Source: Myxococcales bacterium | Lineage (GTDB): Bacteria; Myxococcota_A; Polyangia; Polyangiales; Polyangiaceae | DNA: 64,000 nucleotides | Assembly: GCA_016191785.1 (NCBI GenBank) | Contig: JACPVJ010000088.1 | Coordinates: 1 to 64,000, forward strand | Reading direction: 5' to 3' | Shown here: in pieces, positions 1-64,000 of the stretch | How the letters are laid out: each line of letters begins with the position of its first letter | Position numbering within the stretch: the first letter of the stretch is position 1 | The notes under the pieces: generated by a model | Seen by the model: the letters and a program-made list of their open reading frames with translations, nothing else | What the model was told of the DNA's origin: nothing | The model's database searches: none | Program-made: the position numbers and the translations under genes

Positions 1-1
1 C

Positions 2-1204
2 GGGCGCATCGTGCAGCGGGTCGAGACCAACGGGGGGGCGGCGATCACCTGGCGCTACACGTATGACCTGCGCGGCAGGCTCGTGGACGTGCAGAAGGAC
101 GGCGCGCTCTACGAGCACTACGACTACGACGGCAACGGGAATCGCACGCTGCTGACCACGCCGACAGGCACGACGGCTGGCGTGTACGACGCGCAGGACA
201 GGCTCCTGAGCTACGGCGCGACGACGTACACGTACACGGCCAACGGCGAACTGCGGACCAGGACGGACGCCGGCGGGACGACGACGTACGCGTATGACGT
301 GCGCGGCAACCTGGTGCGCGTCGACCTGCCGGGTGGTGACGTGATCCAGTACCTGGTGGACGGCCAGGACCGTCGCGTCGGCAAGAAGAAGAACGGCGTG
401 CTCGAGAAGGCGTGGCTCTACCGGAACCAGCTCAACCCGGTCGCAGAGCTCGATGGCGCCGGTGCCCTGGTCGCAAGGTTTGTCTACGGCGCGCGGAGCA
501 ACGTGCCGGAGTACGTGGTGCGCGGAGGCGTCACGTATCGGGTGCTCAGCGACCACCTGGGGTCGCCGCGAACGTTGGTTGACGTCGCGACGGGCGTGGT
601 CGCGTGGCGGGCCGACTTCGACGCCTGGGGGAACCGGACGCTGATCGCGGGAGCAGCTGATTTCGTGCCGTTTGGCTTCGCGGCAGGGATGTTCGAGCAC
701 GAGACCGGGCTGACGCGGTTCGGGGCGAGGGATTACGACCCGACGGTGGGGAGGTGGGTGAGCAAGGATCCGATCCTGTGGTCTGGTGGTACGCGCTTGC
801 TCTACTCGTACACTGGGGAGGACCCGATCAACCGGCGCGACCCGAGCGGCCTGCAGGTACCGTGGTGTGAGCCCGCTCCGCCGCCGGCACTTCCGTGGCT
901 GGAGCTACTGGGCAACCTGCTTTCGAACGCCCTGAAGGGTTCGCTCCTTCTCAGCCCTCTCGCCTGGGCCACAGGCGACGCAGCCAACGACAACGCCGAT
1001 GCATGTGTCGACGTTGCGGGTGCGTCGTGCAAAGGGCCGCCAGGTCCCAAGAGCAAGGGGATCTGCGGACTGGAGCGCGACCTCGCGCTCTACGGTTCCG
1101 GCGAGCACGTCTGCCAGTACTACTGCCCTCAGGACGGCAGCAAGCCGACGCTAGCGCTCCCCAACTCACTGGCGTGTCCCCCAACGATAGGGTTCGGGAG
1201 CTAG
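2..1204 (+). CDS. RHS/YD-repeat protein, 3' part with variable C-terminal tail
   Basis: The reading frame is open to the left edge, so the 5' end is missing. About 270 residues of YD repeats are seen (YDYDGNGNR, YAYDVRGNL), then the RHS core signature DHLGSPRTL, GARDYDPTVGRWVSKDPI and the closing RRDPSGL. After DPSGL comes a tail of about 116 residues unlike the core, with seven cysteines, including a CQYYC motif, and a hydrophobic stretch. RHS proteins are large secreted or surface shells that encapsulate and often self-cleave a variable C-terminal toxin. The core is certain. The tail is not recognised as a known toxin fold, so a toxin role is inferred from position only. The gene for a ClpX-type zinc-finger protein starts three bases after the stop, the usual place for an immunity gene. 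Confidence 0.93.
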   Translation, partial: GRIVQRVETNGGAAITWRYTYDLRGRLVDVQKDGALYEHYDYDGNGNRTLLTTPTGTTAGVYDAQDRLLSYGATTYTYTANGELRTRTDAGGTTTYAYDVRGNLVRVDLPGGDVIQYLVDGQDRRVGKKKNGVLEKAWLYRNQLNPVAELDGAGALVARFVYGARSNVPEYVVRGGVTYRVLSDHLGSPRTLVDVATGVVAWRADFDAWGNRTLIAGAADFVPFGFAAGMFEHETGLTRFGARDYDPTVGRWVSKDPILWSGGTRLLYSYTGEDPINRRDPSGLQVPWCEPAPPPALPWLELLGNLLSNALKGSLLLSPLAWATGDAANDNADACVDVAGASCKGPPGPKSKGICGLERDLALYGSGEHVCQYYCPQDGSKPTLALPNSLACPPTIGFGS

Positions 1205-1207
1205 CGC

Positions 1208-1579
1208 GTGGCTGGGCCGCGATGCAGCTTCTGTGGAAAATCAGGCGACTCGGTCGCGGGAATGGTCTCTGGCGGCGGCGCTCAGCCGCGTGGGCAGCTA
1301 CCGGCCGTTCACATCTGCTCTGGGTGCATTGAACTGGCAGGCGAGATATTGGACGCGCCCGTGTCAGTGGCTGAAGGCGGCGTTGAGTGGACCGCGGTTC
1401 TGAACGACGGTTCCGCGTACGAGTGGGCCTGTGTCCCCCAGCGAGGCGGGCAGCCGAATGTGGTGATCGTGCGTCGGCTGGGGTCGGCGAAGTCCTTTGG
1501 CTACGTGCTTGGCGAAGGCGAAGTTGCTGACGTCACGCTTGTGGCGTGGATCGTTCAGCGCTTTCAGGAGCAGCTCTGA
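1208..1579 (+). CDS. Small protein with stand-alone ClpX-type zinc finger (possible immunity protein)
   Basis: A 123-residue protein starting at GTG, three bases after the RHS stop. Residues 6-45 show CSFCGKS followed about 26 residues later by HICSGCIELA. This matches the C4 zinc finger at the N terminus of ClpX (CxxC...CxxC, followed by IEL). There is no AAA+ domain. The rest is a small soluble domain of about 75 residues rich in Val/Trp, not recognised. Family knowledge: this finger dimerises and binds protein partners. The tight spacing means co-transcription and probably coupled translation with the RHS gene. A role as cognate immunity or adaptor protein is inference. The zinc-finger call is firm. 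Confidence 0.75.
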   Translation: MAGPRCSFCGKSGDSVAGMVSGGGAQPRGQLPAVHICSGCIELAGEILDAPVSVAEGGVEWTAVLNDGSAYEWACVPQRGGQPNVVIVRRLGSAKSFGYVLGEGEVADVTLVAWIVQRFQEQL

Positions 1580-1658
1580 AGTGGCTCGCGCAACGGCATC
1601 TGGAAGTAACGTGCTCCGAGAAAAATCATCCGACGTATACTCGATGCCTGACCCGGCT

Positions 1659-2003
1659 TCAGATCCCGACGGCCCGCCTCACCCGCTCGACCGCGACCTC
1701 CGGGTCCCGGAGCACGACCTCCGCGTCCAGCCGCAGCACGCTCCACCCGAGGCGCGCGAGCTTGCGGTCGCGGCGGGCATCGGCCGCTCGTCGGCCGATG
1801 TGGCTTCGCCCATCGACTTCGACGGCGAGCTTCACGCTCGGAATGGCCAGGTCGACGATGTGCTGACCGACGACATACTGGCGGCGCACGACGACGCCGA
1901 GCCGGCGAGCGCGCAGCAGCTCGAACAGCGCTGCCTCGCTCTCGGTCGGCTCGGACCGCATGGCCTGCGCGCGCGCACCAAGGACCTGTTGGCGTTTGGA
2001 CAT
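1659..2003 (-). CDS. DUF559 endonuclease-like protein
   Basis: 114 residues when started at ATG 2003; the reading frame runs further upstream but that part is Pro/Ala/Arg-rich and not protein-like. The sequence follows the DUF559 / very-short-patch-repair-like nuclease pattern: SEAALFELLRARRLG, then VRRQYVVGQHIVDLAIP, KLAVEVDGRSH, RRDRKLARLGWSVLRLDAE. The DLAIP aspartate and the VEVDG glutamate/aspartate are the expected PD-(D/E)xK-type catalytic residues. Family members are small predicted endonucleases of mostly unknown target. It points away from the RHS locus and stands alone. Confidence 0.8.
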   Translation of the reverse strand: MSKRQQVLGARAQAMRSEPTESEAALFELLRARRLGVVVRRQYVVGQHIVDLAIPSVKLAVEVDGRSHIGRRAADARRDRKLARLGWSVLRLDAEVVLRDPEVAVERVRRAVGI

Positions 2004-2164
2004 CAGCCCGCGTGATCGCCAGCAGCCTCGGCACCACGCGCCTCCCCCGCCCGCGCGAGCGCGGGCACGGAACGGAGCGGCAGTGCCTTGGCAAGACCTC
2101 ATCCTGCCCGCGCTTGCCGGGTAAGGGGGAGGCAAGCCCGGCGAAGCCGGGCGGGTGGGGGCAC

Positions 2165-2479
2165 TCACCGCTCGAGATCATCCGCTGGGCCGCGGTCCTG
2201 CCGCTCGTGGGCGCCCTGCTGGTGCTGAGCCGGGTGGCGATCGAGACGCGGGGTCGCGCGCTCGAGAGCTGACTCGATCGCCCGCCACGCAACCCAGGCC
2301 GGCACGCACAGCACCAAGACCAGGCGGAGGCCCAGGCTGGTCACGGCCAGGGCGCCGACCCAGATCCGACCGGTGAGGATCGCCTGCAGCGGCTCGCGGG
2401 CCGCGAGGGCCCGAGCCAAGAGCTGATCGAGCACGATCAACGAGAACCCGATCGCCACGACCCACGCCGCCCGCTTCAC
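2165..2479 (-). CDS. Small membrane protein, unknown
   Basis: A 104-residue protein starting at GTG 2479, whose first bases overlap the TGA of the upstream gene (GTGA overlap), so the two are translationally coupled. Two hydrophobic segments are seen at about residues 5-25 (AAWVVAIGFSLIVLDQLLA) and 40-65 (VGALAVTSLGLRLVLVLCV), followed by a charged, Arg/His/Gln-rich tail. Not recognised. Likely an inner-membrane partner of the preceding secreted protein. Confidence 0.6.
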   Translation of the reverse strand: MKRAAWVVAIGFSLIVLDQLLARALAAREPLQAILTGRIWVGALAVTSLGLRLVLVLCVPAWVAWRAIESALERATPRLDRHPAQHQQGAHERQDRGPADDLER

Positions 2480-3600
2480 GCCGGCCTCGCCGTGAGCATG
2501 GCCAAGAGCAGCGCGTTACCCAGCGCGCCACCGATGGCGTACGAGCGGCGGCCGTCGTGACTGACCGACACGCCGAAGAGCGACGCGGTGCGGGCGAGGC
2601 CCACGAACAGCGCTTCCTGGCGGTGCGCCCGGGCTGCGCCGATGCCGAAGCCGGTGGCGCCGACCGACACGCCGGCCACGATCGGTCCCGCGTTCACGTC
2701 TCCGGAACCCGAGAACCCCATGGGGTACTCGCGGATCGCCGAAAACCCGAAGAGCGAGCGCCGCCCGGTGGTCTCGAGGGCCGAGGCCAGCCGGGCCGAG
2801 AGCCCGCGGTGGGCGAAGCTCAGGAAGTACGCGCCGACCGCGGTGCCCGAACCCCGCGGCGCGTCGAGCGCGATGCACGTCCCGCTCCGCGTGCGTTGCA
2901 CCAAGTAGCCCGAGGCGTGGACGGCGCACTTCGCGAAGCGCTCGGCCCAGGCGTCGAGCTCGGCCGAGCGATCGCGGCCGGTGGCACGGGCGTGCAGCCC
3001 GATGGAGCCCACCACCGCCGCCACGTCCGGCGGCCAGGTCTCGCCGGGGTAGGTCTCGGTCATGCCCGTCGGCGCGGAGAATACCCGCCGGGCCAGCTCG
3101 TCGGTGATCCGATCGTTGAGCGCCGCGTGGGGCGTGGTCGGATCGACCGCGCGCACCATCGACAGACCCAGGTTCACGTAGCCGAGGTAGGCGTGCCCCT
3201 CCCCGGGGCGCATCCGCGTCGCGCCGTGGGCGCCGTACACCTGCGCGGCATAGGCCAGCGTGCGCGGGTCGGCGAGGCGGTCCGCAGCGCGGCGCAGCGC
3301 GGGCAAGTACCGCTCCCGCTGCTCGGGGTGATCGAGCACGATCTGCCCGAGCCCGAGCGCGGCCATCTGATAGATGGCGATGGCGCTCTGGCCGTCGAAG
3401 CGGCTCTGGCCGGTGCGGTAGAACACCGGTTCGTTCTGCTCGAGCACCCACCTTCCCACGCTTTGCGCTAGCGCGTCCTGGGCGTCGAGCTCTCCGGCGT
3501 ACAGCGCTCGCGCCTCGGAGCCGAGCAGCTGACGCGGCACCACGCTGACCGTCAGAAGGAAACAGAGCGCCAGGAGCGCGGCGCGTTTCCACCAGGACAT
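2476..3600 (-). CDS. Secreted (alpha/alpha)-barrel protein resembling linalool dehydratase/isomerase-type domains
   Basis: 374 residues from ATG 3600 (a GTG at 3612 is the alternative; the spacing to AGGTG favours the ATG). The N terminus is a signal peptide (WWKRAALLALCFLLTVSVV). The body is helical, with HAYLGYVNLGLSM, DRITDELARRV, ETYPGETWPPDVAAVVGSI and GLHARATGRD. The order of these motifs, in particular PGETWPPD, recalls the linalool dehydratase/isomerase-like (alpha/alpha)6 barrel; this is by eye and uncertain. Enzymatic function in this branch is unknown. It is coupled to the small membrane protein downstream and divergent from the gene at 3629, leaving only 28 bases between start codons. 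Confidence 0.65.
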   Translation of the reverse strand: MSWWKRAALLALCFLLTVSVVPRQLLGSEARALYAGELDAQDALAQSVGRWVLEQNEPVFYRTGQSRFDGQSAIAIYQMAALGLGQIVLDHPEQRERYLPALRRAADRLADPRTLAYAAQVYGAHGATRMRPGEGHAYLGYVNLGLSMVRAVDPTTPHAALNDRITDELARRVFSAPTGMTETYPGETWPPDVAAVVGSIGLHARATGRDRSAELDAWAERFAKCAVHASGYLVQRTRSGTCIALDAPRGSGTAVGAYFLSFAHRGLSARLASALETTGRRSLFGFSAIREYPMGFSGSGDVNAGPIVAGVSVGATGFGIGAARAHRQEALFVGLARTASLFGVSVSHDGRRSYAIGGALGNALLLAMLTARPA

Positions 3601-3628
3601 CACCTCGAGCACCTAGCATACTCGGGTC

Positions 3629-4330
3629 GTGCGCGAGGTCGTCCCGGTCGTCGTCCCCTGGCTGGTGATGTTCACGACGCTCTCGGTTTCGTACCAGATC
3701 GAAGATCGACGGATGCGCGGTCGCGCCCGATCCGACGAGGCGACCGGAGTGCCCCTCGAGCGCCCGAGCGTCGCTGCCGCGGTGCTCGCCACGGTGCTGC
3801 TCGGCCCGTTGATGGCGCCGATCTACTTCTGGCGCTCGCGCCGGCGCCCGCTCGGCCTGGCCCTTGGCCTGCGCATGACGGCGCTCAGCGTCGGGCTCTA
3901 CCTGGCGACCGCGATGGGCAGCCACGCCTGGCTCGCGTCGGACACGCTCGGGCGCGCCCATGCCGCGTGCATGACCACCGGCCCGCTCGGGGCCGACCCC
4001 GAGGCCGCGAAGGCCGAGGGCCCCTGCGCCGCCGTGGTCGAGGCCTACGAATCGGGCACGGGCTGCCGCGACGGCGCAAAGCTGACGAGCTGCAGCGCGC
4101 CCGCGGTGCGCGCGTTCAGCGTCCGGCCCGATCCGGCTCGGGCCCGCGCGTTGCTCGAGCACCGCTGCACCTCGCGGAGCGAGCTGGGCGCGTGCTTGGC
4201 ACTGGGCGAGCGTGCCCGCACCGACGCCGAGCGCGAGGTGGCTGCAGACCGGGTCCGCAAGGTGTGTTGCACCTGGTGGCAGACCGGGACCTGCGAGCGG
4301 TTCCTGAGCGTCCAGGACTGCAAGCGCTGA
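3629..4330 (+). CDS. Membrane protein with Cys-rich C-terminal domain, unknown
   Basis: 233 residues from GTG 3629. Hydrophobic segments lie near residues 5-22, 48-68 and 80-100, followed by a periplasmic or cytoplasmic domain (about 110-233) with nine or more cysteines spaced in helical hairpins (EGPCAAVVEAYESGTGCRDG, LTSCSAP, HRCTSRSELGACLALGERA, KVCCTWWQTGTCERF, VQDCKR). The pairing C...ACLALGERAR is reminiscent of Sel1/TPR-type helical repeats stabilised by disulphides, common in myxobacterial surface proteins. No enzyme motif. Its start codon lies 28 bases from that of the divergent gene at 3600, so the two share a promoter region. Confidence 0.65.
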   Translation: MREVVPVVVPWLVMFTTLSVSYQIEDRRMRGRARSDEATGVPLERPSVAAAVLATVLLGPLMAPIYFWRSRRRPLGLALGLRMTALSVGLYLATAMGSHAWLASDTLGRAHAACMTTGPLGADPEAAKAEGPCAAVVEAYESGTGCRDGAKLTSCSAPAVRAFSVRPDPARARALLEHRCTSRSELGACLALGERARTDAEREVAADRVRKVCCTWWQTGTCERFLSVQDCKR

Positions 4331-4385
4331 TCGTCGGCGGACAGTTGGCCGAAGCTCGAGAGAGCAGGTTCAATGACGAACGCTC

Positions 4386-5972
4386 GTGCTGGTTCGCTCG
4401 CTCCACTGGCCCACGCCGCCGAAACGCCCCGGTCTCTGGGCGCGCGTGCGCTCTCACGCGCGCGATGCAGGTCCGAGCCTCGGCGTGTGTCTGCTCAGCG
4501 TGGGCGTCTTCGCGCACGCGTGCTCCGAGCCCGAGCCTCGAGCCGAGACCAAAGCCGAGCGCTCCTGGCTCGCCGCGGTGCTCGCGCCCGATCCCACTCC
4601 GACGGTGCAAGATCCCGAGCCCAACAAACGCTCGAAGCTGGTGCGAGGGTTGCGCCTCTCGGGGCCCGCGCGCGACGCGCTGGTGGCCGCGGTGCGATCG
4701 GCGCCGAAGCCGGTCTCCGTGGCGACGCTGCCGCCGCCCCCGATCGAGCGGCCGCTCCCGAAGCCCGCGCCCCCGCCGGTGATCGCGAAGCCCAAGGTCG
4801 CGAAGCCCGAGACCGTGGTCGCGTCGCTCACCGTCGAACGCGCGCCGGAGCCGGTCGCGTCGCCGCCGCCCAAACCCCGCCCTGTCGCCGCCGCGCCGCC
4901 TCCTGTCGCCGCCGCGCCGCCTGCTGTCGCCGCCGCGCCGCCGCCCCCGGTTGCCGCACCGCGGCCTCCCGCCGCCGCGGCCCCGCCACCCGTTGCCGCA
5001 CCGCCTCCGCCGGTTGCTGCAGCGCCGCCCCCCGTCGCCGCCGTGGCGACGCCCGTGCCCGCGCCCCGACGACCGCCGCAGCTCCTCGATGACGTGATCC
5101 CCGAGCGCCTCGCGCGCCCACCCGAGCCGCCTGCCGTCGCCGAGCCTGAGCCCGCCTCGCCGCCCGCTCCCGCACCTGCACCGTCGCCGCCGAAGAGTGA
5201 GCCAAAACCTCCGCCCGCGCGCGCTTCCGCGCCTGCGCCGTCACCTGCGCCACCACCGCCGGCGCCGCCACCACCCGCGCCGCCATCGCCGCCCGCTCCT
5301 GCGGCTGCAGCACCCGCGCCACCTCCGCCCGCGCCACCTCCGCCCACGCCACCTCCGCCCGCGCCGCCGACCGCAGCACCCGCGCCCCCTGCGCCCCCGC
5401 CGCAAGCGGCTCCTGCGATCGCGACCACGCGACCGGTTTCGCCGCCGGCCCCGAAACCCAAACGCATCGATCGCCCACGGCGTCCGACACCGATGTCGCC
5501 CAACGACGCTACCCGCCATCTGGCCCAGGCCTGGCAGCACCTGACCAACGAGGCGCCGACCGAGTCGGTAATCAGCGTGCTCTGGGGCCAGTGGGCGCTC
5601 GAGACCGGACGAGGGCGCTGGATGGTCGACTACAACTATGCCGGGCTGAAGGGGCGTGCCCCCGACGGCGGTACCGCCAACTGGTGGACCTGGGAAGAGC
5701 CCAAGGACAAGAAGGATCGTGCGCTCCGGATCCGCGCGCGCTTTCGCAGCTACGAGGCGCCCGAGCACGGGGCGCTCGATTACGTCGAGATGCTGCTGCG
5801 TCGCTACCCCAAGGCGGTCGCGGCCGCGCGACGCGGCGACGCGGTGAACTTCATCCTCGAGCTCGATCACGGGGGCTTCTTCACCGAGCGCCCCGAGCAC
5901 TACGTCCGCTCGGTGGTCAGCCTGGCCCGCGAGTTCCGGCAAGACGGGTACGCAGTCCTGTTCCGCGAGTGA
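4386..5972 (+). CDS. Pro/Ala-rich envelope protein with C-terminal glucosaminidase-like domain
   Basis: 528 residues from GTG 4386. A hydrophobic segment SLGVCLLSVGVFAHACSEP (about 30-48) is a signal or lipoprotein anchor; FAHAC is a weak lipobox. Residues about 110-370 are an extended Pro/Ala linker with VAAAPPP and PAPPPP units, which would span the periplasm or wall. The C-terminal 160 residues are compact: ISVLWGQWALETGRGRW, YNYAGLKG, RFRSYEAPEHGALDYVEML. The ALETGRG...NYAGLKG arrangement with a glutamate matches the FlgJ/endo-beta-N-acetylglucosaminidase (lysozyme-like) fold; E of ALETG is the likely acid. Probable role: peptidoglycan cleavage during growth or motility (inference). Confidence 0.75.
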   Translation: MLVRSLHWPTPPKRPGLWARVRSHARDAGPSLGVCLLSVGVFAHACSEPEPRAETKAERSWLAAVLAPDPTPTVQDPEPNKRSKLVRGLRLSGPARDALVAAVRSAPKPVSVATLPPPPIERPLPKPAPPPVIAKPKVAKPETVVASLTVERAPEPVASPPPKPRPVAAAPPPVAAAPPAVAAAPPPPVAAPRPPAAAAPPPVAAPPPPVAAAPPPVAAVATPVPAPRRPPQLLDDVIPERLARPPEPPAVAEPEPASPPAPAPAPSPPKSEPKPPPARASAPAPSPAPPPPAPPPPAPPSPPAPAAAAPAPPPPAPPPPTPPPPAPPTAAPAPPAPPPQAAPAIATTRPVSPPAPKPKRIDRPRRPTPMSPNDATRHLAQAWQHLTNEAPTESVISVLWGQWALETGRGRWMVDYNYAGLKGRAPDGGTANWWTWEEPKDKKDRALRIRARFRSYEAPEHGALDYVEMLLRRYPKAVAAARRGDAVNFILELDHGGFFTERPEHYVRSVVSLAREFRQDGYAVLFRE

Positions 5973-5977
5973 GACCG

Positions 5978-8200
5978 ATGCGCATCGTCCTCGTGCTCGA
6001 CCCGCCGGTGTTCAAGACCAGCTCTCTGGCGTGGCTGCGCGAGTCGCTCGAAGCGGGCGCGGCCACGCTCGTGACCCTGCCGGGCGTCGACCCGCTCACC
6101 CGCGCGCTGGCCGAGGCCCTGGGCAGTCACGAGCCCGGCGACGAGGGCTTCGTGGTGCTGGCTCGGGCGGGCACCGGGCGCTGCAGCGCCGCGGATTGGG
6201 ACGCGCTCGAGCTCGGCAAGCGGGTGCGGCGCATCGAGCCGGTGGAAGATCCGGCGGTCGAGGGCGCGATCGTCGAGGGCGCGCAGCACTTCGACGCGGG
6301 GGACTGGGAGCGGGCGTATCGCGCCTACTCCACCGCCGATTCTCTGCTGGCCTGGGAGCACGGGCCCCGCCGCGCCGAGGTGCTGGTCTGCCTGGGCAAC
6401 ATCGAGCTCGCCCGGGGCAACGCGGCGGCCGCCGCCGCGCTGCTCGACCGCGCGCTCGCCATCTTCCCCGATCACCAGGCGGGCCTGCGGCGTCGCATCG
6501 AGCTGGCTCGCGTCGCCCACGAAGCCGCCATCGCGGCAGCGCTCGGGCGGCGACTGTTCGCGCGCGCCGAGAGCGACACCGCGCGCGCCGATTTGCTCTC
6601 GGCCATCGCCGACGACTCGCTGACCGCGACCATCGAGGCGCTCCAGCAAGCGCTGACCCTGCGCCCCCGAGATCCGCGCCTGCTCGAGCGCCTGCAGGCC
6701 GCCCTCGAGGCCGCCGGGCGCTGGCGTGAGGCGGTCGACACCAAGGTCGCGCTCTCCGAGACCATCGAGAGCCCGCGCGATCGCGCCCGCGCCATGACCG
6801 CCGCTGCCGGCATGTGTGCGCGGCGCACCAACGACGTGCCCCGGGCGGTAGCGCTCTACGAAGCGGCCATCGCCGACGACCCGTCGGCGCCGGGCGCCTT
6901 CGAGGCCATCGAGTCGGTGTTGCTCAAGAACGAGGACTTCGCCGGCATCGAGCGCGCCTACGTGCGCCAGCTCGAACGGTTGGTCGAGCGCAGCGAGAAG
7001 GCCGCGGCGACCAGCATGCTCGATCGGCTGGCCACGCTCCGCGCCGACCGTTTGTACGACATCCACGGCGCCATCGTCGCGCTCGACCAGCTGGTGGTGC
7101 TCGCGCCGTCGAACGTGGACGCCCGCCTTCGGCTGGCTTCGCTGCTGGAGCGCACCGATCAGATCGAGCTCGCGGCGCGCTGTCTCGAGACCGCCGCCGA
7201 GTGGGGCCCGACCCGGCCCGACACCTTCCGAGATCTGCACCGGGTCTGCCATCGCCTCGAAGACGTCGATCGCGGCTACTCGGTCTGCGCGGTGCTGGTG
7301 CAACTGGGCGAGGCCGACCTCGACGAGCAGGCCGAATACCGACGCTTCGCCCCCGAGACCACGCCCCGCCCCCGCGCCGCGGTCGACGCCGCGAGCTGGG
7401 CCGAGCTCTATGCCGCGGAGCACGACGAGGTCGTGTCGCGAGTGGTGCGCGCCATCGCCCCGGCCGCCAACGCGCTCCGCATCGAGCAGCTGCGCAGCGC
7501 AAAGCGTCTGCCCGAGCTCTCCCAGAGCGAGCGCCACGATCCAGAGAAGACCACGCTCACCGCGGTGCGCACCGTGGCCTGGGCCTGCGCGGTCCTGGGC
7601 ATCCCCGTGCCCGAGGTCTACGCCAAGACCGACGACATCCCGGGCGGCATCGCCCACCTGCCCTTGCCCGAGCCCGCGCTCTTGCTGGGCAAGTCGATGC
7701 TCTCCGGTCGCTCGGTCCCCGAGCTGGTCTTCGCCATCGGCCGCGAGCTTTGCTGCCAGCACCTGACTGGCCGTCTGGTCACGTTCTATCCGACGTTGCC
7801 CGAGCTGCGCTCGGTGCTGGTCGCCGGCGTCGCCCAGGTCTTGCCCTCGAGCCTGCCCTCTGAGGTCCTGCAGCTCCGCGACTCGCTCCAGGCCCGCGTC
7901 GACCCGCCGCGACGCGCGGAGCTCGAGCAGGCCGTCGGGGCGCTGACGGCGCGGGACGGCCGCCTCGATCTGAAGCCCTGGATCCGCGCCATCGAGCTGG
8001 CGTCGTGCCGGGCGGGCCTGTTGATCTGCGGCGACATTACCGCGGCAGCCCGGGTTCTGGCGGTGGACGGCCGCGTGGTGGGCGGGCTGAGCGCCGCCGA
8101 TCGCATCCGCGACCTGATCCCCTTCTCGGTCTCGGCCCGCTGCGCCAAGGTCCGCCGCGCCATCGGCATCGACGTGGCAGCGGCCAGCTCAGGCAAATAG
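5978..8200 (+). CDS. Large TPR-repeat protein
   Basis: 740 residues from ATG 5978, five bases after the wall-hydrolase stop. The N-terminal 95 residues are not recognised; from about 100 to 460 there are tetratricopeptide-like helical pairs (VEGAQHFDAGDWERAYRAYS, LGNIELARGNAAAAAALLDR, VALYEAAIADDPSAPGAFEA, LERTDQIELAARCLETAAEW). The last 250 residues form a separate helical domain with LVFAIGRELCCQHLTGRL, a segment seen at the C terminus of other long myxobacterial TPR proteins. No signal peptide, so probably cytoplasmic scaffolding. The last 12 bases overlap the convergent gene at 8189. Confidence 0.8.
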   Translation: MRIVLVLDPPVFKTSSLAWLRESLEAGAATLVTLPGVDPLTRALAEALGSHEPGDEGFVVLARAGTGRCSAADWDALELGKRVRRIEPVEDPAVEGAIVEGAQHFDAGDWERAYRAYSTADSLLAWEHGPRRAEVLVCLGNIELARGNAAAAAALLDRALAIFPDHQAGLRRRIELARVAHEAAIAAALGRRLFARAESDTARADLLSAIADDSLTATIEALQQALTLRPRDPRLLERLQAALEAAGRWREAVDTKVALSETIESPRDRARAMTAAAGMCARRTNDVPRAVALYEAAIADDPSAPGAFEAIESVLLKNEDFAGIERAYVRQLERLVERSEKAAATSMLDRLATLRADRLYDIHGAIVALDQLVVLAPSNVDARLRLASLLERTDQIELAARCLETAAEWGPTRPDTFRDLHRVCHRLEDVDRGYSVCAVLVQLGEADLDEQAEYRRFAPETTPRPRAAVDAASWAELYAAEHDEVVSRVVRAIAPAANALRIEQLRSAKRLPELSQSERHDPEKTTLTAVRTVAWACAVLGIPVPEVYAKTDDIPGGIAHLPLPEPALLLGKSMLSGRSVPELVFAIGRELCCQHLTGRLVTFYPTLPELRSVLVAGVAQVLPSSLPSEVLQLRDSLQARVDPPRRAELEQAVGALTARDGRLDLKPWIRAIELASCRAGLLICGDITAAARVLAVDGRVVGGLSAADRIRDLIPFSVSARCAKVRRAIGIDVAAASSGK

Positions 8201-9013
8201 ACAAACGCTGCCGAGCTCGTCGCGCACCACCACGAACCCGGGATCGGCCTCGCCGGCGCGGGCGCCGACCACCATCGGCCAGGCAAAGGCCGCGACCTCG
8301 ACCGCGACCATCTTCGGTAGGCGGTGGATCCGCTCCACGTAGTTCCGGGCCAGGGCCAGCGCCGCGTCCGCGCGATGCCCCTTCACCTCGGCGCGTGAGC
8401 GCCGGCCGCGATAGGCGTCGGCTGCAGCGAAGTCGTCTGTGAGATCGATGCTCAGGACGTCGGGCACACTGCTGCGATTCTTGAAGAACAGCGTCAGCGG
8501 CTCGCGCAGACGAAACGGCAGCTCGGGCAGGAAGATGTGGGCGAAGCGCCGCACCACGTCTTCGCCGTAAGCGAGCTTCACCGGCACGGCCCGACGGGAG
8601 CCGGCGCACACCGGGCACGGCAGCGCGATGCCGTCGTTGCAGGCCGAGCACTGCACCCACTCGTCGTTGCCCGCCGGCAGCTTCCCTGCCCCGTTGCAGC
8701 GCAAGCAGCGGCCGTTCGCGGGCCGGTACATACACTCCGTGCAGCGGCGGACCGTCGCCCCCCGTGAGGCGGGGTCCAGGGCCCGGAACTTCGCTCCGTT
8801 CAGGTCGTTCACGTCGGGCACCGGCGGGCCCTCCGCCAGCAGGCGGTCGAAGTCCTCTTCGCTCACCTCGACCGAGTCGCTCCAGGTCGAGCGCTCGACC
8901 GCGCGACCGCTCACCAGCACCGCCACCGCGCGATCGGTGTCCCCCACGCCGTGCGCCCCGAGCGCGCCCTTCACCTCGGCGGCGGTGGGCATCACGTCCT
9001 CGAAGCTGGCCAT
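8189..9013 (-). CDS. Cytoplasmic protein with DnaJ-type zinc-finger cluster
   Basis: 274 residues from ATG 9013 (ATG 9028 is an alternative, five codons longer). The centre carries four CxxC knuckles: CTEC, CLRCNGAGK, CSAC and CPVCAG, in the arrangement of the DnaJ/Hsp40 central zinc domain, but there is no J domain. The flanking parts (DVMPTAAEVKGALGAHGVGD at the N terminus, an alpha/beta region at the C terminus) are not recognised. It may act as a zinc-dependent chaperone or substrate-binding factor; this is inference. It converges on the TPR gene with a 12-base overlap and diverges from the lipoprotein at 9045 with 31 bases between start codons. Confidence 0.65.
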   Translation of the reverse strand: MASFEDVMPTAAEVKGALGAHGVGDTDRAVAVLVSGRAVERSTWSDSVEVSEEDFDRLLAEGPPVPDVNDLNGAKFRALDPASRGATVRRCTECMYRPANGRCLRCNGAGKLPAGNDEWVQCSACNDGIALPCPVCAGSRRAVPVKLAYGEDVVRRFAHIFLPELPFRLREPLTLFFKNRSSVPDVLSIDLTDDFAAADAYRGRRSRAEVKGHRADAALALARNYVERIHRLPKMVAVEVAAFAWPMVVGARAGEADPGFVVVRDELGSVCLFA

Positions 9014-9044
9014 GCGAAGCGCCAGCATAATATGCTGCCCGCGC

Positions 9045-9998
9045 GTGTCACCCTCGCTCCGCTCCATCGCTGCCGTCGCGCTCGGCCTCGGCTTCGCCGC
9101 CTGCGGCAGCAAGAGCGGGCTCTCGCTGGCCTTCGACGCCGGCGGGCTCCCCGATGCCTCGGCCGACGCCGGGGTGGATGTCAGCGCGGAAGATGGCGGT
9201 CCGAACGTCGAAGACGCCCAGGCCGAGGACGCCTTGCCGCCGATCGACGCCAACGTGCTCGACGTGGTGAAGCCCAACAACTGCGCCGACGCCGCCATCA
9301 CCCTGGTGTACCTCTTCTCGTCCGACGGCAAGCTCCTGAGCTTCGACCCGGCGACGCTGGCCATCGCCACCATCGGCACGGTCGCGTGCCCGACGCAGCT
9401 CTCGCCGAACTCGATGGCGGTCGATCACCTGGGCGTGGCCTACGCCAACTTCACCACCGGCGAGGCGGGCGAGATCTGGAAGCTCAGCACCGCCACCGCC
9501 AAGTGCACGCCCACCCCCTACGCGCCGAAGTTCGGCTTCCAGCGCTTCGGCATGGGGTTCTTGGGCGATCAGGACGGCGGCGAGGCCCTGTACATCACGA
9601 AGTCGGACGGCGCCGGTGCCCTGGCGCGGGTGGCGCTGCCGAGCTTCGAGGTCGAGTTCAAGGGCGACTTCTCGCCGCCGCTCTCGCTGTGCGAGCTCAC
9701 CAGCCGGGGCGACGGGCAGCTGTTCGCGCTGTGCATGAAGAACAACGGCGCGACGCTCGCCCAGGTGGACCCCGAGACCGCGAAGGTGATCGGGGTCGAC
9801 AACCTGAAGGTCGGCAACTCGACCAGCGCCTTCGCCTTCGCCTTCTGGGGCGGGAAGTTCTGGATCTTCACCGGCAACCAAGGGGTGGGGTCCACGGTCA
9901 CCGAGTACGACCCCGCGCTGAAGACCGAGACCGCCGTGCTCACCACCAAAGAGGTGATCGTCGGCGCGGGCGTGTCGACCTGTGCGCCGGTCGACTGA
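9045..9998 (+). CDS. Lipoprotein with beta-propeller-like domain
   Basis: 317 residues from GTG 9045, chosen because it gives a short signal peptide RSIAAVALGLGFAAC with a good lipobox; the frame is open further upstream but codes no signal there. After Cys there is an Asp/Ala-rich linker (about 20-85), then repeated short beta units: LLSFDPATLAIATIGTV, GEIWKLSTATAKC, ARVALPSFEVE, ATLAQVDPETAKVIGVDNLK, TVTEYDPALKTETAVL. This spacing suggests a beta-propeller like those of NHL/YVTN surface proteins. Predicted outer-membrane or surface lipoprotein of unknown ligand. Confidence 0.75.
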   Translation: MSPSLRSIAAVALGLGFAACGSKSGLSLAFDAGGLPDASADAGVDVSAEDGGPNVEDAQAEDALPPIDANVLDVVKPNNCADAAITLVYLFSSDGKLLSFDPATLAIATIGTVACPTQLSPNSMAVDHLGVAYANFTTGEAGEIWKLSTATAKCTPTPYAPKFGFQRFGMGFLGDQDGGEALYITKSDGAGALARVALPSFEVEFKGDFSPPLSLCELTSRGDGQLFALCMKNNGATLAQVDPETAKVIGVDNLKVGNSTSAFAFAFWGGKFWIFTGNQGVGSTVTEYDPALKTETAVLTTKEVIVGAGVSTCAPVD

Positions 9999-10050
9999 GC
10001 GGGGCGACCGGCCGTCAGCTCGTGTCAGCGTATCGGCGACGCCCCCCGCT

Positions 10051-10890
10051 TCACCGCGCGAAGAACCCGAGCAACACCACGATCGCGACCAGCGCCAGGC
10101 GCGCCGCCCACGCGACCACCCACTGCATCTCGTCGGCGTCCTTCGGCCAGAAGGGCTCTGCTTCTGCCGCGGGCTCGAGACCCACACACACCACCAGCTC
10201 GCGCCGGATCTCGGGGATCCGTTCGCGGTAGCTCGCTCCGTCGGTCCGCGCGTCGGGGATGCGCTCCTCAGTTCGAACGAGCTCTGCCGTCACCCGCGGC
10301 GGCCCGGCCAGGGAGCGCGCGACCAGATCGGCCGCCAGCCCGCGCACCCGGCCATCGACGCGACACCAGACCGGGTCGCCGTCGCCGGTGAGCTCCACGC
10401 GGTGGTCTTCCACACGCCCGAGCCGAGCGCTCACACTGGCCTCCGACAGCTCTGGTGCCCGGCGGAATCGCCCGAGCGGGATTGGCCCGCCGCCCCGGCT
10501 GCGCCGACCGCGAAACACGGTCGAGAGCACCAGCGTCAGGAGCACCACCAGCGCCGCCGGGAGCACGCTCACGTCGCTGTTCACACCACCCCGGGACGCG
10601 ATCCCCGTCGCGTTCGTGCCCGCCCGCGTCCAAGCACCCCAACCGTTGACGCCCGCGACCACGTAGATCCCCAGCGCGTTGATCAACGACAGCGAGATCG
10701 GCGCCACGGCGTTCATGCCGAGGGCCACGACCGAGCCCACCGCGTTCAGCCCGATCGAGACCACGCCCACGGACGCGATTCCGCCGACAGCGACGACTCC
10801 GTGAGCCACCCCGCCGATGGCGATCACGCCCCGCGCGACCCCGCCCACCGAGAAGAACGCATACTCGCCAGTGCGGGAGAACCAGCGCAC
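10051..10890 (-). CDS. Membrane protein with ~10-residue glycine-periodic N-terminal repeat
   Basis: 279 residues from GTG 10890. Residues 10-75 show a regular pattern of about ten residues (VGGVARGVIA, IGGVAHGVVA, VGGIASVGVV, IGLNAVGSVV), then AAPISLSLINALGIYVV; this could be a left-handed beta-solenoid-like strip or a run of tightly packed membrane helices. A clear transmembrane segment is LPAALVVLLTLVLSTVF (about 110-127), a soluble domain follows (150-250), and a last transmembrane helix VVAWAARLALVAIVVLLGFF ends the protein. Not recognised. It was probably the gene next to tRNA-Asp before the island integrated. Confidence 0.7.
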   Translation of the reverse strand: MRWFSRTGEYAFFSVGGVARGVIAIGGVAHGVVAVGGIASVGVVSIGLNAVGSVVALGMNAVAPISLSLINALGIYVVAGVNGWGAWTRAGTNATGIASRGGVNSDVSVLPAALVVLLTLVLSTVFRGRRSRGGGPIPLGRFRRAPELSEASVSARLGRVEDHRVELTGDGDPVWCRVDGRVRGLAADLVARSLAGPPRVTAELVRTEERIPDARTDGASYRERIPEIRRELVVCVGLEPAAEAEPFWPKDADEMQWVVAWAARLALVAIVVLLGFFAR

Positions 10891-10912
10891 GCGCCTAGGT
10901 TACTTCAAGTTT

Positions 10913-10933
10913 GCGGGGCGGACGGGACTCGAA
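10913..10933 (-). repeat. attL: 21-bp copy of the tRNA-Asp 3' end
   Basis: These 21 bases are identical to 51928-51948, which is the T-loop/T-stem/acceptor 3' end of the intact tRNA-Asp on the same (minus) strand, plus the base after the discriminator. The neighbouring bases differ on both sides (t vs a on the left, t vs c on the right), so the match is a bounded direct repeat. This is what integration of an element at a tRNA 3' end leaves behind. No tRNA body is attached here. Confidence 0.85.
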
Positions 10934-11277
10934 TGCTGCAAATCGAGTGTCAGGCCGTGACGGCTCGTATCAGCTCGAGCCGAAAGTGGCCGGATTGGAA
11001 ATCGGAGTGAGCAGGAAGCAGCGGGAGGAAGTGGCTCGCTGTAGTGATGTAGTAAGTGACGAATTGGGGCATGAAACTAGGGTTTCCGAGCGGCTCGATG
11101 CGGCGAGGGAGAGGTGGGACGTCAGCCATGACCGGCGGGAGCTTCGCTTGGCTTTGCTGCAACTGCTCGCCCAGCTTGAGCGCGGAACGTAGGCACAAAA
11201 TCGTGGCCTGAACCGCTCGATCTCAGTGCACCTGGTTCGTAGGTCCGTCGCGCAAGGGCGCTCGCCCACCTCCACAC
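10934..11277. other. Non-coding stretch just inside the island's left end
   Basis: Several short open frames cover this stretch on both strands, but none has a recognisable domain or a convincing start with ribosome binding site. I see no repeat, RNA gene or promoter that can be supported. The base composition is less GC-biased than the flanking chromosome. Confidence 0.5.
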
Positions 11278-12200
11278 TCATTTCAACTCCGACAACTCTT
11301 CATCGTAGAACTCCACACCCTGCGCGCCGCTGAGAACGCGATGGCCCAGGAGAAACCGTCGATTCTGAGCGTCGCGGGTGCCTACGACCTCCCGGCTCCG
11401 CGGACCCAAAAGCATGATCTGGGGGGCGCCCCCGACACCAGTCTCGTCGTGGTCGTGAAACTCGCTCGAGGAAGGCCGCGTAGCCCGCGCGGGGCACGGC
11501 GGAGTTCGCTTTGACGGCGTCCCACGCCCGGCCCACCGGGTCCTTGTCTCCGTTCCCCGCGAAAAAGGCGTTGTGCTCACTCCACTCCGTGCCCGCGACC
11601 ACGTCTTGTTGCGTCCACTGCGTCCCCGGTTCGGACCCCGCCGCAGGCGGACTCAGGCTGGAAACGACCAGGCGCCCGCAGACGCCACGACCACCCGGCG
11701 AGGATGATCGAACAGGTCGCGTCCGCCGGAGCGAAGTATTTGTCTTGAACGAGGTGGTCGTACGCGTCGGAGATGTCGGCGTGGACGCGCTTGAAGATCG
11801 CACCCGGCTCGGCGTCAGGGCTGGAGAGGTTGTCGCTGAGCGAGATGAAGTTGCGGGCGTTGATCAGGAGCGGGTACGCGACTTGCGTCGAGCCCTCGAA
11901 CGCCATGGCGCACGCAGTCCCCAACGTGAACAACTTGGGGCCCCGAGGCCAGCGGTAGCCAGCCGAAAGCAGCGTTGGACCCCGTGCCAGGTCAATCTCA
12001 GAGATCGCGATGAGGGTCATGTTCTCAGCACTCCTTGTCTCCTGGGAGGTCGGCGAGTTGAACAACCGCTCGTCGTCCAACTTCCCGATGACGAACTTCA
12101 CGTGGGGCACGTAGGCTCGTCGCCCCGGCCGCTGGCAACTCTTCCATTCTGCGGGCGGACAGAGAATCTCCGCGTCTGACGCTCCAGCCGAATTCCCATG
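11278..12200 (-). pseudogene. Decayed unknown gene, at least two frameshifts, 5' end lost
   Basis: Protein-like sequence is spread over three minus-strand frames that follow one another. First YVPHVKFVIGKLDDERLF ... GYRWPRGPKLFTLGTACAM ... HADISDAYDHLVQDKYFAP (to about 11690); then GTQWTQQDVVAGTEWSEHN ... NSAVPRAGYAAFLE (to about 11470); then EFHDHDETGVGGAPQIMLLG ... GVEFYDEELSELK with stop at 11278. Its 5' end is joined to the iron-binding-protein fragment at about 12200-12250. I do not recognise the family. Coding character plus frame jumps is the evidence for decay. Confidence 0.6.
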
Positions 12201-12249
12201 ACCCGGCCGCCCCGAAGCCGAGCGCGCCGCAAATTCGCTCGGTGCGACC

Positions 12250-12710
12250 GGCACGCGCGCCTTGTTCACGAGCAAGATTCGCGCGCGCGCGGCAAATCCC
12301 GTCCAGGTGCCGTCCGCCGCCCGGGCGCTCGCCGGGAGCCCGGCGGCATTCGGCGAAATGTACGGCTCGACGAGCCCGCGCTTGACGAGCTGGAACGGGC
12401 GCACCGGATCACCGGACCAGAACACGTCGGCCTGGGGGTTCTGCGCCTCGGCGATGAGCCGGTTCAAGACGCCCGTGCTCTTCGTCTCCTCGGTGTCGTA
12501 GACGGCACGTACTCGTACTCCAGACGCTTGCTCGAAGCTTCGGAACACCGGCTCCGAGAAGACCTGGTCGACCGAGGTGCAGACGACCACCTCCTGCTTC
12601 GACGACGAACGACAGCTGTCGCACGCCGAGAGCCCAGCAACCGCGAGTGCTTCGACGGCGGCCGAGCGCAGGAGGGAGCGACGGGACAGGCGCGGGATGG
12701 CGCGGGTCAT
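12250..12710 (-). pseudogene. Truncated iron(III)-type ABC transporter substrate-binding protein (FbpA-like)
   Basis: From ATG 12710 the frame codes a twin-arginine/lipoprotein signal (RLSRRSLLRSAAVEALAV, AGLSAC), then the N-terminal lobe typical of FbpA-class periplasmic binding proteins: EVVVCTSVDQVFSEPVFRSF, VRAVYDTEETKSTGVLNRL, ADVFWSGDPVRPFQLVKRG. After about 150 residues, at ILLVNKARVP, family similarity stops and the frame runs into the unrelated decayed gene. The family length is about 340 residues, so more than half is missing and no permease or ATPase genes follow. A recombination scar, not a working transporter. Confidence 0.8.
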
Positions 12711-12903
12711 GGATGGACCACTCCCTTCAGCAGAAGGCCCGCGACCGCATCTTGGTGGCTTCGGCGCCCCGGGCAGCGACATGGCCTAGAGTCCGGGGGT
12801 ACGTCAGCGCATCGCAGCAAGCCCAGCTGCGGCGGCGAACATTCTGCAGCTGGCGCGATGCAATTGCGTTCGTCGAAATTCCCGCTCGAAAACCGGGTAC
12901 GCT

Positions 12904-13104
12904 TCATGCGGCGACGTCCTCCCCGGGTTGCCGAGAGCACTGGTCGCAGACCTGCTGACGATTGTGCTCCAGCCGCCGTTTGCGCGCCTCCTGTCGCCGA
13001 GCGGCGAGCTCGTCAGGTACTCGAGCGCCGCGCCCGAAGTACATCTCGCCCGGGGTCTGCCCGTCGAACGCACTGTGGGGCATCCGCTCGTTGTGCTCGG
13101 TCAC
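12904..13104 (-). mobile_element. Transposase C-terminal remnant, IS3/rve integrase-core type
   Basis: The minus frame reads TEHNERMPHSAFDGQTPGEM followed by YFGRGARVPDELAARRQEAR; a few more plausible residues (HTFYV) precede it. The H-N-x-x-x-P-H-S-x-F...G-Q-T-P-x-E-M-Y-F-G pattern is the end of the retroviral-type integrase core of IS3-like transposases, carrying the region after the last catalytic Glu. Only about 70 residues remain of about 300. No inverted repeat was seen. Confidence 0.8.
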
Positions 13105-13175
13105 GTAGAACGTATGTGCTCTCCGCGCCCCGTCTTGACCGTCGCTGCGAAAACCGCGTGGGTCAGGTCGAGCGC

Positions 13176-13382
13176 TTAGCTGGACATTTGCCAGGGCAGC
13201 AGCACTTCGCCGCGATCAGCGGCACGGATCGCCGCAGCCAAATACCGCGCAGGGTCGACGCCGTGGAGTTTCGCGGTCTCGATCAGGCTGTAGAGCAGAG
13301 CCGCGACCTCGGTGCCGCGCAGCGAGCGCGAGCCGTAGTGGTTCTTCCGCCCGACGACGACGCCGCGCAGGCAAACCAGCTA
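13176..13382 (-). mobile_element. IS66-family transposase C-terminal remnant
   Basis: A minus-strand frame too short for most gene callers reads LRGVVVGRKNHYGSRSLRGT, then EVAALLYSLIETAKLHGVDP, ARYLAAAIRAADRGEVLLPW and ends QMSS before TAA at 13176. This is the well conserved end of IS66 (TnpC) transposases (GRKN...GSxxxG...YSLIETAKLxGVDPxxYL...LLPW). The upstream part is missing. It lies within 75 bases of the IS3-like tail in the same orientation. Confidence 0.88.
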
Positions 13383-13500
13383 ACTTCGATGGCAAATGGC
13401 AGTAAGTGCGTACCCGTGCCGCGGACCGCGTCGTGACAGGACGGGTTCGGCCATGATGTGATCGCCGCGGCGACGTCCTTGTCGGCGCCCGCCCTCGCCA

Positions 13501-14220
13501 TTAGCGTGGCGCGCGCTGTAGAAGCGTCGCCATCGCCCGATGGAGCCCGTCGAGAACGTCGATGACCCGCTCGGACTCAAGCCGCACTCGCACGACCTCG
13601 AGCGCGAACTCCGTCTGGGTGCTACGAACGAGGTGTTGGATCACACCGAAACGCACGTCCTCCGACGAGTCGCGCGCTGCGGTGGACCAGAAGTCGGGCT
13701 CTGGGACGGAGACCAGCGCGGCAACATCCACGCCCGCCTCGCGAGTTCCAGGCAGTGGCGATGCGTACCAGCGGTCGCGAACCGCGAGCAACAGCTCGGT
13801 CGGCACCGTGCGCCCCTTGTGCACGCTACCTATGAGCTCCGCCAAGCCCGATGGATCGACGTGCGGCCGGTCTACAAGGTCGCGCAGCGCGTCGTCGCCG
13901 ATGCTGGCTGCATGCGCCCGACCCGAAAGCAGGTCGAGAGCGATTCGTTGGAGCTCGGACCCTGAAGCAGGGTCTCGAAGGGCATGGAGCGCCGACGCGA
14001 ACACGTCTGCGTCGGTGATCTCGCCGAGCCGGAACTGAGCCCCGTTCCAATGCTTCGGCGTTGTTTCTCGAATCCAGTTCCAGACCGCCATTGGCGTGCC
14101 TGGTGGGACAGCGAGGCTGTTCTCGAGCGCGGCCACGAGGCCCGAGCAAGCAACGGCACGGAGACCATGCGGGCTCTCGGTGTCCACAAGGACCTCGAGC
14201 GCGTGCTTGAGGAGGTTCAT
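13501..14220 (-). CDS. Helical repeat protein, unknown
   Basis: 239 residues from ATG 14220 (MNLLKHALEVLVD), with GGAGG four bases upstream; an earlier ATG at 14253 is less likely. The sequence is made of short helices without transmembrane segments: HGLRAVACSGLVAALENSL, DADVFASALHALRD, ELQRIALDLLSGRA, DVRFGVIQHLVRS, TEFALEVVRVRL, VIDVLDGLHRAMATLL. This looks like HEAT/Armadillo-type repeats. No catalytic motif. Stand-alone gene between the IS scraps and the island's second recombinase. Confidence 0.6.
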   Translation of the reverse strand: MNLLKHALEVLVDTESPHGLRAVACSGLVAALENSLAVPPGTPMAVWNWIRETTPKHWNGAQFRLGEITDADVFASALHALRDPASGSELQRIALDLLSGRAHAASIGDDALRDLVDRPHVDPSGLAELIGSVHKGRTVPTELLLAVRDRWYASPLPGTREAGVDVAALVSVPEPDFWSTAARDSSEDVRFGVIQHLVRSTQTEFALEVVRVRLESERVIDVLDGLHRAMATLLQRAPR

Positions 14221-14315
14221 TGTTCGAGTACGCCGCCGACCCGTGAGGATCAACTGGCTCGGTTGATCCTGGTTGCGCTGCGACGTACTCCGGCTGCCCC
14301 ACGAGCCGGCACAGC

Positions 14316-14705
14316 ATGGGAGACTTCAACGACAGCCACCGAGCGATGCTCCGACGTCACCGTCCGGCAATGGTTCGGTTTGCGTCTTGCTCGGTACTCC
14401 CCGCGGCGAGGTTGGCGTTCGTGGTTGCCCACGCGCGATCCACGCTCGCGCGCGCCATGGCGCACACGGCGGTGTTTGTGACCGATCGATCCTCGGTCGT
14501 GCTCCCCGTGTCTGTAAGCTGCCTTCCCAAGCTCCGCGAGATCGGCCTGATTCCCGAACTCGAGCAACTCGCAGCCCGGCATGGAGCGATGCCGGTGCTG
14601 CTCGTGGACGAACACGACTGCACGGCGCTGAGCTTCGAGAAACTCGCTACCATCGCACCTCAAAACCGCTTGATTATCTCCCCGGCGGGTCGAGATCGAC
14701 GCTGA
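14316..14705 (+). CDS. Small hypothetical protein
   Basis: 129 residues from ATG 14316. Alpha/beta-looking composition (RLAFVVAHARSTLARAMAHT, AVFVTDRSSVVLPVSVSCL, LIPELEQLAARHGAMPVLLV, DEHDCTALSFEKLATIAPQN, RLIISP). The pattern of VxxLxV strands and helices could be a small Rossmann-like or phosphatase-like domain, but I recognise no family. Both strands are open here; this frame looks more protein-like than its mirror. Confidence 0.45.
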   Translation: MGDFNDSHRAMLRRHRPAMVRFASCSVLPAARLAFVVAHARSTLARAMAHTAVFVTDRSSVVLPVSVSCLPKLREIGLIPELEQLAARHGAMPVLLVDEHDCTALSFEKLATIAPQNRLIISPAGRDRR

Positions 14706-15337
14706 AGTGTCCACCAAGTTGGCGCACGCCCTCCTTGGGCAGGCGTGCCGGAACGCGGTCAATGACCGGTGGAAAACCGGGACGCCGCCCCCCCCCAGAA
14801 CCATGCGGCAGCATCCGGCGAGGATTTCGATATTTTTGACGGTGGAGAATTTTCGGCAAAGATCCAGAAATTACTGTGGTCCCGTCAGGGCGGCTCTCGC
14901 GATCGCGAGGGACCTCGACCGGTTTTTCCCCTCGCCGTGTCCGCCTCCGGGGATTCAAACTGCTTCAGGGCTTCCATGCCCTTGGAACCTACGACGGCGA
15001 CCCCGACAAATACGGTCCCTTTGATCGCGCCTGTGCGGAGCAGCTTGAAGGCTTGCTCGACGGTGCGCAGACCGTGGGTGTACCCCAGGCCCAAGAAGAC
15101 CCCGGAGCTCGTCACCGCGAGCGGGGACGCGTCGATGCGATTTCGGGCGGGCGCCGGCGCGGATCGCCTGGGCATGTGGGGACTACGCCCGGGCGTCGAC
15201 ACGATCAACTGGCCTGCCCCCGCGCGGCGGCGCCGTCGTCGAACCGGCGGGCCGATGTCCGAGAAGACGCCTACCCGGACATGCGCGCCCGGGGGTTTCT
15301 TGGGTGATCTGCTCGCTCACCAAACGTAGTCAGCCTC
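14706..15337. other. Gene-poor stretch with a possible coding remnant
   Basis: No complete gene can be supported over about 630 bases. A minus-strand frame at 14885-15208 contains one protein-like piece (SSGVFLGLGYTHGLRTVEQA, then LLRTGAIKGTVFVGVAVVG) that may be the relic of a membrane or dehydrogenase-like protein, surrounded by non-protein-like sequence. A run of nine cytosines lies near 14787-14795. Confidence 0.35.
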
Positions 15338-16219
15338 ATGGAGGCTCCCACTGGCCCTGGAGGCGCGCTCGCCGACGCCGAGACGATCGACCTCTGGCTT
15401 ACCGGCAGGCCCGACAGCACGCGGCGCGCGTACGCGGCGGACGTTCGTGAGTTCCTCGGCCGCGTCGGCAAGCCTCTCGCCGAGCTCAGCCCAAGCGACG
15501 TCATCAGGGCCGCGTCTGGCCCGCGGGGCACGGCCGCCGTGAAGAGCCTGATCTCGTTCGCGTCAAGGGTCGGGGCGATCGAGCAAGACGTCAGCAAGGT
15601 GGTCCGCACGCCGCGCGTCCCACGGCGCCTTCACGAACGAATCCTGACCGAGGATGACGTCGAGCAGGTGATCCGCGAGGCTGCACCGGGTCGCAATCGG
15701 GCGCTCGTTCGGTTGCTCTACTACGGTGGCCTTCGCGTAGCTGAAGCCGTGGGGCTTAGGTGGGTCGATGTCGGAGCCGGCGTCGTGCACGTCGTAGGGA
15801 AGGGGGCAAGGTCGCGTTCGGTCTGGGTTCCACCGCGGGTCATCGACGAGCTCCGAGCGCTCCGCGGGCGCTCGGATGACGGCCAAGCACCCGTGTTCAA
15901 GGGGCGCGCTGGCAGTCACCTCACGGACCGGCAGGCGCGTCGGATCGTTTGCGACGCCGGGGCCGAAGCGCTCGGTAGACCGATCTCCCCGCACGTGCTG
16001 CGTCATAGCCACGCCACACACGCGCTACTGCGGGGCGCTCCCATCCACGTGGTGCAGCAAACCCTCGGGCACGCGTCAGTTGCAACCACCGGCGCGTATC
16101 TGCACGTTCGACCTCAGAGCGGATCCGCATCGTACTTGAGTCGAGCACTTGGACATGGCAGCGCAGCCTCCATTGCCGGCAACGCCGGCAACGCCTGCAT
16201 CGCACGCCCACCTCCCTAG
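15338..16219 (+). CDS. Tyrosine recombinase (XerC/D-like phage integrase family)
   Basis: 293 residues from ATG 15338. The N-terminal SAM-like DNA-binding domain (about 15-90) has STRRAYAADVREFLGRVGKP. The catalytic domain has Arg in YYGGLRVAEAVGLRW, Lys in GKGARSR, HVLRHSHATH (HxxR), and LGHASVATTGAYLHV with the nucleophile Tyr. The core RKHRHY set appears complete, so it may be active. At under 300 residues it is of XerC/XerD size rather than phage-integrase size. It sits inside the island, 36 kb from the tRNA-associated integrase, beside a truncated efflux gene, and may belong to an older insertion. Confidence 0.9.
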   Translation: MEAPTGPGGALADAETIDLWLTGRPDSTRRAYAADVREFLGRVGKPLAELSPSDVIRAASGPRGTAAVKSLISFASRVGAIEQDVSKVVRTPRVPRRLHERILTEDDVEQVIREAAPGRNRALVRLLYYGGLRVAEAVGLRWVDVGAGVVHVVGKGARSRSVWVPPRVIDELRALRGRSDDGQAPVFKGRAGSHLTDRQARRIVCDAGAEALGRPISPHVLRHSHATHALLRGAPIHVVQQTLGHASVATTGAYLHVRPQSGSASYLSRALGHGSAASIAGNAGNACIARPPP

Positions 16220-16259
16220 GCGCTGGTGGCTTGCAAACGCTCCAGGTCTTCGGCCGGAA

Positions 16260-16469
16260 TCAACCGGTTGTCTTCGCCTGACCCTCACGCACGAGCACCC
16301 GCTCGACCCGCCCGCCGGCGGCCATCGGTGCAGCGACGCGGGCATCGTCCGTGGAGACGAACGGCCGATACTGAAACCACCACAGGCCAGAGAGCCCGGC
16401 GAGCACGAACGCGATGACGAGCAACACGCGCCGGAACCGCGGGTGCTTGAGAACGGAAGGCTCCGCCAT
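16260..16469 (-). pseudogene. Truncated EmrA/HlyD-type membrane fusion protein, N-terminal piece
   Basis: From ATG 16469: PRFRRVLLVIAFVLAGLSGL is the single membrane anchor, then WWFQYRPFVSTDDARVAAPM and GRVERVLVREGQ, the hallmark start of EmrA/HlyD adaptors (YVxTDDAxV...G.V..V.V.EGQ.V..G). After GQ the family sequence ends and a stop follows; about 280 residues are missing. The frame next to it (RLIPAEDLERLQATSA) looks like the tail of another small protein. Located 45 bases downstream of the MarR gene, as in emrRAB-type operons, so it was once an efflux operon. Confidence 0.82.
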
Positions 16470-16514
16470 CGGACGCCCCGGTTTCTTGGGAGCGGGGACC
16501 TTCTCGACGCAGCC

Positions 16515-16964
16515 TCAACGGTGGCCATGTCCCGCCTCCGACGCTGTGACGGCGCTTGCCGCGACCGCTGCGAGCGAGCGGCCGATCTTCGCAGCAAGCG
16601 CGACAAAGGCGGCGCGCTCTTCGGCAGTCAGATCCCCCTCCGTCGCTCTAGCCAGGCGCGCATGCGCGACATCGACCGGGCCGAGGGCCCTGCGTCCGCG
16701 CGGGGTCAGCGCGACGGCCATCTCGCGCCGATCCGTCATGCTTCGACGCCGACTCACCAGGCCGCGGCTTTCGAGATCATCGAGCAGTCGGACGACGAAC
16801 GACGGGTCACTTGCGGTGGCTCGCGCCAAACTCACCTGCGAGACGGGGCCGGACGCGCGGATCTCGCGCAGAACGGCGGCCTGGCGCCCGCTGATGTCGC
16901 CCGTGAAAGTGGCGGCCGCCGCCCGGGCCGCTGCCCGGCGGAGTTCGATGATCGCTTCCACCAC
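16515..16964 (-). CDS. MarR-family transcriptional regulator
   Basis: 149 residues if started at GTG 16964; the frame is open to 17159, but the extra 65 residues are not MarR-like and the core promoter lies inside that stretch. The winged helix is clear: SGRQAAVLREIRASGPVSQV, SLARATASDPSFVVRLLDDL, ESRGLVSRRRSMTDRREMAV, ALTPRGRR, with the DR-x-M wing motif. C-terminal helices (LTAEERAAFVALAAKIGRSL) form the dimer interface. MarR proteins of this context sense small lipophilic compounds and repress an efflux operon; here the downstream pump gene is truncated, so only autoregulation may remain. Confidence 0.85.
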   Translation of the reverse strand: MVEAIIELRRAAARAAAATFTGDISGRQAAVLREIRASGPVSQVSLARATASDPSFVVRLLDDLESRGLVSRRRSMTDRREMAVALTPRGRRALGPVDVAHARLARATEGDLTAEERAAFVALAAKIGRSLAAVAASAVTASEAGHGHR

Positions 16965-16981
16965 AGTCGTGGTCGTCAATG

Positions 16982-17010
16982 ATTGTACTAGCCATGGTTT
17001 GCCGGTGCAA
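16982..17010 (-). promoter_or_regulatory. Sigma70-type promoter of the MarR gene with overlapping operator-like inverted repeat
   Basis: On the minus strand TTGCAC (17010-17005) and TACAAT (16987-16982) are separated by exactly 17 bases, close to the consensus. The inverted repeat ATGGTT-N9-AACCAT at 16994-17014 covers the spacer and -35 element, the place expected for MarR autorepression. Transcription would start near 16975, a few bases before GTG 16964. Confidence 0.65.
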
Positions 17011-17014
17011 CCAT

Positions 17015-17402
17015 TTGTCGGGCGCTCCGCGGGCAGAACCACGTCGTTGCGATCGGTGTTCGGGTGGCATCGACCAGCGCGGAGCCGACGGCTCCCGAGC
17101 TCCTTCCCTTGGGGGCGCGCCTCGGTCAGGTGCGCTCGGACGGTCTGATTCGCCGCCACGGGCTGCCTCGTTCTGTACTTCTACGCAAGGGACGACACGC
17201 CGGGCTGTACTGCCGAGGCTTGCGCCTTCCGAGACTCTTCAACTCGCAGCTTCGGACGCGGAAACACGTGGAGGAGGCGCCTCGTCTCGTACGTTCCCTG
17301 CGTGGCAAAGCGAACGTGCCGTCAAGCGAGACGTCAGATGCGCCCAGACTTGGGGCGCTCCGTCGTCGTTGACACCGGACGGACACGGTGTATGGAGATG
17401 CC
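17015..17402. other. Intergenic region between MarR and TetR genes
   Basis: About 390 bases with open frames on both strands but no recognisable protein. No RNA gene or repeat seen. A Shine-Dalgarno-like GGAG at 17394-17397 precedes the TetR start. Confidence 0.45.
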
Positions 17403-18023
17403 ATGGCCCGACCGGTGGCGATCCACGATCCCACCATCCTAGACGCTGCCCGCGAGGTGTTTCTGTTGCGCGGCGCGGCTGCCACGACCGCGGAGGTCGC
17501 GCGGCGCGCGGGCGTTTCGGAAGGTTCCATTTTCAAGCGCTACCGAACCAAGCACGGGCTGCTGGAGGCGGTGGTCGCGGACGTGGAGCGGGAGCCAGCG
17601 TTCATATCCGAGTTGCCGGCGCGAGTCGGCGCTGGCCACGTGTTCGCCAATCTGGAGTGGCTCGCGGGAGAGCTGCTCGAGTACTTCCGTCGTGCAGCTC
17701 CCGTGCATCTCTTGGCGTGGTCCGCGCCGAGTGGCCCGCGCGGAAGAGTGCTCCTCTCCGCTGCCTCGACCCCTCTCGCGACGCTGCGGAAGGTGGCCGG
17801 GTATTTCGAGGCAGAGATGCACCTTGGCCGGATTCGCCGAGCCGACGCGGAGGTCGTCGCCCGCAGCTTCGTGGGAGCGCTCGGCAACTTCGTTCTGCTC
17901 GAGTTGCTCGCGAATGCGCCTGAAAGCTCGCCGATGCCGGAGCAGAGTTACATTCGAGGATATGTGGCTGTGCTGGCACGCGGGCTCGAGCCCGACGCGC
18001 CTTGGCCGCGTCCCGCTGCGTAG
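17403..18023 (+). CDS. TetR-family transcriptional regulator
   Basis: 206 residues from ATG 17403, preceded by GGAG at five bases; the earlier GTG 17388 is less likely. N-terminal [54 protein letters not shown]. The C-terminal ligand domain is of about 150 residues ([40 protein letters not shown]). First of two TetR genes before the RND efflux operon; it is monocistronic with 169 bases to the next start. Confidence 0.9.
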
Positions 18024-18134
18024 AACTCGGCATCTGCCTGATTGAACCATGGTTTTCGCGGCGCGAACTGCGGGCGCCTCGGCGCGACCCCGCCACCAAC
18101 TTGCGCTTGGGGCGCCGGCCGGCAGCGGAGGGAC

Positions 18135-18193
18135 TTGACGCCGCGCTGGCTGGGCTATATGAAGCGCCACTCGCATATGTGAATCTAGGTTCA
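18135..18193 (+). promoter_or_regulatory. Promoter and palindromic operator of the RND efflux operon
   Basis: TTGACG (18135-18140), 17 bases, TATGAA (18158-18163) make a plausible promoter. The near-perfect palindrome TGAATCTAGGTTCA at 18180-18193 runs up to the ATG of the TetR gene, just after the expected start point. This is the classical place for an operator through which the TetR protein at 18193 would repress itself and the pump genes. Confidence 0.6.
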
Positions 18194-18861
18194 TGACGAC
18201 GAACCGCGCAGGACACACCGCAGTGAAACGGACAACGCAGCGACAGCCTATGCGCCAGCGGATTCGCAGCTACGCGACGTCCGCCTACTGCGAAACCATC
18301 CTCGACGCCGCCGAGCGCTTGTTCGTCGAGTCCGGGTACCACGAGGCGAGAATGTCCGATCTCGCGCGAGCTGCCGGCGTCTCGGTCGGTACGCTCTACA
18401 AGTACTTCCCCAGCAAGGAGCGCGTCTTCGGGTCCCTCGTGCTGCGCGGCCGAGACGAGTTTCTTGCGTCGATGCGTCGTGAAGCGACGGAAGGCCTACC
18501 CGAGGACCGCGTACTTGGCGTCGTGCGGACTGCGCTCGATAGCGTCGAGCGGCGCGGAGGGCTATTTGCGTTGTACGTTCAGGTCGGAGCGCTCACCGAG
18601 AGCGATATCCGGCGCGCCGGGGGCGAAGAGGCCGAGGCGGGGTACCTGGAGTACCTCGACTTGCTGCGGCACGCCCTCACGGACGCGGTGGAGGCCGGAG
18701 TCGTGCGGCGCGACGTTCCGGTAGACCTGCTCGTGGGCGCCATCGCAGGAGCCGTGAACATTCGGATCTTCGCCTGGGTAAAAAGCGAGCGGAAGGAACC
18801 GCTCGCGGCGCATGCCGAAAAGGTGGTCCAGGTTTTCCTCGAAGGAGCTCGCTCTCGATGA
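18193..18861 (+). CDS. TetR-family repressor of the adjacent RND efflux operon
   Basis: 222 residues from ATG 18193. HTH at about 32-80: YCETILDAAERLFVESGYHE, ARMSDLARAAGVSVGTLYKY, FPSKERVFGSLVL. The C-terminal domain has DEFLASMRREATEGL, RGGLFALYVQVGALTESDI and VDLLVGAIAGAVNIRIFAWV. The stop overlaps the ATG of the membrane fusion protein gene (ATGA), so regulator and pump are one operon, as in other TetR-controlled RND systems. It probably binds the palindrome at its own start. Confidence 0.92.
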   Translation: MTTNRAGHTAVKRTTQRQPMRQRIRSYATSAYCETILDAAERLFVESGYHEARMSDLARAAGVSVGTLYKYFPSKERVFGSLVLRGRDEFLASMRREATEGLPEDRVLGVVRTALDSVERRGGLFALYVQVGALTESDIRRAGGEEAEAGYLEYLDLLRHALTDAVEAGVVRRDVPVDLLVGAIAGAVNIRIFAWVKSERKEPLAAHAEKVVQVFLEGARSR

Positions 18862-19811
18862 TTCTCGCCGGCCGTCTCTCGCTCGCGGCTCTCTTGCTCT
18901 CAGCGGCGGCTGCAAGTGCGTGCAACGACGCGCGCGCGAAAAAGGACCATTTGCCTCCCTCCAGTTCTGCGCTCCCACCCCCCGCGGTGCCCGTGCTGGA
19001 ATCGGGCGACGCTGGGCCCGTCGCGGCGGATTCGAGTCAAGGCGAAGCGTACCGAGGAACCGGCTCGATCCAGGCGCGGCAAAAGGCGGAGCTCGGTCCC
19101 AAGAGCACCGGCGTGATCGCGGCGATCACCGTTGCGGAGGGTGACCGTGTCAAGAAGGGAAAGCTCCTGTTTCGCGTGGATTCCCAGCAAGCGAGCCTCG
19201 CCGTGGCGCAGGCCCGTGCGGGGCTAGACTCAGCGAAGGTCTCCGCCTCCATTGCGGAGCTGGACTACAAACGCACCAAGGAGCTCTTCGACCGCGGCTC
19301 GGTGGCACCCGCGACGTACGATCAGGCGAAGTCCCGCTATGACGCAACGAAGTCCGCGGTTCGCCAGGCAGAGGTCGCGGTGTCCCAGGCAAAGAAGCTC
19401 GCGGGCGATACCGCGGTGTACGCGCCGTTCGACGGTGTCGTTTCTGCCAAGCTGAAGAGCGTGGGAGAGATGGCCACGGTGACCCCGCCGAGCATCGTTC
19501 TGGTGGTCCAGGACGTCGACGTGGTCGAGCTCCGCGCGCGCATGCCCGAACGAGCGCTGCGCAGGCTGCAACAGGGCGACTCTATCGAGTTGACGTTTCC
19601 GTCGACCGGAGAGCACCGATCCGTGCGAATAACGCGCATCAACCCAACCATCGACGTGCGCACGCGCACCGTGGAGGTCGTGGCCGAGTTCGCGAACCGG
19701 GACGGTCGTCTGAAACCGGGGATGCTGGCGGAGGTGACGTTCGGTGCGGGGGACTCAGCGTCCGCCGATGGCGGCGCGCCGAAGCCCGCCAGCCAGGCGA
19801 AGAGCCCATGA
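18858..19811 (+). CDS. RND efflux membrane fusion protein (periplasmic adaptor)
   Basis: 317 residues from ATG 18858. Lipoprotein signal LAALLLSAAAASAC, then a short linker and the AcrA/CusB-type order: first lipoyl half (QARQKAELGPKSTGVIAAIT, VAEGDRVKKGKLLFRVDSQQ), alpha-helical hairpin (about 105-165, AKVSASIAELDYKRTKELFD, RGSVAPATYDQAKSRYDATK), second lipoyl half (YAPFDGVVSAKLKSVGEMAT), beta-barrel (VELRARMPERALRRLQQGDS) and a short end domain. It links the inner-membrane pump to TolC. Coupled by ATGA overlaps to the genes on both sides. Confidence 0.95.
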   Translation: MILAGRLSLAALLLSAAAASACNDARAKKDHLPPSSSALPPPAVPVLESGDAGPVAADSSQGEAYRGTGSIQARQKAELGPKSTGVIAAITVAEGDRVKKGKLLFRVDSQQASLAVAQARAGLDSAKVSASIAELDYKRTKELFDRGSVAPATYDQAKSRYDATKSAVRQAEVAVSQAKKLAGDTAVYAPFDGVVSAKLKSVGEMATVTPPSIVLVVQDVDVVELRARMPERALRRLQQGDSIELTFPSTGEHRSVRITRINPTIDVRTRTVEVVAEFANRDGRLKPGMLAEVTFGAGDSASADGGAPKPASQAKSP

Positions 19812-22800
19812 ACCTCGCCGACGTCTCGATTCGCAGGCCCGTCTTCGCCGTGATGCTCATCCTCGCGATGGTCGTGTTCGGCGTCATCAGCTACCCCCGG
19901 ATCGGCGTCGACCTCTTCCCCAACGTCGAGTTCCCGATCGTCACCGTGACCGTCGTTTACCCTGGCGCGGACCCGGAGACGATGGAGACCAAGGTCGCCG
20001 ATCCGATCGAAGAGAAGGTCAACACCCTCAGTGGTATCAAGACGCTCCGTTCCGTGAACCTGGAGAGCGTGACCCAGGTGATCATCCAGTTCGAGCTGGA
20101 AGTGCCGGTCGACCGAGCGGTGCAAGAAGTGCGCGACAAGGTGTCCGAAATCGCGCGCGATCTTCCAGAGGCAGCGGAGCCAGCATTGATCCAGAAGTTC
20201 GATGTCGGTGCGGCACCGATCATCGGAATCGCGCTTTCGGGCGCGCTCGGGCCGAAAGAGCTCACTGCGCTCGCCGACAAAGTCGTCAAGGAACGCATTC
20301 AGCGTGTGCCCGGTGTAGGCGGAGTCGACCTCGTAGGCGCGCGGGATCGACAGATCAAGGTGCTGGTGGATCCCGCGAAGCTCAGCGGCCTCGGCCTCGC
20401 CGTGGACGACGTCGGCACCGCGATTCGCGCGCAGAACCTCGACATCCCTGGTGGGTTCATGGAGCGCGGTTCGCGCGAGCTCGTCGTCAAGACCAAAGGC
20501 GAGGTCAAGACCGCGGCGGAGGTCGGCGACATCATCATCCCGAACGCGGCTGGCAGCTTCGTCCGCGTTCGAGACGTCGCTGAGATCCGCGACACCGTCG
20601 AAGACGCCCGGTCTGCGTCCTTCCTGAACGGCGTGTCGGCGGTCTCTCTCGTCGTACGCAAGCAATCCGGCGCTAACACGGTGGAGGTCGCCCAACGCGT
20701 CCGCAAGGAGCTCGATGCCGTGCGACCGCGTATCGAGAAGGCGGGTGCCAGCCTGGCGGTTCCGACGGACAACTCGAGATACATCGAGCACTCGATCCAC
20801 GACGTTCAGTTCGACCTGGCGTTTGGCGCGTTGCTGGCGATCGTCATCATCCTGTTTTTCTTGCACGACTTCCGGGCAACCGTGATCAGCGCCACGGCCA
20901 TTCCGACCAGCGTCATCGCTACCTTCGCGTTCATCCAGGTGATGGGCTTCACGTTCAACAACATGACCATGCTGGGTCTGTCGCTCTCGATCGGCATCCT
21001 GATCGACGACGCGATCGTCGTCATCGAGAACATTCACAGACACCTCGAGCTCGGCGAAACGCCCATGACCGCAGCGTCGAAGGCTACCGGCGAAATCTTC
21101 CTCGCTGTGCTGGCCACCACGTCGTCCATCCTGGCGGTCTTCGTCCCAGTGGCGTTCATGCGCGGCATCATCGGCCGCTTCTTCTTCCAGTTCGGGCTCA
21201 CGGTCAGCTTCGCGGTCGCGGTGTCGATGCTCGTCTCCTTCACGCTGACGCCCATGCTCTCGTCACGCTTTCTGAAGGCGACACACGGCGAGCCCAAGAA
21301 CCCTCTCGCGCGCTTCATCGAGCACGTGCTGGCGGCCTTGGATCGCGCCTACGGCGGGCTCTTGAGGGCGGCGCTTCGCCACCGGTTTGTGACGATCGGC
21401 GTCGCTATCGCCGCCCTGATCGGCGCGTTCGCTCTCGTGTCGCGCGTGAAGGTCGAGTTCATTCCCCCCGAAGATCGCGGTGAGTTCACGCTGAGCGTCG
21501 AGCTCCCCACCGGCACTTCCCTCGAGGGCACGAAGAAAGTGGTCGAGGGAGTGGCGTCGGACCTGCGCCAACAGGCTGCGGGGGTGAAGTTCGCGTTCAC
21601 GACCATTGGCGAGGGAGCGCAGGGCCAGGTCAACCAGGGCAAGATCCAGGTCGTTCTGACTCCGGCCAAGGAGCGCGCGTTCCACCAGGAGGCGCTCATG
21701 GCCTGGACGCGCGGTCGCTACGGCGCTCTGGCGCACGCGAAGGTGACCGCGACGCCGATCAACGCCGTGGGCGGCGGCGGCGGCGGCTTCCGCTCCCAAC
21801 CGCTTCAGTTCAACGTGCGCGGCGCCGACATGCAACAGCTCGTCGACGTGACCGAGCGCTTGAAGCAGGAGCTGGGAAAGGTCCAGGGTATCGTCGATCT
21901 CGACACGACGTATCGGGGTGGAAAGCCGGAGGTCGAGATCGTGCTGGATCGCGAGCGCGCTGCGGATCTCGGGGTGCCCGTGGCGTCGGTCGGGAGAGTA
22001 CTCCGCGCGCTGGTCGCAGACGACGCTGTCAGCGAGCTCAAGCAGGGCGTCGATGCGTTCGACATCGTCGTGCAGCTGCCCCAAGAGCTCCGCAACGAGG
22101 TCGACCAGCTGTCCAACCTGCAAGTCAGATCCGTGAGTGGCGCTCTCGTCGACCTGGCGAGCGTCGTGCGGGTGGAACGCGGCGAGGGGCCCGCCCAGAT
22201 CGAGCGTCAGGCACGGCAGCGACAGATCACCGTGCTCGCCGGGCTGCAGGGTCTCCCTCTCGGCGAGGCCAAGAACCGACTCGACGAGGCGGCCAAAGGC
22301 GTCGTCCCGCCGGCGCTCACAACGGACTACGCCGGCATGGCGGACATCATGGGTGAGTCGTTCAAATACATGGGGCTGGCCCTGATTCTGGCAATCGTGC
22401 TGGTCTACATGATCCTCGCCGCGCAGTTCGACAGCTTCGTGCAGCCGATCACGATCATGCTCTCACTGCCCTTGAGCCTTGTTGGGGCCTTTGGAGCTCT
22501 CTATGTCTCGCGCATGACGCTCAACATCTTCTCGATGATCGGGATCATCATGCTGATGGGGCTCGTCACCAAGAACGCTATCTTGCTCGTCGACTTCACC
22601 AACCATCTGCGCGACAGCGGCGAGGAAATGTACGAGGCGTTGGTCAAGGCCGGCATCATCCGTCTGCGTCCCATCTTCATGACGACGGCAGCCATGATCT
22701 TCGGGATGATTCCCGTGGCGCTGGCGATGAGCGAAGGCGGCGAGACCCGCGCGCCAATGGCGGTGTGCGTGATCGGCGGGCTCATCACGTCCACAGCCCT

Positions 22801-22954
22801 CACCCTGGTCGTGGTGCCAGTCGTGTACACATTCTTGGATCGGATTGCGCACAGCGGACCGATGCGCTGGATCGCCGGCAAGCTCCTGACGGACTCCCCG
22901 CAAAGCGCGCGGGGACTCGCGCCGGCTCCAGAACCGGAGGACAACGCTTCATGA
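19808..22954 (+). CDS. RND multidrug efflux transporter, inner-membrane pump (HAE1/AcrB type)
   Basis: 1048 residues, full length for the family. Starts [20 protein letters not shown] (TM1), then [19 protein letters not shown] and the porter domain. TM2-TM6 at about 335-500 carry [20 protein letters not shown] with the paired Asp residues for proton relay. The second half repeats the layout, with [39 protein letters not shown] and [20 protein letters not shown], the Lys of the proton pathway being in [10 protein letters not shown] Gly-rich patch (GGGGGGFRS, about 657-665) is in the second porter region. Exports hydrophobic or amphiphilic compounds by proton antiport with the adjacent adaptor and TolC-like protein. 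Confidence 0.96.
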
Positions 22955-24492
22955 CCCGACGTTCGGAACTGCTGGGACTGGTTTCTCTGACGATGTCGCT
23001 GACCGCGGCCGTCGCCGCGGCGCAACCCACGCAAGAAACGGCGCCTGCCGCCGAAGTTCCGCTCGTCGCGCGCCCGCTGCCCGACGCCAAGGAGTCGCCG
23101 CTGGTTGTGCTCAAACCTGTCGCCGGCGGCCTGACGTCGAGCCAGGTCGCCCGCCGCACCGTCGCGAGCAGCGCGACAGTGCGCGCCCGGCAGGCGGAAG
23201 TGGAGGTCGCTGAGGCAAAGTTTGATCAGACGACGGTCCAGTACTTTCCTCGCGTCGGGCTCAAGGCGACCTACACCCGCCTCTCGCCCGTCTCGAGCGG
23301 GTTCGGCAGCGGCGCCCTCGTCGGCGCGGGGAATCCGGGGCTGCTCACGACTGGTCCGTGTCCTGGCGGCGTCGGAGTGTGTGTCCTCGACTCGGCCGGC
23401 CAACCCGTGGGCGCAGCAGCGTTCGAGATCGAGTCGTTGAAGGACAACTACGCGTTGACCGCCTCCGCGGCGATTCCGCTCAGCGACTACGTCACGAAGC
23501 TCTCGCACGCGGCCGCGGCAGCCCAGGCGACCCGCCGGGCTGCGAGGCTTGCGACGCGCGCCGAGCGCCTCAAGGTTCAGGCCGAAGCGAAGGTGCTCTA
23601 CTACACTTGGGTGCGCTCGCTCGGCCAAGTCGCCGTCGCGCAAAAGTCCCTCGACCGGACTCGTGCACGCCAAACGGACGCCGCAGCCGGCTTTTCTCTC
23701 GGCAGTATTTCGAAAGCCGATCTGATGCGCCTCGAGGCGCTCGTCGCCAACACCGAGTTCGCCGTCAAAGAGGGCGAGACGATGCGCTCGCTCGCAGCTC
23801 GACAGCTTCAGATCCTCATGGGAGACAAGTCGAGCGCGAGCTATCAGGTCGGCGAGGACGTGCTGGTCCCCGCGACCGCAGAGGTCCGCGGTGGACTCGA
23901 TGGCCTGTCGACCGAAGCGCTTTCGCGTCGCCTGGAGCTTGCCGCACTGGATCAGACCGCTCGGTCGCTCCGCTCCGGAGCCAAAGCGGTCGGCGCTGGT
24001 GCGTACCCGCGGCTCGAAGCGTTCGGTGACATCACCTACGCGAACCCGAACCCGCGGTACTTCCCGGCGCGGCGCGAATGGAACTCCACCTGGGCGGTAG
24101 GGCTCTCGGCGAGCTGGACGGTCACCGAAGCTTTCTCGACTTCCGCTGCCGCGCGCGAGCTTTCCGCAAGCGCTCGGAACATCGAAGCGCAGGCTGAGGC
24201 GCTGCGCAACGCGATCCGCCAAGAGGTCGCCGCGGCGTATCTCGACCGGGAGAGAGCGAGGGTCGCGATCCAGACCTCTCAGCGTGCTGCACGGGCGGCA
24301 GAGGAGGCCTACCGCGTCGCGACGGATCTCTATCGGGTTGGGCGGGCCACGACGACGGAGCTCATCGAAGCCGAGCTGGACCTTCTCAACGCGCGACTTG
24401 CCGAGCTGAACGCACACATCGGGCTGCGTATCGCCGAGGTTCGCCTGTCGCATGCGGTCGGGCGGGACGTACCAGCCGGAGCCGGCGGGTGA
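22951..24492 (+). CDS. TolC-family outer-membrane efflux channel
   Basis: 513 residues from ATG 22951, overlapping the pump stop by ATGA. Signal peptide LVSLTMSLTAAVAAAQP. The two tandem TolC units are visible as long coiled helices: ATVRARQAEVEVAEAKFDQT and TTRAARLATRAERLKVQAE-like regions in the first half, and AARELSASARNIEAQAEALR, YRVGRATTTELIEAELDLLN (a signature near the end of TolC proteins) in the second. Beta-barrel segments with alternating aromatic residues lie at VGLKATYTRLSP and YPRLEAFGDITYANPNPRYF. It completes a three-part pump. Confidence 0.93.
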   Translation: MTRRSELLGLVSLTMSLTAAVAAAQPTQETAPAAEVPLVARPLPDAKESPLVVLKPVAGGLTSSQVARRTVASSATVRARQAEVEVAEAKFDQTTVQYFPRVGLKATYTRLSPVSSGFGSGALVGAGNPGLLTTGPCPGGVGVCVLDSAGQPVGAAAFEIESLKDNYALTASAAIPLSDYVTKLSHAAAAAQATRRAARLATRAERLKVQAEAKVLYYTWVRSLGQVAVAQKSLDRTRARQTDAAAGFSLGSISKADLMRLEALVANTEFAVKEGETMRSLAARQLQILMGDKSSASYQVGEDVLVPATAEVRGGLDGLSTEALSRRLELAALDQTARSLRSGAKAVGAGAYPRLEAFGDITYANPNPRYFPARREWNSTWAVGLSASWTVTEAFSTSAAARELSASARNIEAQAEALRNAIRQEVAAAYLDRERARVAIQTSQRAARAAEEAYRVATDLYRVGRATTTELIEAELDLLNARLAELNAHIGLRIAEVRLSHAVGRDVPAGAGG

Positions 24493-25733
24493 CGACCATG
24501 ATGCCGTGGTTGTTCGACCCCGACGATCCATCGGCACGCATCGTACGGTCCCTGGCCCCCGCCGTGCTCGCGCTCGGCTACGCAGCCCTTGGCCTCGCGG
24601 CATGGGCGATCCGCAGTCGGCGTTCGGGGCCGTTCCGCGACGAGGAGATGGATCACCGCGGGACCGGCGGTCTGACCACGGCAGGTTTGCGCCATTTCTT
24701 TGCCTGGCTGATGCGCCCTGTGTGGTCCCTCGCTGTTGTGGCACAGGTTCCGCCCAACGCGATCACGACGCTCTCGCTCGGCCTGTCGGTCGGCGCGGGC
24801 GTCGCGCTCTCGTCGGGTCACTTTGCCCTCGGTGGCTGGCTCTTCGTGACGGCCGGCTCCCTCGACTTCGTGGACGGCCGCGTTGCACGGGTGACGGGGC
24901 GCGTGACGCGCACTGGCGCGGTCTTGGACTCCGTGCTGGACCGTTACGCCGAGGCCGCCGTGCTGGTCGGGCTTGCCTGGTACTATCGGTCGTCCTGGGT
25001 GCTCGTTCCGGCACTGCTCGCCGTCATCGGGTCACAGATGGTGCCCTACGTTCGCGCAAAGGGCGAAGCGCTCGGCGCGAGCATGAAGAGCGTGGGCTTC
25101 ATGCAGCGGCCGGAGCGGATCGCGGTGCTCGGGCTTGGCACGGCGTTCGCTCCGGTCGTCGAAGCCGTGCTCGATCCAATGGGCAGGCACCCCGCGCACC
25201 GGCTGGCCATGGCGGCGCTGGTGTTGATCGCACTGACTTCACACGCCACTGCGCTCCAGCGCCTGCAAGCGCTGGTGCGCTCGCTGAGCGGAACCGTCCT
25301 GCCCGCTCGAACGACTTTCCTGCGCGCGTTGTTCACCAGCGCGCTCGCCACGTCTGTCGACTTCGTGGTCGCGAATCTCGCGGATCGCGGCGACGCACCC
25401 GCCACTCTGGCAACGGTCGCGGGCTGCGCGGCCGGTGGCCTGGTGGCCTGGATGCTGTGCCGCGTCTGGACATTCGCCGCCACTGGCGCCACGAGCATGC
25501 CACCGCTCTGGCGCTTCGCGTTCGTGTGGGCGAGCTCCACCGCGCTGAACACCGGAGGCGTGTGGGTCGGATTGTGCGTCCCAGGGATGAGCTTCCTCGG
25601 CAGCTGGTTGTTGACCCGTGCGGTCGTCTACACGACTTGGAACTACCCGTTGATGTGGGATTACATCCAAGGTGAACCAACACAGTGTTTGCCTGGCAGC
25701 GGGCCCGAGTCGATGAGGTCGACCTGCCCATGA
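24489..25733 (+). CDS. CDP-alcohol phosphatidyltransferase fused to GtrA-like membrane domain
   Basis: 414 residues; start overlaps the TolC stop, so it belongs to the efflux operon. After one N-terminal helix, residues about 70-265 are a CDP-alcohol phosphotransferase: the catalytic signature D-x2-DG-x2-AR-x8-G-x3-D-x3-D is intact as DFVDGRVARVTGRVTRTGAV followed by LDSVLDRY, and VPYVRAKGEALG is the expected follow-up helix. Residues about 275-400 are four membrane helices of GtrA type (FLRALFTSALATSVDFVVAN, WMLCRVWTFA, WVGLCVPGMSFLGSWLLTRA, YTTWNYPLMWDY). GtrA domains are thought to flip polyprenyl-linked sugars. The fusion suggests making and flipping of a phospho-head-group lipid; the substrate cannot be read from sequence. 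Confidence 0.88.
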   Translation: MTTMMPWLFDPDDPSARIVRSLAPAVLALGYAALGLAAWAIRSRRSGPFRDEEMDHRGTGGLTTAGLRHFFAWLMRPVWSLAVVAQVPPNAITTLSLGLSVGAGVALSSGHFALGGWLFVTAGSLDFVDGRVARVTGRVTRTGAVLDSVLDRYAEAAVLVGLAWYYRSSWVLVPALLAVIGSQMVPYVRAKGEALGASMKSVGFMQRPERIAVLGLGTAFAPVVEAVLDPMGRHPAHRLAMAALVLIALTSHATALQRLQALVRSLSGTVLPARTTFLRALFTSALATSVDFVVANLADRGDAPATLATVAGCAAGGLVAWMLCRVWTFAATGATSMPPLWRFAFVWASSTALNTGGVWVGLCVPGMSFLGSWLLTRAVVYTTWNYPLMWDYIQGEPTQCLPGSGPESMRSTCP

Positions 25734-25960
25734 GCGATCAGGGCGCGGGAGCCGCCGACGTAGCGGCGGTGTGCGTCGCCAACATCGGCCCCAAGGAGCG
25801 GCGAACGCGCATGCGGTTTGGCGTGATCCTTCTCGGCGGCGGGGCCGGCCTCGCCGCGGTGCTTGTCGGGATCGAGGCGCACCGACTCTGGCGGCTCCTG
25901 CTGTTCTTGCCCTTTTGGGCTGGGGCACTCGGAATGCTGCAAGCCCGCGCGAAGACCTGA
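25730..25960 (+). CDS. Small membrane protein in the efflux/lipid operon
   Basis: 76 residues from ATG 25730, overlapping the preceding stop by ATGA. A soluble N terminus with Cys (AADVAAVCVANIGPKERRTR) is followed by two short hydrophobic helices (FGVILLGGGAGLAAVLVGI, LLLFLPFWAGALGMLQAR). The next small gene starts on the base after this stop. No family recognised. Its tight coupling means it is probably a real subunit or accessory peptide. Confidence 0.7.
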   Translation: MSDQGAGAADVAAVCVANIGPKERRTRMRFGVILLGGGAGLAAVLVGIEAHRLWRLLLFLPFWAGALGMLQARAKT

Positions 25961-26131
25961 GTGGCCCTCGCGTCGCGCGGTCAGCGCGACCTGGACACCG
26001 GGCCGGCGGCGATCACCGACACCGCCGAGCTCTCTCAGGTGTGCCGCCAAGCTCGCAAGGTCCACTTGAAGTCACTGCTCCTGGCCACGGCGCTCGTCGC
26101 GCTGGTCTTGATGATTCCAACCCAGATGTGA
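25961..26131 (+). CDS. Very small membrane protein, last gene of the operon
   Basis: A 56-residue frame from GTG 25961, directly after the previous TGA. It has a charged N terminus (ASRGQRDLDTGPAAITDTAE, LSQVCRQARKVHLK) and one C-terminal transmembrane helix SLLLATALVALVLMIPTQM. Too short for common gene-length cut-offs but its position, coupling and tail-anchor layout support it. Together with the 76-residue gene it may form a two-component membrane accessory. Confidence 0.6.
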   Translation: MALASRGQRDLDTGPAAITDTAELSQVCRQARKVHLKSLLLATALVALVLMIPTQM

Positions 26132-26133
26132 AG

Positions 26134-26781
26134 CTACTTGGACGTCATGAAGCGTAGCGCGCTGTCCTCGAGCGCTGTGTGTGGATCGAACACGCCAACG
26201 CCCAGGAGAAAACCGAGCAGTAGCTGGTTTTCCCCCTTTCGCCCGGGCACGTCGTTCCAGGCGTGCCACAGGTATTGAAGCGACAGCCCGCCCGAGACCG
26301 CGAACCCGGCACCCAACGGCATCCCAACCCCGCCAGAGCCATGCGGTGTCATCAAGTCCAACGTGGGCCTCATGTCGCCATCCACGCTCCGGAGCTCGGT
26401 GAGTCCGAGCAGCCCGAGCCCCGCATCTCCAACGAAGAACGGCGTTCCGCCCGTCTCGCCAGAGTACGTCGTGAGCGCGTTCAGCTCGAGGGCACCGCCC
26501 AGCACGTCGCGTCCCACGGGCCGAAAGCCAAACCCCAGGGTCGCGCCGCCATTCGCGCCCGGTCCCGTCGTCATGCCACCCGCCGCCAGGGTCGCCGTGT
26601 GAACGGCAGTCGGCTTCGCTCCCGCGAGTGGTACGCCGATCCCGTACCGCGCCATGGCGACCGGAGCCCCTGGCCGCTGGCAACCGGCGACCAACGCCAG
26701 AGCTGCGCCCAGGGCGATCAGCCGCAGCCGAGCTGGGGTCACGCGAAGCGGTTCCCTCCACGGAGGTCTCCGAAAAGGCAC
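26134..26781 (-). CDS. Outer-membrane beta-barrel-like lipoprotein
   Basis: 215 residues as read from 26781; a GTG at 26742 (VTPARLRL) may be the true start and fits a signal peptide better. LIALGAALALVAGC is a lipoprotein signal. The rest alternates Gly/aromatic strands: ARYGIGVPLAGAKPTAVHT, GATLGFGFRPVGRDVLGGAL, GTPFFVGDAGLGLLGLTEL, GVGMPLGAGFAVSGGLSLQY, NQLLLGFLLGVGVFD. This looks like an eight-strand or similar small barrel. Convergent with the small membrane gene, two bases apart. Confidence 0.65.
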   Translation of the reverse strand: MPFRRPPWREPLRVTPARLRLIALGAALALVAGCQRPGAPVAMARYGIGVPLAGAKPTAVHTATLAAGGMTTGPGANGGATLGFGFRPVGRDVLGGALELNALTTYSGETGGTPFFVGDAGLGLLGLTELRSVDGDMRPTLDLMTPHGSGGVGMPLGAGFAVSGGLSLQYLWHAWNDVPGRKGENQLLLGFLLGVGVFDPHTALEDSALRFMTSK

Positions 26782-27054
26782 TTTTCCCGTTTATGGCCCC
26801 GATCGTCCTCCTGTCAACAGAGTGGAACAAGGTGACCAGGGCTGCCGGAACAAGTGCGGCAAGACCCAGCGCAACACCCCGGCGGAACTGTGTCTCTCGC
26901 CTGCGCCGGCGAGCGGCGATGCCGCCTGCGAGGCCAGCAAGCCCCAACACCGTGCCGGCGCGCGGCATCACGATGAGCATCATGTCGAGCGCGGATTGAC
27001 GTGAGTGAGCACGATGCAGCCGGATTTCGCGCGAGCCGGCGTTTGAATTGCGGC
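26782..27054. other. Intergenic region upstream of the TetR-thioesterase operon
   Basis: No gene supported on either strand. It separates two divergent genes and must hold the promoter of the minus-strand lipoprotein, though I see no clear -35/-10 pair for it. A weak minus-strand frame with Arg/Ala-rich composition is not convincing. Confidence 0.4.
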
Positions 27055-27146
27055 TTGACGTCGGTATTGTACATATGTACAAATCGTTCAGGAAAAGTCA
27101 CTGTGAACGCTTCAAGAGAACATCAGAGCGTTGTACAGACGTATAA
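27055..27146 (+). promoter_or_regulatory. Promoter with two TetR-type operators
   Basis: TTGACG (27055-27060), 17 bases, TACAAA (27078-27083). The perfect 16-bp palindrome TTGTACATATGTACAA occupies 27067-27082, between and over the promoter elements. A second, imperfect copy TTGTACAGACGTATAA is at 27131-27146, 64 bases downstream and inside the first codons of the gene. The pair suggests autorepression by the TetR protein encoded at 27103, possibly with cooperative binding. AGGAAAA at 27090-27096 is the ribosome binding site. Confidence 0.8.
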
Positions 27147-27816
27147 ATCGCCGGCGAACCACGGCGCGGCGCCGCTGCTGGACGTAGCCGCAAGGCTGTT
27201 CCGCGAGCACGGCGTAGCCGGCACCTCCGTGCGGGCGATTGCCGACGCCTCCGGCATGATGCTCGGGAGCGTCACCTATCGCTACCCGAGCAAGGAGTCG
27301 CTGGTGCTGGCGCTAATGCAGCGCGCGGTCACACGGGTTACCGCCGCGGTGCTCGCAGCCGTGGGGGGCGTCGCGGATCCGGTCGAGCGGCTTCGACTGG
27401 CTCTGCGGGCTCACCTCCGCGCCCTGCTTCGCGACGACGCCATCCACGTGTTGCTGTTCGACTGGCGGCGACTGTCCGAGCCCACGCGTGCCGCGCTCGC
27501 GCGAGAACGACACCGTTACGAGTCGATCTGGGACGGTCTCATCTTTGCGGCCGCGGCGAGCGGGCAGCTCGCGCCGGGGCTCGATTTGAGCCTCGTCCGG
27601 AAGTTCGCGTTCGGCGCGGCCAATTCCGTCGCCTTCTGGTATCGCCCCGACGGGGAGAGGTCTCCGGAAGAGATCGCCGATGCCTTCTCTGCCTTCATCG
27701 GACTTGGAACGCTCGCCGTGGCGACGCGCCCGCGCGACGTCGCGGCAGCCTACGAGCAGCTCGGCGCCGGTGGGCGTGCTCGCGCGGCCGTGCCGGCGAA
27801 ACGACCCAGGAAATGA
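27103..27816 (+). CDS. TetR-family transcriptional regulator
   Basis: 237 residues from GTG 27103, chosen for the AGGAAAA site seven bases upstream; the frame is open 34 codons further but that would put the promoter inside the gene. HTH: APLLDVAARLFREHGVAGTS, VRAIADASGMMLGSVTYRYP, SKESLVLALM. The C-terminal domain has LRLALRAHLRALLRDDAIHV, KFAFGAANSVAFWYRPDGER, SPEEIADAFSAFIGLG, typical of the large TetR subgroup (FadR/KstR2-like regulators of acyl-CoA or steroid catabolism). The stop overlaps the thioesterase start. Confidence 0.9.
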   Translation: MNASREHQSVVQTYKSPANHGAAPLLDVAARLFREHGVAGTSVRAIADASGMMLGSVTYRYPSKESLVLALMQRAVTRVTAAVLAAVGGVADPVERLRLALRAHLRALLRDDAIHVLLFDWRRLSEPTRAALARERHRYESIWDGLIFAAAASGQLAPGLDLSLVRKFAFGAANSVAFWYRPDGERSPEEIADAFSAFIGLGTLAVATRPRDVAAAYEQLGAGGRARAAVPAKRPRK

Positions 27817-28343
27817 CGCCCCCTGACCTGGGCTGGATCGAGGAGCCGGCTCCGGGTTGGATCGCAGTCGGGCTCCCTCATGCTGTCTCGAAGGACGGCT
27901 TCGTGTCTGGAGATACGTCGGGGCACCGACTGACCGTACGCTACTTCCGCAACGAGCTCGACGGCTCGCTCCGCGCGAAGGTGTTGCTGGGACCAGGCGT
28001 TCAGGGACCACCAGGTCACGCCCACGGCGGGAGCATGGCCGCGCTCCTCGACGAGGCCATGGGCGGAGCGGCGTGGATGAGCGGGCACATGGTGGTGGCG
28101 GCCGAGCTCACCACGCGCTTCAGGAAGATGCTTCCCCTCGCCACGAGATGCGTCATCGAAGCCCGGGTCGCACACGTAGAGGGGCGGAAGGTGCGCACCG
28201 CAGCGATGCTGCGCGACGAGCAGGGCACACTGTACAGCGAGGGCGAGGCGTTGTTCATCGTGCTCGATGCCGAGCGCTTCGGCGCGCTCGCCACCGACGT
28301 CGCATCGCTCTTCACTCCGGCGGGCCGGGAGCACGCTCGATGA
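27813..28343 (+). CDS. Hotdog-fold thioesterase (PaaI-like)
   Basis: 176 residues. The hotdog signature is GPPGHAHGGSMAALLDEAMG followed by GAAWMSGHMVVAAELTTRFR, with HGG and the active-site Asp/Glu of LLDEAM; then PLATRCVIEARVAHVEGRKV, a central strand pair. These enzymes hydrolyse acyl-CoA or acyl-ACP thioesters. Coupled (ATGA) to the TetR gene upstream and to the transglutaminase-like gene downstream, it is probably under the TetR operators. Confidence 0.88.
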   Translation: MTPPDLGWIEEPAPGWIAVGLPHAVSKDGFVSGDTSGHRLTVRYFRNELDGSLRAKVLLGPGVQGPPGHAHGGSMAALLDEAMGGAAWMSGHMVVAAELTTRFRKMLPLATRCVIEARVAHVEGRKVRTAAMLRDEQGTLYSEGEALFIVLDAERFGALATDVASLFTPAGREHAR

Positions 28344-29005
28344 CGCTCGAGAAACTGGACCACACGCTCGACCCGACGTGCTGCCTCGGCTCGACACCGT
28401 TCATCGAAGCGGACCATCCTCGAGTGCGCTCGCTGGCTCGTGAACTCGGAGGTGCGCTCGACCCTCCGGCGCGAGCGGCGCGACTATTTCGATTCGTCCG
28501 CGACGAGCTGCGCTATGAGTTCCGCGCCAAGCTGACCCGCGACGAGTACCGTGCCAGCCTCGTCCTCGAAGACGGCAAGGGGTTCTGCGTTCAGAAGGCC
28601 GTCCTGCTGTCCGCGTTGGCTCGAGCCGTCGACGTCCCGGCGGCGCTCGTCCTGTGCGACCTGCGTGATCGCTCTTTGTCGCCGAAGCTAACGGCGGCGT
28701 TGGGCACCGACACCATGTTCTACCACGGGCTGAACGCTTTCTATCTCGGCGGCCGGTGGCTGCTCGCCGACGCGAGCTTGTCGCCCGACGTCGTCGACCG
28801 AAAGGGCTACCGAACCGTCGAGTTCGACGGCAGCGCAAACGCCCTGCTCGCCGCGAGTCGGCTCGATGGCTCTCCGCACGCCGAGTACCTCCGGTTCCAC
28901 GGCCTCTTCGACGACCTTCCCTTCGACCGCATGATGGAGGCGTTCATGATGGCGTACGGTCAAGCTGACCTGCGCGCGCTCGCCGAGCTCGGCTATCGGC
29001 TGTGA
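28340..29005 (+). CDS. Transglutaminase-like protein
   Basis: 221 residues from ATG 28340. The catalytic layout is Cys in LEDGKGFCVQKAVLLSALAR, His in MFYHGLNAFYLGGRWLLADA and Asp in the same segment, as in the transglutaminase-like/papain superfamily (COG1305). Upstream helix AARLFRFVRDELRYEF is the usual lead-in. Reaction unknown; such proteins cleave or form amide bonds. Third gene of a TetR-controlled operon with the thioesterase. The stop overlaps the next start. Confidence 0.85.
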   Translation: MTLEKLDHTLDPTCCLGSTPFIEADHPRVRSLARELGGALDPPARAARLFRFVRDELRYEFRAKLTRDEYRASLVLEDGKGFCVQKAVLLSALARAVDVPAALVLCDLRDRSLSPKLTAALGTDTMFYHGLNAFYLGGRWLLADASLSPDVVDRKGYRTVEFDGSANALLAASRLDGSPHAEYLRFHGLFDDLPFDRMMEAFMMAYGQADLRALAELGYRL

Positions 29006-29877
29006 TGCGCGCCGAGCCGCGCTGCGGGCCAGCGCTCGGATTTCCTCGCGATACGTGCCGGTCCGCGCCTGTCAGAGGTCACGGCGGGACGCGACCCGGG
29101 CGACGTGCCCTGGTTACGTGCGGGGTGCTCGTGGCCGTCCAGGCGAGCTCGAACGCTCGCGCCGATGAGGCGCGCGGTGAGCCCCATGGCGGCACCCCCC
29201 GCCCAACGCTCGCCGTGCCGGTCGATCCGGGACTTGCCGAATGCACGCTGTTTGCCATGTCTGCGTGCCGGCGGTCGCTCATCATCGAGGCCGGCGGGGG
29301 CCCGGGGGCCGCACACTTTGGAGAAGACCCCGCTCGCCTTCCGGCGGGGTCCCGGTTCGTCGGCCAGTACTTCGTGGCCGCGGGCTTCGTTGCGCAGACG
29401 TCGCCGCAGAGCAACACGCACTGGGGGCCGGTCATTGAATGGGCCGTAGGGTTGAGCGAGGTTCGAACGGATTGGACGCTCAGTCCCAGTGTCCGGCTCC
29501 GCTGGTTTCCGTTCGCAGGCCGGACTGGACGAGCTTTCGTCCTGGAGCCCGCGCTAGGCGCCCAGCTCGAGCACTTCTGGTATCTGGCGCCGCTGCGCGA
29601 GCTCGGGTCCGGCACCCGGCTGGGAGGCATGGGCGAGCTTGGCCTCGGATGGCGAGGGATTATCGGACCTTGGACGCAGCTCTCGCTGCTCGCAGATCCC
29701 TTCGACGGCCACGGAAAAGAGGTTTGGTTCTTCGGCGGTATCCGCTTCAATCTCGGCGCCGTGGTGCTGACGGGCGCTTCCTATGACGTTGTGCCTCCGC
29801 CGAGACCTTACATAGGTGACCAAATCAGAAGCTGGCTGACGACTCGACGCTCGTCTGCTGACCTGACGGCGAGCTAG
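29005..29877 (+). CDS. Exported beta-barrel-like protein
   Basis: 290 residues from ATG 29005 (TGATG overlap with the stop upstream). A hydrophobic export segment lies at ALVTCGVLVAVQASSNARA (about 36-54), unusually far in, so the real start may be an internal GTG near it. Afterwards, alternating strands: RSLIIEAGGGPGAAHFGE, SRFVGQYFVAAGFVAQTSPQ, WGPVIEWAVGLSEVRTDWTL, SPSVRLRWFPFAGRTGRAFV, EPALGAQLEHFWYLAPLREL, GRIG-like ends with GGIRFNLGAVVLTGASYD. Probably a small outer-membrane barrel. Last gene of the TetR operon. Confidence 0.6.
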   Translation: MRAEPRCGPALGFPRDTCRSAPVRGHGGTRPGRRALVTCGVLVAVQASSNARADEARGEPHGGTPRPTLAVPVDPGLAECTLFAMSACRRSLIIEAGGGPGAAHFGEDPARLPAGSRFVGQYFVAAGFVAQTSPQSNTHWGPVIEWAVGLSEVRTDWTLSPSVRLRWFPFAGRTGRAFVLEPALGAQLEHFWYLAPLRELGSGTRLGGMGELGLGWRGIIGPWTQLSLLADPFDGHGKEVWFFGGIRFNLGAVVLTGASYDVVPPPRPYIGDQIRSWLTTRRSSADLTAS

Positions 29878-30599
29878 TTGCATCGCTTCAAATTTGCCGG
29901 AAGTGTGTAGCTGCCGTCGCACTTTGAATTGGAATTCGTGCAGTCGGTGGCGGAGTGACAGAGCTCCTGCTCGCTGTAGGAACACGACGACTTGCACGAC
30001 GCGCCGCTGTACGACCAGCAACAGTCCTGCCCAGAAGAGCAATCCTCGGGACCGTCACAGGTGACCGGATGGGCGGTGCAGAACGTGCCGCTGCACGCAC
30101 ACGTCGTACCGTCGGGGGTGCACTTGTCGACGGCATTGCTGATGATGCAGCATTTTTCACTCGCCAAGCACACGACCGTGTTGGTCTCGCCGCAGCTCAC
30201 CACTCCGGAGTTCGGATCGCCGCCGGTACCGCCACCGCCGCCGGTGCCGCCGGTCGCTCCGCCGGTGCCGCCGGTCGCTCCGCCGGTGCCGCCGGTCGCT
30301 CCGCCATTGCCACCCGTCGCTCCGCCGTTCCCACCTCCGCCGGTCGCCCCGCCGCTGCCACCGACGGCCGAGCCGGCAGCACCTCCGATGCCGCCCGCGG
30401 CGGTACCGGCAGCTCCAGCCGACCCTCCCTTGGCGGGGGTCCCGCCATTGGCAGCCCCGCCCACCGCTCCGGAGCCCGACGAGCCCGCGCTCCCTCCCGT
30501 CCCCTTCCCGAACAGATCTCCGCCCTCGGCGCCACTGCTGCACGCAGCGAGCACGAGCGGTAACACCACGACGATTCGCCGAACCCGACGCGAGACCAT
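29874..30599 (-). CDS. Lipoprotein with Gly-rich linker and Cys-rich C-terminal domain
   Basis: 241 residues from ATG 30599. Lipobox in VVLPLVLAACSS. Residues about 30-130 are a low-complexity linker (GGATGGTGG and GGAAG units). The C-terminal 110 residues carry sixteen or more Cys (CGETNTVVCLASEKCCIIS, CTPDGTTCACSGTFC, CDGPEDCSSGQDCCWSYSG, CKSSCSYSEQELC, ATDCTNSNSKCDG), which resemble small disulphide-rich domains of myxobacterial surface lipoproteins. It converges on the barrel gene with a four-base overlap. Confidence 0.8.
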   Translation of the reverse strand: MVSRRVRRIVVVLPLVLAACSSGAEGGDLFGKGTGGSAGSSGSGAVGGAANGGTPAKGGSAGAAGTAAGGIGGAAGSAVGGSGGATGGGGNGGATGGNGGATGGTGGATGGTGGATGGTGGGGGTGGDPNSGVVSCGETNTVVCLASEKCCIISNAVDKCTPDGTTCACSGTFCTAHPVTCDGPEDCSSGQDCCWSYSGASCKSSCSYSEQELCHSATDCTNSNSKCDGSYTLPANLKRCN

Positions 30600-30689
30600 G
30601 GGCAGTTCCTCCTGTCAGCAGAGTAGCGCGTTCCGATGGAGCCGTCTTGGCTCGCGCGGTTCAGCCCGGTTCAGCCACCACCCCCACCG

Positions 30690-31115
30690 TCACGCACCAC
30701 GCGCGCCGCGAGCCGACTTCCCGCCGGGCGGCGAAGGGTTTGCCCGAGGTCGGTCGGCCTCGTCGAAACGCCAGCGCGCGCTCAGGATGGCGGGACGGTT
30801 CTTCTCGGCCCATTCGGCCAGGGCCATGATGGGGTCGAGAAGACTGCGGCCGAGTCGCGTGAGTGCGTAGTCGACGCGCGGCGGCGTCGTCGGCGTCACC
30901 GTGCGCGTGACCAGACCGTCACGCTCGAGGCCGCGCAAGGTGAGCGTGAGCATCCTCTGAGAAATCCCGTCAACGGACCGTCGCAGGTCACTAAAACGCA
31001 TCGAGCCGTCGCGGAGGACCGCGACCACGAGGATGCTCCACTTGTCGCCGACGCGGTTGAGCACCTCGCGGACCGGGCAGTCGTCGTCGGTGATCTTTGT
31101 GTGCCTAGCAGACAT
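30690..31115 (-). CDS. HxlR-family transcriptional regulator (YtfH-like)
   Basis: 141 residues from ATG 31115. Typical HxlR layout: [80 protein letters not shown]. The conserved Cys at residue 13 (CPV) is the redox/electrophile sensor in related proteins such as HypR and QorR. It diverges from the dioxygenase and QorB-like genes at 31241-33164, matching the common qorR/qorB-type arrangement for quinone or aldehyde stress. Confidence 0.9.
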
Positions 31116-31240
31116 GGAGGTGCCTTCTTGCGCAGGGCTCCTTCACCTTCCTAACCTAGCCCAAGTCATCATCGGGAACCAACATACCCAAGCGTACCAG
31201 CCCGCCGCGCGCAAGCGGCGCTCCCTCGAAGCCCGCGGGT

Positions 31241-32155
31241 GTGCTCACGCGACGCCGGGGCCTCGCCACGCTGTCGGCGGGGGTGGGCGCCGCGGTGGTG
31301 GCGCGGCTGTTCCGGGAGCCGACCATGCCCATCGTACCAACGACATCGACTCAGCGACTTCCCACGATCTACCTCCCCCACGGCGGGGGTCCGTGCTTCT
31401 TCATGGAGTGGACGCTCGGTCCTCGCGACACGTGGGACCGCATGGCCGCCTTCTTGCGAACGCTCCCTGAGCGTTACCCCGGCGCGCGCGCCGTCCTCGT
31501 GATTTCGGCGCACTGGGAGGAGTCGGTCGTCACCGTTCAGACCGGAGCGCGACCGCCGCTTCTCTTCGACTACCACGGCTTTCCTGCGCACACCTACCAG
31601 CTCACCTGGGAAGCTCCCGGCGAGCCCGCCCTGGCGGCACGGGTGAGGGAGCTCCTCGGCAGAGCGGACATCCCGTCTCGAGAAGACGCCCAGCGAGGTT
31701 TCGACCACGGGGTCTTCGTTCCGCTCAAGGTGGCATTCCCTGAAGCGCTCCTGCCAACTGTGCAGCTCTCTCTGGATGCGAGCCTCGACGCGCGCAAGCA
31801 CCTGGAGCTCGGCCGCGCCCTCGCGCCACTTCGCGACGAAGGGGTTCTCATCGTGGGCAGCGGGATGAGCTTTCACAACATGCGCGTGCTGATGCGTCCC
31901 TCGGCGCGCCTCGATTCACAAGTGTTCGATGCGTGGCTGCGGCAGACCTGCGAGGCAGCGCCACCGCTGCGCGAAGATCGCCTCGCCGCCTGGTCCGCGG
32001 CCCCCGCAGCGCGGGCCGCGCACCCTCGCGAAGAGCATCTCCTGCCCCTGATGGTCACATCGGGCGCGGCGCAGGCGGAAGCGGGTCGGCTCATCTTCAG
32101 CGATGAAGTGCTCGGCGCGTCGGTCTCGGCGTTCGAGTTCGGCGCCACGGCGTGA
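31241..32155 (+). CDS. Class III extradiol dioxygenase, DODA/YgiD type
   Basis: 304 residues from GTG 31241, or 276 from ATG 31325 (MPIVPTT). The long form begins RRRGLATLSAGVGAAVVARL, which looks like a Tat signal, so a periplasmic form is possible. Core motifs: YLPHGGGPCFF (metal His), AVLVISAHWEESVVTV (second His), FDYHGFPAHTYQLTWEAPG, QRGFDHGVFVPLKVAFPEA (third His), VGSGMSFHNMR. This is the zinc/iron LigB-like fold of 4,5-DOPA dioxygenase. Probably cleaves catechols. Divergent from HxlR regulator. Confidence 0.92.
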   Translation: MLTRRRGLATLSAGVGAAVVARLFREPTMPIVPTTSTQRLPTIYLPHGGGPCFFMEWTLGPRDTWDRMAAFLRTLPERYPGARAVLVISAHWEESVVTVQTGARPPLLFDYHGFPAHTYQLTWEAPGEPALAARVRELLGRADIPSREDAQRGFDHGVFVPLKVAFPEALLPTVQLSLDASLDARKHLELGRALAPLRDEGVLIVGSGMSFHNMRVLMRPSARLDSQVFDAWLRQTCEAAPPLREDRLAAWSAAPAARAAHPREEHLLPLMVTSGAAQAEAGRLIFSDEVLGASVSAFEFGATA

Positions 32156-32264
32156 TGACGGTGGGCAGGTCCGGTTACACCGATGTGCCTTCTTGCGGCC
32201 GAAGAGGGCTGAAGTTACAGATTCATCCCTGCTTACAAAGAAGAACCACGACCGGGAGACGACC

Positions 32265-33164
32265 ATGAGCGCGACGAATTCATTGTTGGTGACGGGCGCG
32301 GCGGGCCAGCTCGGTCGGCGCGTTGTCGAGCTGCTGCTGGAAACGAAGGCGGGCCGCGTGTTCGCTGGGACACGCAGCCCGGAGAAGTGCGACGACCTCG
32401 CGAAACGCGGTGCGCTGGTCCGAAAGGTGGACTTCGACGAACCCGAGACCCTGCGCGACGCGCTCGCCGGTGTGGACCGGGTCCTCCTCGTCAGCACCGA
32501 CTCGATGGAACCCGGCAAGCGAGGTCAGCAGCACGATCGTGCCATTGGGGTCCTGGCGAACGCAGGTGTCGAGCACGTCGTCTATACGTCGCTCGCCCGC
32601 GCAGAAGCGGGGTCACCCGTGCTTCTCGCCGGTGATCACATCTCGACGGAGCGAGCGCTCGCGGAGAGCGGGCTCGCGCACACGATCCTGCGCAACAACC
32701 TCTACACCGATCTACTCATGATGAGCCTCCCGAAGGCCGTTGCCGTGGGCAAGCTCTTGGCAGCCGCCGGGACGGGAGGCGCCGCGTACGTGACGCGAGA
32801 GGACTGCGCCCGCGCTGCGGCGGCGGCGCTTTCGTCGCCGTTCGCGGGCACGCGGACCCTTGAGCTCACCGGCCCGGCCGTCGTGACCTACGCCGAACTC
32901 GCCCAGCTCGCGAGCGAGCTCTGTGGCATGCGTGTCGCCTACGTACCAATGGAGCCGGACGCCATGACCAATGCAATGGTGACTCAGGGCGGCATGCCAG
33001 AGGCCGTCGCGCAGCTCTGGGTCTCCTTCGACGTTGGCATGGCACGCGGGTACTTCGGCCCCGCCTCCACGGCGTTTCGCGAGCTCACGGGCAATCCGCC
33101 GACCAGCGTCGCCGAGTTTCTCTCCGCGCACCGGGATGCCTTGGTCGCGGCCGCCGCGAAGTGA
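32265..33164 (+). CDS. NmrA/QorB-like NAD(P)H-binding oxidoreductase
   Basis: 299 residues from ATG 32265 with GGGAG ten bases before it. Rossmann start LLVTGAAGQLGRRVVELLLE, then KCDDLAKRGALVRKVDFDEP, GVDRVLLVSTDSMEPGKRGQ, GVEHVVYTSLARAEAGSPVL, and the C-terminal GAAYVTREDCARAAAAALSS. This is close to E. coli QorB (YtfG), an NADPH:quinone oxidoreductase of the atypical SDR group. It lies behind the HxlR regulator and dioxygenase and would detoxify quinones from the same aromatic substrates. Confidence 0.9.
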   Translation: MSATNSLLVTGAAGQLGRRVVELLLETKAGRVFAGTRSPEKCDDLAKRGALVRKVDFDEPETLRDALAGVDRVLLVSTDSMEPGKRGQQHDRAIGVLANAGVEHVVYTSLARAEAGSPVLLAGDHISTERALAESGLAHTILRNNLYTDLLMMSLPKAVAVGKLLAAAGTGGAAYVTREDCARAAAAALSSPFAGTRTLELTGPAVVTYAELAQLASELCGMRVAYVPMEPDAMTNAMVTQGGMPEAVAQLWVSFDVGMARGYFGPASTAFRELTGNPPTSVAEFLSAHRDALVAAAAK

Positions 33165-33197
33165 GGCGGCCCCTCGGACCAAGCGGCGGGAAGGCGG

Positions 33198-33396
33198 ATG
33201 AACATGGCGATCGAAGAGTGGGACTTCGACCTCGTGCACTCCAGCATCAACTTTCTGGGTGCGACACCTGATGCTCTCCAAAGTCCACGGCCGGTTCGCC
33301 AAGTGGACGGGGACCATCGAGATGGACGAAGCGAGCGTTTCTCGCTCGTTCGTTCACGTCGAAGAGGCGCTCCGAATCGCACATTCCGTTCGTAGG
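33198..33396 (+). pseudogene. YceI-family protein, frameshifted and truncated
   Basis: From ATG 33198 or 33204: AIEEWDFDLVHSSINFL is the YceI start (W.iD..HS.v.F). At about 33258 the reading frame has to shift to continue as VRHLMLSKVHGRFAKWTGTI and EMDEASVSRSFVHVEEALRI, which is the conserved second part. After that a stop follows at about 33395. Family proteins are about 180 residues; only about 65 codons remain. YceI is a lipocalin-like isoprenoid-binding protein. Confidence 0.85.
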
Positions 33397-33427
33397 TCGT
33401 GATGTCCTCGTGGAGAACACCTAGAAA

Positions 33428-33790
33428 ATGACCAATCGAAGCAAAGGAAAAATCATCGGGCTGTGGGTGGTCTCGGGGCTGCTCGCCGCGCTCTTCCTCA
33501 TGGCGGGTGGCTCGAAGCTCGCGGGTGCGGAGAGGCACGTCCAAGGCTTCGCCCGCTGGGGTTGGCCCGATTGGATGCGCCTTGCCATCGGCGCCGTCGA
33601 AGTGACGTCCGCAGTTCTGCTGTGCGTGCCAAGGGTGGCGTTTTTCGGGGCTCTCTCCCTCACGACGGTGATGGCGGGAGCTACGTACACACATCTGTTC
33701 CGAGCCAGCGGCGAGGGCGCGATGGCGAGCTTCACGGTCGCGCTTGCTGGCCTGTGCGCGCTCATCGCCTGGGCGCGCCGTCCGGAGTAA
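33428..33790 (+). CDS. DoxX-like membrane protein
   Basis: 120 residues with four transmembrane helices: IIGLWVVSGLLAALFLMAGG, WMRLAIGAVEVTSAVLLCV, FFGALSLTTVMAGATYTHLF and ASFTVALAGLCALIAWA. The loop SKLAGAERHVQGFARWGWPD matches DoxX/DoxD-like proteins (FxxxGxxKL.g......f.r.G.P). Family roles are linked to quinone/thiosulphate or oxidative stress. It follows the QorB-like gene and the YceI relic, in a redox-stress setting. Confidence 0.85.
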   Translation: MTNRSKGKIIGLWVVSGLLAALFLMAGGSKLAGAERHVQGFARWGWPDWMRLAIGAVEVTSAVLLCVPRVAFFGALSLTTVMAGATYTHLFRASGEGAMASFTVALAGLCALIAWARRPE

Positions 33791-33928
33791 GGCGAGCCGT
33801 CGTTGGGACGATTGAACAATTTGCGTTGGACGATGGGCGTGATTGGTTGCGCAGGCCAGGTTGGCCGTGCCCGGTCGCGCGGCCGGAGGCCATTGCGCAT
33901 CCAACTGGCGGCACTAGGCTCGTATCCC

Positions 33929-34663
33929 GTGTCCAATCGAGCCGTTCAGACGTCACCTGGGCTCGCTGAATACCCGGAGCCCGGCCCGGCCGAGTATGCC
34001 TCCAAGCGTCTGAGTGGCAGTGTCTGGGACCACGTGCCGCTGGCCACGGCTGCCTACCGGAGCTGCCTCGTCCTCGGTGCAGCCATGGGGCGCACCGGGG
34101 TCTCGGCCAATGCTCTGACCTACGCTTCACTCGTGCTGGCGGCCGGCGCCGGCGTGACGGCTGCGGCGGGCTCGTTCGTCGTCGCAGCGACGCTGGTGAT
34201 CGCGAGCGGGCTATTCGACGTCTTCGATGGCGTCGTGGCCCGCGCCACGGGCAGCAGCTCCCGCTGGGGCGCGCTGCTCGATTCGACCGTCGATCGCCTC
34301 TCAGACGGGCTTCCGCTCCTGGGTTTGACCGTGCTCTACGCCGCGCAGGGGCCGCTCGTCGCCATCCCCGGCCTAGCGATCCTGGGTGCGTTCACCGTGA
34401 GCTACGTCCGCGCGCGCGCCGAAGCCCTGGGGACGACACTGCCGCCGCTGTTCATGCGACGGGCGGAACGCGTGGCGCTGCTCACCCTCTCGCTCTTCGC
34501 GGGCCTCGTCCCGTGTGAAGAGCGCAACATCCCCGCGCCCCTCACGCTGCTGGGCGTCGCGGTGCTCGCGGCGTCGAGCTTCGTCGGCGTGGTCTCGGCC
34601 CTGAGAGCGGCGCGCCACTCGCTCTCTTCGCCAGCGCCTGCATCGCGAGCGCAGTCGGACTAG
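33929..34663 (+). CDS. CDP-alcohol phosphatidyltransferase family protein
   Basis: 244 residues from GTG 33929. Catalytic motif intact: SGLFDVFDGVVARATGSSSR then WGALLDSTVDRLSDG (D-x2-DG-x2-AR-x8-G-x3-D-x3-D). The next helices are GLTVLYAAQGPLVAIPGLAI and TVSYVRARAEALGTTLPPLF, with FMRRAERVALLTL. The ARAEALG...RxER pattern is the one of phosphatidylinositol-phosphate/archaetidylinositol-phosphate synthase-like members. The neighbour downstream is an inositol-phosphorylceramide-synthase-like gene, which fits an inositol or related head-group. Paralogue of the enzyme half at 24489. Confidence 0.9.
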   Translation: MSNRAVQTSPGLAEYPEPGPAEYASKRLSGSVWDHVPLATAAYRSCLVLGAAMGRTGVSANALTYASLVLAAGAGVTAAAGSFVVAATLVIASGLFDVFDGVVARATGSSSRWGALLDSTVDRLSDGLPLLGLTVLYAAQGPLVAIPGLAILGAFTVSYVRARAEALGTTLPPLFMRRAERVALLTLSLFAGLVPCEERNIPAPLTLLGVAVLAASSFVGVVSALRAARHSLSSPAPASRAQSD

Positions 34664-34676
34664 AGATTCCGGCGAC

Positions 34677-35612
34677 ATGACATCGGCGCTCCGACACATG
34701 CGCTCGCTGTGGGGCCGGTGGTGGATGCTGCCGGGTGGAATACCGCTCGCCTACCTGGCCTTCGTCGTGGCCAAGGGCGACACGCGGGTCGAGCATGTCG
34801 TCATGGCGGGCATCGCCTGCGGGTTCGCCTACGCGAGCCCACGCTCGAAACGGTTCTTCGCCGACGTGTGGCCGTACCTCGCGGTCGGCATCGGCTACGA
34901 CGCGGTTCGCTACCCGCGAAAGCTGCTGGTGGGAGCCGACCGCGTGATGGGCTGCGGGCTCAGAAATGCCGAGCTCGCGCTGTTTCCGGCCGGTCCGGGC
35001 CAGACCTGGCAGGACTTCGCGCAGGCGCACGCCCACCCCGTCCTCGATCTGATCTTCGCGGTGCCCTACGCGATCTTCGCCTACCTTGCGCTGATCTACG
35101 CGGCCTACCTCTACTTTGTCGATCGCCCACGAATGCGCCACTACCTCTGGGCCTTCGCCATCGGGAACTACATCTCGTTTGCGATGTGGCTGGTGGTCCC
35201 AACAGCCCCACCCTGGTACCTGCGCGCCCACGGCTGCACCATCGACATGGCGTCCCTGCCGAGCCCGGCCGGGCTGGCGCGCGTCGACGCTCTGTTCGGC
35301 ATCTCGTACTTCCACGACTTCTACTCGCGCGCCTCCAGCGTGTTCGGTGCCATGCCCAGCATGCACTGCGCCTACCCCGTCCTCGGCTTGCTCACCGCCT
35401 GGAAGGCGGCGACCTGGAAGACGCGGCCGATCCACCTGCTCTACACGGCGGTGATGTTCATGGCCGCGGTCTACCTCGACCATCACTGGATCCTCGACGC
35501 GATCGCGGGCTGGCTCGTCGCGCTCGTCTCCGTCGTGCTCGCCAAGCGCCTGCTCGCTCGCTTCGACCCCGGGTCGCCGCCGAGTGAGCCGGGGACAGCT
35601 CAGGGCGGCTGA
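34677..35612 (+). CDS. PAP2-superfamily phosphotransferase, inositol-phosphorylceramide-synthase-like
   Basis: 311 residues, polytopic (six or so helices). The lipid-phosphotransferase motifs are LVVPTAPPWYLRAHGC, FGAMPSMHCAYPVLGLLTAW (C2-like with catalytic His) and AVYLDHHWILDAIAGWLVAL (C3-like with His and Asp). This PTAPPW / PSMHxAYP / DHHxxxDxxxG trio is that of the Aur1/IPC-synthase-like PAP2_3 group, which transfers phospho-head-groups between lipids. Follows the CDP-alcohol phosphotransferase by 13 bases; converges on the MMPL exporter with 13 bases of overlap. Confidence 0.88.
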   Translation: MTSALRHMRSLWGRWWMLPGGIPLAYLAFVVAKGDTRVEHVVMAGIACGFAYASPRSKRFFADVWPYLAVGIGYDAVRYPRKLLVGADRVMGCGLRNAELALFPAGPGQTWQDFAQAHAHPVLDLIFAVPYAIFAYLALIYAAYLYFVDRPRMRHYLWAFAIGNYISFAMWLVVPTAPPWYLRAHGCTIDMASLPSPAGLARVDALFGISYFHDFYSRASSVFGAMPSMHCAYPVLGLLTAWKAATWKTRPIHLLYTAVMFMAAVYLDHHWILDAIAGWLVALVSVVLAKRLLARFDPGSPPSEPGTAQGG

Positions 35613-38113
35613 GCGCGGCGCCGCTTCGGCAATAGCAGGAGCAGCGCCGGCAGGATCAGCACGCCCGCCACCAGGCACACGATCTCGCCCAGCACCGCCA
35701 GGAGGCCGAACAGGAACAGTGCGCGGTTCTCGGCCAAAAGCAACGACGAGTAGCCGATGACCGTCGTCGCCGAGCACAGCGCCACCGCCCCACCGGTGGC
35801 GCGGATCGCCGGGCGCACGTCGTTCTCACCGTCGCTGATGTAGCGACTCATCACATTCACGGCGTAGTCGACGCCGATGCCGAAGGTGATGGGGAAGGCG
35901 ATGAAGTTGGCGAAGTTGACCTTGACCCCGGTCACCATGGCGAACGCGCCGAGCCAGGCCACGCCCACGGCCAGCGAGCCGATCACCAAGAGCGTGGTCC
36001 GGCTGAAACGAAACAGCCCGATCACCACGAGCAGCACGCCAATGAACGCGGCGACGCTGGCAAAGACGCCGTCCTTTCTCACCGACTCCAGGATGTCGGC
36101 CGAGAGCGGCAACGAGCCCGCAACCCTGGCGGGCCTCCCACCGGGCGGCGTGCCCTCCGCCGCGGCGCTGCGCAGCGCCGCCACGAACGCGGCGAGCGGT
36201 GGTCCCTGCCAGAGCTCCCGCGAAGGCCGAGGGAAGACGACCACGGTCTTGCCGACGCTGCCATCTCGCTCCCTGAGCCCCACGAGCAGCCTCGGAGGCA
36301 GGTCGTCCGGACCCACCGGAGCCGTCACGTCGTGTGCGAGCAGGCGTTCCGTGAGCTCGCGCCGGTCCTCGGGGATCTGCGCTCGCAGGCGCGGGGTCAG
36401 CGCCTGCTTGATCTTCCGGGCCTCCTCCAGCTTCTTCTCCTGACCCGCGGGGAGCACGTCGTCGGACGAGAAGACCCGGGTCACCATGTCGGCCAGCGGC
36501 GGGCCGCGCCGGAGCGTCTCCAGCCGCTCGCGAATCTGCCGCGCCTGCCCCGGCGTGTCCGCGAGGATGACCGTGGGCGTCAGATAGCTGCCGAGCACGG
36601 CGTCCATCTTTCTTCCCCAGTGCCCTTCCCCGCTGACCCAGGTGTCGGCGCGACGGAGCTTGGAGAAGTCGTACTCGAGGTTCGCGTCGCTGACCGTGCG
36701 GAGCTTCAGCACGGAGGCCACGGTCAGAGCGAAGCCGAACACGAGAATGCCGCGCGGGTAGCGCGCGACCAGATCTGCGACCTTGCCCATCACTACGCCA
36801 GTGGTCTTGGCTGGGCTCCTTCCCGAGCCCGCGTCGCGGTCGAGCCAGGCGGTCAGCGGCGGGATCAGCAGGAACGACACGGCCCACGACAGGACCATGC
36901 CGATGAGCCCGATGTAGCCGAACTGTCGGAACCCGCGGAACTCGGTCAATGCGAGCGAGCCGTAGGCCGCGCTGGCGGCCAGCGATGCCGACAGCGTGCC
37001 CGGACGCGCCCCCCATACCGCGATCACCAGCGAGTCCTCGAGCCTCCCGCCCGCGCGCCGTTCCTCGGTGTAGCGCGCGAGCAGGATGATCCCGAAGTTG
37101 ATGCCGTTGCCGACGATGATCGAGCCCAGGAACGCGGTGTTGGAGTTGAGCTCGGTGACGCGGAACGGGGGCAGCGAGGCCAGCGCGAACGTGTACACCG
37201 TCGCCAGGAGCAGCGGCGGGATCAGCGCCAGCATGCTCTTATACCAGCGGAAGTACACGAGCAGCGCGCCACCCACCAAGAGCAGCACCAGGACGGACGA
37301 GAGCGACAGGTCTTCCTTGAGGGCCTGAGTTTCCTCGACACCGATGGCGATGTCCCCGGCGTACCCGATGCTCATTCCGGGCGCGTATTTCTCCGGCCCG
37401 CCCAGCGCGGCGACGTCGGCCTTCACACGCCCGAGCAGCTCGGCCCCTTTGCCCTGGCCCGTCGAGAACAGCGCCACGTCCACGATCAGCAGCGTGTGAG
37501 CGAGCGCTTTGCTGGAGAATCGACCCGTGGGCACGCGCTCGCCGCCACCGGCCTGGCTGTCGTACTTCCGCTCGATGTCGCTGAAGTCGAGCGACGGTGG
37601 GGCTTCGTCTTCGTCGAGCAGCTGTTCGGCAGCCTTCGCCACCTCCCAGTCGCGCCGAGCCTCGATGCGCTCGCGAGCGGTGACCAGGTCGGCGTGCTTC
37701 AGGTAGATGGGCGCGTGTTTCTCCAGGAACTCGCGCTCGGCGTCGTTGCCCAGGCGCACGGCGCGCACCAGCTCGGGCGGGTAGGCGCGGATCCTGGCCG
37801 CGAGGTGGTCGAGGAAGTGCTCGCCGGCCGGCAGGTTCTCCACCTTGTCGGCGTTCACCACGACCCCGAGGTGCTGGAGCCCCGGCAGCCGCGCCCGCAT
37901 CTCTTCGATGGCGGCGACGCTCGGCGAGCTGCGCGGCAGGAGGTGCTCCAGCTCACTGCGCAGGTTGGCGTAGAGGGACGCCGTGCGCCACGTCGCCGGC
38001 ACGGCGAGGAGCAGCGCCACGAACCAGATGAGGCGCGCGTGTTTCAGCGTGAAGGCCACGAAGCGGCGCGTCGGCTCCGGGACCTTCTCGAAATCGCTAC
38101 TCGGCTCCCTCAA
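35600..38113 (-). CDS. MMPL/RND-superfamily lipid exporter (HpnN-like)
   Basis: 837 residues from TTG 38113, chosen because it overlaps the stop of the GtrA gene as TTGA; the open frame continues upstream over the GtrA gene and is not real there. TM1 is HARLIWFVALLLAVPATW, a periplasmic loop of about 240 residues follows, then SSVLVLLLVGGALLVYFRWY, VGNGINFGIILLARYTEERR, and a second half with VAAFIGVLLVVIGLFRFSRT and ITFGIGVDYAVNVMSRYISD. The paired GxxxD/Y motifs are typical of MMPL permeases. At this size it resembles hopanoid transporters (HpnN). It probably moves the lipid made by the convergent genes. Confidence 0.9.
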   Translation of the reverse strand: MREPSSDFEKVPEPTRRFVAFTLKHARLIWFVALLLAVPATWRTASLYANLRSELEHLLPRSSPSVAAIEEMRARLPGLQHLGVVVNADKVENLPAGEHFLDHLAARIRAYPPELVRAVRLGNDAEREFLEKHAPIYLKHADLVTARERIEARRDWEVAKAAEQLLDEDEAPPSLDFSDIERKYDSQAGGGERVPTGRFSSKALAHTLLIVDVALFSTGQGKGAELLGRVKADVAALGGPEKYAPGMSIGYAGDIAIGVEETQALKEDLSLSSVLVLLLVGGALLVYFRWYKSMLALIPPLLLATVYTFALASLPPFRVTELNSNTAFLGSIIVGNGINFGIILLARYTEERRAGGRLEDSLVIAVWGARPGTLSASLAASAAYGSLALTEFRGFRQFGYIGLIGMVLSWAVSFLLIPPLTAWLDRDAGSGRSPAKTTGVVMGKVADLVARYPRGILVFGFALTVASVLKLRTVSDANLEYDFSKLRRADTWVSGEGHWGRKMDAVLGSYLTPTVILADTPGQARQIRERLETLRRGPPLADMVTRVFSSDDVLPAGQEKKLEEARKIKQALTPRLRAQIPEDRRELTERLLAHDVTAPVGPDDLPPRLLVGLRERDGSVGKTVVVFPRPSRELWQGPPLAAFVAALRSAAAEGTPPGGRPARVAGSLPLSADILESVRKDGVFASVAAFIGVLLVVIGLFRFSRTTLLVIGSLAVGVAWLGAFAMVTGVKVNFANFIAFPITFGIGVDYAVNVMSRYISDGENDVRPAIRATGGAVALCSATTVIGYSSLLLAENRALFLFGLLAVLGEIVCLVAGVLILPALLLLLPKRRRAQPP

Positions 38114-38523
38114 CGGGACTCCTGCCTCGCGCGATAGACCCAGCACCGTTGCATGGGGAAGTTCCAGCCCAGACTCACCGCGACGGAAACGATCACGCGC
38201 GCCAACACGTAGTGCAGACCGAGCACGTTGAACAGCAGGTGCTCTCCGAGCGCGTTCCATCCGGCGCTGGCGCCCGAGACGAAGGCGTATCGGGCGGCTT
38301 GACCCATGACCGGGACATCATCAGCGCGAAACACCCAGCGTCGATTGAGCGCGAAGTTGATCACTGCTCCGACGGTCGCACCGAGCGGAGCGGCGAGCAC
38401 GGGCGAGAGGCGAAGCAGCTCGACCAGCGCGACCATCGCGCCGAAATCCGCAGCCGTCGCCACCAGCGAAGCGAACTGGTGCCGACCAAGCAGCCGGAAG
38501 GTCGACGCAGGCGGACCGCGCAT
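38110..38523 (-). CDS. GtrA-family membrane protein
   Basis: 137 residues, four helices: QFASLVATAADFGAMVALVE, APLGATVGAVINFALNRRWV, ARYAFVSGASAGWNALGEHL and LARVIVSVAVSLGWNFPMQR, ending CWVYRA. NFxLNRxWVF and WNFxxQRxWVY are the GtrA signatures. GtrA proteins are proposed flippases for undecaprenyl-linked sugars. Coupled to the MMPL gene by TTGA overlap; together with the same domain fused at 24489 this is the second GtrA in the island. Confidence 0.9.
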   Translation of the reverse strand: MRGPPASTFRLLGRHQFASLVATAADFGAMVALVELLRLSPVLAAPLGATVGAVINFALNRRWVFRADDVPVMGQAARYAFVSGASAGWNALGEHLLFNVLGLHYVLARVIVSVAVSLGWNFPMQRCWVYRARQESR

Positions 38524-39099
38524 TTCGCGCGCAGCATAGCGGCTGCCTGAGGTTCCGGCTGAAGCGCTGGAATTTCGGATGCTCCGCGGTCCCGAGCCTC
38601 CCCGGTCGGGGTCAAGATTGGCAGCCCCGGTCCCGCTGTGCGCTCCTCCTGTATCCTGAGCGGGGGAGCTGATGGTCGACTCGGAGGGCAGAGAGGACTA
38701 GCTAGCGCATCGCCGAGTTCGAAGACACGCGAGGAAGATCAGTCGTAGTGGTGGGGATCGCCATCGCTCGCCGCCGGGGCCGATCCCCCGGGCCATGGAA
38801 GGTAGACGAAGCGCGACGACCATGGAGCGGCGTAGCGGGCCGCCCGGGGCTTCGGTCGTCAAGGTTCGTCGGGTGGAAGGCTACGCGCCGCGCCGCGGGC
38901 TTGGCCCGCAAGCGACAGACCGCGATTTCACAGCCGGTTCGAAGTTCGGCGGCGACCGAATACTATGCAGACTAGCAGGTGTACCTGTGTACAGGCTGTG
39001 GATAACTCAGTCCGGAAGATCAGCAGGTTGCGCCAGGCTCAGATGGAGCTAGCTGATCGTCAGCGCAGTGGCGCGGATCCGGACAGTCAGGAGTTTGCG
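38524..39099. other. Long intergenic region upstream of the DUF2188-TIR pair
   Basis: About 575 bases with only weak, Arg-rich open frames. It contains the hairpin CCCC-GGTC-GGGG near 38609, and the inverted repeats and DnaA-box-like site listed separately at 38976-39005. I see no gene. It probably holds promoters for both the GtrA-MMPL operon (minus) and the TIR operon (plus). Confidence 0.5.
38976..39005 (+). promoter_or_regulatory. Two overlapping inverted repeats and a perfect DnaA box
   Basis: CAGGTGTACCTG (38976-38987) and CCTGTGTACAGG (38984-38995) are each five-base palindromes around GT and share CCTG. Directly after them TGTGGATAA (38997-39005) is the reverse complement of the consensus DnaA box TTATCCACA. 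The cluster lies 95 bases upstream of the DUF2188 gene. It could be a repressor operator array or a remnant of a replication origin. Confidence 0.55.
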
Positions 39100-39321
39100 A
39101 TGGGCAAGAACATCTGGGTATCGCCGCGGGCCGGCGGGTGGACAGTCAAGAAGGAGGGCGCGCGCCGCGCATCCGCGGTCGTGCCCAAGCGAAAGGACGC
39201 GATCGACATCGCGCGGCGCGCTGCTGCTGATGAACGATCTGAGCTGGTGATCCAGAGCAGGCGAGGATCGATTCGGCACAAGGACAGCCACGGGGCCGAC
39301 GGGTACCCGCCGCGAGGATGA
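39100..39321 (+). CDS. DUF2188-family small protein
   Basis: 73 residues from ATG 39100, with AGGAG seven bases upstream. Pattern: GKNIWVSPRAGGWTVKKEGA, RRASAVVPKRKDAIDIARRA, AADERSELVIQSRRGSIRHK, DSHGADGYPPRG. The order 'V.p...gW.V..eg..ra......k..Ai..A...a.....e..i....G.I......g.DP' is DUF2188. Function unknown. The stop overlaps the start of the TIR gene (ATGA), so the two products are made together. Confidence 0.88.
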   Translation: MGKNIWVSPRAGGWTVKKEGARRASAVVPKRKDAIDIARRAAADERSELVIQSRRGSIRHKDSHGADGYPPRG

Positions 39322-40769
39322 TCATGCGCACGGCGAATCCCGAGCATGCTGACGGCTCCGCGCCCGAGAACCACGGGGCTGACGGCGACGGCGGCGGCCG
39401 TCCAGTCAGCGCGACGCCGCGGGAGAATCTCTTCATCAGCTACGCAACCGCGGATGTTTCGTTCGTGCGTTGGCTCGCGTTGAAGCTGTCCGCCTGCGGG
39501 TACCGTGTCTGGTGGGATCGCGAACAGCTCCACGGTGGAGCATCGTTTCCGACCGACATTGACGTGGCGCTCAAGACGCGCACGTTCCGAATGCTCGCCG
39601 TCCTCTCGCACTACTCGTCGCGCAAGCCAAGCCCCGAGGCCGAGCGTAGCCTCGCGCTGGCGATCGGGAAGGAGCGGGACGAGCCGTTTCTCGTTCCGCT
39701 GAACCTTGAGTTGAAGCCGCCCGAGCTGCCGTGGAACCTCACGAACCTAACGTTTGTGCCGTTCATGGACAGCTGGACCGTCGGACTGCGCCAGCTGCTC
39801 GACGATCTGCGGTCGGCCTGCGCCCCGTGCTACCCGAGTGAGTCGGCGGAGCTCGTGCGCGCGAACCTGTCGCGGGCAACCTTCGTCACGGATGCGCCGG
39901 AAGACGTATGGCTGAACCTCTTCCACATCAACGACCTTCCGCTCGGGATCAGCCGCTACGAATGGGACCAGGACGTGGCGGATGACGCGCTGGCCGGCTG
40001 GGTGCACCTTCGCGAGGGGCCGCGCGCCTGCTGGGCGTTCGAGCCTCCCCCGGGAAGCGCAGGCACACGCCGACCAGAGCGGGACCAGTACGCCCTTGGA
40101 CCCAGTCGCATCGGCGACGTCAACCTGAACCACGTGACGTCGTCGCTCGTTCGTCAGTACGTCGAGGTTCGCTGTCGGACGCGCGGCCTTGCCGAACTCC
40201 CGCGCACTCGAAGTACGAGCGCGTTCTACTTCCCGGACACGCTTCCAGTGGCGGCTCGCCTACCGTTCAGGCTGCCGACCGGTCGCGCGACCTGGCTGCA
40301 ACCGGTCGGGACACGCCGTGTGTGGCACCGCAAGCAGCCCGAGCAGGTCCGCTACCACCTCGCGTTCCACTTCAAGGTCGAGCTTCGTCGGTTCGGAGCC
40401 CCTGCGCTTCAAATTCGACCAACCGTTCACTTCACGACGGCGACGGGGCGCCCCGTCGACAGCGCTCGCAACGTGCGACGTGCGAAGGCGGTCCGGCGCG
40501 CGTGGTTCAACGACAAGTGGCTCGCGCGCGTGGCGGCGATCGGGTCGTACCTCGCCGACGACGTCGACGGGTGGAAGCTCCATCCGGCTCTGGCAACCAC
40601 GATCTCTCGGGTGCCCCTCGCAATGACGAGCTCACCGAGCCTCGACGAGACGGCGCGCGCGGCTCCGCCGGCCTTCCAGTCGGTGTTCATGTCGTCGATG
40701 TACACGGCCTGCGCGTTGCCACTGCCCCAGGTGACCGCCTTGTTGAAGTCCGAGCTGACGGCGAGATAG
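39318..40769 (+). CDS. TIR-domain protein with C-terminal APAZ-reminiscent region, probably 3'-truncated
   Basis: 483 residues. Residues about 35-150 are a TIR domain: NLFISYATADVSFVRWLALK, CGYRVWWDREQL, RMLAVLSHYSSRKPSPEAER, FLVPLNLELK; the Glu in SPEAE is where TIR NADases keep the catalytic Glu. The remaining part (about 170-440) contains TSAFYFPDTLPVAARLPFRL, YHLAFHFKVELRRFGAPALQ and IRPTVHFTTATGRP, a run that recalls the APAZ-like region of TIR-APAZ proteins; this is from memory and weak. The last ~40 codons are the mirror of a lipoprotein gene on the other strand, so the native 3' end has been replaced. Role: candidate NAD-consuming phage defence effector. Confidence 0.8.
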   Translation: MIMRTANPEHADGSAPENHGADGDGGGRPVSATPRENLFISYATADVSFVRWLALKLSACGYRVWWDREQLHGGASFPTDIDVALKTRTFRMLAVLSHYSSRKPSPEAERSLALAIGKERDEPFLVPLNLELKPPELPWNLTNLTFVPFMDSWTVGLRQLLDDLRSACAPCYPSESAELVRANLSRATFVTDAPEDVWLNLFHINDLPLGISRYEWDQDVADDALAGWVHLREGPRACWAFEPPPGSAGTRRPERDQYALGPSRIGDVNLNHVTSSLVRQYVEVRCRTRGLAELPRTRSTSAFYFPDTLPVAARLPFRLPTGRATWLQPVGTRRVWHRKQPEQVRYHLAFHFKVELRRFGAPALQIRPTVHFTTATGRPVDSARNVRRAKAVRRAWFNDKWLARVAAIGSYLADDVDGWKLHPALATTISRVPLAMTSSPSLDETARAAPPAFQSVFMSSMYTACALPLPQVTALLKSELTAR

Positions 40770-41262
40770 TGACCCGGCAGCGCGGCCAGCGCGGCGAAGT
40801 CCGGCTGACACAGGCACTCGTCTTCGACACCGGTGCATTGACCCTGAGCGCCGCACTGTAGGGTGGCGACGTCGAAGCGCGGCACGAACGGGCCCGTCGG
40901 GGGGCCGTTGGTCGGGCAACCGCTCGGCGTCTGCGTGCCTGCGGGCTCGTCCGGAGTGTCGGTGGGCGGAGCCCCGGCGGCTCCGCCCGCGTCATCGGCG
41001 GCTCCGCCCGCGCCGCCGACTCGGTCGGTGCGCCTCCCGAGCCGGAGCTCGCGCCGGCGAGATTGCCATCGCTGCCCGCGGCCCCACCCAGGTCGGTCCC
41101 TTCGTCGGAATCCGGCCCACCGGCGCCACCGCCCGTGCCGACCGTGATGTCACCGCCCGGGCCCGCGACGGCGTCGGCGCCATCGCCACAGCCGGTCGCG
41201 GCGACGAGTGCGAGACAGGCCAGTGCGGGCGAAAACCTGGTGCCATACGACGTCGATCCCAT
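40640..41262 (-). pseudogene. Lipoprotein gene, frameshifted and 3'-truncated
   Basis: From ATG 41262: LACLALVAATGCGDG is a lipoprotein signal, then a Gly/Ala/Ser linker (GGGAGGPDSDEGTDLGGAAG). Near 41020-41040 the frame must shift to continue as GGAADDAGGAAGAPPTDTPD, PRFDVATLQCGAQGQCTGVE, DECLCQPDFAALAALPGHYL, AVSSDFNKAVTWGSGNAQAV, YIDDMNTDWKAG. Around 40660 this coding sequence ends abruptly inside the TIR reading frame. The Cys-rich piece is like other myxobacterial lipoproteins. Confidence 0.75.
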
Positions 41263-41429
41263 GGCAGGACCCTCAGCAACCGACGTGCCAGGGGCTGATG
41301 TGGCAGTTTCGTGGGTTATTTGCCGAGTCCTTCGCCGTCGCCTCGAGCGACTCCGCGCAATTGCGCGAGGGTCCGCGCAGCCGATCGGCGCTTGCGTCCG
41401 CCCTCTGGGTCGAATTGGCTTTCGTGACC

Positions 41430-41675
41430 ATGCCGCGTGCGACCCTGGCGGACCGCTTCACAGGGTTCGCCGACCCCAAGTTCTTTCGTGACCTCGCCAA
41501 GCATCAGTCGCGGGACTGGTTCCTCGCCAACAAGTCGAGCTACGACGCAGGCTTTGCCGCGCCGATGAACGCGCTGCTGCTCGAGGTCCAGAAGAAGCTG
41601 GATCGTTCCTACCCAGACTGCGAGCTCGGGGCGCCCAAGGTGTTTCGCATCAATCGCGACGTGCGCTTCTCCAGC
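41430..41675 (+). pseudogene. DUF2461 protein, N-terminal fragment only
   Basis: From ATG 41430: ADRFTGFADPKFFRDLAKHQ, SRDWFLANKSSYDAGFAAPM, NALLLEVQKKLD and VFRINRDVRFSS match the N-terminal third of DUF2461 (TIGR02453) proteins. After RFSS the family would continue with DKSPYKT; instead the sequence runs into the antisense of another fragment. About 82 of about 220 residues are left. Confidence 0.8.
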
Positions 41676-41881
41676 ATGGGCGGCTCGTCGGCCACGCGTG
41701 GCAGGGTCGTCGGTTCGAGCAGCGCTCGGTGGTGCTCGCGCTCCCAAATCACCGAGTCCTCGGGGACTCCGTCGGAGTCGGTGTACTCGACCCGGACGAG
41801 GTGTAGCTGGCCCTCAGGCCGAACCTGGAAAGGATCGACGCTGACGACGAGCCCCCGGCGGTTCCGGATCGTCGCCAGCAT
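41676..41881 (-). pseudogene. N-terminal fragment resembling SNF2-type helicases of defence clusters
   Basis: From ATG 41881: LATIRNRRGLVVSVDPFQVR, PEGQLHLVRVEYTDSDGVPE, DSVIWEREHHRALLEPTTLP, RVADEPPM, after which it enters the mirror of the DUF2461 fragment. This small beta-rich domain recalls the start of long SNF2-like helicases such as those of DISARM-type loci; I recall the pattern but cannot verify it. The helicase body is absent, so it is a dead fragment. Confidence 0.4.
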
Positions 41882-42128
41882 CCCCACCCGCGGTAGGTCT
41901 GTCGCACTCGAAGGTGGCATCGGTAGCAACCGGGGACCGCGCCCCCGGGGGATGGACCGTAGACGAACCGCGGGCGGCGAACCAGAGCCGGCACCGCAAC
42001 GTGGCGGTCCCTCAATAGGGCGTCACGAACGTGAAATTCCGGCGCAAGATTGCGTGCATGTGCAGTTGCCCGGTCGCTGGACGAGCGGCGGAGCGGAGGA
42101 GATCGAGCTGTCCGTCACAACCACGCGG

Positions 42129-42392
42129 TCAGATTTCGATACCGTCGGTCAATATGCGCTCGTGCCAGGTACGTCCCGCGCCTAGGAGGCTTCGCATCGC
42201 TCGGATCGCTGTCGCCAGATCGTCGGAGGCTTCAACGTCCACCGCGTCGACCCAAGCCTCGGCGTTTTCGATCGCCCGTCTCGCGCCCTCCAGGTCGCCC
42301 AGTTCGATCAGAGATCGAGCGCCCTCCAGGTTCCCCCATGCCGTAGCCGCCGCGAGGGCGGAGAATCGCTCAGTGTCCATCGTGTCCGGCAT
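42129..42392 (-). CDS. Small helical protein, last gene of the replication operon
   Basis: 87 residues from ATG 42392, or 83 from ATG 42380. Helical, acidic: ERFSALAAATAWGNLEGARS, LIELGDLEGARRAIENAEAW, VDAVDVEASDDLATAIRAMR. The two 'L.EGAR..I' repeats suggest a short TPR-like hairpin. It overlaps the preceding gene by 23 bases. Unknown; probably an accessory of the element's replication operon. Confidence 0.6.
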   Translation of the reverse strand: MPDTMDTERFSALAAATAWGNLEGARSLIELGDLEGARRAIENAEAWVDAVDVEASDDLATAIRAMRSLLGAGRTWHERILTDGIEI

Positions 42393-43251
42393 CTTGTTCT
42401 TCCGTGATGATGGCTTCGGTGGATTGTGCCGCGTCCTTGCGGCCGTCGGGTCCGTCGTCGCCACTCGTCGAGTCGCAGCCCGTCCGCAGCGAAGGCAAGT
42501 CTGGGACACGCTCCCAGTTCCCCGCACGGATGTGGATTCCGAGCGCATCAGTTTCCACCGACGTCGCACGGCCTGACCGCGGATCCCGTTCGATCACCGG
42601 GCCGAGCAAGGACAGCGCTCGCCCGAGGATGCCGATCGAACGGAACCTTGAGTGATCGTACGATGCGGCGAGCTCCTCGAGAATCTCCCAGAAGACTTTC
42701 TCGGCGTCACGTCGGAGCGGTCTTTGGCACTCGGTCAGCAGGCGTCCGGCCAAGGTCGACTTCTCGCGGATTGGGTTCTGGCGAATCGAGTTGTACGTCT
42801 CGATGTCGATCTCCCGAACGCCATCCGGAGAAAGTTCTAGGTACCTGTACAGCTCCTTGACATCTCTCGTCCCCTTGGGTCGCGACGGATCGTCGATGTG
42901 CGTCCAGAACTTGCAGCTGCTCGGCGTGCGCGGCAGCGCGAGCACTTTGATGCGGAACGTGGCATCCCCGGGGCCCCTCCGCTCGTACGTTGCGACCGAA
43001 TCAACTTCACGGAACGGGCGACCGTCGATCGCGCACGTCCGCCGCACGAGCTCGTTTTTCCCGTTTGTGGCCGAAACATGCCCGAGCACGAGAACGCGCC
43101 CCAGAAACCTATGCACGCGGACCACGGCGAAAGGCCAGGTGCTGAAAACATCCGCGTAGGTGTCGAAGGTGTCGTGTCGGACATCGCTGCACGAACCGAC
43201 CTCCCCGACCGGCACCGGGGTGTCTTGACGGCGTTGCATTGGCGGCATCAC
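42370..43251 (-). CDS. Unknown protein of the replication operon
   Basis: 293 residues from ATG 43251, overlapping the previous stop by ATGA. N-terminal half is beta-rich: AVVRVHRFLGRVLVLGHVSA, KNELVRRTCAIDGRPFREVD, ATFRIKVLALPRTPSSCKFW, THIDDPS. It resembles a nucleotide-handling or OB-like domain but I cannot name it. The second half is helical (ELYRYLELSPDGVREIDIET, CQRPLRRDAEKVFWEILEEL) with an acidic low-complexity tail (DSTSGDDGPDGRKD). The basic-then-acidic layout with an acidic tail would fit a single-strand-binding-like role; inference only. Confidence 0.65.
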   Translation of the reverse strand: MMPPMQRRQDTPVPVGEVGSCSDVRHDTFDTYADVFSTWPFAVVRVHRFLGRVLVLGHVSATNGKNELVRRTCAIDGRPFREVDSVATYERRGPGDATFRIKVLALPRTPSSCKFWTHIDDPSRPKGTRDVKELYRYLELSPDGVREIDIETYNSIRQNPIREKSTLAGRLLTECQRPLRRDAEKVFWEILEELAASYDHSRFRSIGILGRALSLLGPVIERDPRSGRATSVETDALGIHIRAGNWERVPDLPSLRTGCDSTSGDDGPDGRKDAAQSTEAIITEEQDAGHDGH

Positions 43252-43805
43252 GGCCTCCGTCTCCGGCGTCGACGCTGGGCGCGTTCATACCCGCGCCGCA
43301 AGGCAATGAGCGAATCGGCGCCGAGCGGCTGGTCGTAGAGCCGGGTCGGAAGGGAAGCGGAAAGCGCAAGGTGGCGCGCGAGCGACGTCGTTGCCCACGT
43401 GCTCTCAACCAGTGCTCGGGGCACCGTGGCTTCGTCGAGTGAAGAGACTACTTGGACAGCCACGTCATCGCCGCTGTCTTGTAGGACGCGCGCAAGGACT
43501 GCGCCGAATCGCTCCATGCACTGACGTCGCTCGTACCGAGCGTTCGAGGCGGCTTCGGCGCGTCCGTCGACGAGGGGTGTCATGAAGGCCATGAATTCCG
43601 CGAAGTCGCGGGGCAGCCCCTGAGCAAGCAGCTCCTCGAGGTGACGATCGGGCGTAAACGCCTCTCGATCCTCGGCGGGCACAACGCCGAGTTCGGACCA
43701 GTACAAGAAGAAGTCGTCGCCCGGGTGACCTGGTGCTTGAGCCTTGTTCCGGCGTCTTGGCTTGCGCAATAGGCGCCAGCACACCTCGAAGTCGTCATCT
43801 GGCAT
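43248..43805 (-). CDS. Unknown protein of the replication operon
   Basis: 185 residues from ATG 43805, seven bases after the polymerase-fusion stop. Short basic start (LLRKPRRRNKAQAPGH), then DDFFLYWSELGVVPAEDREA, FTPDRHLEELLAQGLPRDFA, EFMAFMTPLVDGRAEAASNA, RYERRQCMERFGAVLARVLQ, and an Arg-only C terminus (RRRRRRP). Not recognised. Basic ends suggest nucleic-acid contact. Coupled to the genes on both sides. Confidence 0.65.
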   Translation of the reverse strand: MPDDDFEVCWRLLRKPRRRNKAQAPGHPGDDFFLYWSELGVVPAEDREAFTPDRHLEELLAQGLPRDFAEFMAFMTPLVDGRAEAASNARYERRQCMERFGAVLARVLQDSGDDVAVQVVSSLDEATVPRALVESTWATTSLARHLALSASLPTRLYDQPLGADSLIALRRGYERAQRRRRRRRP

Positions 43806-43812
43806 TGGCTCC

Positions 43813-46800
43813 TCACTTTCTGTAGCGTCGGGCTACATATCCCTCGACCGCGATCGGCAAGCCGTCCGCCCAGTCCGGCGGGGTCTTCACCAGCTCCGCG
43901 ATCGCCGTGAGGTCTGTTTCACGGTCGACCTCGCACACGATCTCGTCGTGGACGTGGAGAACGACTTCATGGCCCGCTCGCTCGAGACGCACCAGCGCGT
44001 CGGCCAACAGGTCCCTGCAGACTGCCTGGACGACGTTCTCGACGAGTTTCCCCCCGAAAGTCCAGACTTCGGTGCCCCTGTGCAGATGCTTGAGCGCAGC
44101 GCGGCCGTCGCGCTCGTGAATCCTGGCGCCTCTATAGACCATGGAGCGACCGCTCGGGAGCGCACAGCTGAGGACGCGGGCTTCCGCCCTCCAGGTGCAC
44201 TTGCCCGTGGATGTTGGCAGCCCGGTCAAAACGGCTCGGATTGCGGCTTGCTCCGATGTCCTCCACAGCCCACCTCGGCGCGCGACGTGGCCCTCACGGA
44301 TTGCTCCGGTGCGCGTGCCGGCGACCAATGGATGCGAGTCTCGCCACGCGTCGACCGACTGCGCGGGCGTGACGTCGAGAGCTGACCAATCGATCCCATA
44401 GCTTTCCGCGTGCGCGCGAAATCGGTCCACTCCCATCCCGTATCCGCAACCCAGTACGCACGCCTTTCCAAGCTGCCTCTGGTTTCTCGAGACGGTGTCC
44501 GGGTCGATTGCGAAAAGCACGGCGGCCATCGAGACGTACGGGTCGCCCTCTCGACGGTACAGTTCGAGCCCGTCATCGTCGCCAGCCAACCAGAGCAACG
44601 CGCGAGCCTCGATGGACGCGTAGTCGACGACCGCGAGGAGGCGACCTGCTCCGGCGCGGATGCAGGGGCGGATGAGTGTACCGAGGACATCCTCCATGCC
44701 GACGCCCGCCGCGTCGGCGATCCGGCGTGCCCCCGCGAGGTCGCCGCGCAGGACGAGCTCAATCGCGGCATCAACGTCCATCGAGACGCCGCGCGGGAGA
44801 TTTTGAGGGTTAAATCGACTCCCACCCCACCGACCAGTGTGTGCCGAATGGTAGACGAGCGCGTCACGAATTCTGCCGTCGGGCGATACGGTTTGTAGAG
44901 CGGCAGCGGCCTTCTTTGCAGCGATCCCGCTGGTTGCCAGGCGCGCGCGAATCGCGGCGCGAATGGGCTCCGGGACGGTGGCGTCCGCCACCAACGGCTC
45001 AAGTCGCTCGCCACGAGCATCCCGCAAGTCGAGGCCTTCGCCCCTAAGCCAAGCCAAGAACTGCTTGGGCGAGCGCAGCACGCTGGCAGGCACGGGTGCT
45101 GCTGCCTGCAGGTCGCGCACCTCCTGATTGTCGAGTCGAACGATCGCCTGTGCGAGAGCGATATCGAGCTCGAACCCGCGGGCGTTGATTGCAGCGTCGA
45201 CGGTTCGGACGTCGATCTCGGATGCGGCTACATTTTGAAGCGGGCCGGCCCAACCGGCCGCAAGAACCTCGACGTCGCCGCGGCAATACCGAAGAGCGCT
45301 GGCGCGCTGGTCAGGGTCCACTGGGGTAAGCGTGCCGGTCCGTCGATCTGGTCGGCTGAGGGCGAGCGTCATCTTGCGCGCCGCAGTGTCCTTCGGCACG
45401 CCCACAGCCTGCCCCAGCGCCTCGAGACTGCCGCCCAGGCCTACGAGGCGAGCCAGGTGCATCGTGTCGATCCACATCTTCGGCTCCGGCCAGCCGAGAC
45501 CGCGCCAAACATGCCGGTCAAAGCCGTGGGCGTTGTGCGCTGCGACGTCCGCGCCTGCTTCGATCGCTGCGAAGAGATTGGCTGGCGGGGGGGTACCGGG
45601 TGTCCAAGCCACCCATGTCGCGTCGGGCAGAAGGGCCGCCGCGCAGACAACCTCTGTCGAGGGGTCCGCAGCGTAGAGGCGGCCACCCAAGGCGCGCAGG
45701 TCGGCCATCGAGCGCGTCTCGAAGTCCACGAACACCGGTGTCTGAGCCACGGCGCACGGCGAAGCGCCGGCGTCGGCCGTTCGATCACTACCTCCCGCAG
45801 CTCGAAGCGCGCGAAGCGGTCTATTGTTTGCGTTCACGTTTTCCTTGGCAGCGCGCGCCGTGCCGCCGTCGAAATCCATGAGTTCGTAGTCAGGATCATC
45901 GTGCGCTTCGTGCGTATCGCTGTCTGACGGCGGTGCTGGAGCCGACTCCGTCAGCGCATTGTCGAGCGCTTCGCTGGGCTCTGGACCCGCGGGTGGCAGG
46001 CTTGCGCGAGGCAGGCCGCGACCCTTCGCAACTCCAACTTCGACGAACCGCGCGAGCCATCTCCCCGAGCGACGTCGGACCAGGAGCCGCAAGCTCGGCT
46101 TGTCGAGGCGGAGGACAGGCGCTAGGTCGAGGCGCTCCAACTCGGCCGTCTCCGCTCGCGTTGTACGGTGGTCCGCCTCGAAGTCGACCAGCTCCCCTAG
46201 CTCCAGCGCGGCCGGCGATCCGGGGCTCGCATCGAGCCAGCCAGCCCAGCGCGTGCCGCTGGTCAGGTCGCTCTCCGGCGCCGACCGGAATCGCTCGTAC
46301 AGCGCACGGACCGCCGGCTCCACACCCGGTCCGGAGAGATCGTCCAGGTCGAGGTCGACGAGGGGTACCGCGCCAAATTCCGTGCGGCACAGATCCCGCC
46401 AGCTGATGTTGCGTCCCTGCGACCAGACGAGCCACCACACCCACCGGGTGATCACGTCGAGATGCGGGCGTAGCTCATTGCGACTGCGGGCGGCTGAGAT
46501 GTCGCCCCACCGCTCCCAGTTTGTTGCTCGGTCCACGAGGCGGAAGCCCACGCACCGCCGGGCGATCTCGGGCGAGCGTGTTATCGATCGTGGAAGCGTG
46601 GATCCCACCAACGCGACCGGGGACGTGACCCGCACCGTCCTTTCGTTCGCGTACTTCGCCGCGAATGTGAGCGAGGCGTTGAGCGACAAGATCGCCTCAA
46701 GGCGACGGTACACGTCTGGGACGCGACCGACCTCGTCGAGGATGAGGACTCCCGCTCCGCTCTCGATGGCCAGGCCGGTGCCGCGGCGGGTTCCCTCGGG

Positions 46801-48312
46801 CTCGCCGAGCGCGACGTCCGCGGCGCGGCGTCCGACGCAGCCTCCTGCCAGCCGAGCCGAAGCAGTTTTCGCGGTGCCGCTCCCACCGGTGACGGCGAGG
46901 ATTGGAGGCAGTCCGCTCGCCCGCTGGGCGTAGAAGTCAGCCGCGATCAGCGCGCACAAATATCCCCTGCTCAAACCTGGCAACAGCTCTCCGAGACACC
47001 CGAACGCGAGGTCGACCTCCTGCTGTGTCGGGGCGGACGTTCCAAGATCCACCGGTGGGGGATCACCGCGACGCCTCGGGCGACGCGCGCGGATCGACCC
47101 TTCCGCGGGCTCGACGTAGGGGCCAACGACGGTGTTCGCATCCACCGGATCGATGGGAACGAATCCGCGGAGGGGACCCCCGTTCAGTGCGGCGTCGACC
47201 ATCGTGCGCGAACGTGCCCAGGGCAGCTCCGCAAGCGTGCGATCGCCCGTCACTCGACGGACCTGAAGCGTCACCGCATCCACCCAGGCGCCCGAGACAG
47301 ACCGGGCGACGTCGACGATCGTGTTGGCAGCGCGATCTACCAGCGTGCGCCACTTCGCGGCCTCCTTCTCGTCCGGGGACGCCAACCGGTCCGCATTCGC
47401 GACGCGAAGGAAGAGCCGCCATGCGTGCTCGTAGAGCTTTTCCGGTGCACCCGGTCGCATGTCCCGGAGGACGTGGCGCTGATGAGGCAGGTGCACCAGC
47501 GAGCGGGCGGCCTCATACGGAGATGCACGATCGTCATCGACGAGCCGCCCCACGAGCGCGTCCCAGGAGCGGCGCTGGCCGCATCGGAAGCACTTGGCCC
47601 CGCGATCGTCGACCACGAATGGTGGATTGCCCGACGAGCCGTCTGCACCGCACCAGATGCACCGATGCCGCCCGTAGGAGAGCCCGTGCTCGCTCATCCA
47701 GTCGGCGACCTCGTCCTGTGTAGCCGCGCTGACAGAATTGTTTCCGGGGACGACGGTGGAAGCCGACGGCTCGAAGCGCAACACGGGACCGCACGTCTGG
47801 TCGCCCCGGGCACCCGATGGGTGTCGAGTATCCGTCTTCACCTCGAGCCGCCACGACGCGAGTCTGCCGTAGGGGGCGAGGAGCGCCCACGCTGCCGCCA
47901 GCTCCACCGCTGTAGCATCCGGCGTCGCCACGAAGATTACGCGCAGGCCCGCGCCGTGGGTTCGCCATGCGAACAGGGGGCGCGGTACGGAACTCGGGAA
48001 GAAGCGCTGCAGGTCCCCATCGACCAGCGGCGGGGCATTCTCCGGGCGATCAAAATCTAGGGCGACGACCGCCTCCAAGCCGCTCCACCGCATGATGGGC
48101 TCCGAGAGGTTCGAGATGTCCAGCTCCACCGCGCGCGTAAGCGCGGCGTCCGGCGTCTCCCCGGTGACGCGAGTCCCCTCGTCGTCGCGCTGGTACAGGC
48201 CGCGCACCGTGAGTTCGAAGCCGACCGATGACGGAGTGGCCGTCACCGCATGCGCGACCTCGGCGGCCTCGCGCAGGGCGGTTGGCCGTGTAATAGTTCG
48301 GCTCGAGGGCAT
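43813..48312 (-). CDS. Replication megaprotein: primase-like + zinc finger + AAA+ helicase + 3'-5' exonuclease + family A DNA polymerase
   Basis: 1499 residues in one uninterrupted frame from ATG 48312. Domains in order: (1) about 60-200, archaeo-eukaryotic-primase-like, with VVALDFDRPE (D86, D88) and FAWRTHGAGLRVIFVA; (2) zinc knuckles C218/C221 and C241/C244; (3) about 430-640, AAA+/superfamily-3-like ATPase, Walker A GGSGTAKT (476-483), Walker B GVLILDE (521-527); (4) about 858-1020, DnaQ-like exonuclease, VDFETRS (D863, E865), AHNAHGFD, YCRGD (D1013); (5) about 1035-1499, Pol I fold, motif A VVDYASIEAR (D1230), motif B RQLGKACVLGCGYG (R1279, K1283), motif C HVHDE (D1456). All catalytic residues are present. 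The linker at 770-855 is Ala/Pro/Asp-rich. Probably replicates the excised element alone. Calls for domains 3-5 are firm; domain 1 is by layout. Confidence 0.9.
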   Translation of the reverse strand: MPSSRTITRPTALREAAEVAHAVTATPSSVGFELTVRGLYQRDDEGTRVTGETPDAALTRAVELDISNLSEPIMRWSGLEAVVALDFDRPENAPPLVDGDLQRFFPSSVPRPLFAWRTHGAGLRVIFVATPDATAVELAAAWALLAPYGRLASWRLEVKTDTRHPSGARGDQTCGPVLRFEPSASTVVPGNNSVSAATQDEVADWMSEHGLSYGRHRCIWCGADGSSGNPPFVVDDRGAKCFRCGQRRSWDALVGRLVDDDRASPYEAARSLVHLPHQRHVLRDMRPGAPEKLYEHAWRLFLRVANADRLASPDEKEAAKWRTLVDRAANTIVDVARSVSGAWVDAVTLQVRRVTGDRTLAELPWARSRTMVDAALNGGPLRGFVPIDPVDANTVVGPYVEPAEGSIRARRPRRRGDPPPVDLGTSAPTQQEVDLAFGCLGELLPGLSRGYLCALIAADFYAQRASGLPPILAVTGGSGTAKTASARLAGGCVGRRAADVALGEPEGTRRGTGLAIESGAGVLILDEVGRVPDVYRRLEAILSLNASLTFAAKYANERTVRVTSPVALVGSTLPRSITRSPEIARRCVGFRLVDRATNWERWGDISAARSRNELRPHLDVITRWVWWLVWSQGRNISWRDLCRTEFGAVPLVDLDLDDLSGPGVEPAVRALYERFRSAPESDLTSGTRWAGWLDASPGSPAALELGELVDFEADHRTTRAETAELERLDLAPVLRLDKPSLRLLVRRRSGRWLARFVEVGVAKGRGLPRASLPPAGPEPSEALDNALTESAPAPPSDSDTHEAHDDPDYELMDFDGGTARAAKENVNANNRPLRALRAAGGSDRTADAGASPCAVAQTPVFVDFETRSMADLRALGGRLYAADPSTEVVCAAALLPDATWVAWTPGTPPPANLFAAIEAGADVAAHNAHGFDRHVWRGLGWPEPKMWIDTMHLARLVGLGGSLEALGQAVGVPKDTAARKMTLALSRPDRRTGTLTPVDPDQRASALRYCRGDVEVLAAGWAGPLQNVAASEIDVRTVDAAINARGFELDIALAQAIVRLDNQEVRDLQAAAPVPASVLRSPKQFLAWLRGEGLDLRDARGERLEPLVADATVPEPIRAAIRARLATSGIAAKKAAAALQTVSPDGRIRDALVYHSAHTGRWGGSRFNPQNLPRGVSMDVDAAIELVLRGDLAGARRIADAAGVGMEDVLGTLIRPCIRAGAGRLLAVVDYASIEARALLWLAGDDDGLELYRREGDPYVSMAAVLFAIDPDTVSRNQRQLGKACVLGCGYGMGVDRFRAHAESYGIDWSALDVTPAQSVDAWRDSHPLVAGTRTGAIREGHVARRGGLWRTSEQAAIRAVLTGLPTSTGKCTWRAEARVLSCALPSGRSMVYRGARIHERDGRAALKHLHRGTEVWTFGGKLVENVVQAVCRDLLADALVRLERAGHEVVLHVHDEIVCEVDRETDLTAIAELVKTPPDWADGLPIAVEGYVARRYRK

Positions 48313-48390
48313 GAAGCGTCCTCCGTCGGCCCCGCGCTGAGCTGTCCTCCTTTACAGGGACGGGAGCAGCTCACGCGCGCGGCCGAATCG

Positions 48391-48588
48391 TCAGCCTGCG
48401 GCGCTCTCGTTGCGTCGATGCGTGTCGCCTGCTTCAGCTACGACCTTGCCTGGATCCGCGACGGCCACCTTGGCGCCAATTCGAATCAGCGTCTGGACGA
48501 TGCGGTGGCGAGGCGCGAGCGGGAACTGCTCGCAGAGCACGGTGAGCAGTGCCTCGTCAGCCGGCGTTAGAATGATTGTTCGCTTCAT
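48391..48588 (-). CDS. Small putative DNA-binding protein
   Basis: 65 residues from ATG 48588, with GGAG nine bases upstream. KRTIILTPADEALLTVLCEQ, FPLAPRHRIVQTLIRIGAKV then a polar tail. The beta-strand start followed by two helices fits a ribbon-helix-helix type regulator, but the family is not certain. It precedes the polymerase gene by 79 bases in the same direction and probably controls the operon through the inverted repeat 26 bases upstream of its start. Confidence 0.6.
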   Translation of the reverse strand: MKRTIILTPADEALLTVLCEQFPLAPRHRIVQTLIRIGAKVAVADPGKVVAEAGDTHRRNESAAG

Positions 48589-48975
48589 TGAGGGCTCCGA
48601 TGCGATGAAGAACGACTGGCTGAGCCAGTCACACGAATTCATCTACATCTGCCCTCCGCCCGACAGGGCGGCGTCCCGCGAAGGATTACGGCGATCGAGA
48701 TGGTACCAGAGCGCACATAGACGTCAAGCACGCATCGGGCACCTCGAGGATGTTTGCACGCCGATGTCAGATCGATTCTCGCGCCCACCAGCAGCTGCAG
48801 GTGCGCCGTGCGGATCGTGCGCATCACGCGCGCGAGGCACGTTCGCGCGCGTAGGCGTCCCGAGCACGCCGATCACAGACGCGCTCTCCGAACGCGCGAC
48901 ACCACCCGCGAACTCGATGCGCGATCGCCGGCGCACTTGCGCTGCCCGCGATTACAACAAATAATTCCCACTGAC
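48589..48975. promoter_or_regulatory. Divergent control region of the replication module with a 7-bp inverted repeat
   Basis: About 390 bases without a credible gene separate the replication operon (minus) from the AT-hook gene (plus). The inverted repeat GACTGGC-TGA-GCCAGTC at 48614-48630 lies 26 bases upstream of the small regulator's start and is the best operator candidate. The region is less GC-rich around 48640 and 48955-48970 (ACAACAAATAATTCC), which would help opening for transcription or replication. Confidence 0.5.
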
Positions 48976-49533
48976 ATGGACGAGGGCGAACTGCTTCCTT
49001 TCCCGGGGATCCCGCTTGCTGACGCTACAGGATCAGCAGCGCGTCGACGACCGGGACGGCCGCGGAAAGTTGAACGGCGGCCGACGGTCGATGACCTCGC
49101 GTATTTCGCCAGCGTCGCCACTGATCGCGTTCGACACGCTGACGCCGACGATGTCGTGGCTGCCGTGCGTGGGCGCGCTGACGCGAGTGAAGTCCTTCGG
49201 AGAGTCCGAGAGGGCATCGCGGTGGAGGCGGCTGTTCTCGAGCACGAGCGGCTCGAGCAACAGAAGCGTGGCCTCGACGTCGGTCAGATCTCGTCGCGGC
49301 GCATCGAGGCTTTGACCCGCCTCGCCACCCTCGAGGTTGAGGCCCTGCGCTTGCGGGCCGGCACGATCGATCCTCGGAACGAGGGCATGCAGCGAGTGTT
49401 CCGCGCGTGGGTGGGGGACGTGCGCGACGCTGCGGTGGCGACGATGGCCCCGGAGGCGCTCGACGCGTTCTTCACGCTCCTGGAGACCCGTTTGCAGACC
49501 TGGGAGGATCGCGCGGAGGCACTGCTGCGTTAG
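48976..49533 (+). CDS. AT-hook-containing helical protein
   Basis: 185 residues from ATG 48976; upstream sequence in the frame is Arg-rich and not protein-like. RRRPGRPRKVERRPTVDD (about 24-41) is an AT-hook (GRPRK core). The rest is all-helical with heptad character: ASEVLRRVREGIAVEAAVLE, HERLEQQKRGLDVGQISSRR, IEALTRLATLEVEALRLRAG, ALDAFFTLLETRLQTWEDRA. It could be a small-terminase-like or nucleoid-type DNA binder of the element. First gene of the rightward part. Confidence 0.6.
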   Translation: MDEGELLPFPGIPLADATGSAARRRPGRPRKVERRPTVDDLAYFASVATDRVRHADADDVVAAVRGRADASEVLRRVREGIAVEAAVLEHERLEQQKRGLDVGQISSRRIEALTRLATLEVEALRLRAGTIDPRNEGMQRVFRAWVGDVRDAAVATMAPEALDAFFTLLETRLQTWEDRAEALLR

Positions 49534-49865
49534 GAACTGCGGCGCGCCCGACGTCGAGCCGAGCGTTCGCCGCGCGCCTTGTCTCCATCTGCCGCCGCGG
49601 GAGCCAGTCCGTCTGCCGTCGTGAGCGACCGCGCTTTCCGCGCCTCGTACGCGCGAGCGAGCGCTGTCAGGAATGCATCCCACTCGGCGGGAGGGATTCC
49701 GGCGCGAGCGACGCTCGCGGCCCTCGTCGTCTCCTCGGCATACAGGTGCGCTCCGTCGCTCTTGGCCCGGCGCTCGCGCGCCTTCGCTTCTCGCTTCCGC
49801 GCTGCACGGGCCAGGCGCCGTTCGCGCTCTTCCTTGGGCGTTCCGGGTTGACGTTTCCGCGGCAT
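49530..49865 (-). CDS. Small basic protein, unknown
   Basis: 111 residues from ATG 49865. Very basic: PRKRQPGTPKEERERRLARA, ARKREAKARERRAKSDGAHL, then a compact helix pair IPPAEWDAFLTALARAYEAR, and a basic end (SARRRARRSS). Overlaps the AT-hook gene tail to tail by four bases and diverges from the gene at 49935. Probably nucleic-acid-binding; not recognised. Confidence 0.45.
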   Translation of the reverse strand: MPRKRQPGTPKEERERRLARAARKREAKARERRAKSDGAHLYAEETTRAASVARAGIPPAEWDAFLTALARAYEARKARSLTTADGLAPAAADGDKARGERSARRRARRSS

Positions 49866-49934
49866 GGCGATGTCGCCAATATAAGGCCTTTGTCGATGGC
49901 CCACCCCGGCCCCCGAGAGGCAAGGTCGCGGGCA

Positions 49935-50177
49935 GTGAAAACGGGAAGCTATTCTCTGAAGCGACGCAACGTTGGGGCGCAAGACCGTCGGCGGCTGGGA
50001 CGGCTTCTCGGACGCGTGACGGCCGCTCGCGCTGCGGAGACCATCGGGGTCTACGTCCAGACGCTGTTCGCCGTTCTTGCTGGACGTAAGGCGAACCAAC
50101 CGACCGTCGCGCTCGTTACGCGCCGGCTAGCTGAACTGTCCCGAGAGGGTCCACGGAACCAAGAGGGCGAACGGTGA
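49935..50177 (+). CDS. Small helix-turn-helix-like protein
   Basis: 80 residues from GTG 49935. DRRRLGRLLGRVTAARAAET, IGVYVQTLFAVLAGRKANQP, TVALVTRRLAELSREG looks like a Cro/CI-type HTH (helix, turn with G, recognition helix, then a final helix). One base separates its stop from the next ATG. In phages and integrative elements such a gene beside the excisionase controls integrase and excision. Confidence 0.55.
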   Translation: MKTGSYSLKRRNVGAQDRRRLGRLLGRVTAARAAETIGVYVQTLFAVLAGRKANQPTVALVTRRLAELSREGPRNQEGER

Positions 50178-50178
50178 A

Positions 50179-50499
50179 ATGGTGCTCGACGAAGGTGCAC
50201 TCAGAGCGCTCGTGCGAGAGGCACTCCGCGACGTACTGCGTGAGGAGCTTCCGCGGCTTCTGCCGGGAAGCACAGCTCGACCGACCTACTTGTCGCCGAA
50301 ACAGGCGGCCGATGTCGCGGCAACGAGCGTATCGACGATTCGCTCTTGGATCCGGGGCGGCCGGTTGCGGCCCTATCGAGCGGGTCGCCTCGTCCGTGTA
50401 CGCCGTGATGAGGTGGAGGCCCTCCTCGCCGGAGGCAAAGTAGGTGGTGACTCCCGTGCCACCCTCGCCGCGACGATAATCTCGAAGGGACGGCGCTGA
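50179..50499 (+). CDS. Excisionase-like MerR/HTH_17 DNA-binding protein
   Basis: 106 residues from ATG 50179. An N-terminal amphipathic helix (ALRALVREALRDVLREELPR) is followed by a winged helix: YLSPKQAADVAATSVSTIRS, WIRGGRLRPYRAGRLVRVRR, DEVEALLAG. This is the helix-turn-helix_17/excisionase pattern (A..l.vs..tvr.wi..G.l......g...ri...dl). Next to the integrase in the same direction, it is the likely recombination-directionality factor. Confidence 0.85.
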   Translation: MVLDEGALRALVREALRDVLREELPRLLPGSTARPTYLSPKQAADVAATSVSTIRSWIRGGRLRPYRAGRLVRVRRDEVEALLAGGKVGGDSRATLAATIISKGRR

Positions 50500-50596
50500 A
50501 TGGATGCAACTCCCCGTAACCGCTCCATTCATCGTGCCGCTCAAGGCGGTGGTGGACGCGCTCGGACGCAACGGCTAGCGCTCCCACAGGAATTCC

Positions 50597-52002
<1,406 letters not shown>

Positions 52003-52100
52003 GAAGCGGTAAGCCCGCGGTGTTTACCACAGGGGCACCCGCGATCAACTAGAAAAATCCGCGAAAACGCAGGCCGAAAGCCCGGGCTATACTGCCCGCC

Positions 52101-52790
52101 GTGCGCGTCCTCTGGTTGGCTCTGCTGGTGCTGCTCTGGCCCGACCTCGCCCGTGCGACCGACTGCGCCGTTCCCGAGCTTGGACCATCGACCGAGCGGG
52201 CCCACGTGGTGTTCGTGGCGAAGGTGACCGACGAGCGCGACCACAGCGTCTACACGCTGGCGGTCGAGCGCGTCTTCAAGGGCAGCGCCCCCAAGACCGT
52301 GAAGGCCCGCGGCGGAGGGCTGAGCGGCGCGAGCTTCGAGCGCGGCAAGCGCTTCCTGGTGTTCGGCACGCTGACGCCGAACGATCTGGACGCGCCCCTC
52401 TCCGCCCACCTGTGCGGCGGCACGCAGCTCGCAGACCAGGCCAAGGACTGGATCGCGAAGCTGGGCGGCGGCACCGCCCCGGGCAACGCGCTCGCCAGCG
52501 GCGCGGCCCCCTCCGCGTCGCCCGACGCGGCGCCGCCTCCCGAAGTGACGCCCGAGCCGCAGGCGAGCGGGTCGCCCGAACCGACCCCCGAAACAGCGCC
52601 ACCTTCTTCCGCCGCGCCGCCCGTGGTTCCCCCGACTTCCCCTTCGCCAGCCGCTGCGCCAGCCGACAGCGGCGGGTGCGCGGCCTGTGCAGTCGGCGCT
52701 CCGGCGACGCCGGCGCACGACCGACTGACTGCCCTGGCCTTGCTCGTGTTCGTGGCAATGAGCGCGCGGCGGAGTATGATTCGGCAATGA
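52101..52790 (+). CDS. Exported protein with Pro-rich linker and C-terminal sorting-like tail
   Basis: 229 residues from GTG 52101; TATACT at 52088-52093 is a -10 element so close that the message is probably leaderless. Signal peptide LWLALLVLLWPDLARA. Residues 20-130 form a small beta domain (HVVFVAKVTDERDHSVYTLA, VERVFKGSAPKTVKARGGG, KRFLVFGTL) like TIMP/netrin-like folds that start with a Cys. A Pro/Ala/Ser linker follows, then GGCAACAVG, a hydrophobic helix LTALALLVFVAMSA and RR. This Cys-helix-Arg tail resembles MYXO-CTERM surface-sorting signals (inference). Overlaps the next start (ATGA). Confidence 0.75.
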   Translation: MRVLWLALLVLLWPDLARATDCAVPELGPSTERAHVVFVAKVTDERDHSVYTLAVERVFKGSAPKTVKARGGGLSGASFERGKRFLVFGTLTPNDLDAPLSAHLCGGTQLADQAKDWIAKLGGGTAPGNALASGAAPSASPDAAPPPEVTPEPQASGSPEPTPETAPPSSAAPPVVPPTSPSPAAAPADSGGCAACAVGAPATPAHDRLTALALLVFVAMSARRSMIRQ

Positions 52791-53305
52791 AGCTCGGCTA
52801 CTTCGTGCTCGCGCTGGGGTTCGCCGTGGCCTGCGGCGGCCAGTCCGAGACCAGCGGCACCGGCGGGTCGGCTGGCAGCGGTGGCAGCACCGGGGGCTCG
52901 GGCGGCGGCACCAGCGGCGGCAGCGGCGGCAGCGGTGGCAGCGTCGGGGGCTCGGGCGGCGGCACCAGCGGCGCCGGCGGCATGCCCGCCGGCTGCGCCG
53001 AGCTCGAGACGCAGTACTCCGCGTATCTGGGCCAGGCCAAGGGCTGCAACGCCGCCATCAACGCGCTGCAGTGCACGCTCCTGATCGACACCGAGCTGTC
53101 CTGCCCCTGCAAGACGTACGTGAACCCCGCAAACACCGACCCCGTCGCCAAGCTGAAGTCGCTCGCGACCGAGTGGGCCGCGAAGAAGTGCGGCGAAGCC
53201 ATCGCCTGTCCCGAGATCGCCTGCCCCCAGCCCCAGGGTTCAGGGTGTCAGGTCAACGGCGCGGGCGGCGACGGCGACGGCTGCGTGGACTTTGGACCCG
53301 ATTGA
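52787..53305 (+). CDS. Gly-rich lipoprotein with Cys-containing domain
   Basis: 172 residues from ATG 52787. Lipobox LGFAVAC, then about 50 residues of GGSGGGTSGGSGG-type linker. C-terminal domain with eight Cys: AGCAELETQYSAYLGQAKGC, NALQCTLLIDTELSCPCKTY, KKCGEAIACPEIACPQP, GCQVNGAGGDGDGCVDF. No enzyme signature. Middle gene of a three-gene operon, coupled by overlaps on both sides; probably surface exposed. Confidence 0.8.
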   Translation: MKLGYFVLALGFAVACGGQSETSGTGGSAGSGGSTGGSGGGTSGGSGGSGGSVGGSGGGTSGAGGMPAGCAELETQYSAYLGQAKGCNAAINALQCTLLIDTELSCPCKTYVNPANTDPVAKLKSLATEWAAKKCGEAIACPEIACPQPQGSGCQVNGAGGDGDGCVDFGPD

Positions 53306-54057
53306 TGAAGAACCTCGCGACCTCTCTCCTAGTGGTGGCCGTGCTCGGCGCCGCGTGCGGTCACGACGAGCTCTGGCTCGGCAGCGACGCCGGGACGGCC
53401 GGTGGCGTGCACAGCGGTGGCACGGCCAGCAAGCCCGGCAAGCCCGACGCCGCGGCCGGCGCGACCAGTGGCGGCAGCGGCGGCAACGCCGGCGCCGGTT
53501 CAGGTGGAGCCGGCGCTACTGACGCGGGCAGCGACGCGCTGGCCGACGCCGACTCGGCGAGCGACGGCAACGGCGACGCCGACGCCGACGGCGCGGTGGC
53601 CGTCGTGTCCGACTTCTCCCTCGAAGACGTGAACCCCGCGTCGAGCCTGTACCAGAAGAAGATCTCTCCGAAGCAGTTCCTCGGGCAGATCTCGGCCTGG
53701 TACTTCGGGCACGCCACGTGAGGCTACTGCGGTGGCCAGTTCGGCCACCTGGACACGATGCAGAAAGAGCTCGCGGGCGTCGCGACCAAGAAGAAGATCC
53801 AGATCCTGGGCGTGAACGGGATCGGGCTCGAGTCCGGCAACTCGATCATCACAGCAGGCCGGACCCTGCCCTGGCTCCAGGACACCCTGGCGGAAGATGT
53901 GTGGAACGACTGGGCCGTGACCTATCGCGACGTGGTGGTGCTCGACGCGGAAAACAAGCCCATCGCCGTGTACAACCTGACCACCAACGACCTCGGCCAA
54001 GCGGCGAACTTTGCGCAGCTGAAGTCCATACTGGTCGGCGCAGCCAACGCCGACTAG
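53305..54057 (+). CDS. Thioredoxin-like lipoprotein, candidate selenoprotein (UGA at codon 139)
   Basis: 250 residues if the in-frame TGA at 53719-53721 is read as selenocysteine. Start ATG 53305 overlaps the previous stop. Signal/lipobox LLVVAVLGAAC, Gly/Ala/Asp-rich linker (20-105), then a redoxin start: FSLEDVNPASSLYQKKISPK, QFLGQISAWYFGHAT-U-GYC, GGQFGHLDTMQKELAG, KKKIQILGVNGIGLESGNSI, WNDWAVTYRDVVVLDAENKP, IAVYNLTTNDLG. The TGA falls exactly at the first position of the UxxC redox motif, and coding continues for 111 codons in the same frame with full domain similarity. A perfect hairpin follows (separate entry). The alternative is a nonsense mutation. Confidence 0.82.
53731..53749 (+). 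promoter_or_regulatory. Bacterial SECIS-like hairpin
   Basis: GGTGGCC (53731-53737), loop AGTTC, GGCCACC (53743-53749): seven perfect base pairs with a five-base loop. The loop begins 17 bases after the TGA (16 bases between), inside the range described for bacterial SECIS elements (about 16-37), and G is the second loop base, as required for SelB binding. Confidence 0.7.
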
Positions 54058-54067
54058 CGTACGCTGC

Positions 54068-55471
54068 ATGGAGATCGAGTTCGTCGGTGCGGCCAAGACC
54101 GTGACCGGCTCGAAGCACCTGATCCACACCAAACACGCGACCATCTTGCTCGATTGCGGGCTATGGCAAGGTCAGCGCCGCGAGACCATCCAGCGGAACC
54201 GCGAGCTCGGGCTGGACGCGACCCGGGTCGACGCGGTGGTCTTGAGCCACGCGCACATCGACCACTCGGGCGCCCTGCCGGCCCTGGTCAAGCAGGGCTT
54301 CGACGGCGCGATCTACTGCACCAACGCGACCCGCGACCTGTGCGCCGCCATGCTGGTCGACGCCGCGATGATCCAGCAGAGCGACGCCAAGTTCATCAAC
54401 AAGCTGATCGACAAGGGCGAGAGCGACATGGAGCGGGTCGAGCCGCTCTACGACGAGCGCGACGTGCTCGAGGTGCTCTCGCGCATGGTGACCATGCCGT
54501 ATCACCGCAAGCTGCCCATCGCCGACGGCGTGAAGCTCAGCTTCTACGACGCCGGGCACGTCCTCGGGAGCGCGATCACCGTGCTCGACGTGGAAGAAGA
54601 CGGCAAGACCAAGCGGCTGGTGTTCACCGGCGATCTCGGCCGGCGGCGGATGCCGATCTTGCGCGACCCCGAGGTCCCCGAGCATGCCACCGTGCTCATC
54701 ACCGAGAGCACCTACGGCGATCGCCTGCACAAGCCCATCGAGCAGATGGACGACGAGCTGGCGGCGATCGTGAAGAAGGTCTACGACCGCGGCGGCAAGG
54801 TCGTCATCCCGAGCTTTGCCCTCGAGCGCGCGCAAGAGATCGTCTACGCCCTGAAGGGCCTGCGCGAGGCCGGGCGCCTGCCGCCCATTCCGGTGTACGT
54901 CGACTCGCCGCTGGCGGTGAAGATCACCGACGTGTTCAAGCTGCACCCCGAGTGCCTGGACGAAGAGGCGTTGGAGATGATCGAGGGCAATAAGTCGCCC
55001 TTCGACTTCGACGACCTGCACTACGTGTCGGACAAGGAAGACAGCAAGGCCCTCAGCGCCTCCAACCGGCCGTCGATCGTGATCAGCGCCAGCGGCATGT
55101 GCGAGGCCGGCCGCGTACTGCACCACTTGAAGGCCAACGTCAGCGACTCGAAGAACGCCGTGCTGATCGTCGGCTATCAGGCGCCGCACACCCTGGGCCG
55201 GCGCCTGGTCGAGCGGCGGAGCGAGGTGAAGATTTTCGGCACGGTGCAGCCCGTGCACGCGGAAGTCCACGTGCTGAACGGCTTCTCGGCCCACGCCGAC
55301 CAGCGCGATCTGGTCGACTACGCGGTCGAGGCGCGCAAGCGCGGCGAGCTCGAGCAGATGGTGCTGGTCCACGGCGACCCGGTGCCGATGCGCGTGCTCT
55401 CGGATCTGCTCGGCGAGAAGGGCTTCCCCAGCGTGGCCAGCCCGGATCCAGGCAACAAGATTACGGTCTGA
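54068..55471 (+). CDS. MBL-fold beta-CASP ribonuclease (RNA exonuclease/CPSF-like)
   Basis: 467 residues from ATG 54068. The metallo-beta-lactamase motifs are VVLSHAHIDHSGALPALV (HxHxDH), GHVLGSAI (His), FTGDLGRR (Asp). The beta-CASP motifs follow: VLITESTYGDRLH, VVIPSFALERAQEIVYAL, SIVISASGMCEAGRVLHHLK, and the final HVLNGFSAHADQRDLVDY and MVLVHGDPVPM. This is the YciR/Ysh1-type family of RNA processing nucleases (COG1236). It acts in the cytoplasm on RNA 5' or 3' ends. The hairpin-repeat region lies behind it. Confidence 0.95.
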   Translation: MEIEFVGAAKTVTGSKHLIHTKHATILLDCGLWQGQRRETIQRNRELGLDATRVDAVVLSHAHIDHSGALPALVKQGFDGAIYCTNATRDLCAAMLVDAAMIQQSDAKFINKLIDKGESDMERVEPLYDERDVLEVLSRMVTMPYHRKLPIADGVKLSFYDAGHVLGSAITVLDVEEDGKTKRLVFTGDLGRRRMPILRDPEVPEHATVLITESTYGDRLHKPIEQMDDELAAIVKKVYDRGGKVVIPSFALERAQEIVYALKGLREAGRLPPIPVYVDSPLAVKITDVFKLHPECLDEEALEMIEGNKSPFDFDDLHYVSDKEDSKALSASNRPSIVISASGMCEAGRVLHHLKANVSDSKNAVLIVGYQAPHTLGRRLVERRSEVKIFGTVQPVHAEVHVLNGFSAHADQRDLVDYAVEARKRGELEQMVLVHGDPVPMRVLSDLLGEKGFPSVASPDPGNKITV

Positions 55472-55982
55472 AGCGCGCCACCCCGCCGCGGTCACCCGGC
55501 CCGCCGCGGTCACCCGGCCCGCCGCGGGCATCCGACCCGCCGCGCGGTCATCGCGCGCGGCTCAACGCAGTGACCCACGCCGTTTGTCCTCCCGGTGGTC
55601 TTCAGTCGCGGCTCGGCGCAGTGACGCAGTCGTTCGTCGCAGGGCAACGCCTTGCCCGACACGTCTTGGCCGCCACGCGGTCGTTCCTTGCAGGGCAACG
55701 CCTTGCCCGACACGTTTCGGCCGCCACGCGGTCGTTCCTTGCAGGGCAACGCCTTGCCCGACACGTCTTGGCCGCCACGCGGTCGTTCCTTGCAGGGCAA
55801 CGCCTTGCCCGACACGTTTCGGCCGCCACGCGGTCGTTTCTTGCAGGGCAACGCCTTGCCCGACACGTTTCGGCCGCCACGCGGTCGTTCCTTGCGGGTC
55901 GCCGGCTGGCCCGCCCGGCGGCGGCGGCGGCGTGGGCGGGGTGGCGTGGGCGGGGTGGCGTGGGCGGCGGGGTGGCCGCAGC
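55472..55982. repeat. Minisatellite: five 51-bp units with an internal hairpin, between convergent genes
   Basis: Copies of a 51-base unit start at 55641, 55692, 55743, 55794 and 55845 (agggcaacgc...). They differ only at a few places: two forms, ending ACGTCTTGG or ACGTTTCGG, occur in the order A-B-A-B-B. Each unit holds GGGCAA-CGCC-TTGCCC, a perfect six-base stem with a four-base loop. Preceding it, 55480-55560 has short GCCGCGGTCACCCGGCCC-type repeats. No gene in the region. The array lies between the stop of the beta-CASP gene (plus) and that of alanine dehydrogenase (minus). Confidence 0.9.
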
Positions 55983-57083
55983 TCAGAACACCGTGTGCTC
56001 GAGCCCGAAGGTCTCGGCCACGGCGCGGTTCGTGACCTTGCCGCCGTGCACGTTCACCGCCGTGTTGATCCGCGGGTCGCGCCGGCACGCCTCGAGCAGG
56101 CCGTGTTTTGCGATCTTCAGGGCAAAGGGCAAGGTCACGTTGCACAGCGCATAGGTGCTGGTTCGGCCGACCGCGCCCGGCATGTTCGCCACGCAGTAGT
56201 GGATCACGCCGTCCACGATGTACGTGGGTTGGCCGTGGGTCGTGGGGCGCGTGGTCTCGACGCAGCCGCCCTGATCCACCGCCACGTCGACGATCACCGC
56301 GCCGTTCTTCATGCTGCGAAGGTCGTCCTTCTCGATCAGACGCGGCGCGCGGGCGCCCTCGATCAAGACCGCGCCCACCACCAGGTCGGCCCGCTGGATC
56401 TGCGAGCGAATGGTGTGCCGGTCCGAGAACAGCGTGATCACGTTCTTGGGCATGATGTCGTCGAGGTAGCGCAGGCGATCGACGTTCACGTCCAAGATGG
56501 CCACGCTGGCGCCGAAGCCCGCGGCCACCTTGGCCGCGCTGGTGCCCACGATGCCGCCGCCCAGCACGGTGACGTGCGCCGGCTCGACGCCGGGCACCCC
56601 GCCCAGCAAGATGCCGCGGCCCTCTTGGGGGCGCTCGAGGTACTTCGCGCCCTCCTGGATGCTCATCCGGCCCGCGACCTCGCTCATGGGCGTGAGCAGC
56701 GGCAGGCGCCCGAGCTCGTCCCGCAGGGTCTCGTAGGCCACGCACGACGCACCCGAGTCCACGCAGCCGCGGGTCAGGGCCTCGTCGGCCGCGAAGTGGA
56801 AGTACGTGAAGACCACCTGCCCCGGCCGCATCAGCGGGATCTCGTCGGGCTGCGGCTCCTTGACCTTCACGATCATGTCGGCGGCGCGCCAGATGTCCTC
56901 GCGCCGCTCGACCAGCGTGGCGCCGTTCTCTTCGTAGGCGGCGTCCGGGATCCCGCTGCCGAGCCCCGCGCCGCGCTCGATCATCACGCCGTGACCCGCG
57001 CGCCGGAGCTCTTCGACCCCGACGGGCAACATCGCGATGCGGTATTCGTGCGCTTTGACCTCTTTGGGAACGCCGACGATCAT
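55983..57083 (-). CDS. ald: Alanine dehydrogenase
   Basis: 366 residues from ATG 57083, the family length. MIVGVPKEVKAHEYRIAMLP, GAGLGSGIPDAAYEENGATL, DMIVKVKEPQPDEIPLMRPG, FTYFHFAADEALTRG, and the NAD site VTVLGGGIVGTSAAKVAAGF, GASVAILDVNVDRLRYLD. Conserved Lys (VKVKEP) and His (YFHFAAD) are the substrate residues. It interconverts L-alanine and pyruvate with NAD and ammonia. It points away from the membrane phosphatase gene with 13 bases between. Confidence 0.97.
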   Translation of the reverse strand: MIVGVPKEVKAHEYRIAMLPVGVEELRRAGHGVMIERGAGLGSGIPDAAYEENGATLVERREDIWRAADMIVKVKEPQPDEIPLMRPGQVVFTYFHFAADEALTRGCVDSGASCVAYETLRDELGRLPLLTPMSEVAGRMSIQEGAKYLERPQEGRGILLGGVPGVEPAHVTVLGGGIVGTSAAKVAAGFGASVAILDVNVDRLRYLDDIMPKNVITLFSDRHTIRSQIQRADLVVGAVLIEGARAPRLIEKDDLRSMKNGAVIVDVAVDQGGCVETTRPTTHGQPTYIVDGVIHYCVANMPGAVGRTSTYALCNVTLPFALKIAKHGLLEACRRDPRINTAVNVHGGKVTNRAVAETFGLEHTVF

Positions 57084-57096
57084 GGCCCGCCGTCTA

Positions 57097-57771
57097 TCAC
57101 GACGCCGGCGCGGGCCCAACGGAGCTCCGCGCGAGCAAGAGCGGCCCGAGCCACAGCGGCCACGAGACGCCGAGCGCCCAGCCGGCGACGACATCGCTCG
57201 GGTAGTGCACCCCGAGGTAGACGCGGGAGGCGCCGATGGCGAAGACCGTCACGACCGAAGCGCCGACCACCCACCAGCGCTGACGCGGAAAGCGCCGCAC
57301 CGCCACCACCGCCAGGGCGCCGTAAATCGCGGCCCCTGCCATGGCGTGCCCACTGGGAAACGAGTACCCGCCAGCGTGGGCCAGCTGCGCCATGAGCAGC
57401 GGGCGGGGCCGCGAGAACGCGAGCTTCAAGAGCGCATTGAGCCCACCCGCGCCTACCGCCACCACGGCCACGAACAGCGCGGGGACGCGCTGACCGCGAG
57501 CGACCAATCCCACCGCCGCGACCACCGCGACGCCCGCCAGCGTCGGTCCGTTGCCCAGCCAGGTGAACGCCCGCATCACCTGGGTGAGCCCGCCGCCGCG
57601 CCCGCCCTCGGCGAAGCGGATCAGGGGCAGGTCGAGCCACGCCGTCGAGTCGGCCAGCACCGCCCCGGCGAGGGACGCGAAGACGATCGCCGCAGAGACC
57701 AGTACGAGCCAGCGGAGAAAGATCAGCCACGAGACGCGCCCGACGGTGACCCACGGGCGTGAGGGACGCAC
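57097..57771 (-). CDS. PAP2-family membrane phosphatase
   Basis: 224 residues from GTG 57771. Five or six helices; the phosphatase motifs are KLAFSRPRP (KxxxxxxRP), YSFPSGHAMAGA (PSGH) and SRVYLGVHYPSDVVAGW (SRxxxxxHxxxD). These enzymes remove phosphate from undecaprenyl pyrophosphate or phosphatidic-type lipids on the periplasmic side. It lies eight bases downstream of the FG-GAP protein gene's stop and 13 bases upstream of ald, so probably one transcript. Confidence 0.92.
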   Translation of the reverse strand: MRPSRPWVTVGRVSWLIFLRWLVLVSAAIVFASLAGAVLADSTAWLDLPLIRFAEGGRGGGLTQVMRAFTWLGNGPTLAGVAVVAAVGLVARGQRVPALFVAVVAVGAGGLNALLKLAFSRPRPLLMAQLAHAGGYSFPSGHAMAGAAIYGALAVVAVRRFPRQRWWVVGASVVTVFAIGASRVYLGVHYPSDVVAGWALGVSWPLWLGPLLLARSSVGPAPAS

Positions 57772-57779
57772 CGACGAGC

Positions 57780-60236
57780 TCAGGGCGCGACCGCCTTGCC
57801 GCTGCCTTCGACGACGCGGAAGCGGCCGTCGGCGGCGGCGCCGGTGATGGTCTCTTCGGTGCCGTTCGGCCAGCGCACCACGACCTTGTCCACGTTGGTG
57901 CTGGTCCCGAGCCCGACGTGCACCCAGCGCGAGCTCGGGTGACGGGACTGCGACTGCACCTCGCGCGTGCGGGTGACTCCGCCCGAGGTCACGCTGACCC
58001 GCGCGCCGATGGCCGAGCGATTCGAGCTGGTGCCGCGCAGATCCAGCTCCAGGAAGTGGTTGCCGGCGGTCCCCTTGTTGCGCAAGAGCAGCATGCGCGG
58101 CCCGGGCCCGGGTGAGAGCAAGAGCAGATCGAGATCGCCGTCCTCGTCCACGTCGGACCAGAGCCCGGTCTGCGCTTGATGCAGCTGCGCGTGGGCCTCG
58201 TAGGTCACGTCGGTGAAGCCCTTCGGAAGGTCGTTCCGATACAGCCTCGGATAGTGGCTCGGGTAGGTCGAGATCACGAGCAGATCGAGATCGCCGTCGT
58301 TGTCGAAATCGGCGAACGAGCTCTCGACGTCGCCCTCGTCGTAGATCAGGCCATACTCCCGGCGCTTGTTGGCGAACTCGAAGCTCGGCGCGCCGCCGTT
58401 CACGAGCAGCATGCTGGGGTCGCTACCGGGCTGCACCCGCGGGTGCGAGATGTTCGGGACGTAGATATCCATGTCCCCGTCGTTGTCGATGTCGCCGACG
58501 TCGCTGCCGAAGCTGTGCCCGCCGGTGTAGCCCATCATGTCTTCGTCGTCGGCCGCAGCCTTGACGCTGGCGGCGACCTCCTGGAACTTCCCGCCGCCCA
58601 GGTTCTTCCAGAGCAGGTTGGCGGACAGCTGATAGTTCGAGACGTACACATCGAGCAGCTTGTCGTTGTTCCAGTCGGTCCAGAGCACGCCGTACACCGG
58701 CCTCCACGGCACCTGCACGATGCCGCCCTTGGCCGCCGCGTCGACCATCTTCGCGCCCGCCTGCCCTTCGTAGTAGCGGCTCGGCACGGTCGGCGCGCTG
58801 GGGTAGTGCAAGAGCCAGTACCCGGAATAAAGGTCGAGCAGACCGTCGCCGTTGCCGTCGCCCAGGGCCGCGGCGCTCGACGGGCCGAGGGTCTCGACGT
58901 CGGGGCTGGGGCTCCAGGTCAGCTTGCCCGTGCCGTCGTTCACCAAGAGCTTCGGGAAGAAGTCCTCGTCGGTCTTTCCGTCGCAGTCGTTGTCGCGGGC
59001 GTCGAGCACCTCCGCCGCGCCCGGTTTGGTCTCGATCTTGGTGTCGTCACAGTCGCCGGCGGCGATGGTCACACCGTCGCCGTCACCGTCGGCGGCGCTC
59101 GTTCCTTCATCGGCCTTGCCGTCGCAGTCGTCGTCGTAGCTGTTGACCGATTCAGTCGCACCCGGCATCACCTTGGCATCGGCGTCGTTGCAGTCCTTGT
59201 CCACGCCCACGCCGTCGCCGTCCCCGTCGGTCTGCACGTACTGCGAGGCAAAGGCGTCCAGATCGCCGTCGTTGTCGAGATCACCGAACACGAAGAAGTT
59301 CGCCTTGGGCGCGTCCGGCGCCAGCGGGCCGCTGAGCGCGCTGAAGGCCCCCTTGCCGTCGCCCTTGAAGGCCAGCGGGCCCTTGTCGGTGGTGAAGACC
59401 GCGTCGTCGTGCCCGTCACCGTCGAGATCGGCCCACGCCGCCCAGCCGCCGATCGTGGCCCCGAACGCCTGATCGTCCCGCGCAAACCAGCGATCGGCGT
59501 CGGACCACTCGCAGAAGTGATCGCCGTCGAGCCGGAGCCGGTAGTTCCCGTCGAAGCCGGTGGGCGGCGCGCCGGGCGTGCTCGGATTGAACACCAGCGA
59601 GCGGCCCATGTCGCCCTTCGCGACCTTCTCCACCGCCAGGCGAGGCTCGACCCCGAGGTGCTCGTAGACCAGCATGTAGTGCTCGGTCGGCAAGAGCAGG
59701 GTCTCGGGGATGGGCACGTCCTGCCACGAGTCCTTGCTGGCGTTCGTGACGTCGATCTCGATCGGCGGCACCAGATCAATCGGCTCGGAGTAGTCCGGCC
59801 AGCTCTGGTCGGCGAACGACGCGGGATAGCTGCGCCCGAAGGTCCGCATCAGTCGCAGCCGCGCCTTGCCCGCGCCCTTGCCGAAGCCGACCTTGATGGC
59901 CTTGGCGGCGAACGGGTGCTCGGTGACGATCTTGGTCGCCTCCTGAATCCCTGCCGCGAAGTCGGTGTTGAGCACGCCCAGGTACTCGCCGCTCGACGCC
60001 CCCAGGGTCGCCGGCGTAAAAGTGTCGCGCCACGCCTTGCCCGCGCAGTAGCGCGCGAAGCCCTCGGGCGCAGAAGGACCCGAGTCGCCCGCGTCCCCCG
60101 CGTCCACATCGTCCGACGCGTCCCCGCCGTCCGTGCCGGCGTCGCCCTTCTTCCCACCCCCTCCGTCGTCGTCCGATCCGCATCGGGCGAGCACCAGGAG
60201 CAGGGGCAAAGCGGCCAAAGCAGAGAGAGCGCGCAT
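57780..60236 (-). CDS. Surface lipoprotein with FG-GAP/VCBS repeats, MopE-like motifs and UnbV C-terminal domain
   Basis: 818 residues from ATG 60236 (signal ALAALPLLLVLARC); upstream frame is open but overlaps the tRNA. FG-GAP-like repeats with Ca-binding loops: AAWADLDGDGHDDAVFTTD, VFGDLDNDGDLDAFASQY, WTDWNNDKLLDVYVSN, DVGDIDNDGDMDIYVPN, FADFDNDGDLDLLVIS, DVDEDGDLDLLLL. Two MopE-type motifs (DGDGVGVDKDCNDADAK, DGDGVTIAAGDCDDTK) are inserted. The end, HFLELDLRGTSSNRSAIGAR and VHVGLGTSTNVDKVVVRWPN, is ASPIC/UnbV. It is probably a large adhesion or ligand-binding propeller on the cell surface. Confidence 0.93.
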   Translation of the reverse strand: MRALSALAALPLLLVLARCGSDDDGGGGKKGDAGTDGGDASDDVDAGDAGDSGPSAPEGFARYCAGKAWRDTFTPATLGASSGEYLGVLNTDFAAGIQEATKIVTEHPFAAKAIKVGFGKGAGKARLRLMRTFGRSYPASFADQSWPDYSEPIDLVPPIEIDVTNASKDSWQDVPIPETLLLPTEHYMLVYEHLGVEPRLAVEKVAKGDMGRSLVFNPSTPGAPPTGFDGNYRLRLDGDHFCEWSDADRWFARDDQAFGATIGGWAAWADLDGDGHDDAVFTTDKGPLAFKGDGKGAFSALSGPLAPDAPKANFFVFGDLDNDGDLDAFASQYVQTDGDGDGVGVDKDCNDADAKVMPGATESVNSYDDDCDGKADEGTSAADGDGDGVTIAAGDCDDTKIETKPGAAEVLDARDNDCDGKTDEDFFPKLLVNDGTGKLTWSPSPDVETLGPSSAAALGDGNGDGLLDLYSGYWLLHYPSAPTVPSRYYEGQAGAKMVDAAAKGGIVQVPWRPVYGVLWTDWNNDKLLDVYVSNYQLSANLLWKNLGGGKFQEVAASVKAAADDEDMMGYTGGHSFGSDVGDIDNDGDMDIYVPNISHPRVQPGSDPSMLLVNGGAPSFEFANKRREYGLIYDEGDVESSFADFDNDGDLDLLVISTYPSHYPRLYRNDLPKGFTDVTYEAHAQLHQAQTGLWSDVDEDGDLDLLLLSPGPGPRMLLLRNKGTAGNHFLELDLRGTSSNRSAIGARVSVTSGGVTRTREVQSQSRHPSSRWVHVGLGTSTNVDKVVVRWPNGTEETITGAAADGRFRVVEGSGKAVAP

Positions 60237-60299
60237 GGGGCGACATTTTACACCGCCTTGCCCGGAGGGCATTTCCCCGCTACGTACCGGATGCCCCTC

Positions 60300-60371
60300 G
60301 GGCGGGTAGCTCAGCGGTAGAGCGCTGGCCTTACAAGCCGGATGTCGCAGGTTCAAGCCCTGTCCCGCCCA
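60300..60371 (+). tRNA. tRNA-Val(TAC)
   Basis: 72 bases. Acceptor GGGCGGG/CCCGCCC, discriminator A, D stem GCTC/GAGC, anticodon stem CTGGC/GCCGG with loop CTTACAA (anticodon TAC, valine), T stem GCAGG/CCTGT with loop TTCAAGC. CCA is not fully encoded (ACCG). It lies 64 bases from the divergent lipoprotein start. No duplicated 3' end was seen next to it. Confidence 0.95.
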
Positions 60372-60462
60372 CCGATTCGGCGTCGTCGCCGACGCCCAGA
60401 GCCACTGCGGGAAGCTGGAAGCCCCGGCGGCCCGGCGGTAGAACGGGCGGCGAGCGCCATTC

Positions 60463-62670
60463 ATGACTCTTCCCGACGTCGAGCTGTCCGTCATCGCCCC
60501 CTGCCTGAACGAGGAGCTGAACATCCCCGAGCTCACCCGGCGCATCCTGGGCGTGTTCGAAAAGGGCGGGTTCGCCGGTGAGCTGATCCTGATCGACGAC
60601 GGCTCGACGGATGGCACCGCCCGCGTGATCCGCGCGATGATGGCGGCGCACCCCGGCCAGGTGCAGGGCGTGTTCCACCCGCAGAACCGGGGCATGGCCG
60701 CCGCGTGGAAGAGCGGTGCGGGCGCGGCACGGGGCCGTCTGGTGGCGACCATCGACTCCGATCTGCAGTACCAACCCGAGGACCTCTTGCGCCTGCGCCG
60801 GGCGCTGTACGAGCACTCGGTGGACGTGGTCCAGGGCTGGCGCAGCTGGGTCGGTCGTGTGAAGGACGAGCGCTACCACATCAGTCGCGCCTTCAACTTC
60901 ATGCTCAACGGCGCCTTCGGCATGCAGCTGCAGGACAACAAGAGCGGCTTCGTGATGTGCGCGCGCGAGGTGTTTCAGGACCTCTTGACCTACGAGGGGC
61001 GCTACTTCTACTGGCAGTCGTTCATCATGGTGGCGGCCCACGCCAAGGGCTACGACTACAAAGAGATCGAGACGCTGTTCGAGCAGCGCAAGGCCGGCGA
61101 GAGCTTCCTCGCCAAGAAGGCGGCCCAGGCCAGCGTCAAGAGCGTGTTCGATCTGGGCAAGGCGCTCTGGGAGTACCAGGTCACCCGCCCGCCGGACGTC
61201 GCGCTCCAGTTCTTGCGCCGCCACCCGGTGGTCGATCGCTCCCCTGAAAAGAGCCCCACCCGAGCGTTGCGCTGGCGGACGTACATGGCCGCATTCAACC
61301 AGACCCACTGGATGATCACCCGTGACGTGGAGCACTACTACGAGACCCTGCAGAAGACCCAGTGGCTCTCGCCCAGCGCCACCCGCGAGCTCCAGGACGA
61401 GAAGCTGCGACGGCTGATCCGCCACGCCTACCGGAACGTGCCCTATTACCGCGCGAAGATGCAGGAAGCCGGCCTCCGCCCCGAAGACATCCGGACGCAG
61501 GCCGACCTCGGCAAGCTGCCGATGCTGAGCAAGGCCGACATCAAGCAGCACCTGTTCTTCGACATCATGAGCGAGAACCACGACAAGAGTCAGGTGTTGC
61601 GGATCTCGACCAGCGGCAGCACCGGCGAGCCCTTCGTCTGCTACGCCGACCGCGCGCAGCTCGAGTTCCGCTGGGCCGCCACGCTGCGCGCCCAAGAGTG
61701 GACCGGATACCAGTTCGGCGACCCCACCGTGCGGCTCTGGCACCAGACCATCGGCATGAGCGCGGCGCAGGCCGCCAAAGAGCGCGCCGACGCCATCCTC
61801 TCGAATCGCACCTTCGTGCCGGTGTTCGAGATGAACGACGAGAACCTGCAGAAGACGATGCGGCTCATCGCGTCCATCGGGCCCACGTTGCTCGACGGCT
61901 ACGCCGAGGCCCTCGACTTCATCGCGCACTTCGTCAAGACCTCGGGCAACCCGGGCGTGCGCCCCCTGGCCATCATGTCCAGCGCGCAGACCCTGCCCGA
62001 GCCCAGCCGCCGCCTGATCGAAGAGGCCTTCGGCTGCCGCGTTTTCGACAAGTACGGCAGCCGGGAGTTTTCTGGGATCGCCTACGAGTGCGACGCTCAC
62101 GCCGGCCACCACGTGGTGGCCGAGGGTTACATCGTCGAAGTCTTGCGGGACGGCGCGCCAGTGAAGCCGGGCGAGGTCGGCGAGGTGGTGATCACCGACC
62201 TGAACAACTATTGCATGCCGTTCATCCGCTATCGCATCGGCGATCTGGCCGAGGCCATGGCCGACCAGGCGTGCCCGTGCGGGCGCGGCGCGCCCCGGGT
62301 CGGCGCGATCCAGGGCCGCGTGCAGTCGATCATCCAGGGCAGCGACGGCCAGTACGTGCCCGGCACCTTCTTCGCGCACTACCTGAAGGAGCTGGATTTC
62401 GCCATCAAGCGCTTCCAGGTGGTGCAAGAGCGCGCGGGGCACCTCACCTTCCGCGTGGTCAAGGGCGGTCGCTATTCCGACGACGTGCTCGATCAGGTGC
62501 TGGCCGAGTTTCGCAAGTACCTGGGCGCCCGCATGCAGATCGACGTCGACTTCGTCGACGACATCGCGCTCGTGCGCACCGGCAAGCACGTCGCGGCGAT
62601 CTCGCGCATTCCCGTCGATTTCCAGCGCTCGGGCGGCGTGGTGGTCCGCCCCGGGCAGAACGGCAGCTGA
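60463..62670 (+). CDS. Glycosyltransferase family 2 fused to a PaaK/CapK-like adenylate-forming domain
   Basis: 735 residues from ATG 60463. Residues 1-235: GT-A fold, LSVIAPCLNEELNIPELTRR, LILIDDGSTDGTARVIRAMM, ATIDSDLQYQPEDLLRLRRA (DxD-like), GWRSWVGRVKDERYHISRAF. Residues about 300-735: phenylacetate-CoA-ligase-like, RNVPYYRAKMQEAGLRPEDI, DLGKLPMLSKADIKQHLFFD, SQVLRISTSGSTGEPFVCYA (phosphate loop), KYGSREFSGIAYECDAHAGH, RYRIGDLAEA, IQGRVQS. CapK/PaaK-like domains act in polysaccharide and lipid assembly. The fusion could add both sugar and acyl groups; the substrates are unknown. The next start overlaps its stop. Confidence 0.9.
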   Translation: MTLPDVELSVIAPCLNEELNIPELTRRILGVFEKGGFAGELILIDDGSTDGTARVIRAMMAAHPGQVQGVFHPQNRGMAAAWKSGAGAARGRLVATIDSDLQYQPEDLLRLRRALYEHSVDVVQGWRSWVGRVKDERYHISRAFNFMLNGAFGMQLQDNKSGFVMCAREVFQDLLTYEGRYFYWQSFIMVAAHAKGYDYKEIETLFEQRKAGESFLAKKAAQASVKSVFDLGKALWEYQVTRPPDVALQFLRRHPVVDRSPEKSPTRALRWRTYMAAFNQTHWMITRDVEHYYETLQKTQWLSPSATRELQDEKLRRLIRHAYRNVPYYRAKMQEAGLRPEDIRTQADLGKLPMLSKADIKQHLFFDIMSENHDKSQVLRISTSGSTGEPFVCYADRAQLEFRWAATLRAQEWTGYQFGDPTVRLWHQTIGMSAAQAAKERADAILSNRTFVPVFEMNDENLQKTMRLIASIGPTLLDGYAEALDFIAHFVKTSGNPGVRPLAIMSSAQTLPEPSRRLIEEAFGCRVFDKYGSREFSGIAYECDAHAGHHVVAEGYIVEVLRDGAPVKPGEVGEVVITDLNNYCMPFIRYRIGDLAEAMADQACPCGRGAPRVGAIQGRVQSIIQGSDGQYVPGTFFAHYLKELDFAIKRFQVVQERAGHLTFRVVKGGRYSDDVLDQVLAEFRKYLGARMQIDVDFVDDIALVRTGKHVAAISRIPVDFQRSGGVVVRPGQNGS

Positions 62671-63563
62671 TGAAGCGCCGCGTCGCGCTCGCGCTCCTGC
62701 TCTCGGGCCTGGCCCTGGGTTGCGGGGAAGATGCCGAAGACGAAGCGCCCCTCCCACCCCGGCCGCTGAGCGTGATGACGTTCAACGTGCTCTGCTCGGT
62801 CTGCAACCCGAGCGAGTACGACCCCTGGGAGGCGCGGCTCGACTACTTCGCCGACCTGTTCGCTCGCCACGATCCGGATCTGATCGGCCTGCAAGAGATC
62901 ACGCCGCTGGCGGGCGAAGTCGAGTCGCTGCTGGCGACGCTGCCCGGCCGCAAGGCGCTGTTCTTCGAGCAAGAGGACTGGCCCCCCTACCCCGACGCCG
63001 CGATCTTCTACCGGACCTCGCGGTTCCGCGTGCTCGAGCAGGGCGAGTACTGGCTCAGCCCCACACCCGACGTCCCGCGCTCGACCGGCTTCGCCAAGCC
63101 CCAGCTGCCGCGGCTCGTGGTCTGGGCACGGCTCCTGGACAAGGCCGGTGATCGCGAGATGTTCTTCGCCAGCACGCACTTCGACAACAACTCGCCCAGC
63201 CAAGAGCTGAGCGCGCCCCTGGTGCTCGAGCGCACGGCGCCCCTCGCTCAAACGCTGCCGGTGGTGTTCGTGGGGGACTTCAACTCGCAGCCCAGCGACG
63301 CCGCCTACGCGACCTTGACCACCGACGCCTCCCACGGGTTCGTCTTCCAGAACGCCTACGATCTCGCGCCCAAACCCGGGATCGTCGAAAACCAGGACCC
63401 GGACCCGAGCTACGACCCGGCGGACCGGATCGACCACGTCTTCGTGGCCGGCGCCGGGGTCACCTGGACCGCCTCGAGCTGGGCGGCGGATCTGTTCGTC
63501 TACGGCGACAAGCGGCGCTACCCGTCGGATCACTTCGCCGTCGTGACGACGCTCGATCGGTGA
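62670..63563 (+). CDS. Lipoprotein of the endonuclease/exonuclease/phosphatase (EEP) family
   Basis: 297 residues from ATG 62670, overlapping the stop upstream. Lipobox LLLSGLALGC. Motifs of the EEP fold: VMTFNVLC (N), DPDLIGLQEITPLAG (catalytic Glu), MFFASTHFDNNSPSQ, VVFVGDFNSQPSDAAY (GDFN), ADRIDHVFVAG (DH), YPSDHFAVVTTL (SDH). Secreted members act as phosphodiesterases or sphingomyelinases. Co-transcribed with the GT2-PaaK fusion, so it may act on surface glycans or lipids; inference. Confidence 0.92.
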   Translation: MKRRVALALLLSGLALGCGEDAEDEAPLPPRPLSVMTFNVLCSVCNPSEYDPWEARLDYFADLFARHDPDLIGLQEITPLAGEVESLLATLPGRKALFFEQEDWPPYPDAAIFYRTSRFRVLEQGEYWLSPTPDVPRSTGFAKPQLPRLVVWARLLDKAGDREMFFASTHFDNNSPSQELSAPLVLERTAPLAQTLPVVFVGDFNSQPSDAAYATLTTDASHGFVFQNAYDLAPKPGIVENQDPDPSYDPADRIDHVFVAGAGVTWTASSWAADLFVYGDKRRYPSDHFAVVTTLDR

Positions 63564-64000
63564 GCGAGCACGTCCGCCCGCGGGGGCTGCCACGGTGGCA
63601 CGAACCGCGGGCACTGCCGCGGCGCGCGCTCGGCGGTGATCTCGGCGAAGCCCAGGCCGGGCTCCCGGTCGAAGCGCACGTCCCCCAGCACCAGGCCGAG
63701 ACCCGGGCGCTCGACCCAGAACGGCGCGCGGGCGAAGCGCAGGTAGGCCGCAACCTCGCAGCTCTCTCGAGCCAGGGCCTCGAGCTCGGCCACGGTGGAC
63801 GAGAACTCGCGATCGAAGAAGTCCGCGTCGGTGCCCGCCGCCGCGATCGGCCTCATCGGCGCGGTGGGCGCGCCGGTGGGCAGCGCGCAAGCCTGCGCGC
63901 CGATCAGCGCCGGTACGAGGGACGCGCGCCCGCGCCGGACGCTGTAGCTGCCGGTCGCCGCGGTGTGCACCGACACGAACTGCCAGCACGCCGGGTTGGC
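63530..64000 (-). CDS. C-terminal part of a membrane-bound metal-dependent hydrolase-like protein
   Basis: The frame is open to the right window edge, so the 5' end is missing. The visible 156 residues have EFSSTVAELEALARESCEVA, AYLRFARAPFWVERPGLGLV, LGDVRFDREPGLGFAEITAE. The pattern R.....v......D.Rf....g.....v is found at the C terminus of YbcI/YdjM-type (COG1988) predicted hydrolases. This is a moderate guess. Its end overlaps the EEP gene tail to tail by 34 bases. Confidence 0.55.
   Translation of the reverse strand, partial: ANPACWQFVSVHTAATGSYSVRRGRASLVPALIGAQACALPTGAPTAPMRPIAAAGTDADFFDREFSSTVAELEALARESCEVAAYLRFARAPFWVERPGLGLVLGDVRFDREPGLGFAEITAERAPRQCPRFVPPWQPPRADVLAHRSSVVTTAK

Follow-up and report, generated by a model that had tools for sequence, protein, structure and literature searches.

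A 1499-aa protein encoded in the window (the whole 64,000-nt stretch that was analysed, from a Myxococcales bacterium) probably serves as dedicated replicase for a 41-kb element that has inserted at a tRNA-Asp gene; to this reading, including the mechanism of excision, priming and extension proposed below, we give a probability of about two in three. The gene was located at nt 43813–48312 on the minus strand, with an ATG at 48312, the stop at 43813 and no internal stop, and plus-strand frame 1 across the same region was interrupted by stops. From the N-terminus, the deduced protein consisted of an AEP-like primase domain, a putative zinc finger, a P-loop ATPase (probably AAA+), a DnaQ-type exonuclease and a family A DNA polymerase (PolA). 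The original prediction that a single frame holds all the named catalytic motifs was confirmed, every motif being located within the 1499 stop-free codons.

A search for the same domain order elsewhere, as had been proposed, revealed full-length, co-linear homologues in two other genomes. L098, from a genome listed as Myxococcota, was a single 1524-aa frame sharing 43–45% identity with the window protein in the N-terminal and 46% in the C-terminal half, and L101, on a contig of genome G292, was a single 1580-aa frame sharing 26–27% and 30–32%, respectively. At the sequence level, the fusion is thus conserved outside the window genome. These homologues, together with the database matches of the exonuclease and polymerase domains, place the motif set beyond chance.

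Domains of the fused protein

Residues 1035–1499 (nt 43816–45210, minus strand) were identified as a family A DNA polymerase, possessing DYASIEAR (residues 1230–1237), RQLGK...YG (1279–1292) and HVHDEI (1453–1458). DNA_pol_A (PF00476) was the sole Pfam match of the whole protein (E = 5.7e-16), scoring 58.9 bits against a curated cut-off of 34.3. Residues 858–1020 (nt 45253–45741, minus strand) resembled a DnaQ-type 3′-5′ exonuclease with the three motifs DFE, HN..FD and YCRGD, carried by VDFETRS (862–868), AHNAHGFD (925–932) and YCRGD (1009–1013), and their acidic residues were intact; PF01612 gave no match at E ≤ 1 in the window protein and matched its relative L101 at E = 2.6e-8. Both domains were spanned by phrog_17 (residues 858–1499, E = 1.8e-87), and the PDB matches fell on the polymerase part, the best being Taq and Bacillus Pol I chains. 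The prediction of a proofreading exonuclease joined to a family A polymerase was borne out by these motifs and profiles. TV-Pol, defined as having no nuclease-domain fusion (PMC2579912), was ruled out as an identity for the polymerase, since the exonuclease motifs share its chain.

Residues 430–640 (nt 46393–47025, minus strand) form a P-loop ATPase, probably of the AAA+ type, with a Walker A motif, GGSGTAKT (476–483; nt 46864–46887), and a Walker B motif, LILDEV (523–528; nt 46729–46746). For residues 1–850, no Pfam match and a single PHROG row (E 0.69, residues 464–486) were obtained, with no convincing family in either, and the 22 rows that a PDB profile search returned at E ≤ 5 mostly represented P-loop ATPases aligned in the Walker A region, Midasin being the best (E 0.0078). 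Similarity to DUF927 (PF06048) was weak: neither the window protein nor its own genome had a Pfam match, L098 scored E = 0.0026 (17.9 bits, under the cut-off of 22.6), and hhalign against the DUF927 fusions described below gave E = 0.0077 at a probability of 5%, with Walker A opposite Walker A. No Toprim or DnaB Pfam domain was detected in the window protein at E ≤ 1, by profiles that diverged domains could escape.

The AEP-like domain (residues 28–186; nt 47755–48231, minus strand) possessed DFD (86–88; nt 48049–48057) as motif I, and THGAGLR and LEV, both placed by eye, as motifs II and III. It was followed by a putative zinc finger (residues 218–244; nt 47581–47661, minus strand) comprising CIWC (218–221) and CFRC (241–244); all four Cys were present in the window protein, L098 and L101, and one was lost in L103, a further member of the group. 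A primase-like fold of the N-terminus had been predicted, and on modelling the domain indeed appeared AEP-like, with a weak fold match. Among the 50 rows listed in the VIA fold comparison, 24 aligned over at least 107 residues, a cut picked after the list was seen; 23 of these were AEP enzymes and one was not (2atz), with some proteins represented by several rows and with the chains of complexes identified from entry titles. The AEP enzymes among the matches listed were RepB′ (rank 1), Prim-PolC, CAPP, the LigD polymerase domain, an archaeal NHEJ polymerase, PriS, Pri1, the S-2L and ASFV PrimPols, NrS-1 and the herpes helicase-primase. Polyomavirus origin-binding domains also appeared in VIA rows, at ranks 22 and 38.

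D-x-D, THGxGxR and TRHPxG were invariant in the three members keeping the motif I DxD/E of the AEP superfamily (window protein, L103 and L101). In L098, this motif was absent (D86 to Val, D88 to Glu), the motif II Arg was changed to Val, and the motif III position, placed by eye, which is Glu in the window protein and L103 and Asp in L101, was Arg; such joint loss is as expected of one active site. The motif II His of the superfamily was replaced by Arg in the window protein, at a position read by eye, and this His is not universal, as the available text of PMC5862659 prints DR0530-like AEPs with Arg/Lys. Comparison by hhalign with the phage primases of AH2 and BcepNazgul, to which the available text of PMC3483164 pointed, detected no DR0530-like homology (E 0.24; alignments of 3 and 2 rows), and agreement by eye was confined to the D-x-D/Arg/Glu pattern. 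Assignment of residues 28–186 to an AEP fold with primase function is thus supported but not proven. Of the four activities originally predicted, exonuclease and family A polymerase stood, as did a P-loop ATPase and an AEP-like N-terminal model; primase identity is weak, drawn from a weak fold match and motifs without significant sequence similarity, and helicase identity of the ATPase domain is weaker still.

The chief rival explanation is that the AEP-like domain acts as a DNA binder only, the protein being a helicase-polymerase fusion whose N-terminus binds DNA or the origin and makes no primers, with priming left to the host primase or to the PolA domain itself. Replacement of the motif II His, retention of the Walker and polymerase motifs in L098 in spite of its lost DxD set, and the presence of RepB′ and the polyomavirus domains among the VIA matches listed are all consistent with such a role, and priming by an A-family polymerase is possible when a partner protein assists it, as described for CcPol-MP in the available text of PMC7581432 and PMC10061031. 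We nevertheless consider it unlikely, given that the DxD and the motif III acid are kept in the window protein, L103 and L101, with the zinc finger next to them.

The integrated element and distribution of the fusion

The fused gene was situated in a 41-kb element (nt 10913–51948) bounded by identical 21-bp repeats, the left copy at nt 10913–10933 and the right copy at nt 51928–51948, which is the 3′ end of the target gene, tRNA-Asp (gtc; nt 51928–52002, minus strand). By chance, a mean of 0.01 matches was obtained in 100 shuffles, none with two, and no third copy was found with up to 3 mismatches allowed. A tyrosine integrase of 456 aa (nt 50597–51967, plus strand; PF00589, 3.9e-7; phrog_1, 1.7e-36) overlapped the tRNA and the right repeat with its 3′ end, and was preceded by an excisionase-like HTH_17 protein of 106 aa (nt 50179–50499, plus strand; PF12728, 1.3e-11; phrog_66 excisionase, 2.7e-10). 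In G002, of the same genus, homologues of the flanking genes were found on both sides of tRNA-Asp, with about 2 kb separating the tRNA from the stretch of the left-hand gene that aligned; the site is therefore empty there. In G001, also of this genus (L180, G001:C40, 1-13746), the right-hand genes and the tRNA were found, and no left-hand flank homologue was observed within 13.7 kb at tRNA-Asp, where another element may reside. With tRNA 3′-end direct repeats, an integrase and an empty site in kin, the carrier is, on sequence grounds, a tRNA-integrated element, and it is one without recognised virion genes among the scanned ORFs (none at E ≤ 0.01 among 25 scanned with PHROGs).

Downstream of the fused gene, a 185-aa ORF (nt 43248–43805, minus strand) began after 7 nt and overlapped by 4 nt a 293-aa ORF (nt 42370–43251, minus strand), possibly forming an operon; neither had a Pfam or PHROG match at E ≤ 0.01. 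Close to the left end of the element, a second integrase-like ORF of 293 aa (nt 15338–16219; phrog_1, 1.1e-42) perhaps marks another insertion. Likely cargo at nt 19808–25733 and 35603–38260 included an RND efflux pump, an outer membrane efflux protein, a CDP-alcohol transferase/GtrA protein and an MMPL transporter, and a TIR-domain protein (nt 39318–40769; PF13676, 6e-19) inside the element is a possible defence gene.

The L098 gene (G590:C13:110722-115293) lay in a second element, between two 46-bp repeats of a tRNA-Pro 3′ end that were 22.5 kb apart, the left copy being overlapped by an integrase gene. This element also encoded Rad52-like, DUF932, C5-methylase and repressor-like proteins, and its 10 scanned ORFs included no virion gene at E ≤ 0.01. 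No replication origin was recognised in either element, repeats near the fused genes being few and chance-like.

Relatives of the N-terminal half were rare in bacterial genomes. A pattern-based scan of a species-representative collection found one, L098; of 377 genomes of the phylum, two matched, the window's own and G292; and in a 71-genome search two matched, G292 over a long and G236 over a short stretch. Of 317 genomes, 21 passed E 0.001 with long matches only in the window's own genome and G056, whereas the matches of the other 19 were short, fell within or close to the ATPase, and were left out of the relatives. Among 59 near genomes (own included), G056 was the only other one with the N-terminal half; 46 passed, and high scores were confined to the window's own genome, G056 and G035, nearly all the others matching 80–105 polymerase residues, mostly in ORFs of 900–1000 aa presumed to be ordinary Pol I. 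In G056, the halves were separate genes, the TGA of an 839-aa ORF overlapping a GTG start in the polymerase frame. This split coincided with a linker (residues 779–857; nt 45742–45978, minus strand) that was variable in the alignment of homologues and had pLDDT <50 for 779–850. Contig C478 probably carries the remainder of the G056 polymerase, no shared end sequence being found. The closest PolA, from G035 (L102:4729-8057, 48% identity), was unfused, with a TubC_N-like N-terminus, and had a D5_N/DUF5906 helicase gene as its neighbour; related polymerases seem to have exchanged the helicase modules around them.

Relatives of the PolA half were found in 1570 phage records and 80 kept viral contigs. 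As predicted, viruses usually keep this polymerase separate: an N-terminal extension of >77 aa occurred in 0 of 80 viral relatives, 11 of which could not be fully judged (5 truncated 5′, 10 with the ORF start inside the aligned region, and 4 in both groups). N-terminal halves gave no tblastn match in 50,697 phage records (1e-5; L101's half at 0.01; also at 1), and viral contigs scanned with the N-terminal peptides, their alignment or the L138 fusion (see below) yielded no relative, under a filter needing short conserved peptides. Fourteen plasmid records matched the fused protein, every match starting from residue 850 or later.

In a tree of 66 rows, 62 of them viral, the window protein and L098 were sisters (99/84), L102 was outside them (100/99) and L101 was far off, so that the fused label must have changed at least twice; a single change explained it in 0% of 200 bootstrap trees. 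The tree omitted the split G056 gene and 18 of the 80 viral rows (incomplete, of insufficient length, or sharing the same first 300 aa), and is a guide only, as four viral rows were very long-branched and the amino-acid composition of the window protein, L098 and L102 was deviant. The polymerase half may have been replaced.

With its viral polymerase relatives, an integrase and an excisionase resembling phage families, and a terminase small subunit row matched by the excisionase-like protein at E 0.095, the element could be a tailed prophage remnant, the fused gene being the replication gene of a tRNA-Asp phage whose virion genes were lost or unrecognised. This origin, which is compatible with the replicase explanation, appears improbable, as no virion gene was recognised among the ORFs scanned in either element and the 50,697 phage records gave no tblastn match to the N-terminal half. 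An artefact, that is, a false frame joining two genes in a draft genome of 216 contigs, is barely credible, since the same fusion occurs in two other genomes and all 1499 codons are stop-free. These explanations overlap, and their odds do not sum to one.

Comparison with known one-chain replicases

A single-chain replicase as such has precedents in PREX, a Thermocrinis virus polyprotein, GP55 and DUF3854-DUF927-PolA fusions. In the last, which a DUF927 search revealed in G031, G015, G393 and G364, of the host's family, one ORF of 1573–1680 aa encodes DUF3854, DUF927 and DNA_pol_A (L138:4763-9673, L139:8174-12892, L162:5078-10117 and L163:8422-13413), DUF927 being over the cut-off in all four (1.4e-9 to 1.5e-5). 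Like the window protein, each combines a primase-like domain with a helicase-like ATPase and with PolA in a single chain, but the primase-like part is DUF3854, which we take to be TOPRIM-like, instead of AEP, and the polymerase half is only distantly related; the Pfam exonuclease model was weak or absent, and exonuclease motif I looked degenerate by eye. The polymerase match of G015 in the search of 59 near genomes lay elsewhere in that genome, in a 1306-aa ORF (L140:9354-13271) with an ATPase-like stretch (by eye) and PolA, which is perhaps a third fusion type.

The primase of PREX, of apicomplexan plastids, is of the TOPRIM type and its helicase of the T7/Twinkle type, unlike the window protein, for which the evidence points to an AEP-like domain and a P-loop ATPase resembling DUF927. 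As far as the available parts of the papers cited here describe them, the known systems compare as follows. PREX has the same order, primase, helicase, 3′-5′ exonuclease and polymerase, in one chain, but is nuclear-encoded and organelle-targeted (PMC8113025). The 1,606-aa PolA polyprotein of Thermocrinis Octopus Spring virus 3173 is likewise a mobile-element protein, with a primase/helicase-like N-terminus containing Walker motifs followed by a 3′-5′ exonuclease and PolA, and its relatives have the helicase as a separate ORF, comparable to the split version in G056; its ATPase is assigned to DUF927, only hinted at in the window protein, and its carrier is a virus with capsid genes, in contrast to the element at tRNA-Asp, in whose scanned ORFs no virion gene was recognised (PMC7689252). 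GP55, the four-in-one replicase of lactococcal phage 1706, combines helicase, AEP primase, polymerase and 3′-5′ exonuclease in one chain, and its activities have been shown, but it is a phage gene product with a family B polymerase and domains listed as helicase, AEP and PolB (PMC12205980). In SCC elements, the CcPol-MP primase and the Cch2 helicase similarly form an integrated-element replication set with an A-family polymerase, but are separate proteins with a partial exonuclease in CcPol and no AEP (PMC7581432, PMC10061031). The PrimQH and all3500 families of integrated elements fuse AEP to a putative helicase (DUF927), but no polymerase or exonuclease fusion is named for them and their motif II residue is His or Gln versus Arg (PMC5862659). 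One-chain replicases made of other parts have been described before; a literature search outside most subscription papers yielded no recognisable description of a single chain uniting AEP, helicase, exonuclease and PolA.

Proposed mechanism and implications

For the preferred reading, a dedicated replicase of the element, we infer ring assembly, unwinding, priming, extension, autonomous replication and a circular intermediate. The integrase and excisionase would cut the element out of the chromosome; the P-loop domain, probably AAA+, would form a ring and open the duplex; on the strand so exposed, primers would be placed by the AEP-like domain and the zinc finger next to it; and the tethered PolA domain would extend them under proofreading by the exonuclease, giving a copied circle able to reintegrate.

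A broader proposal, which we advance tentatively and hold to be doubtful, is that a group of virion-less elements of the phylum copy themselves through one self-priming AEP primase-helicase-exonuclease-PolA protein, de novo, with proofreading and without host primase, helicase or polymerase. The fusion would have been made or broken more than once, and priming and proofreading would have decayed in one branch, where the polymerase half would be primed otherwise.

The findings suggest that bacterial chromosomes repeatedly harbour primase-helicase-PolA fusions like those of PREX and the hot-spring virus, with primase domains of apparently unrelated kinds. If active, the window protein would represent, with its family A polymerase, the equivalent of the family B replicase GP55, from an integrated element instead of a phage, and its natural fused, split and partly decayed versions would allow the benefit of covalent primase-helicase-polymerase linkage to be tested.
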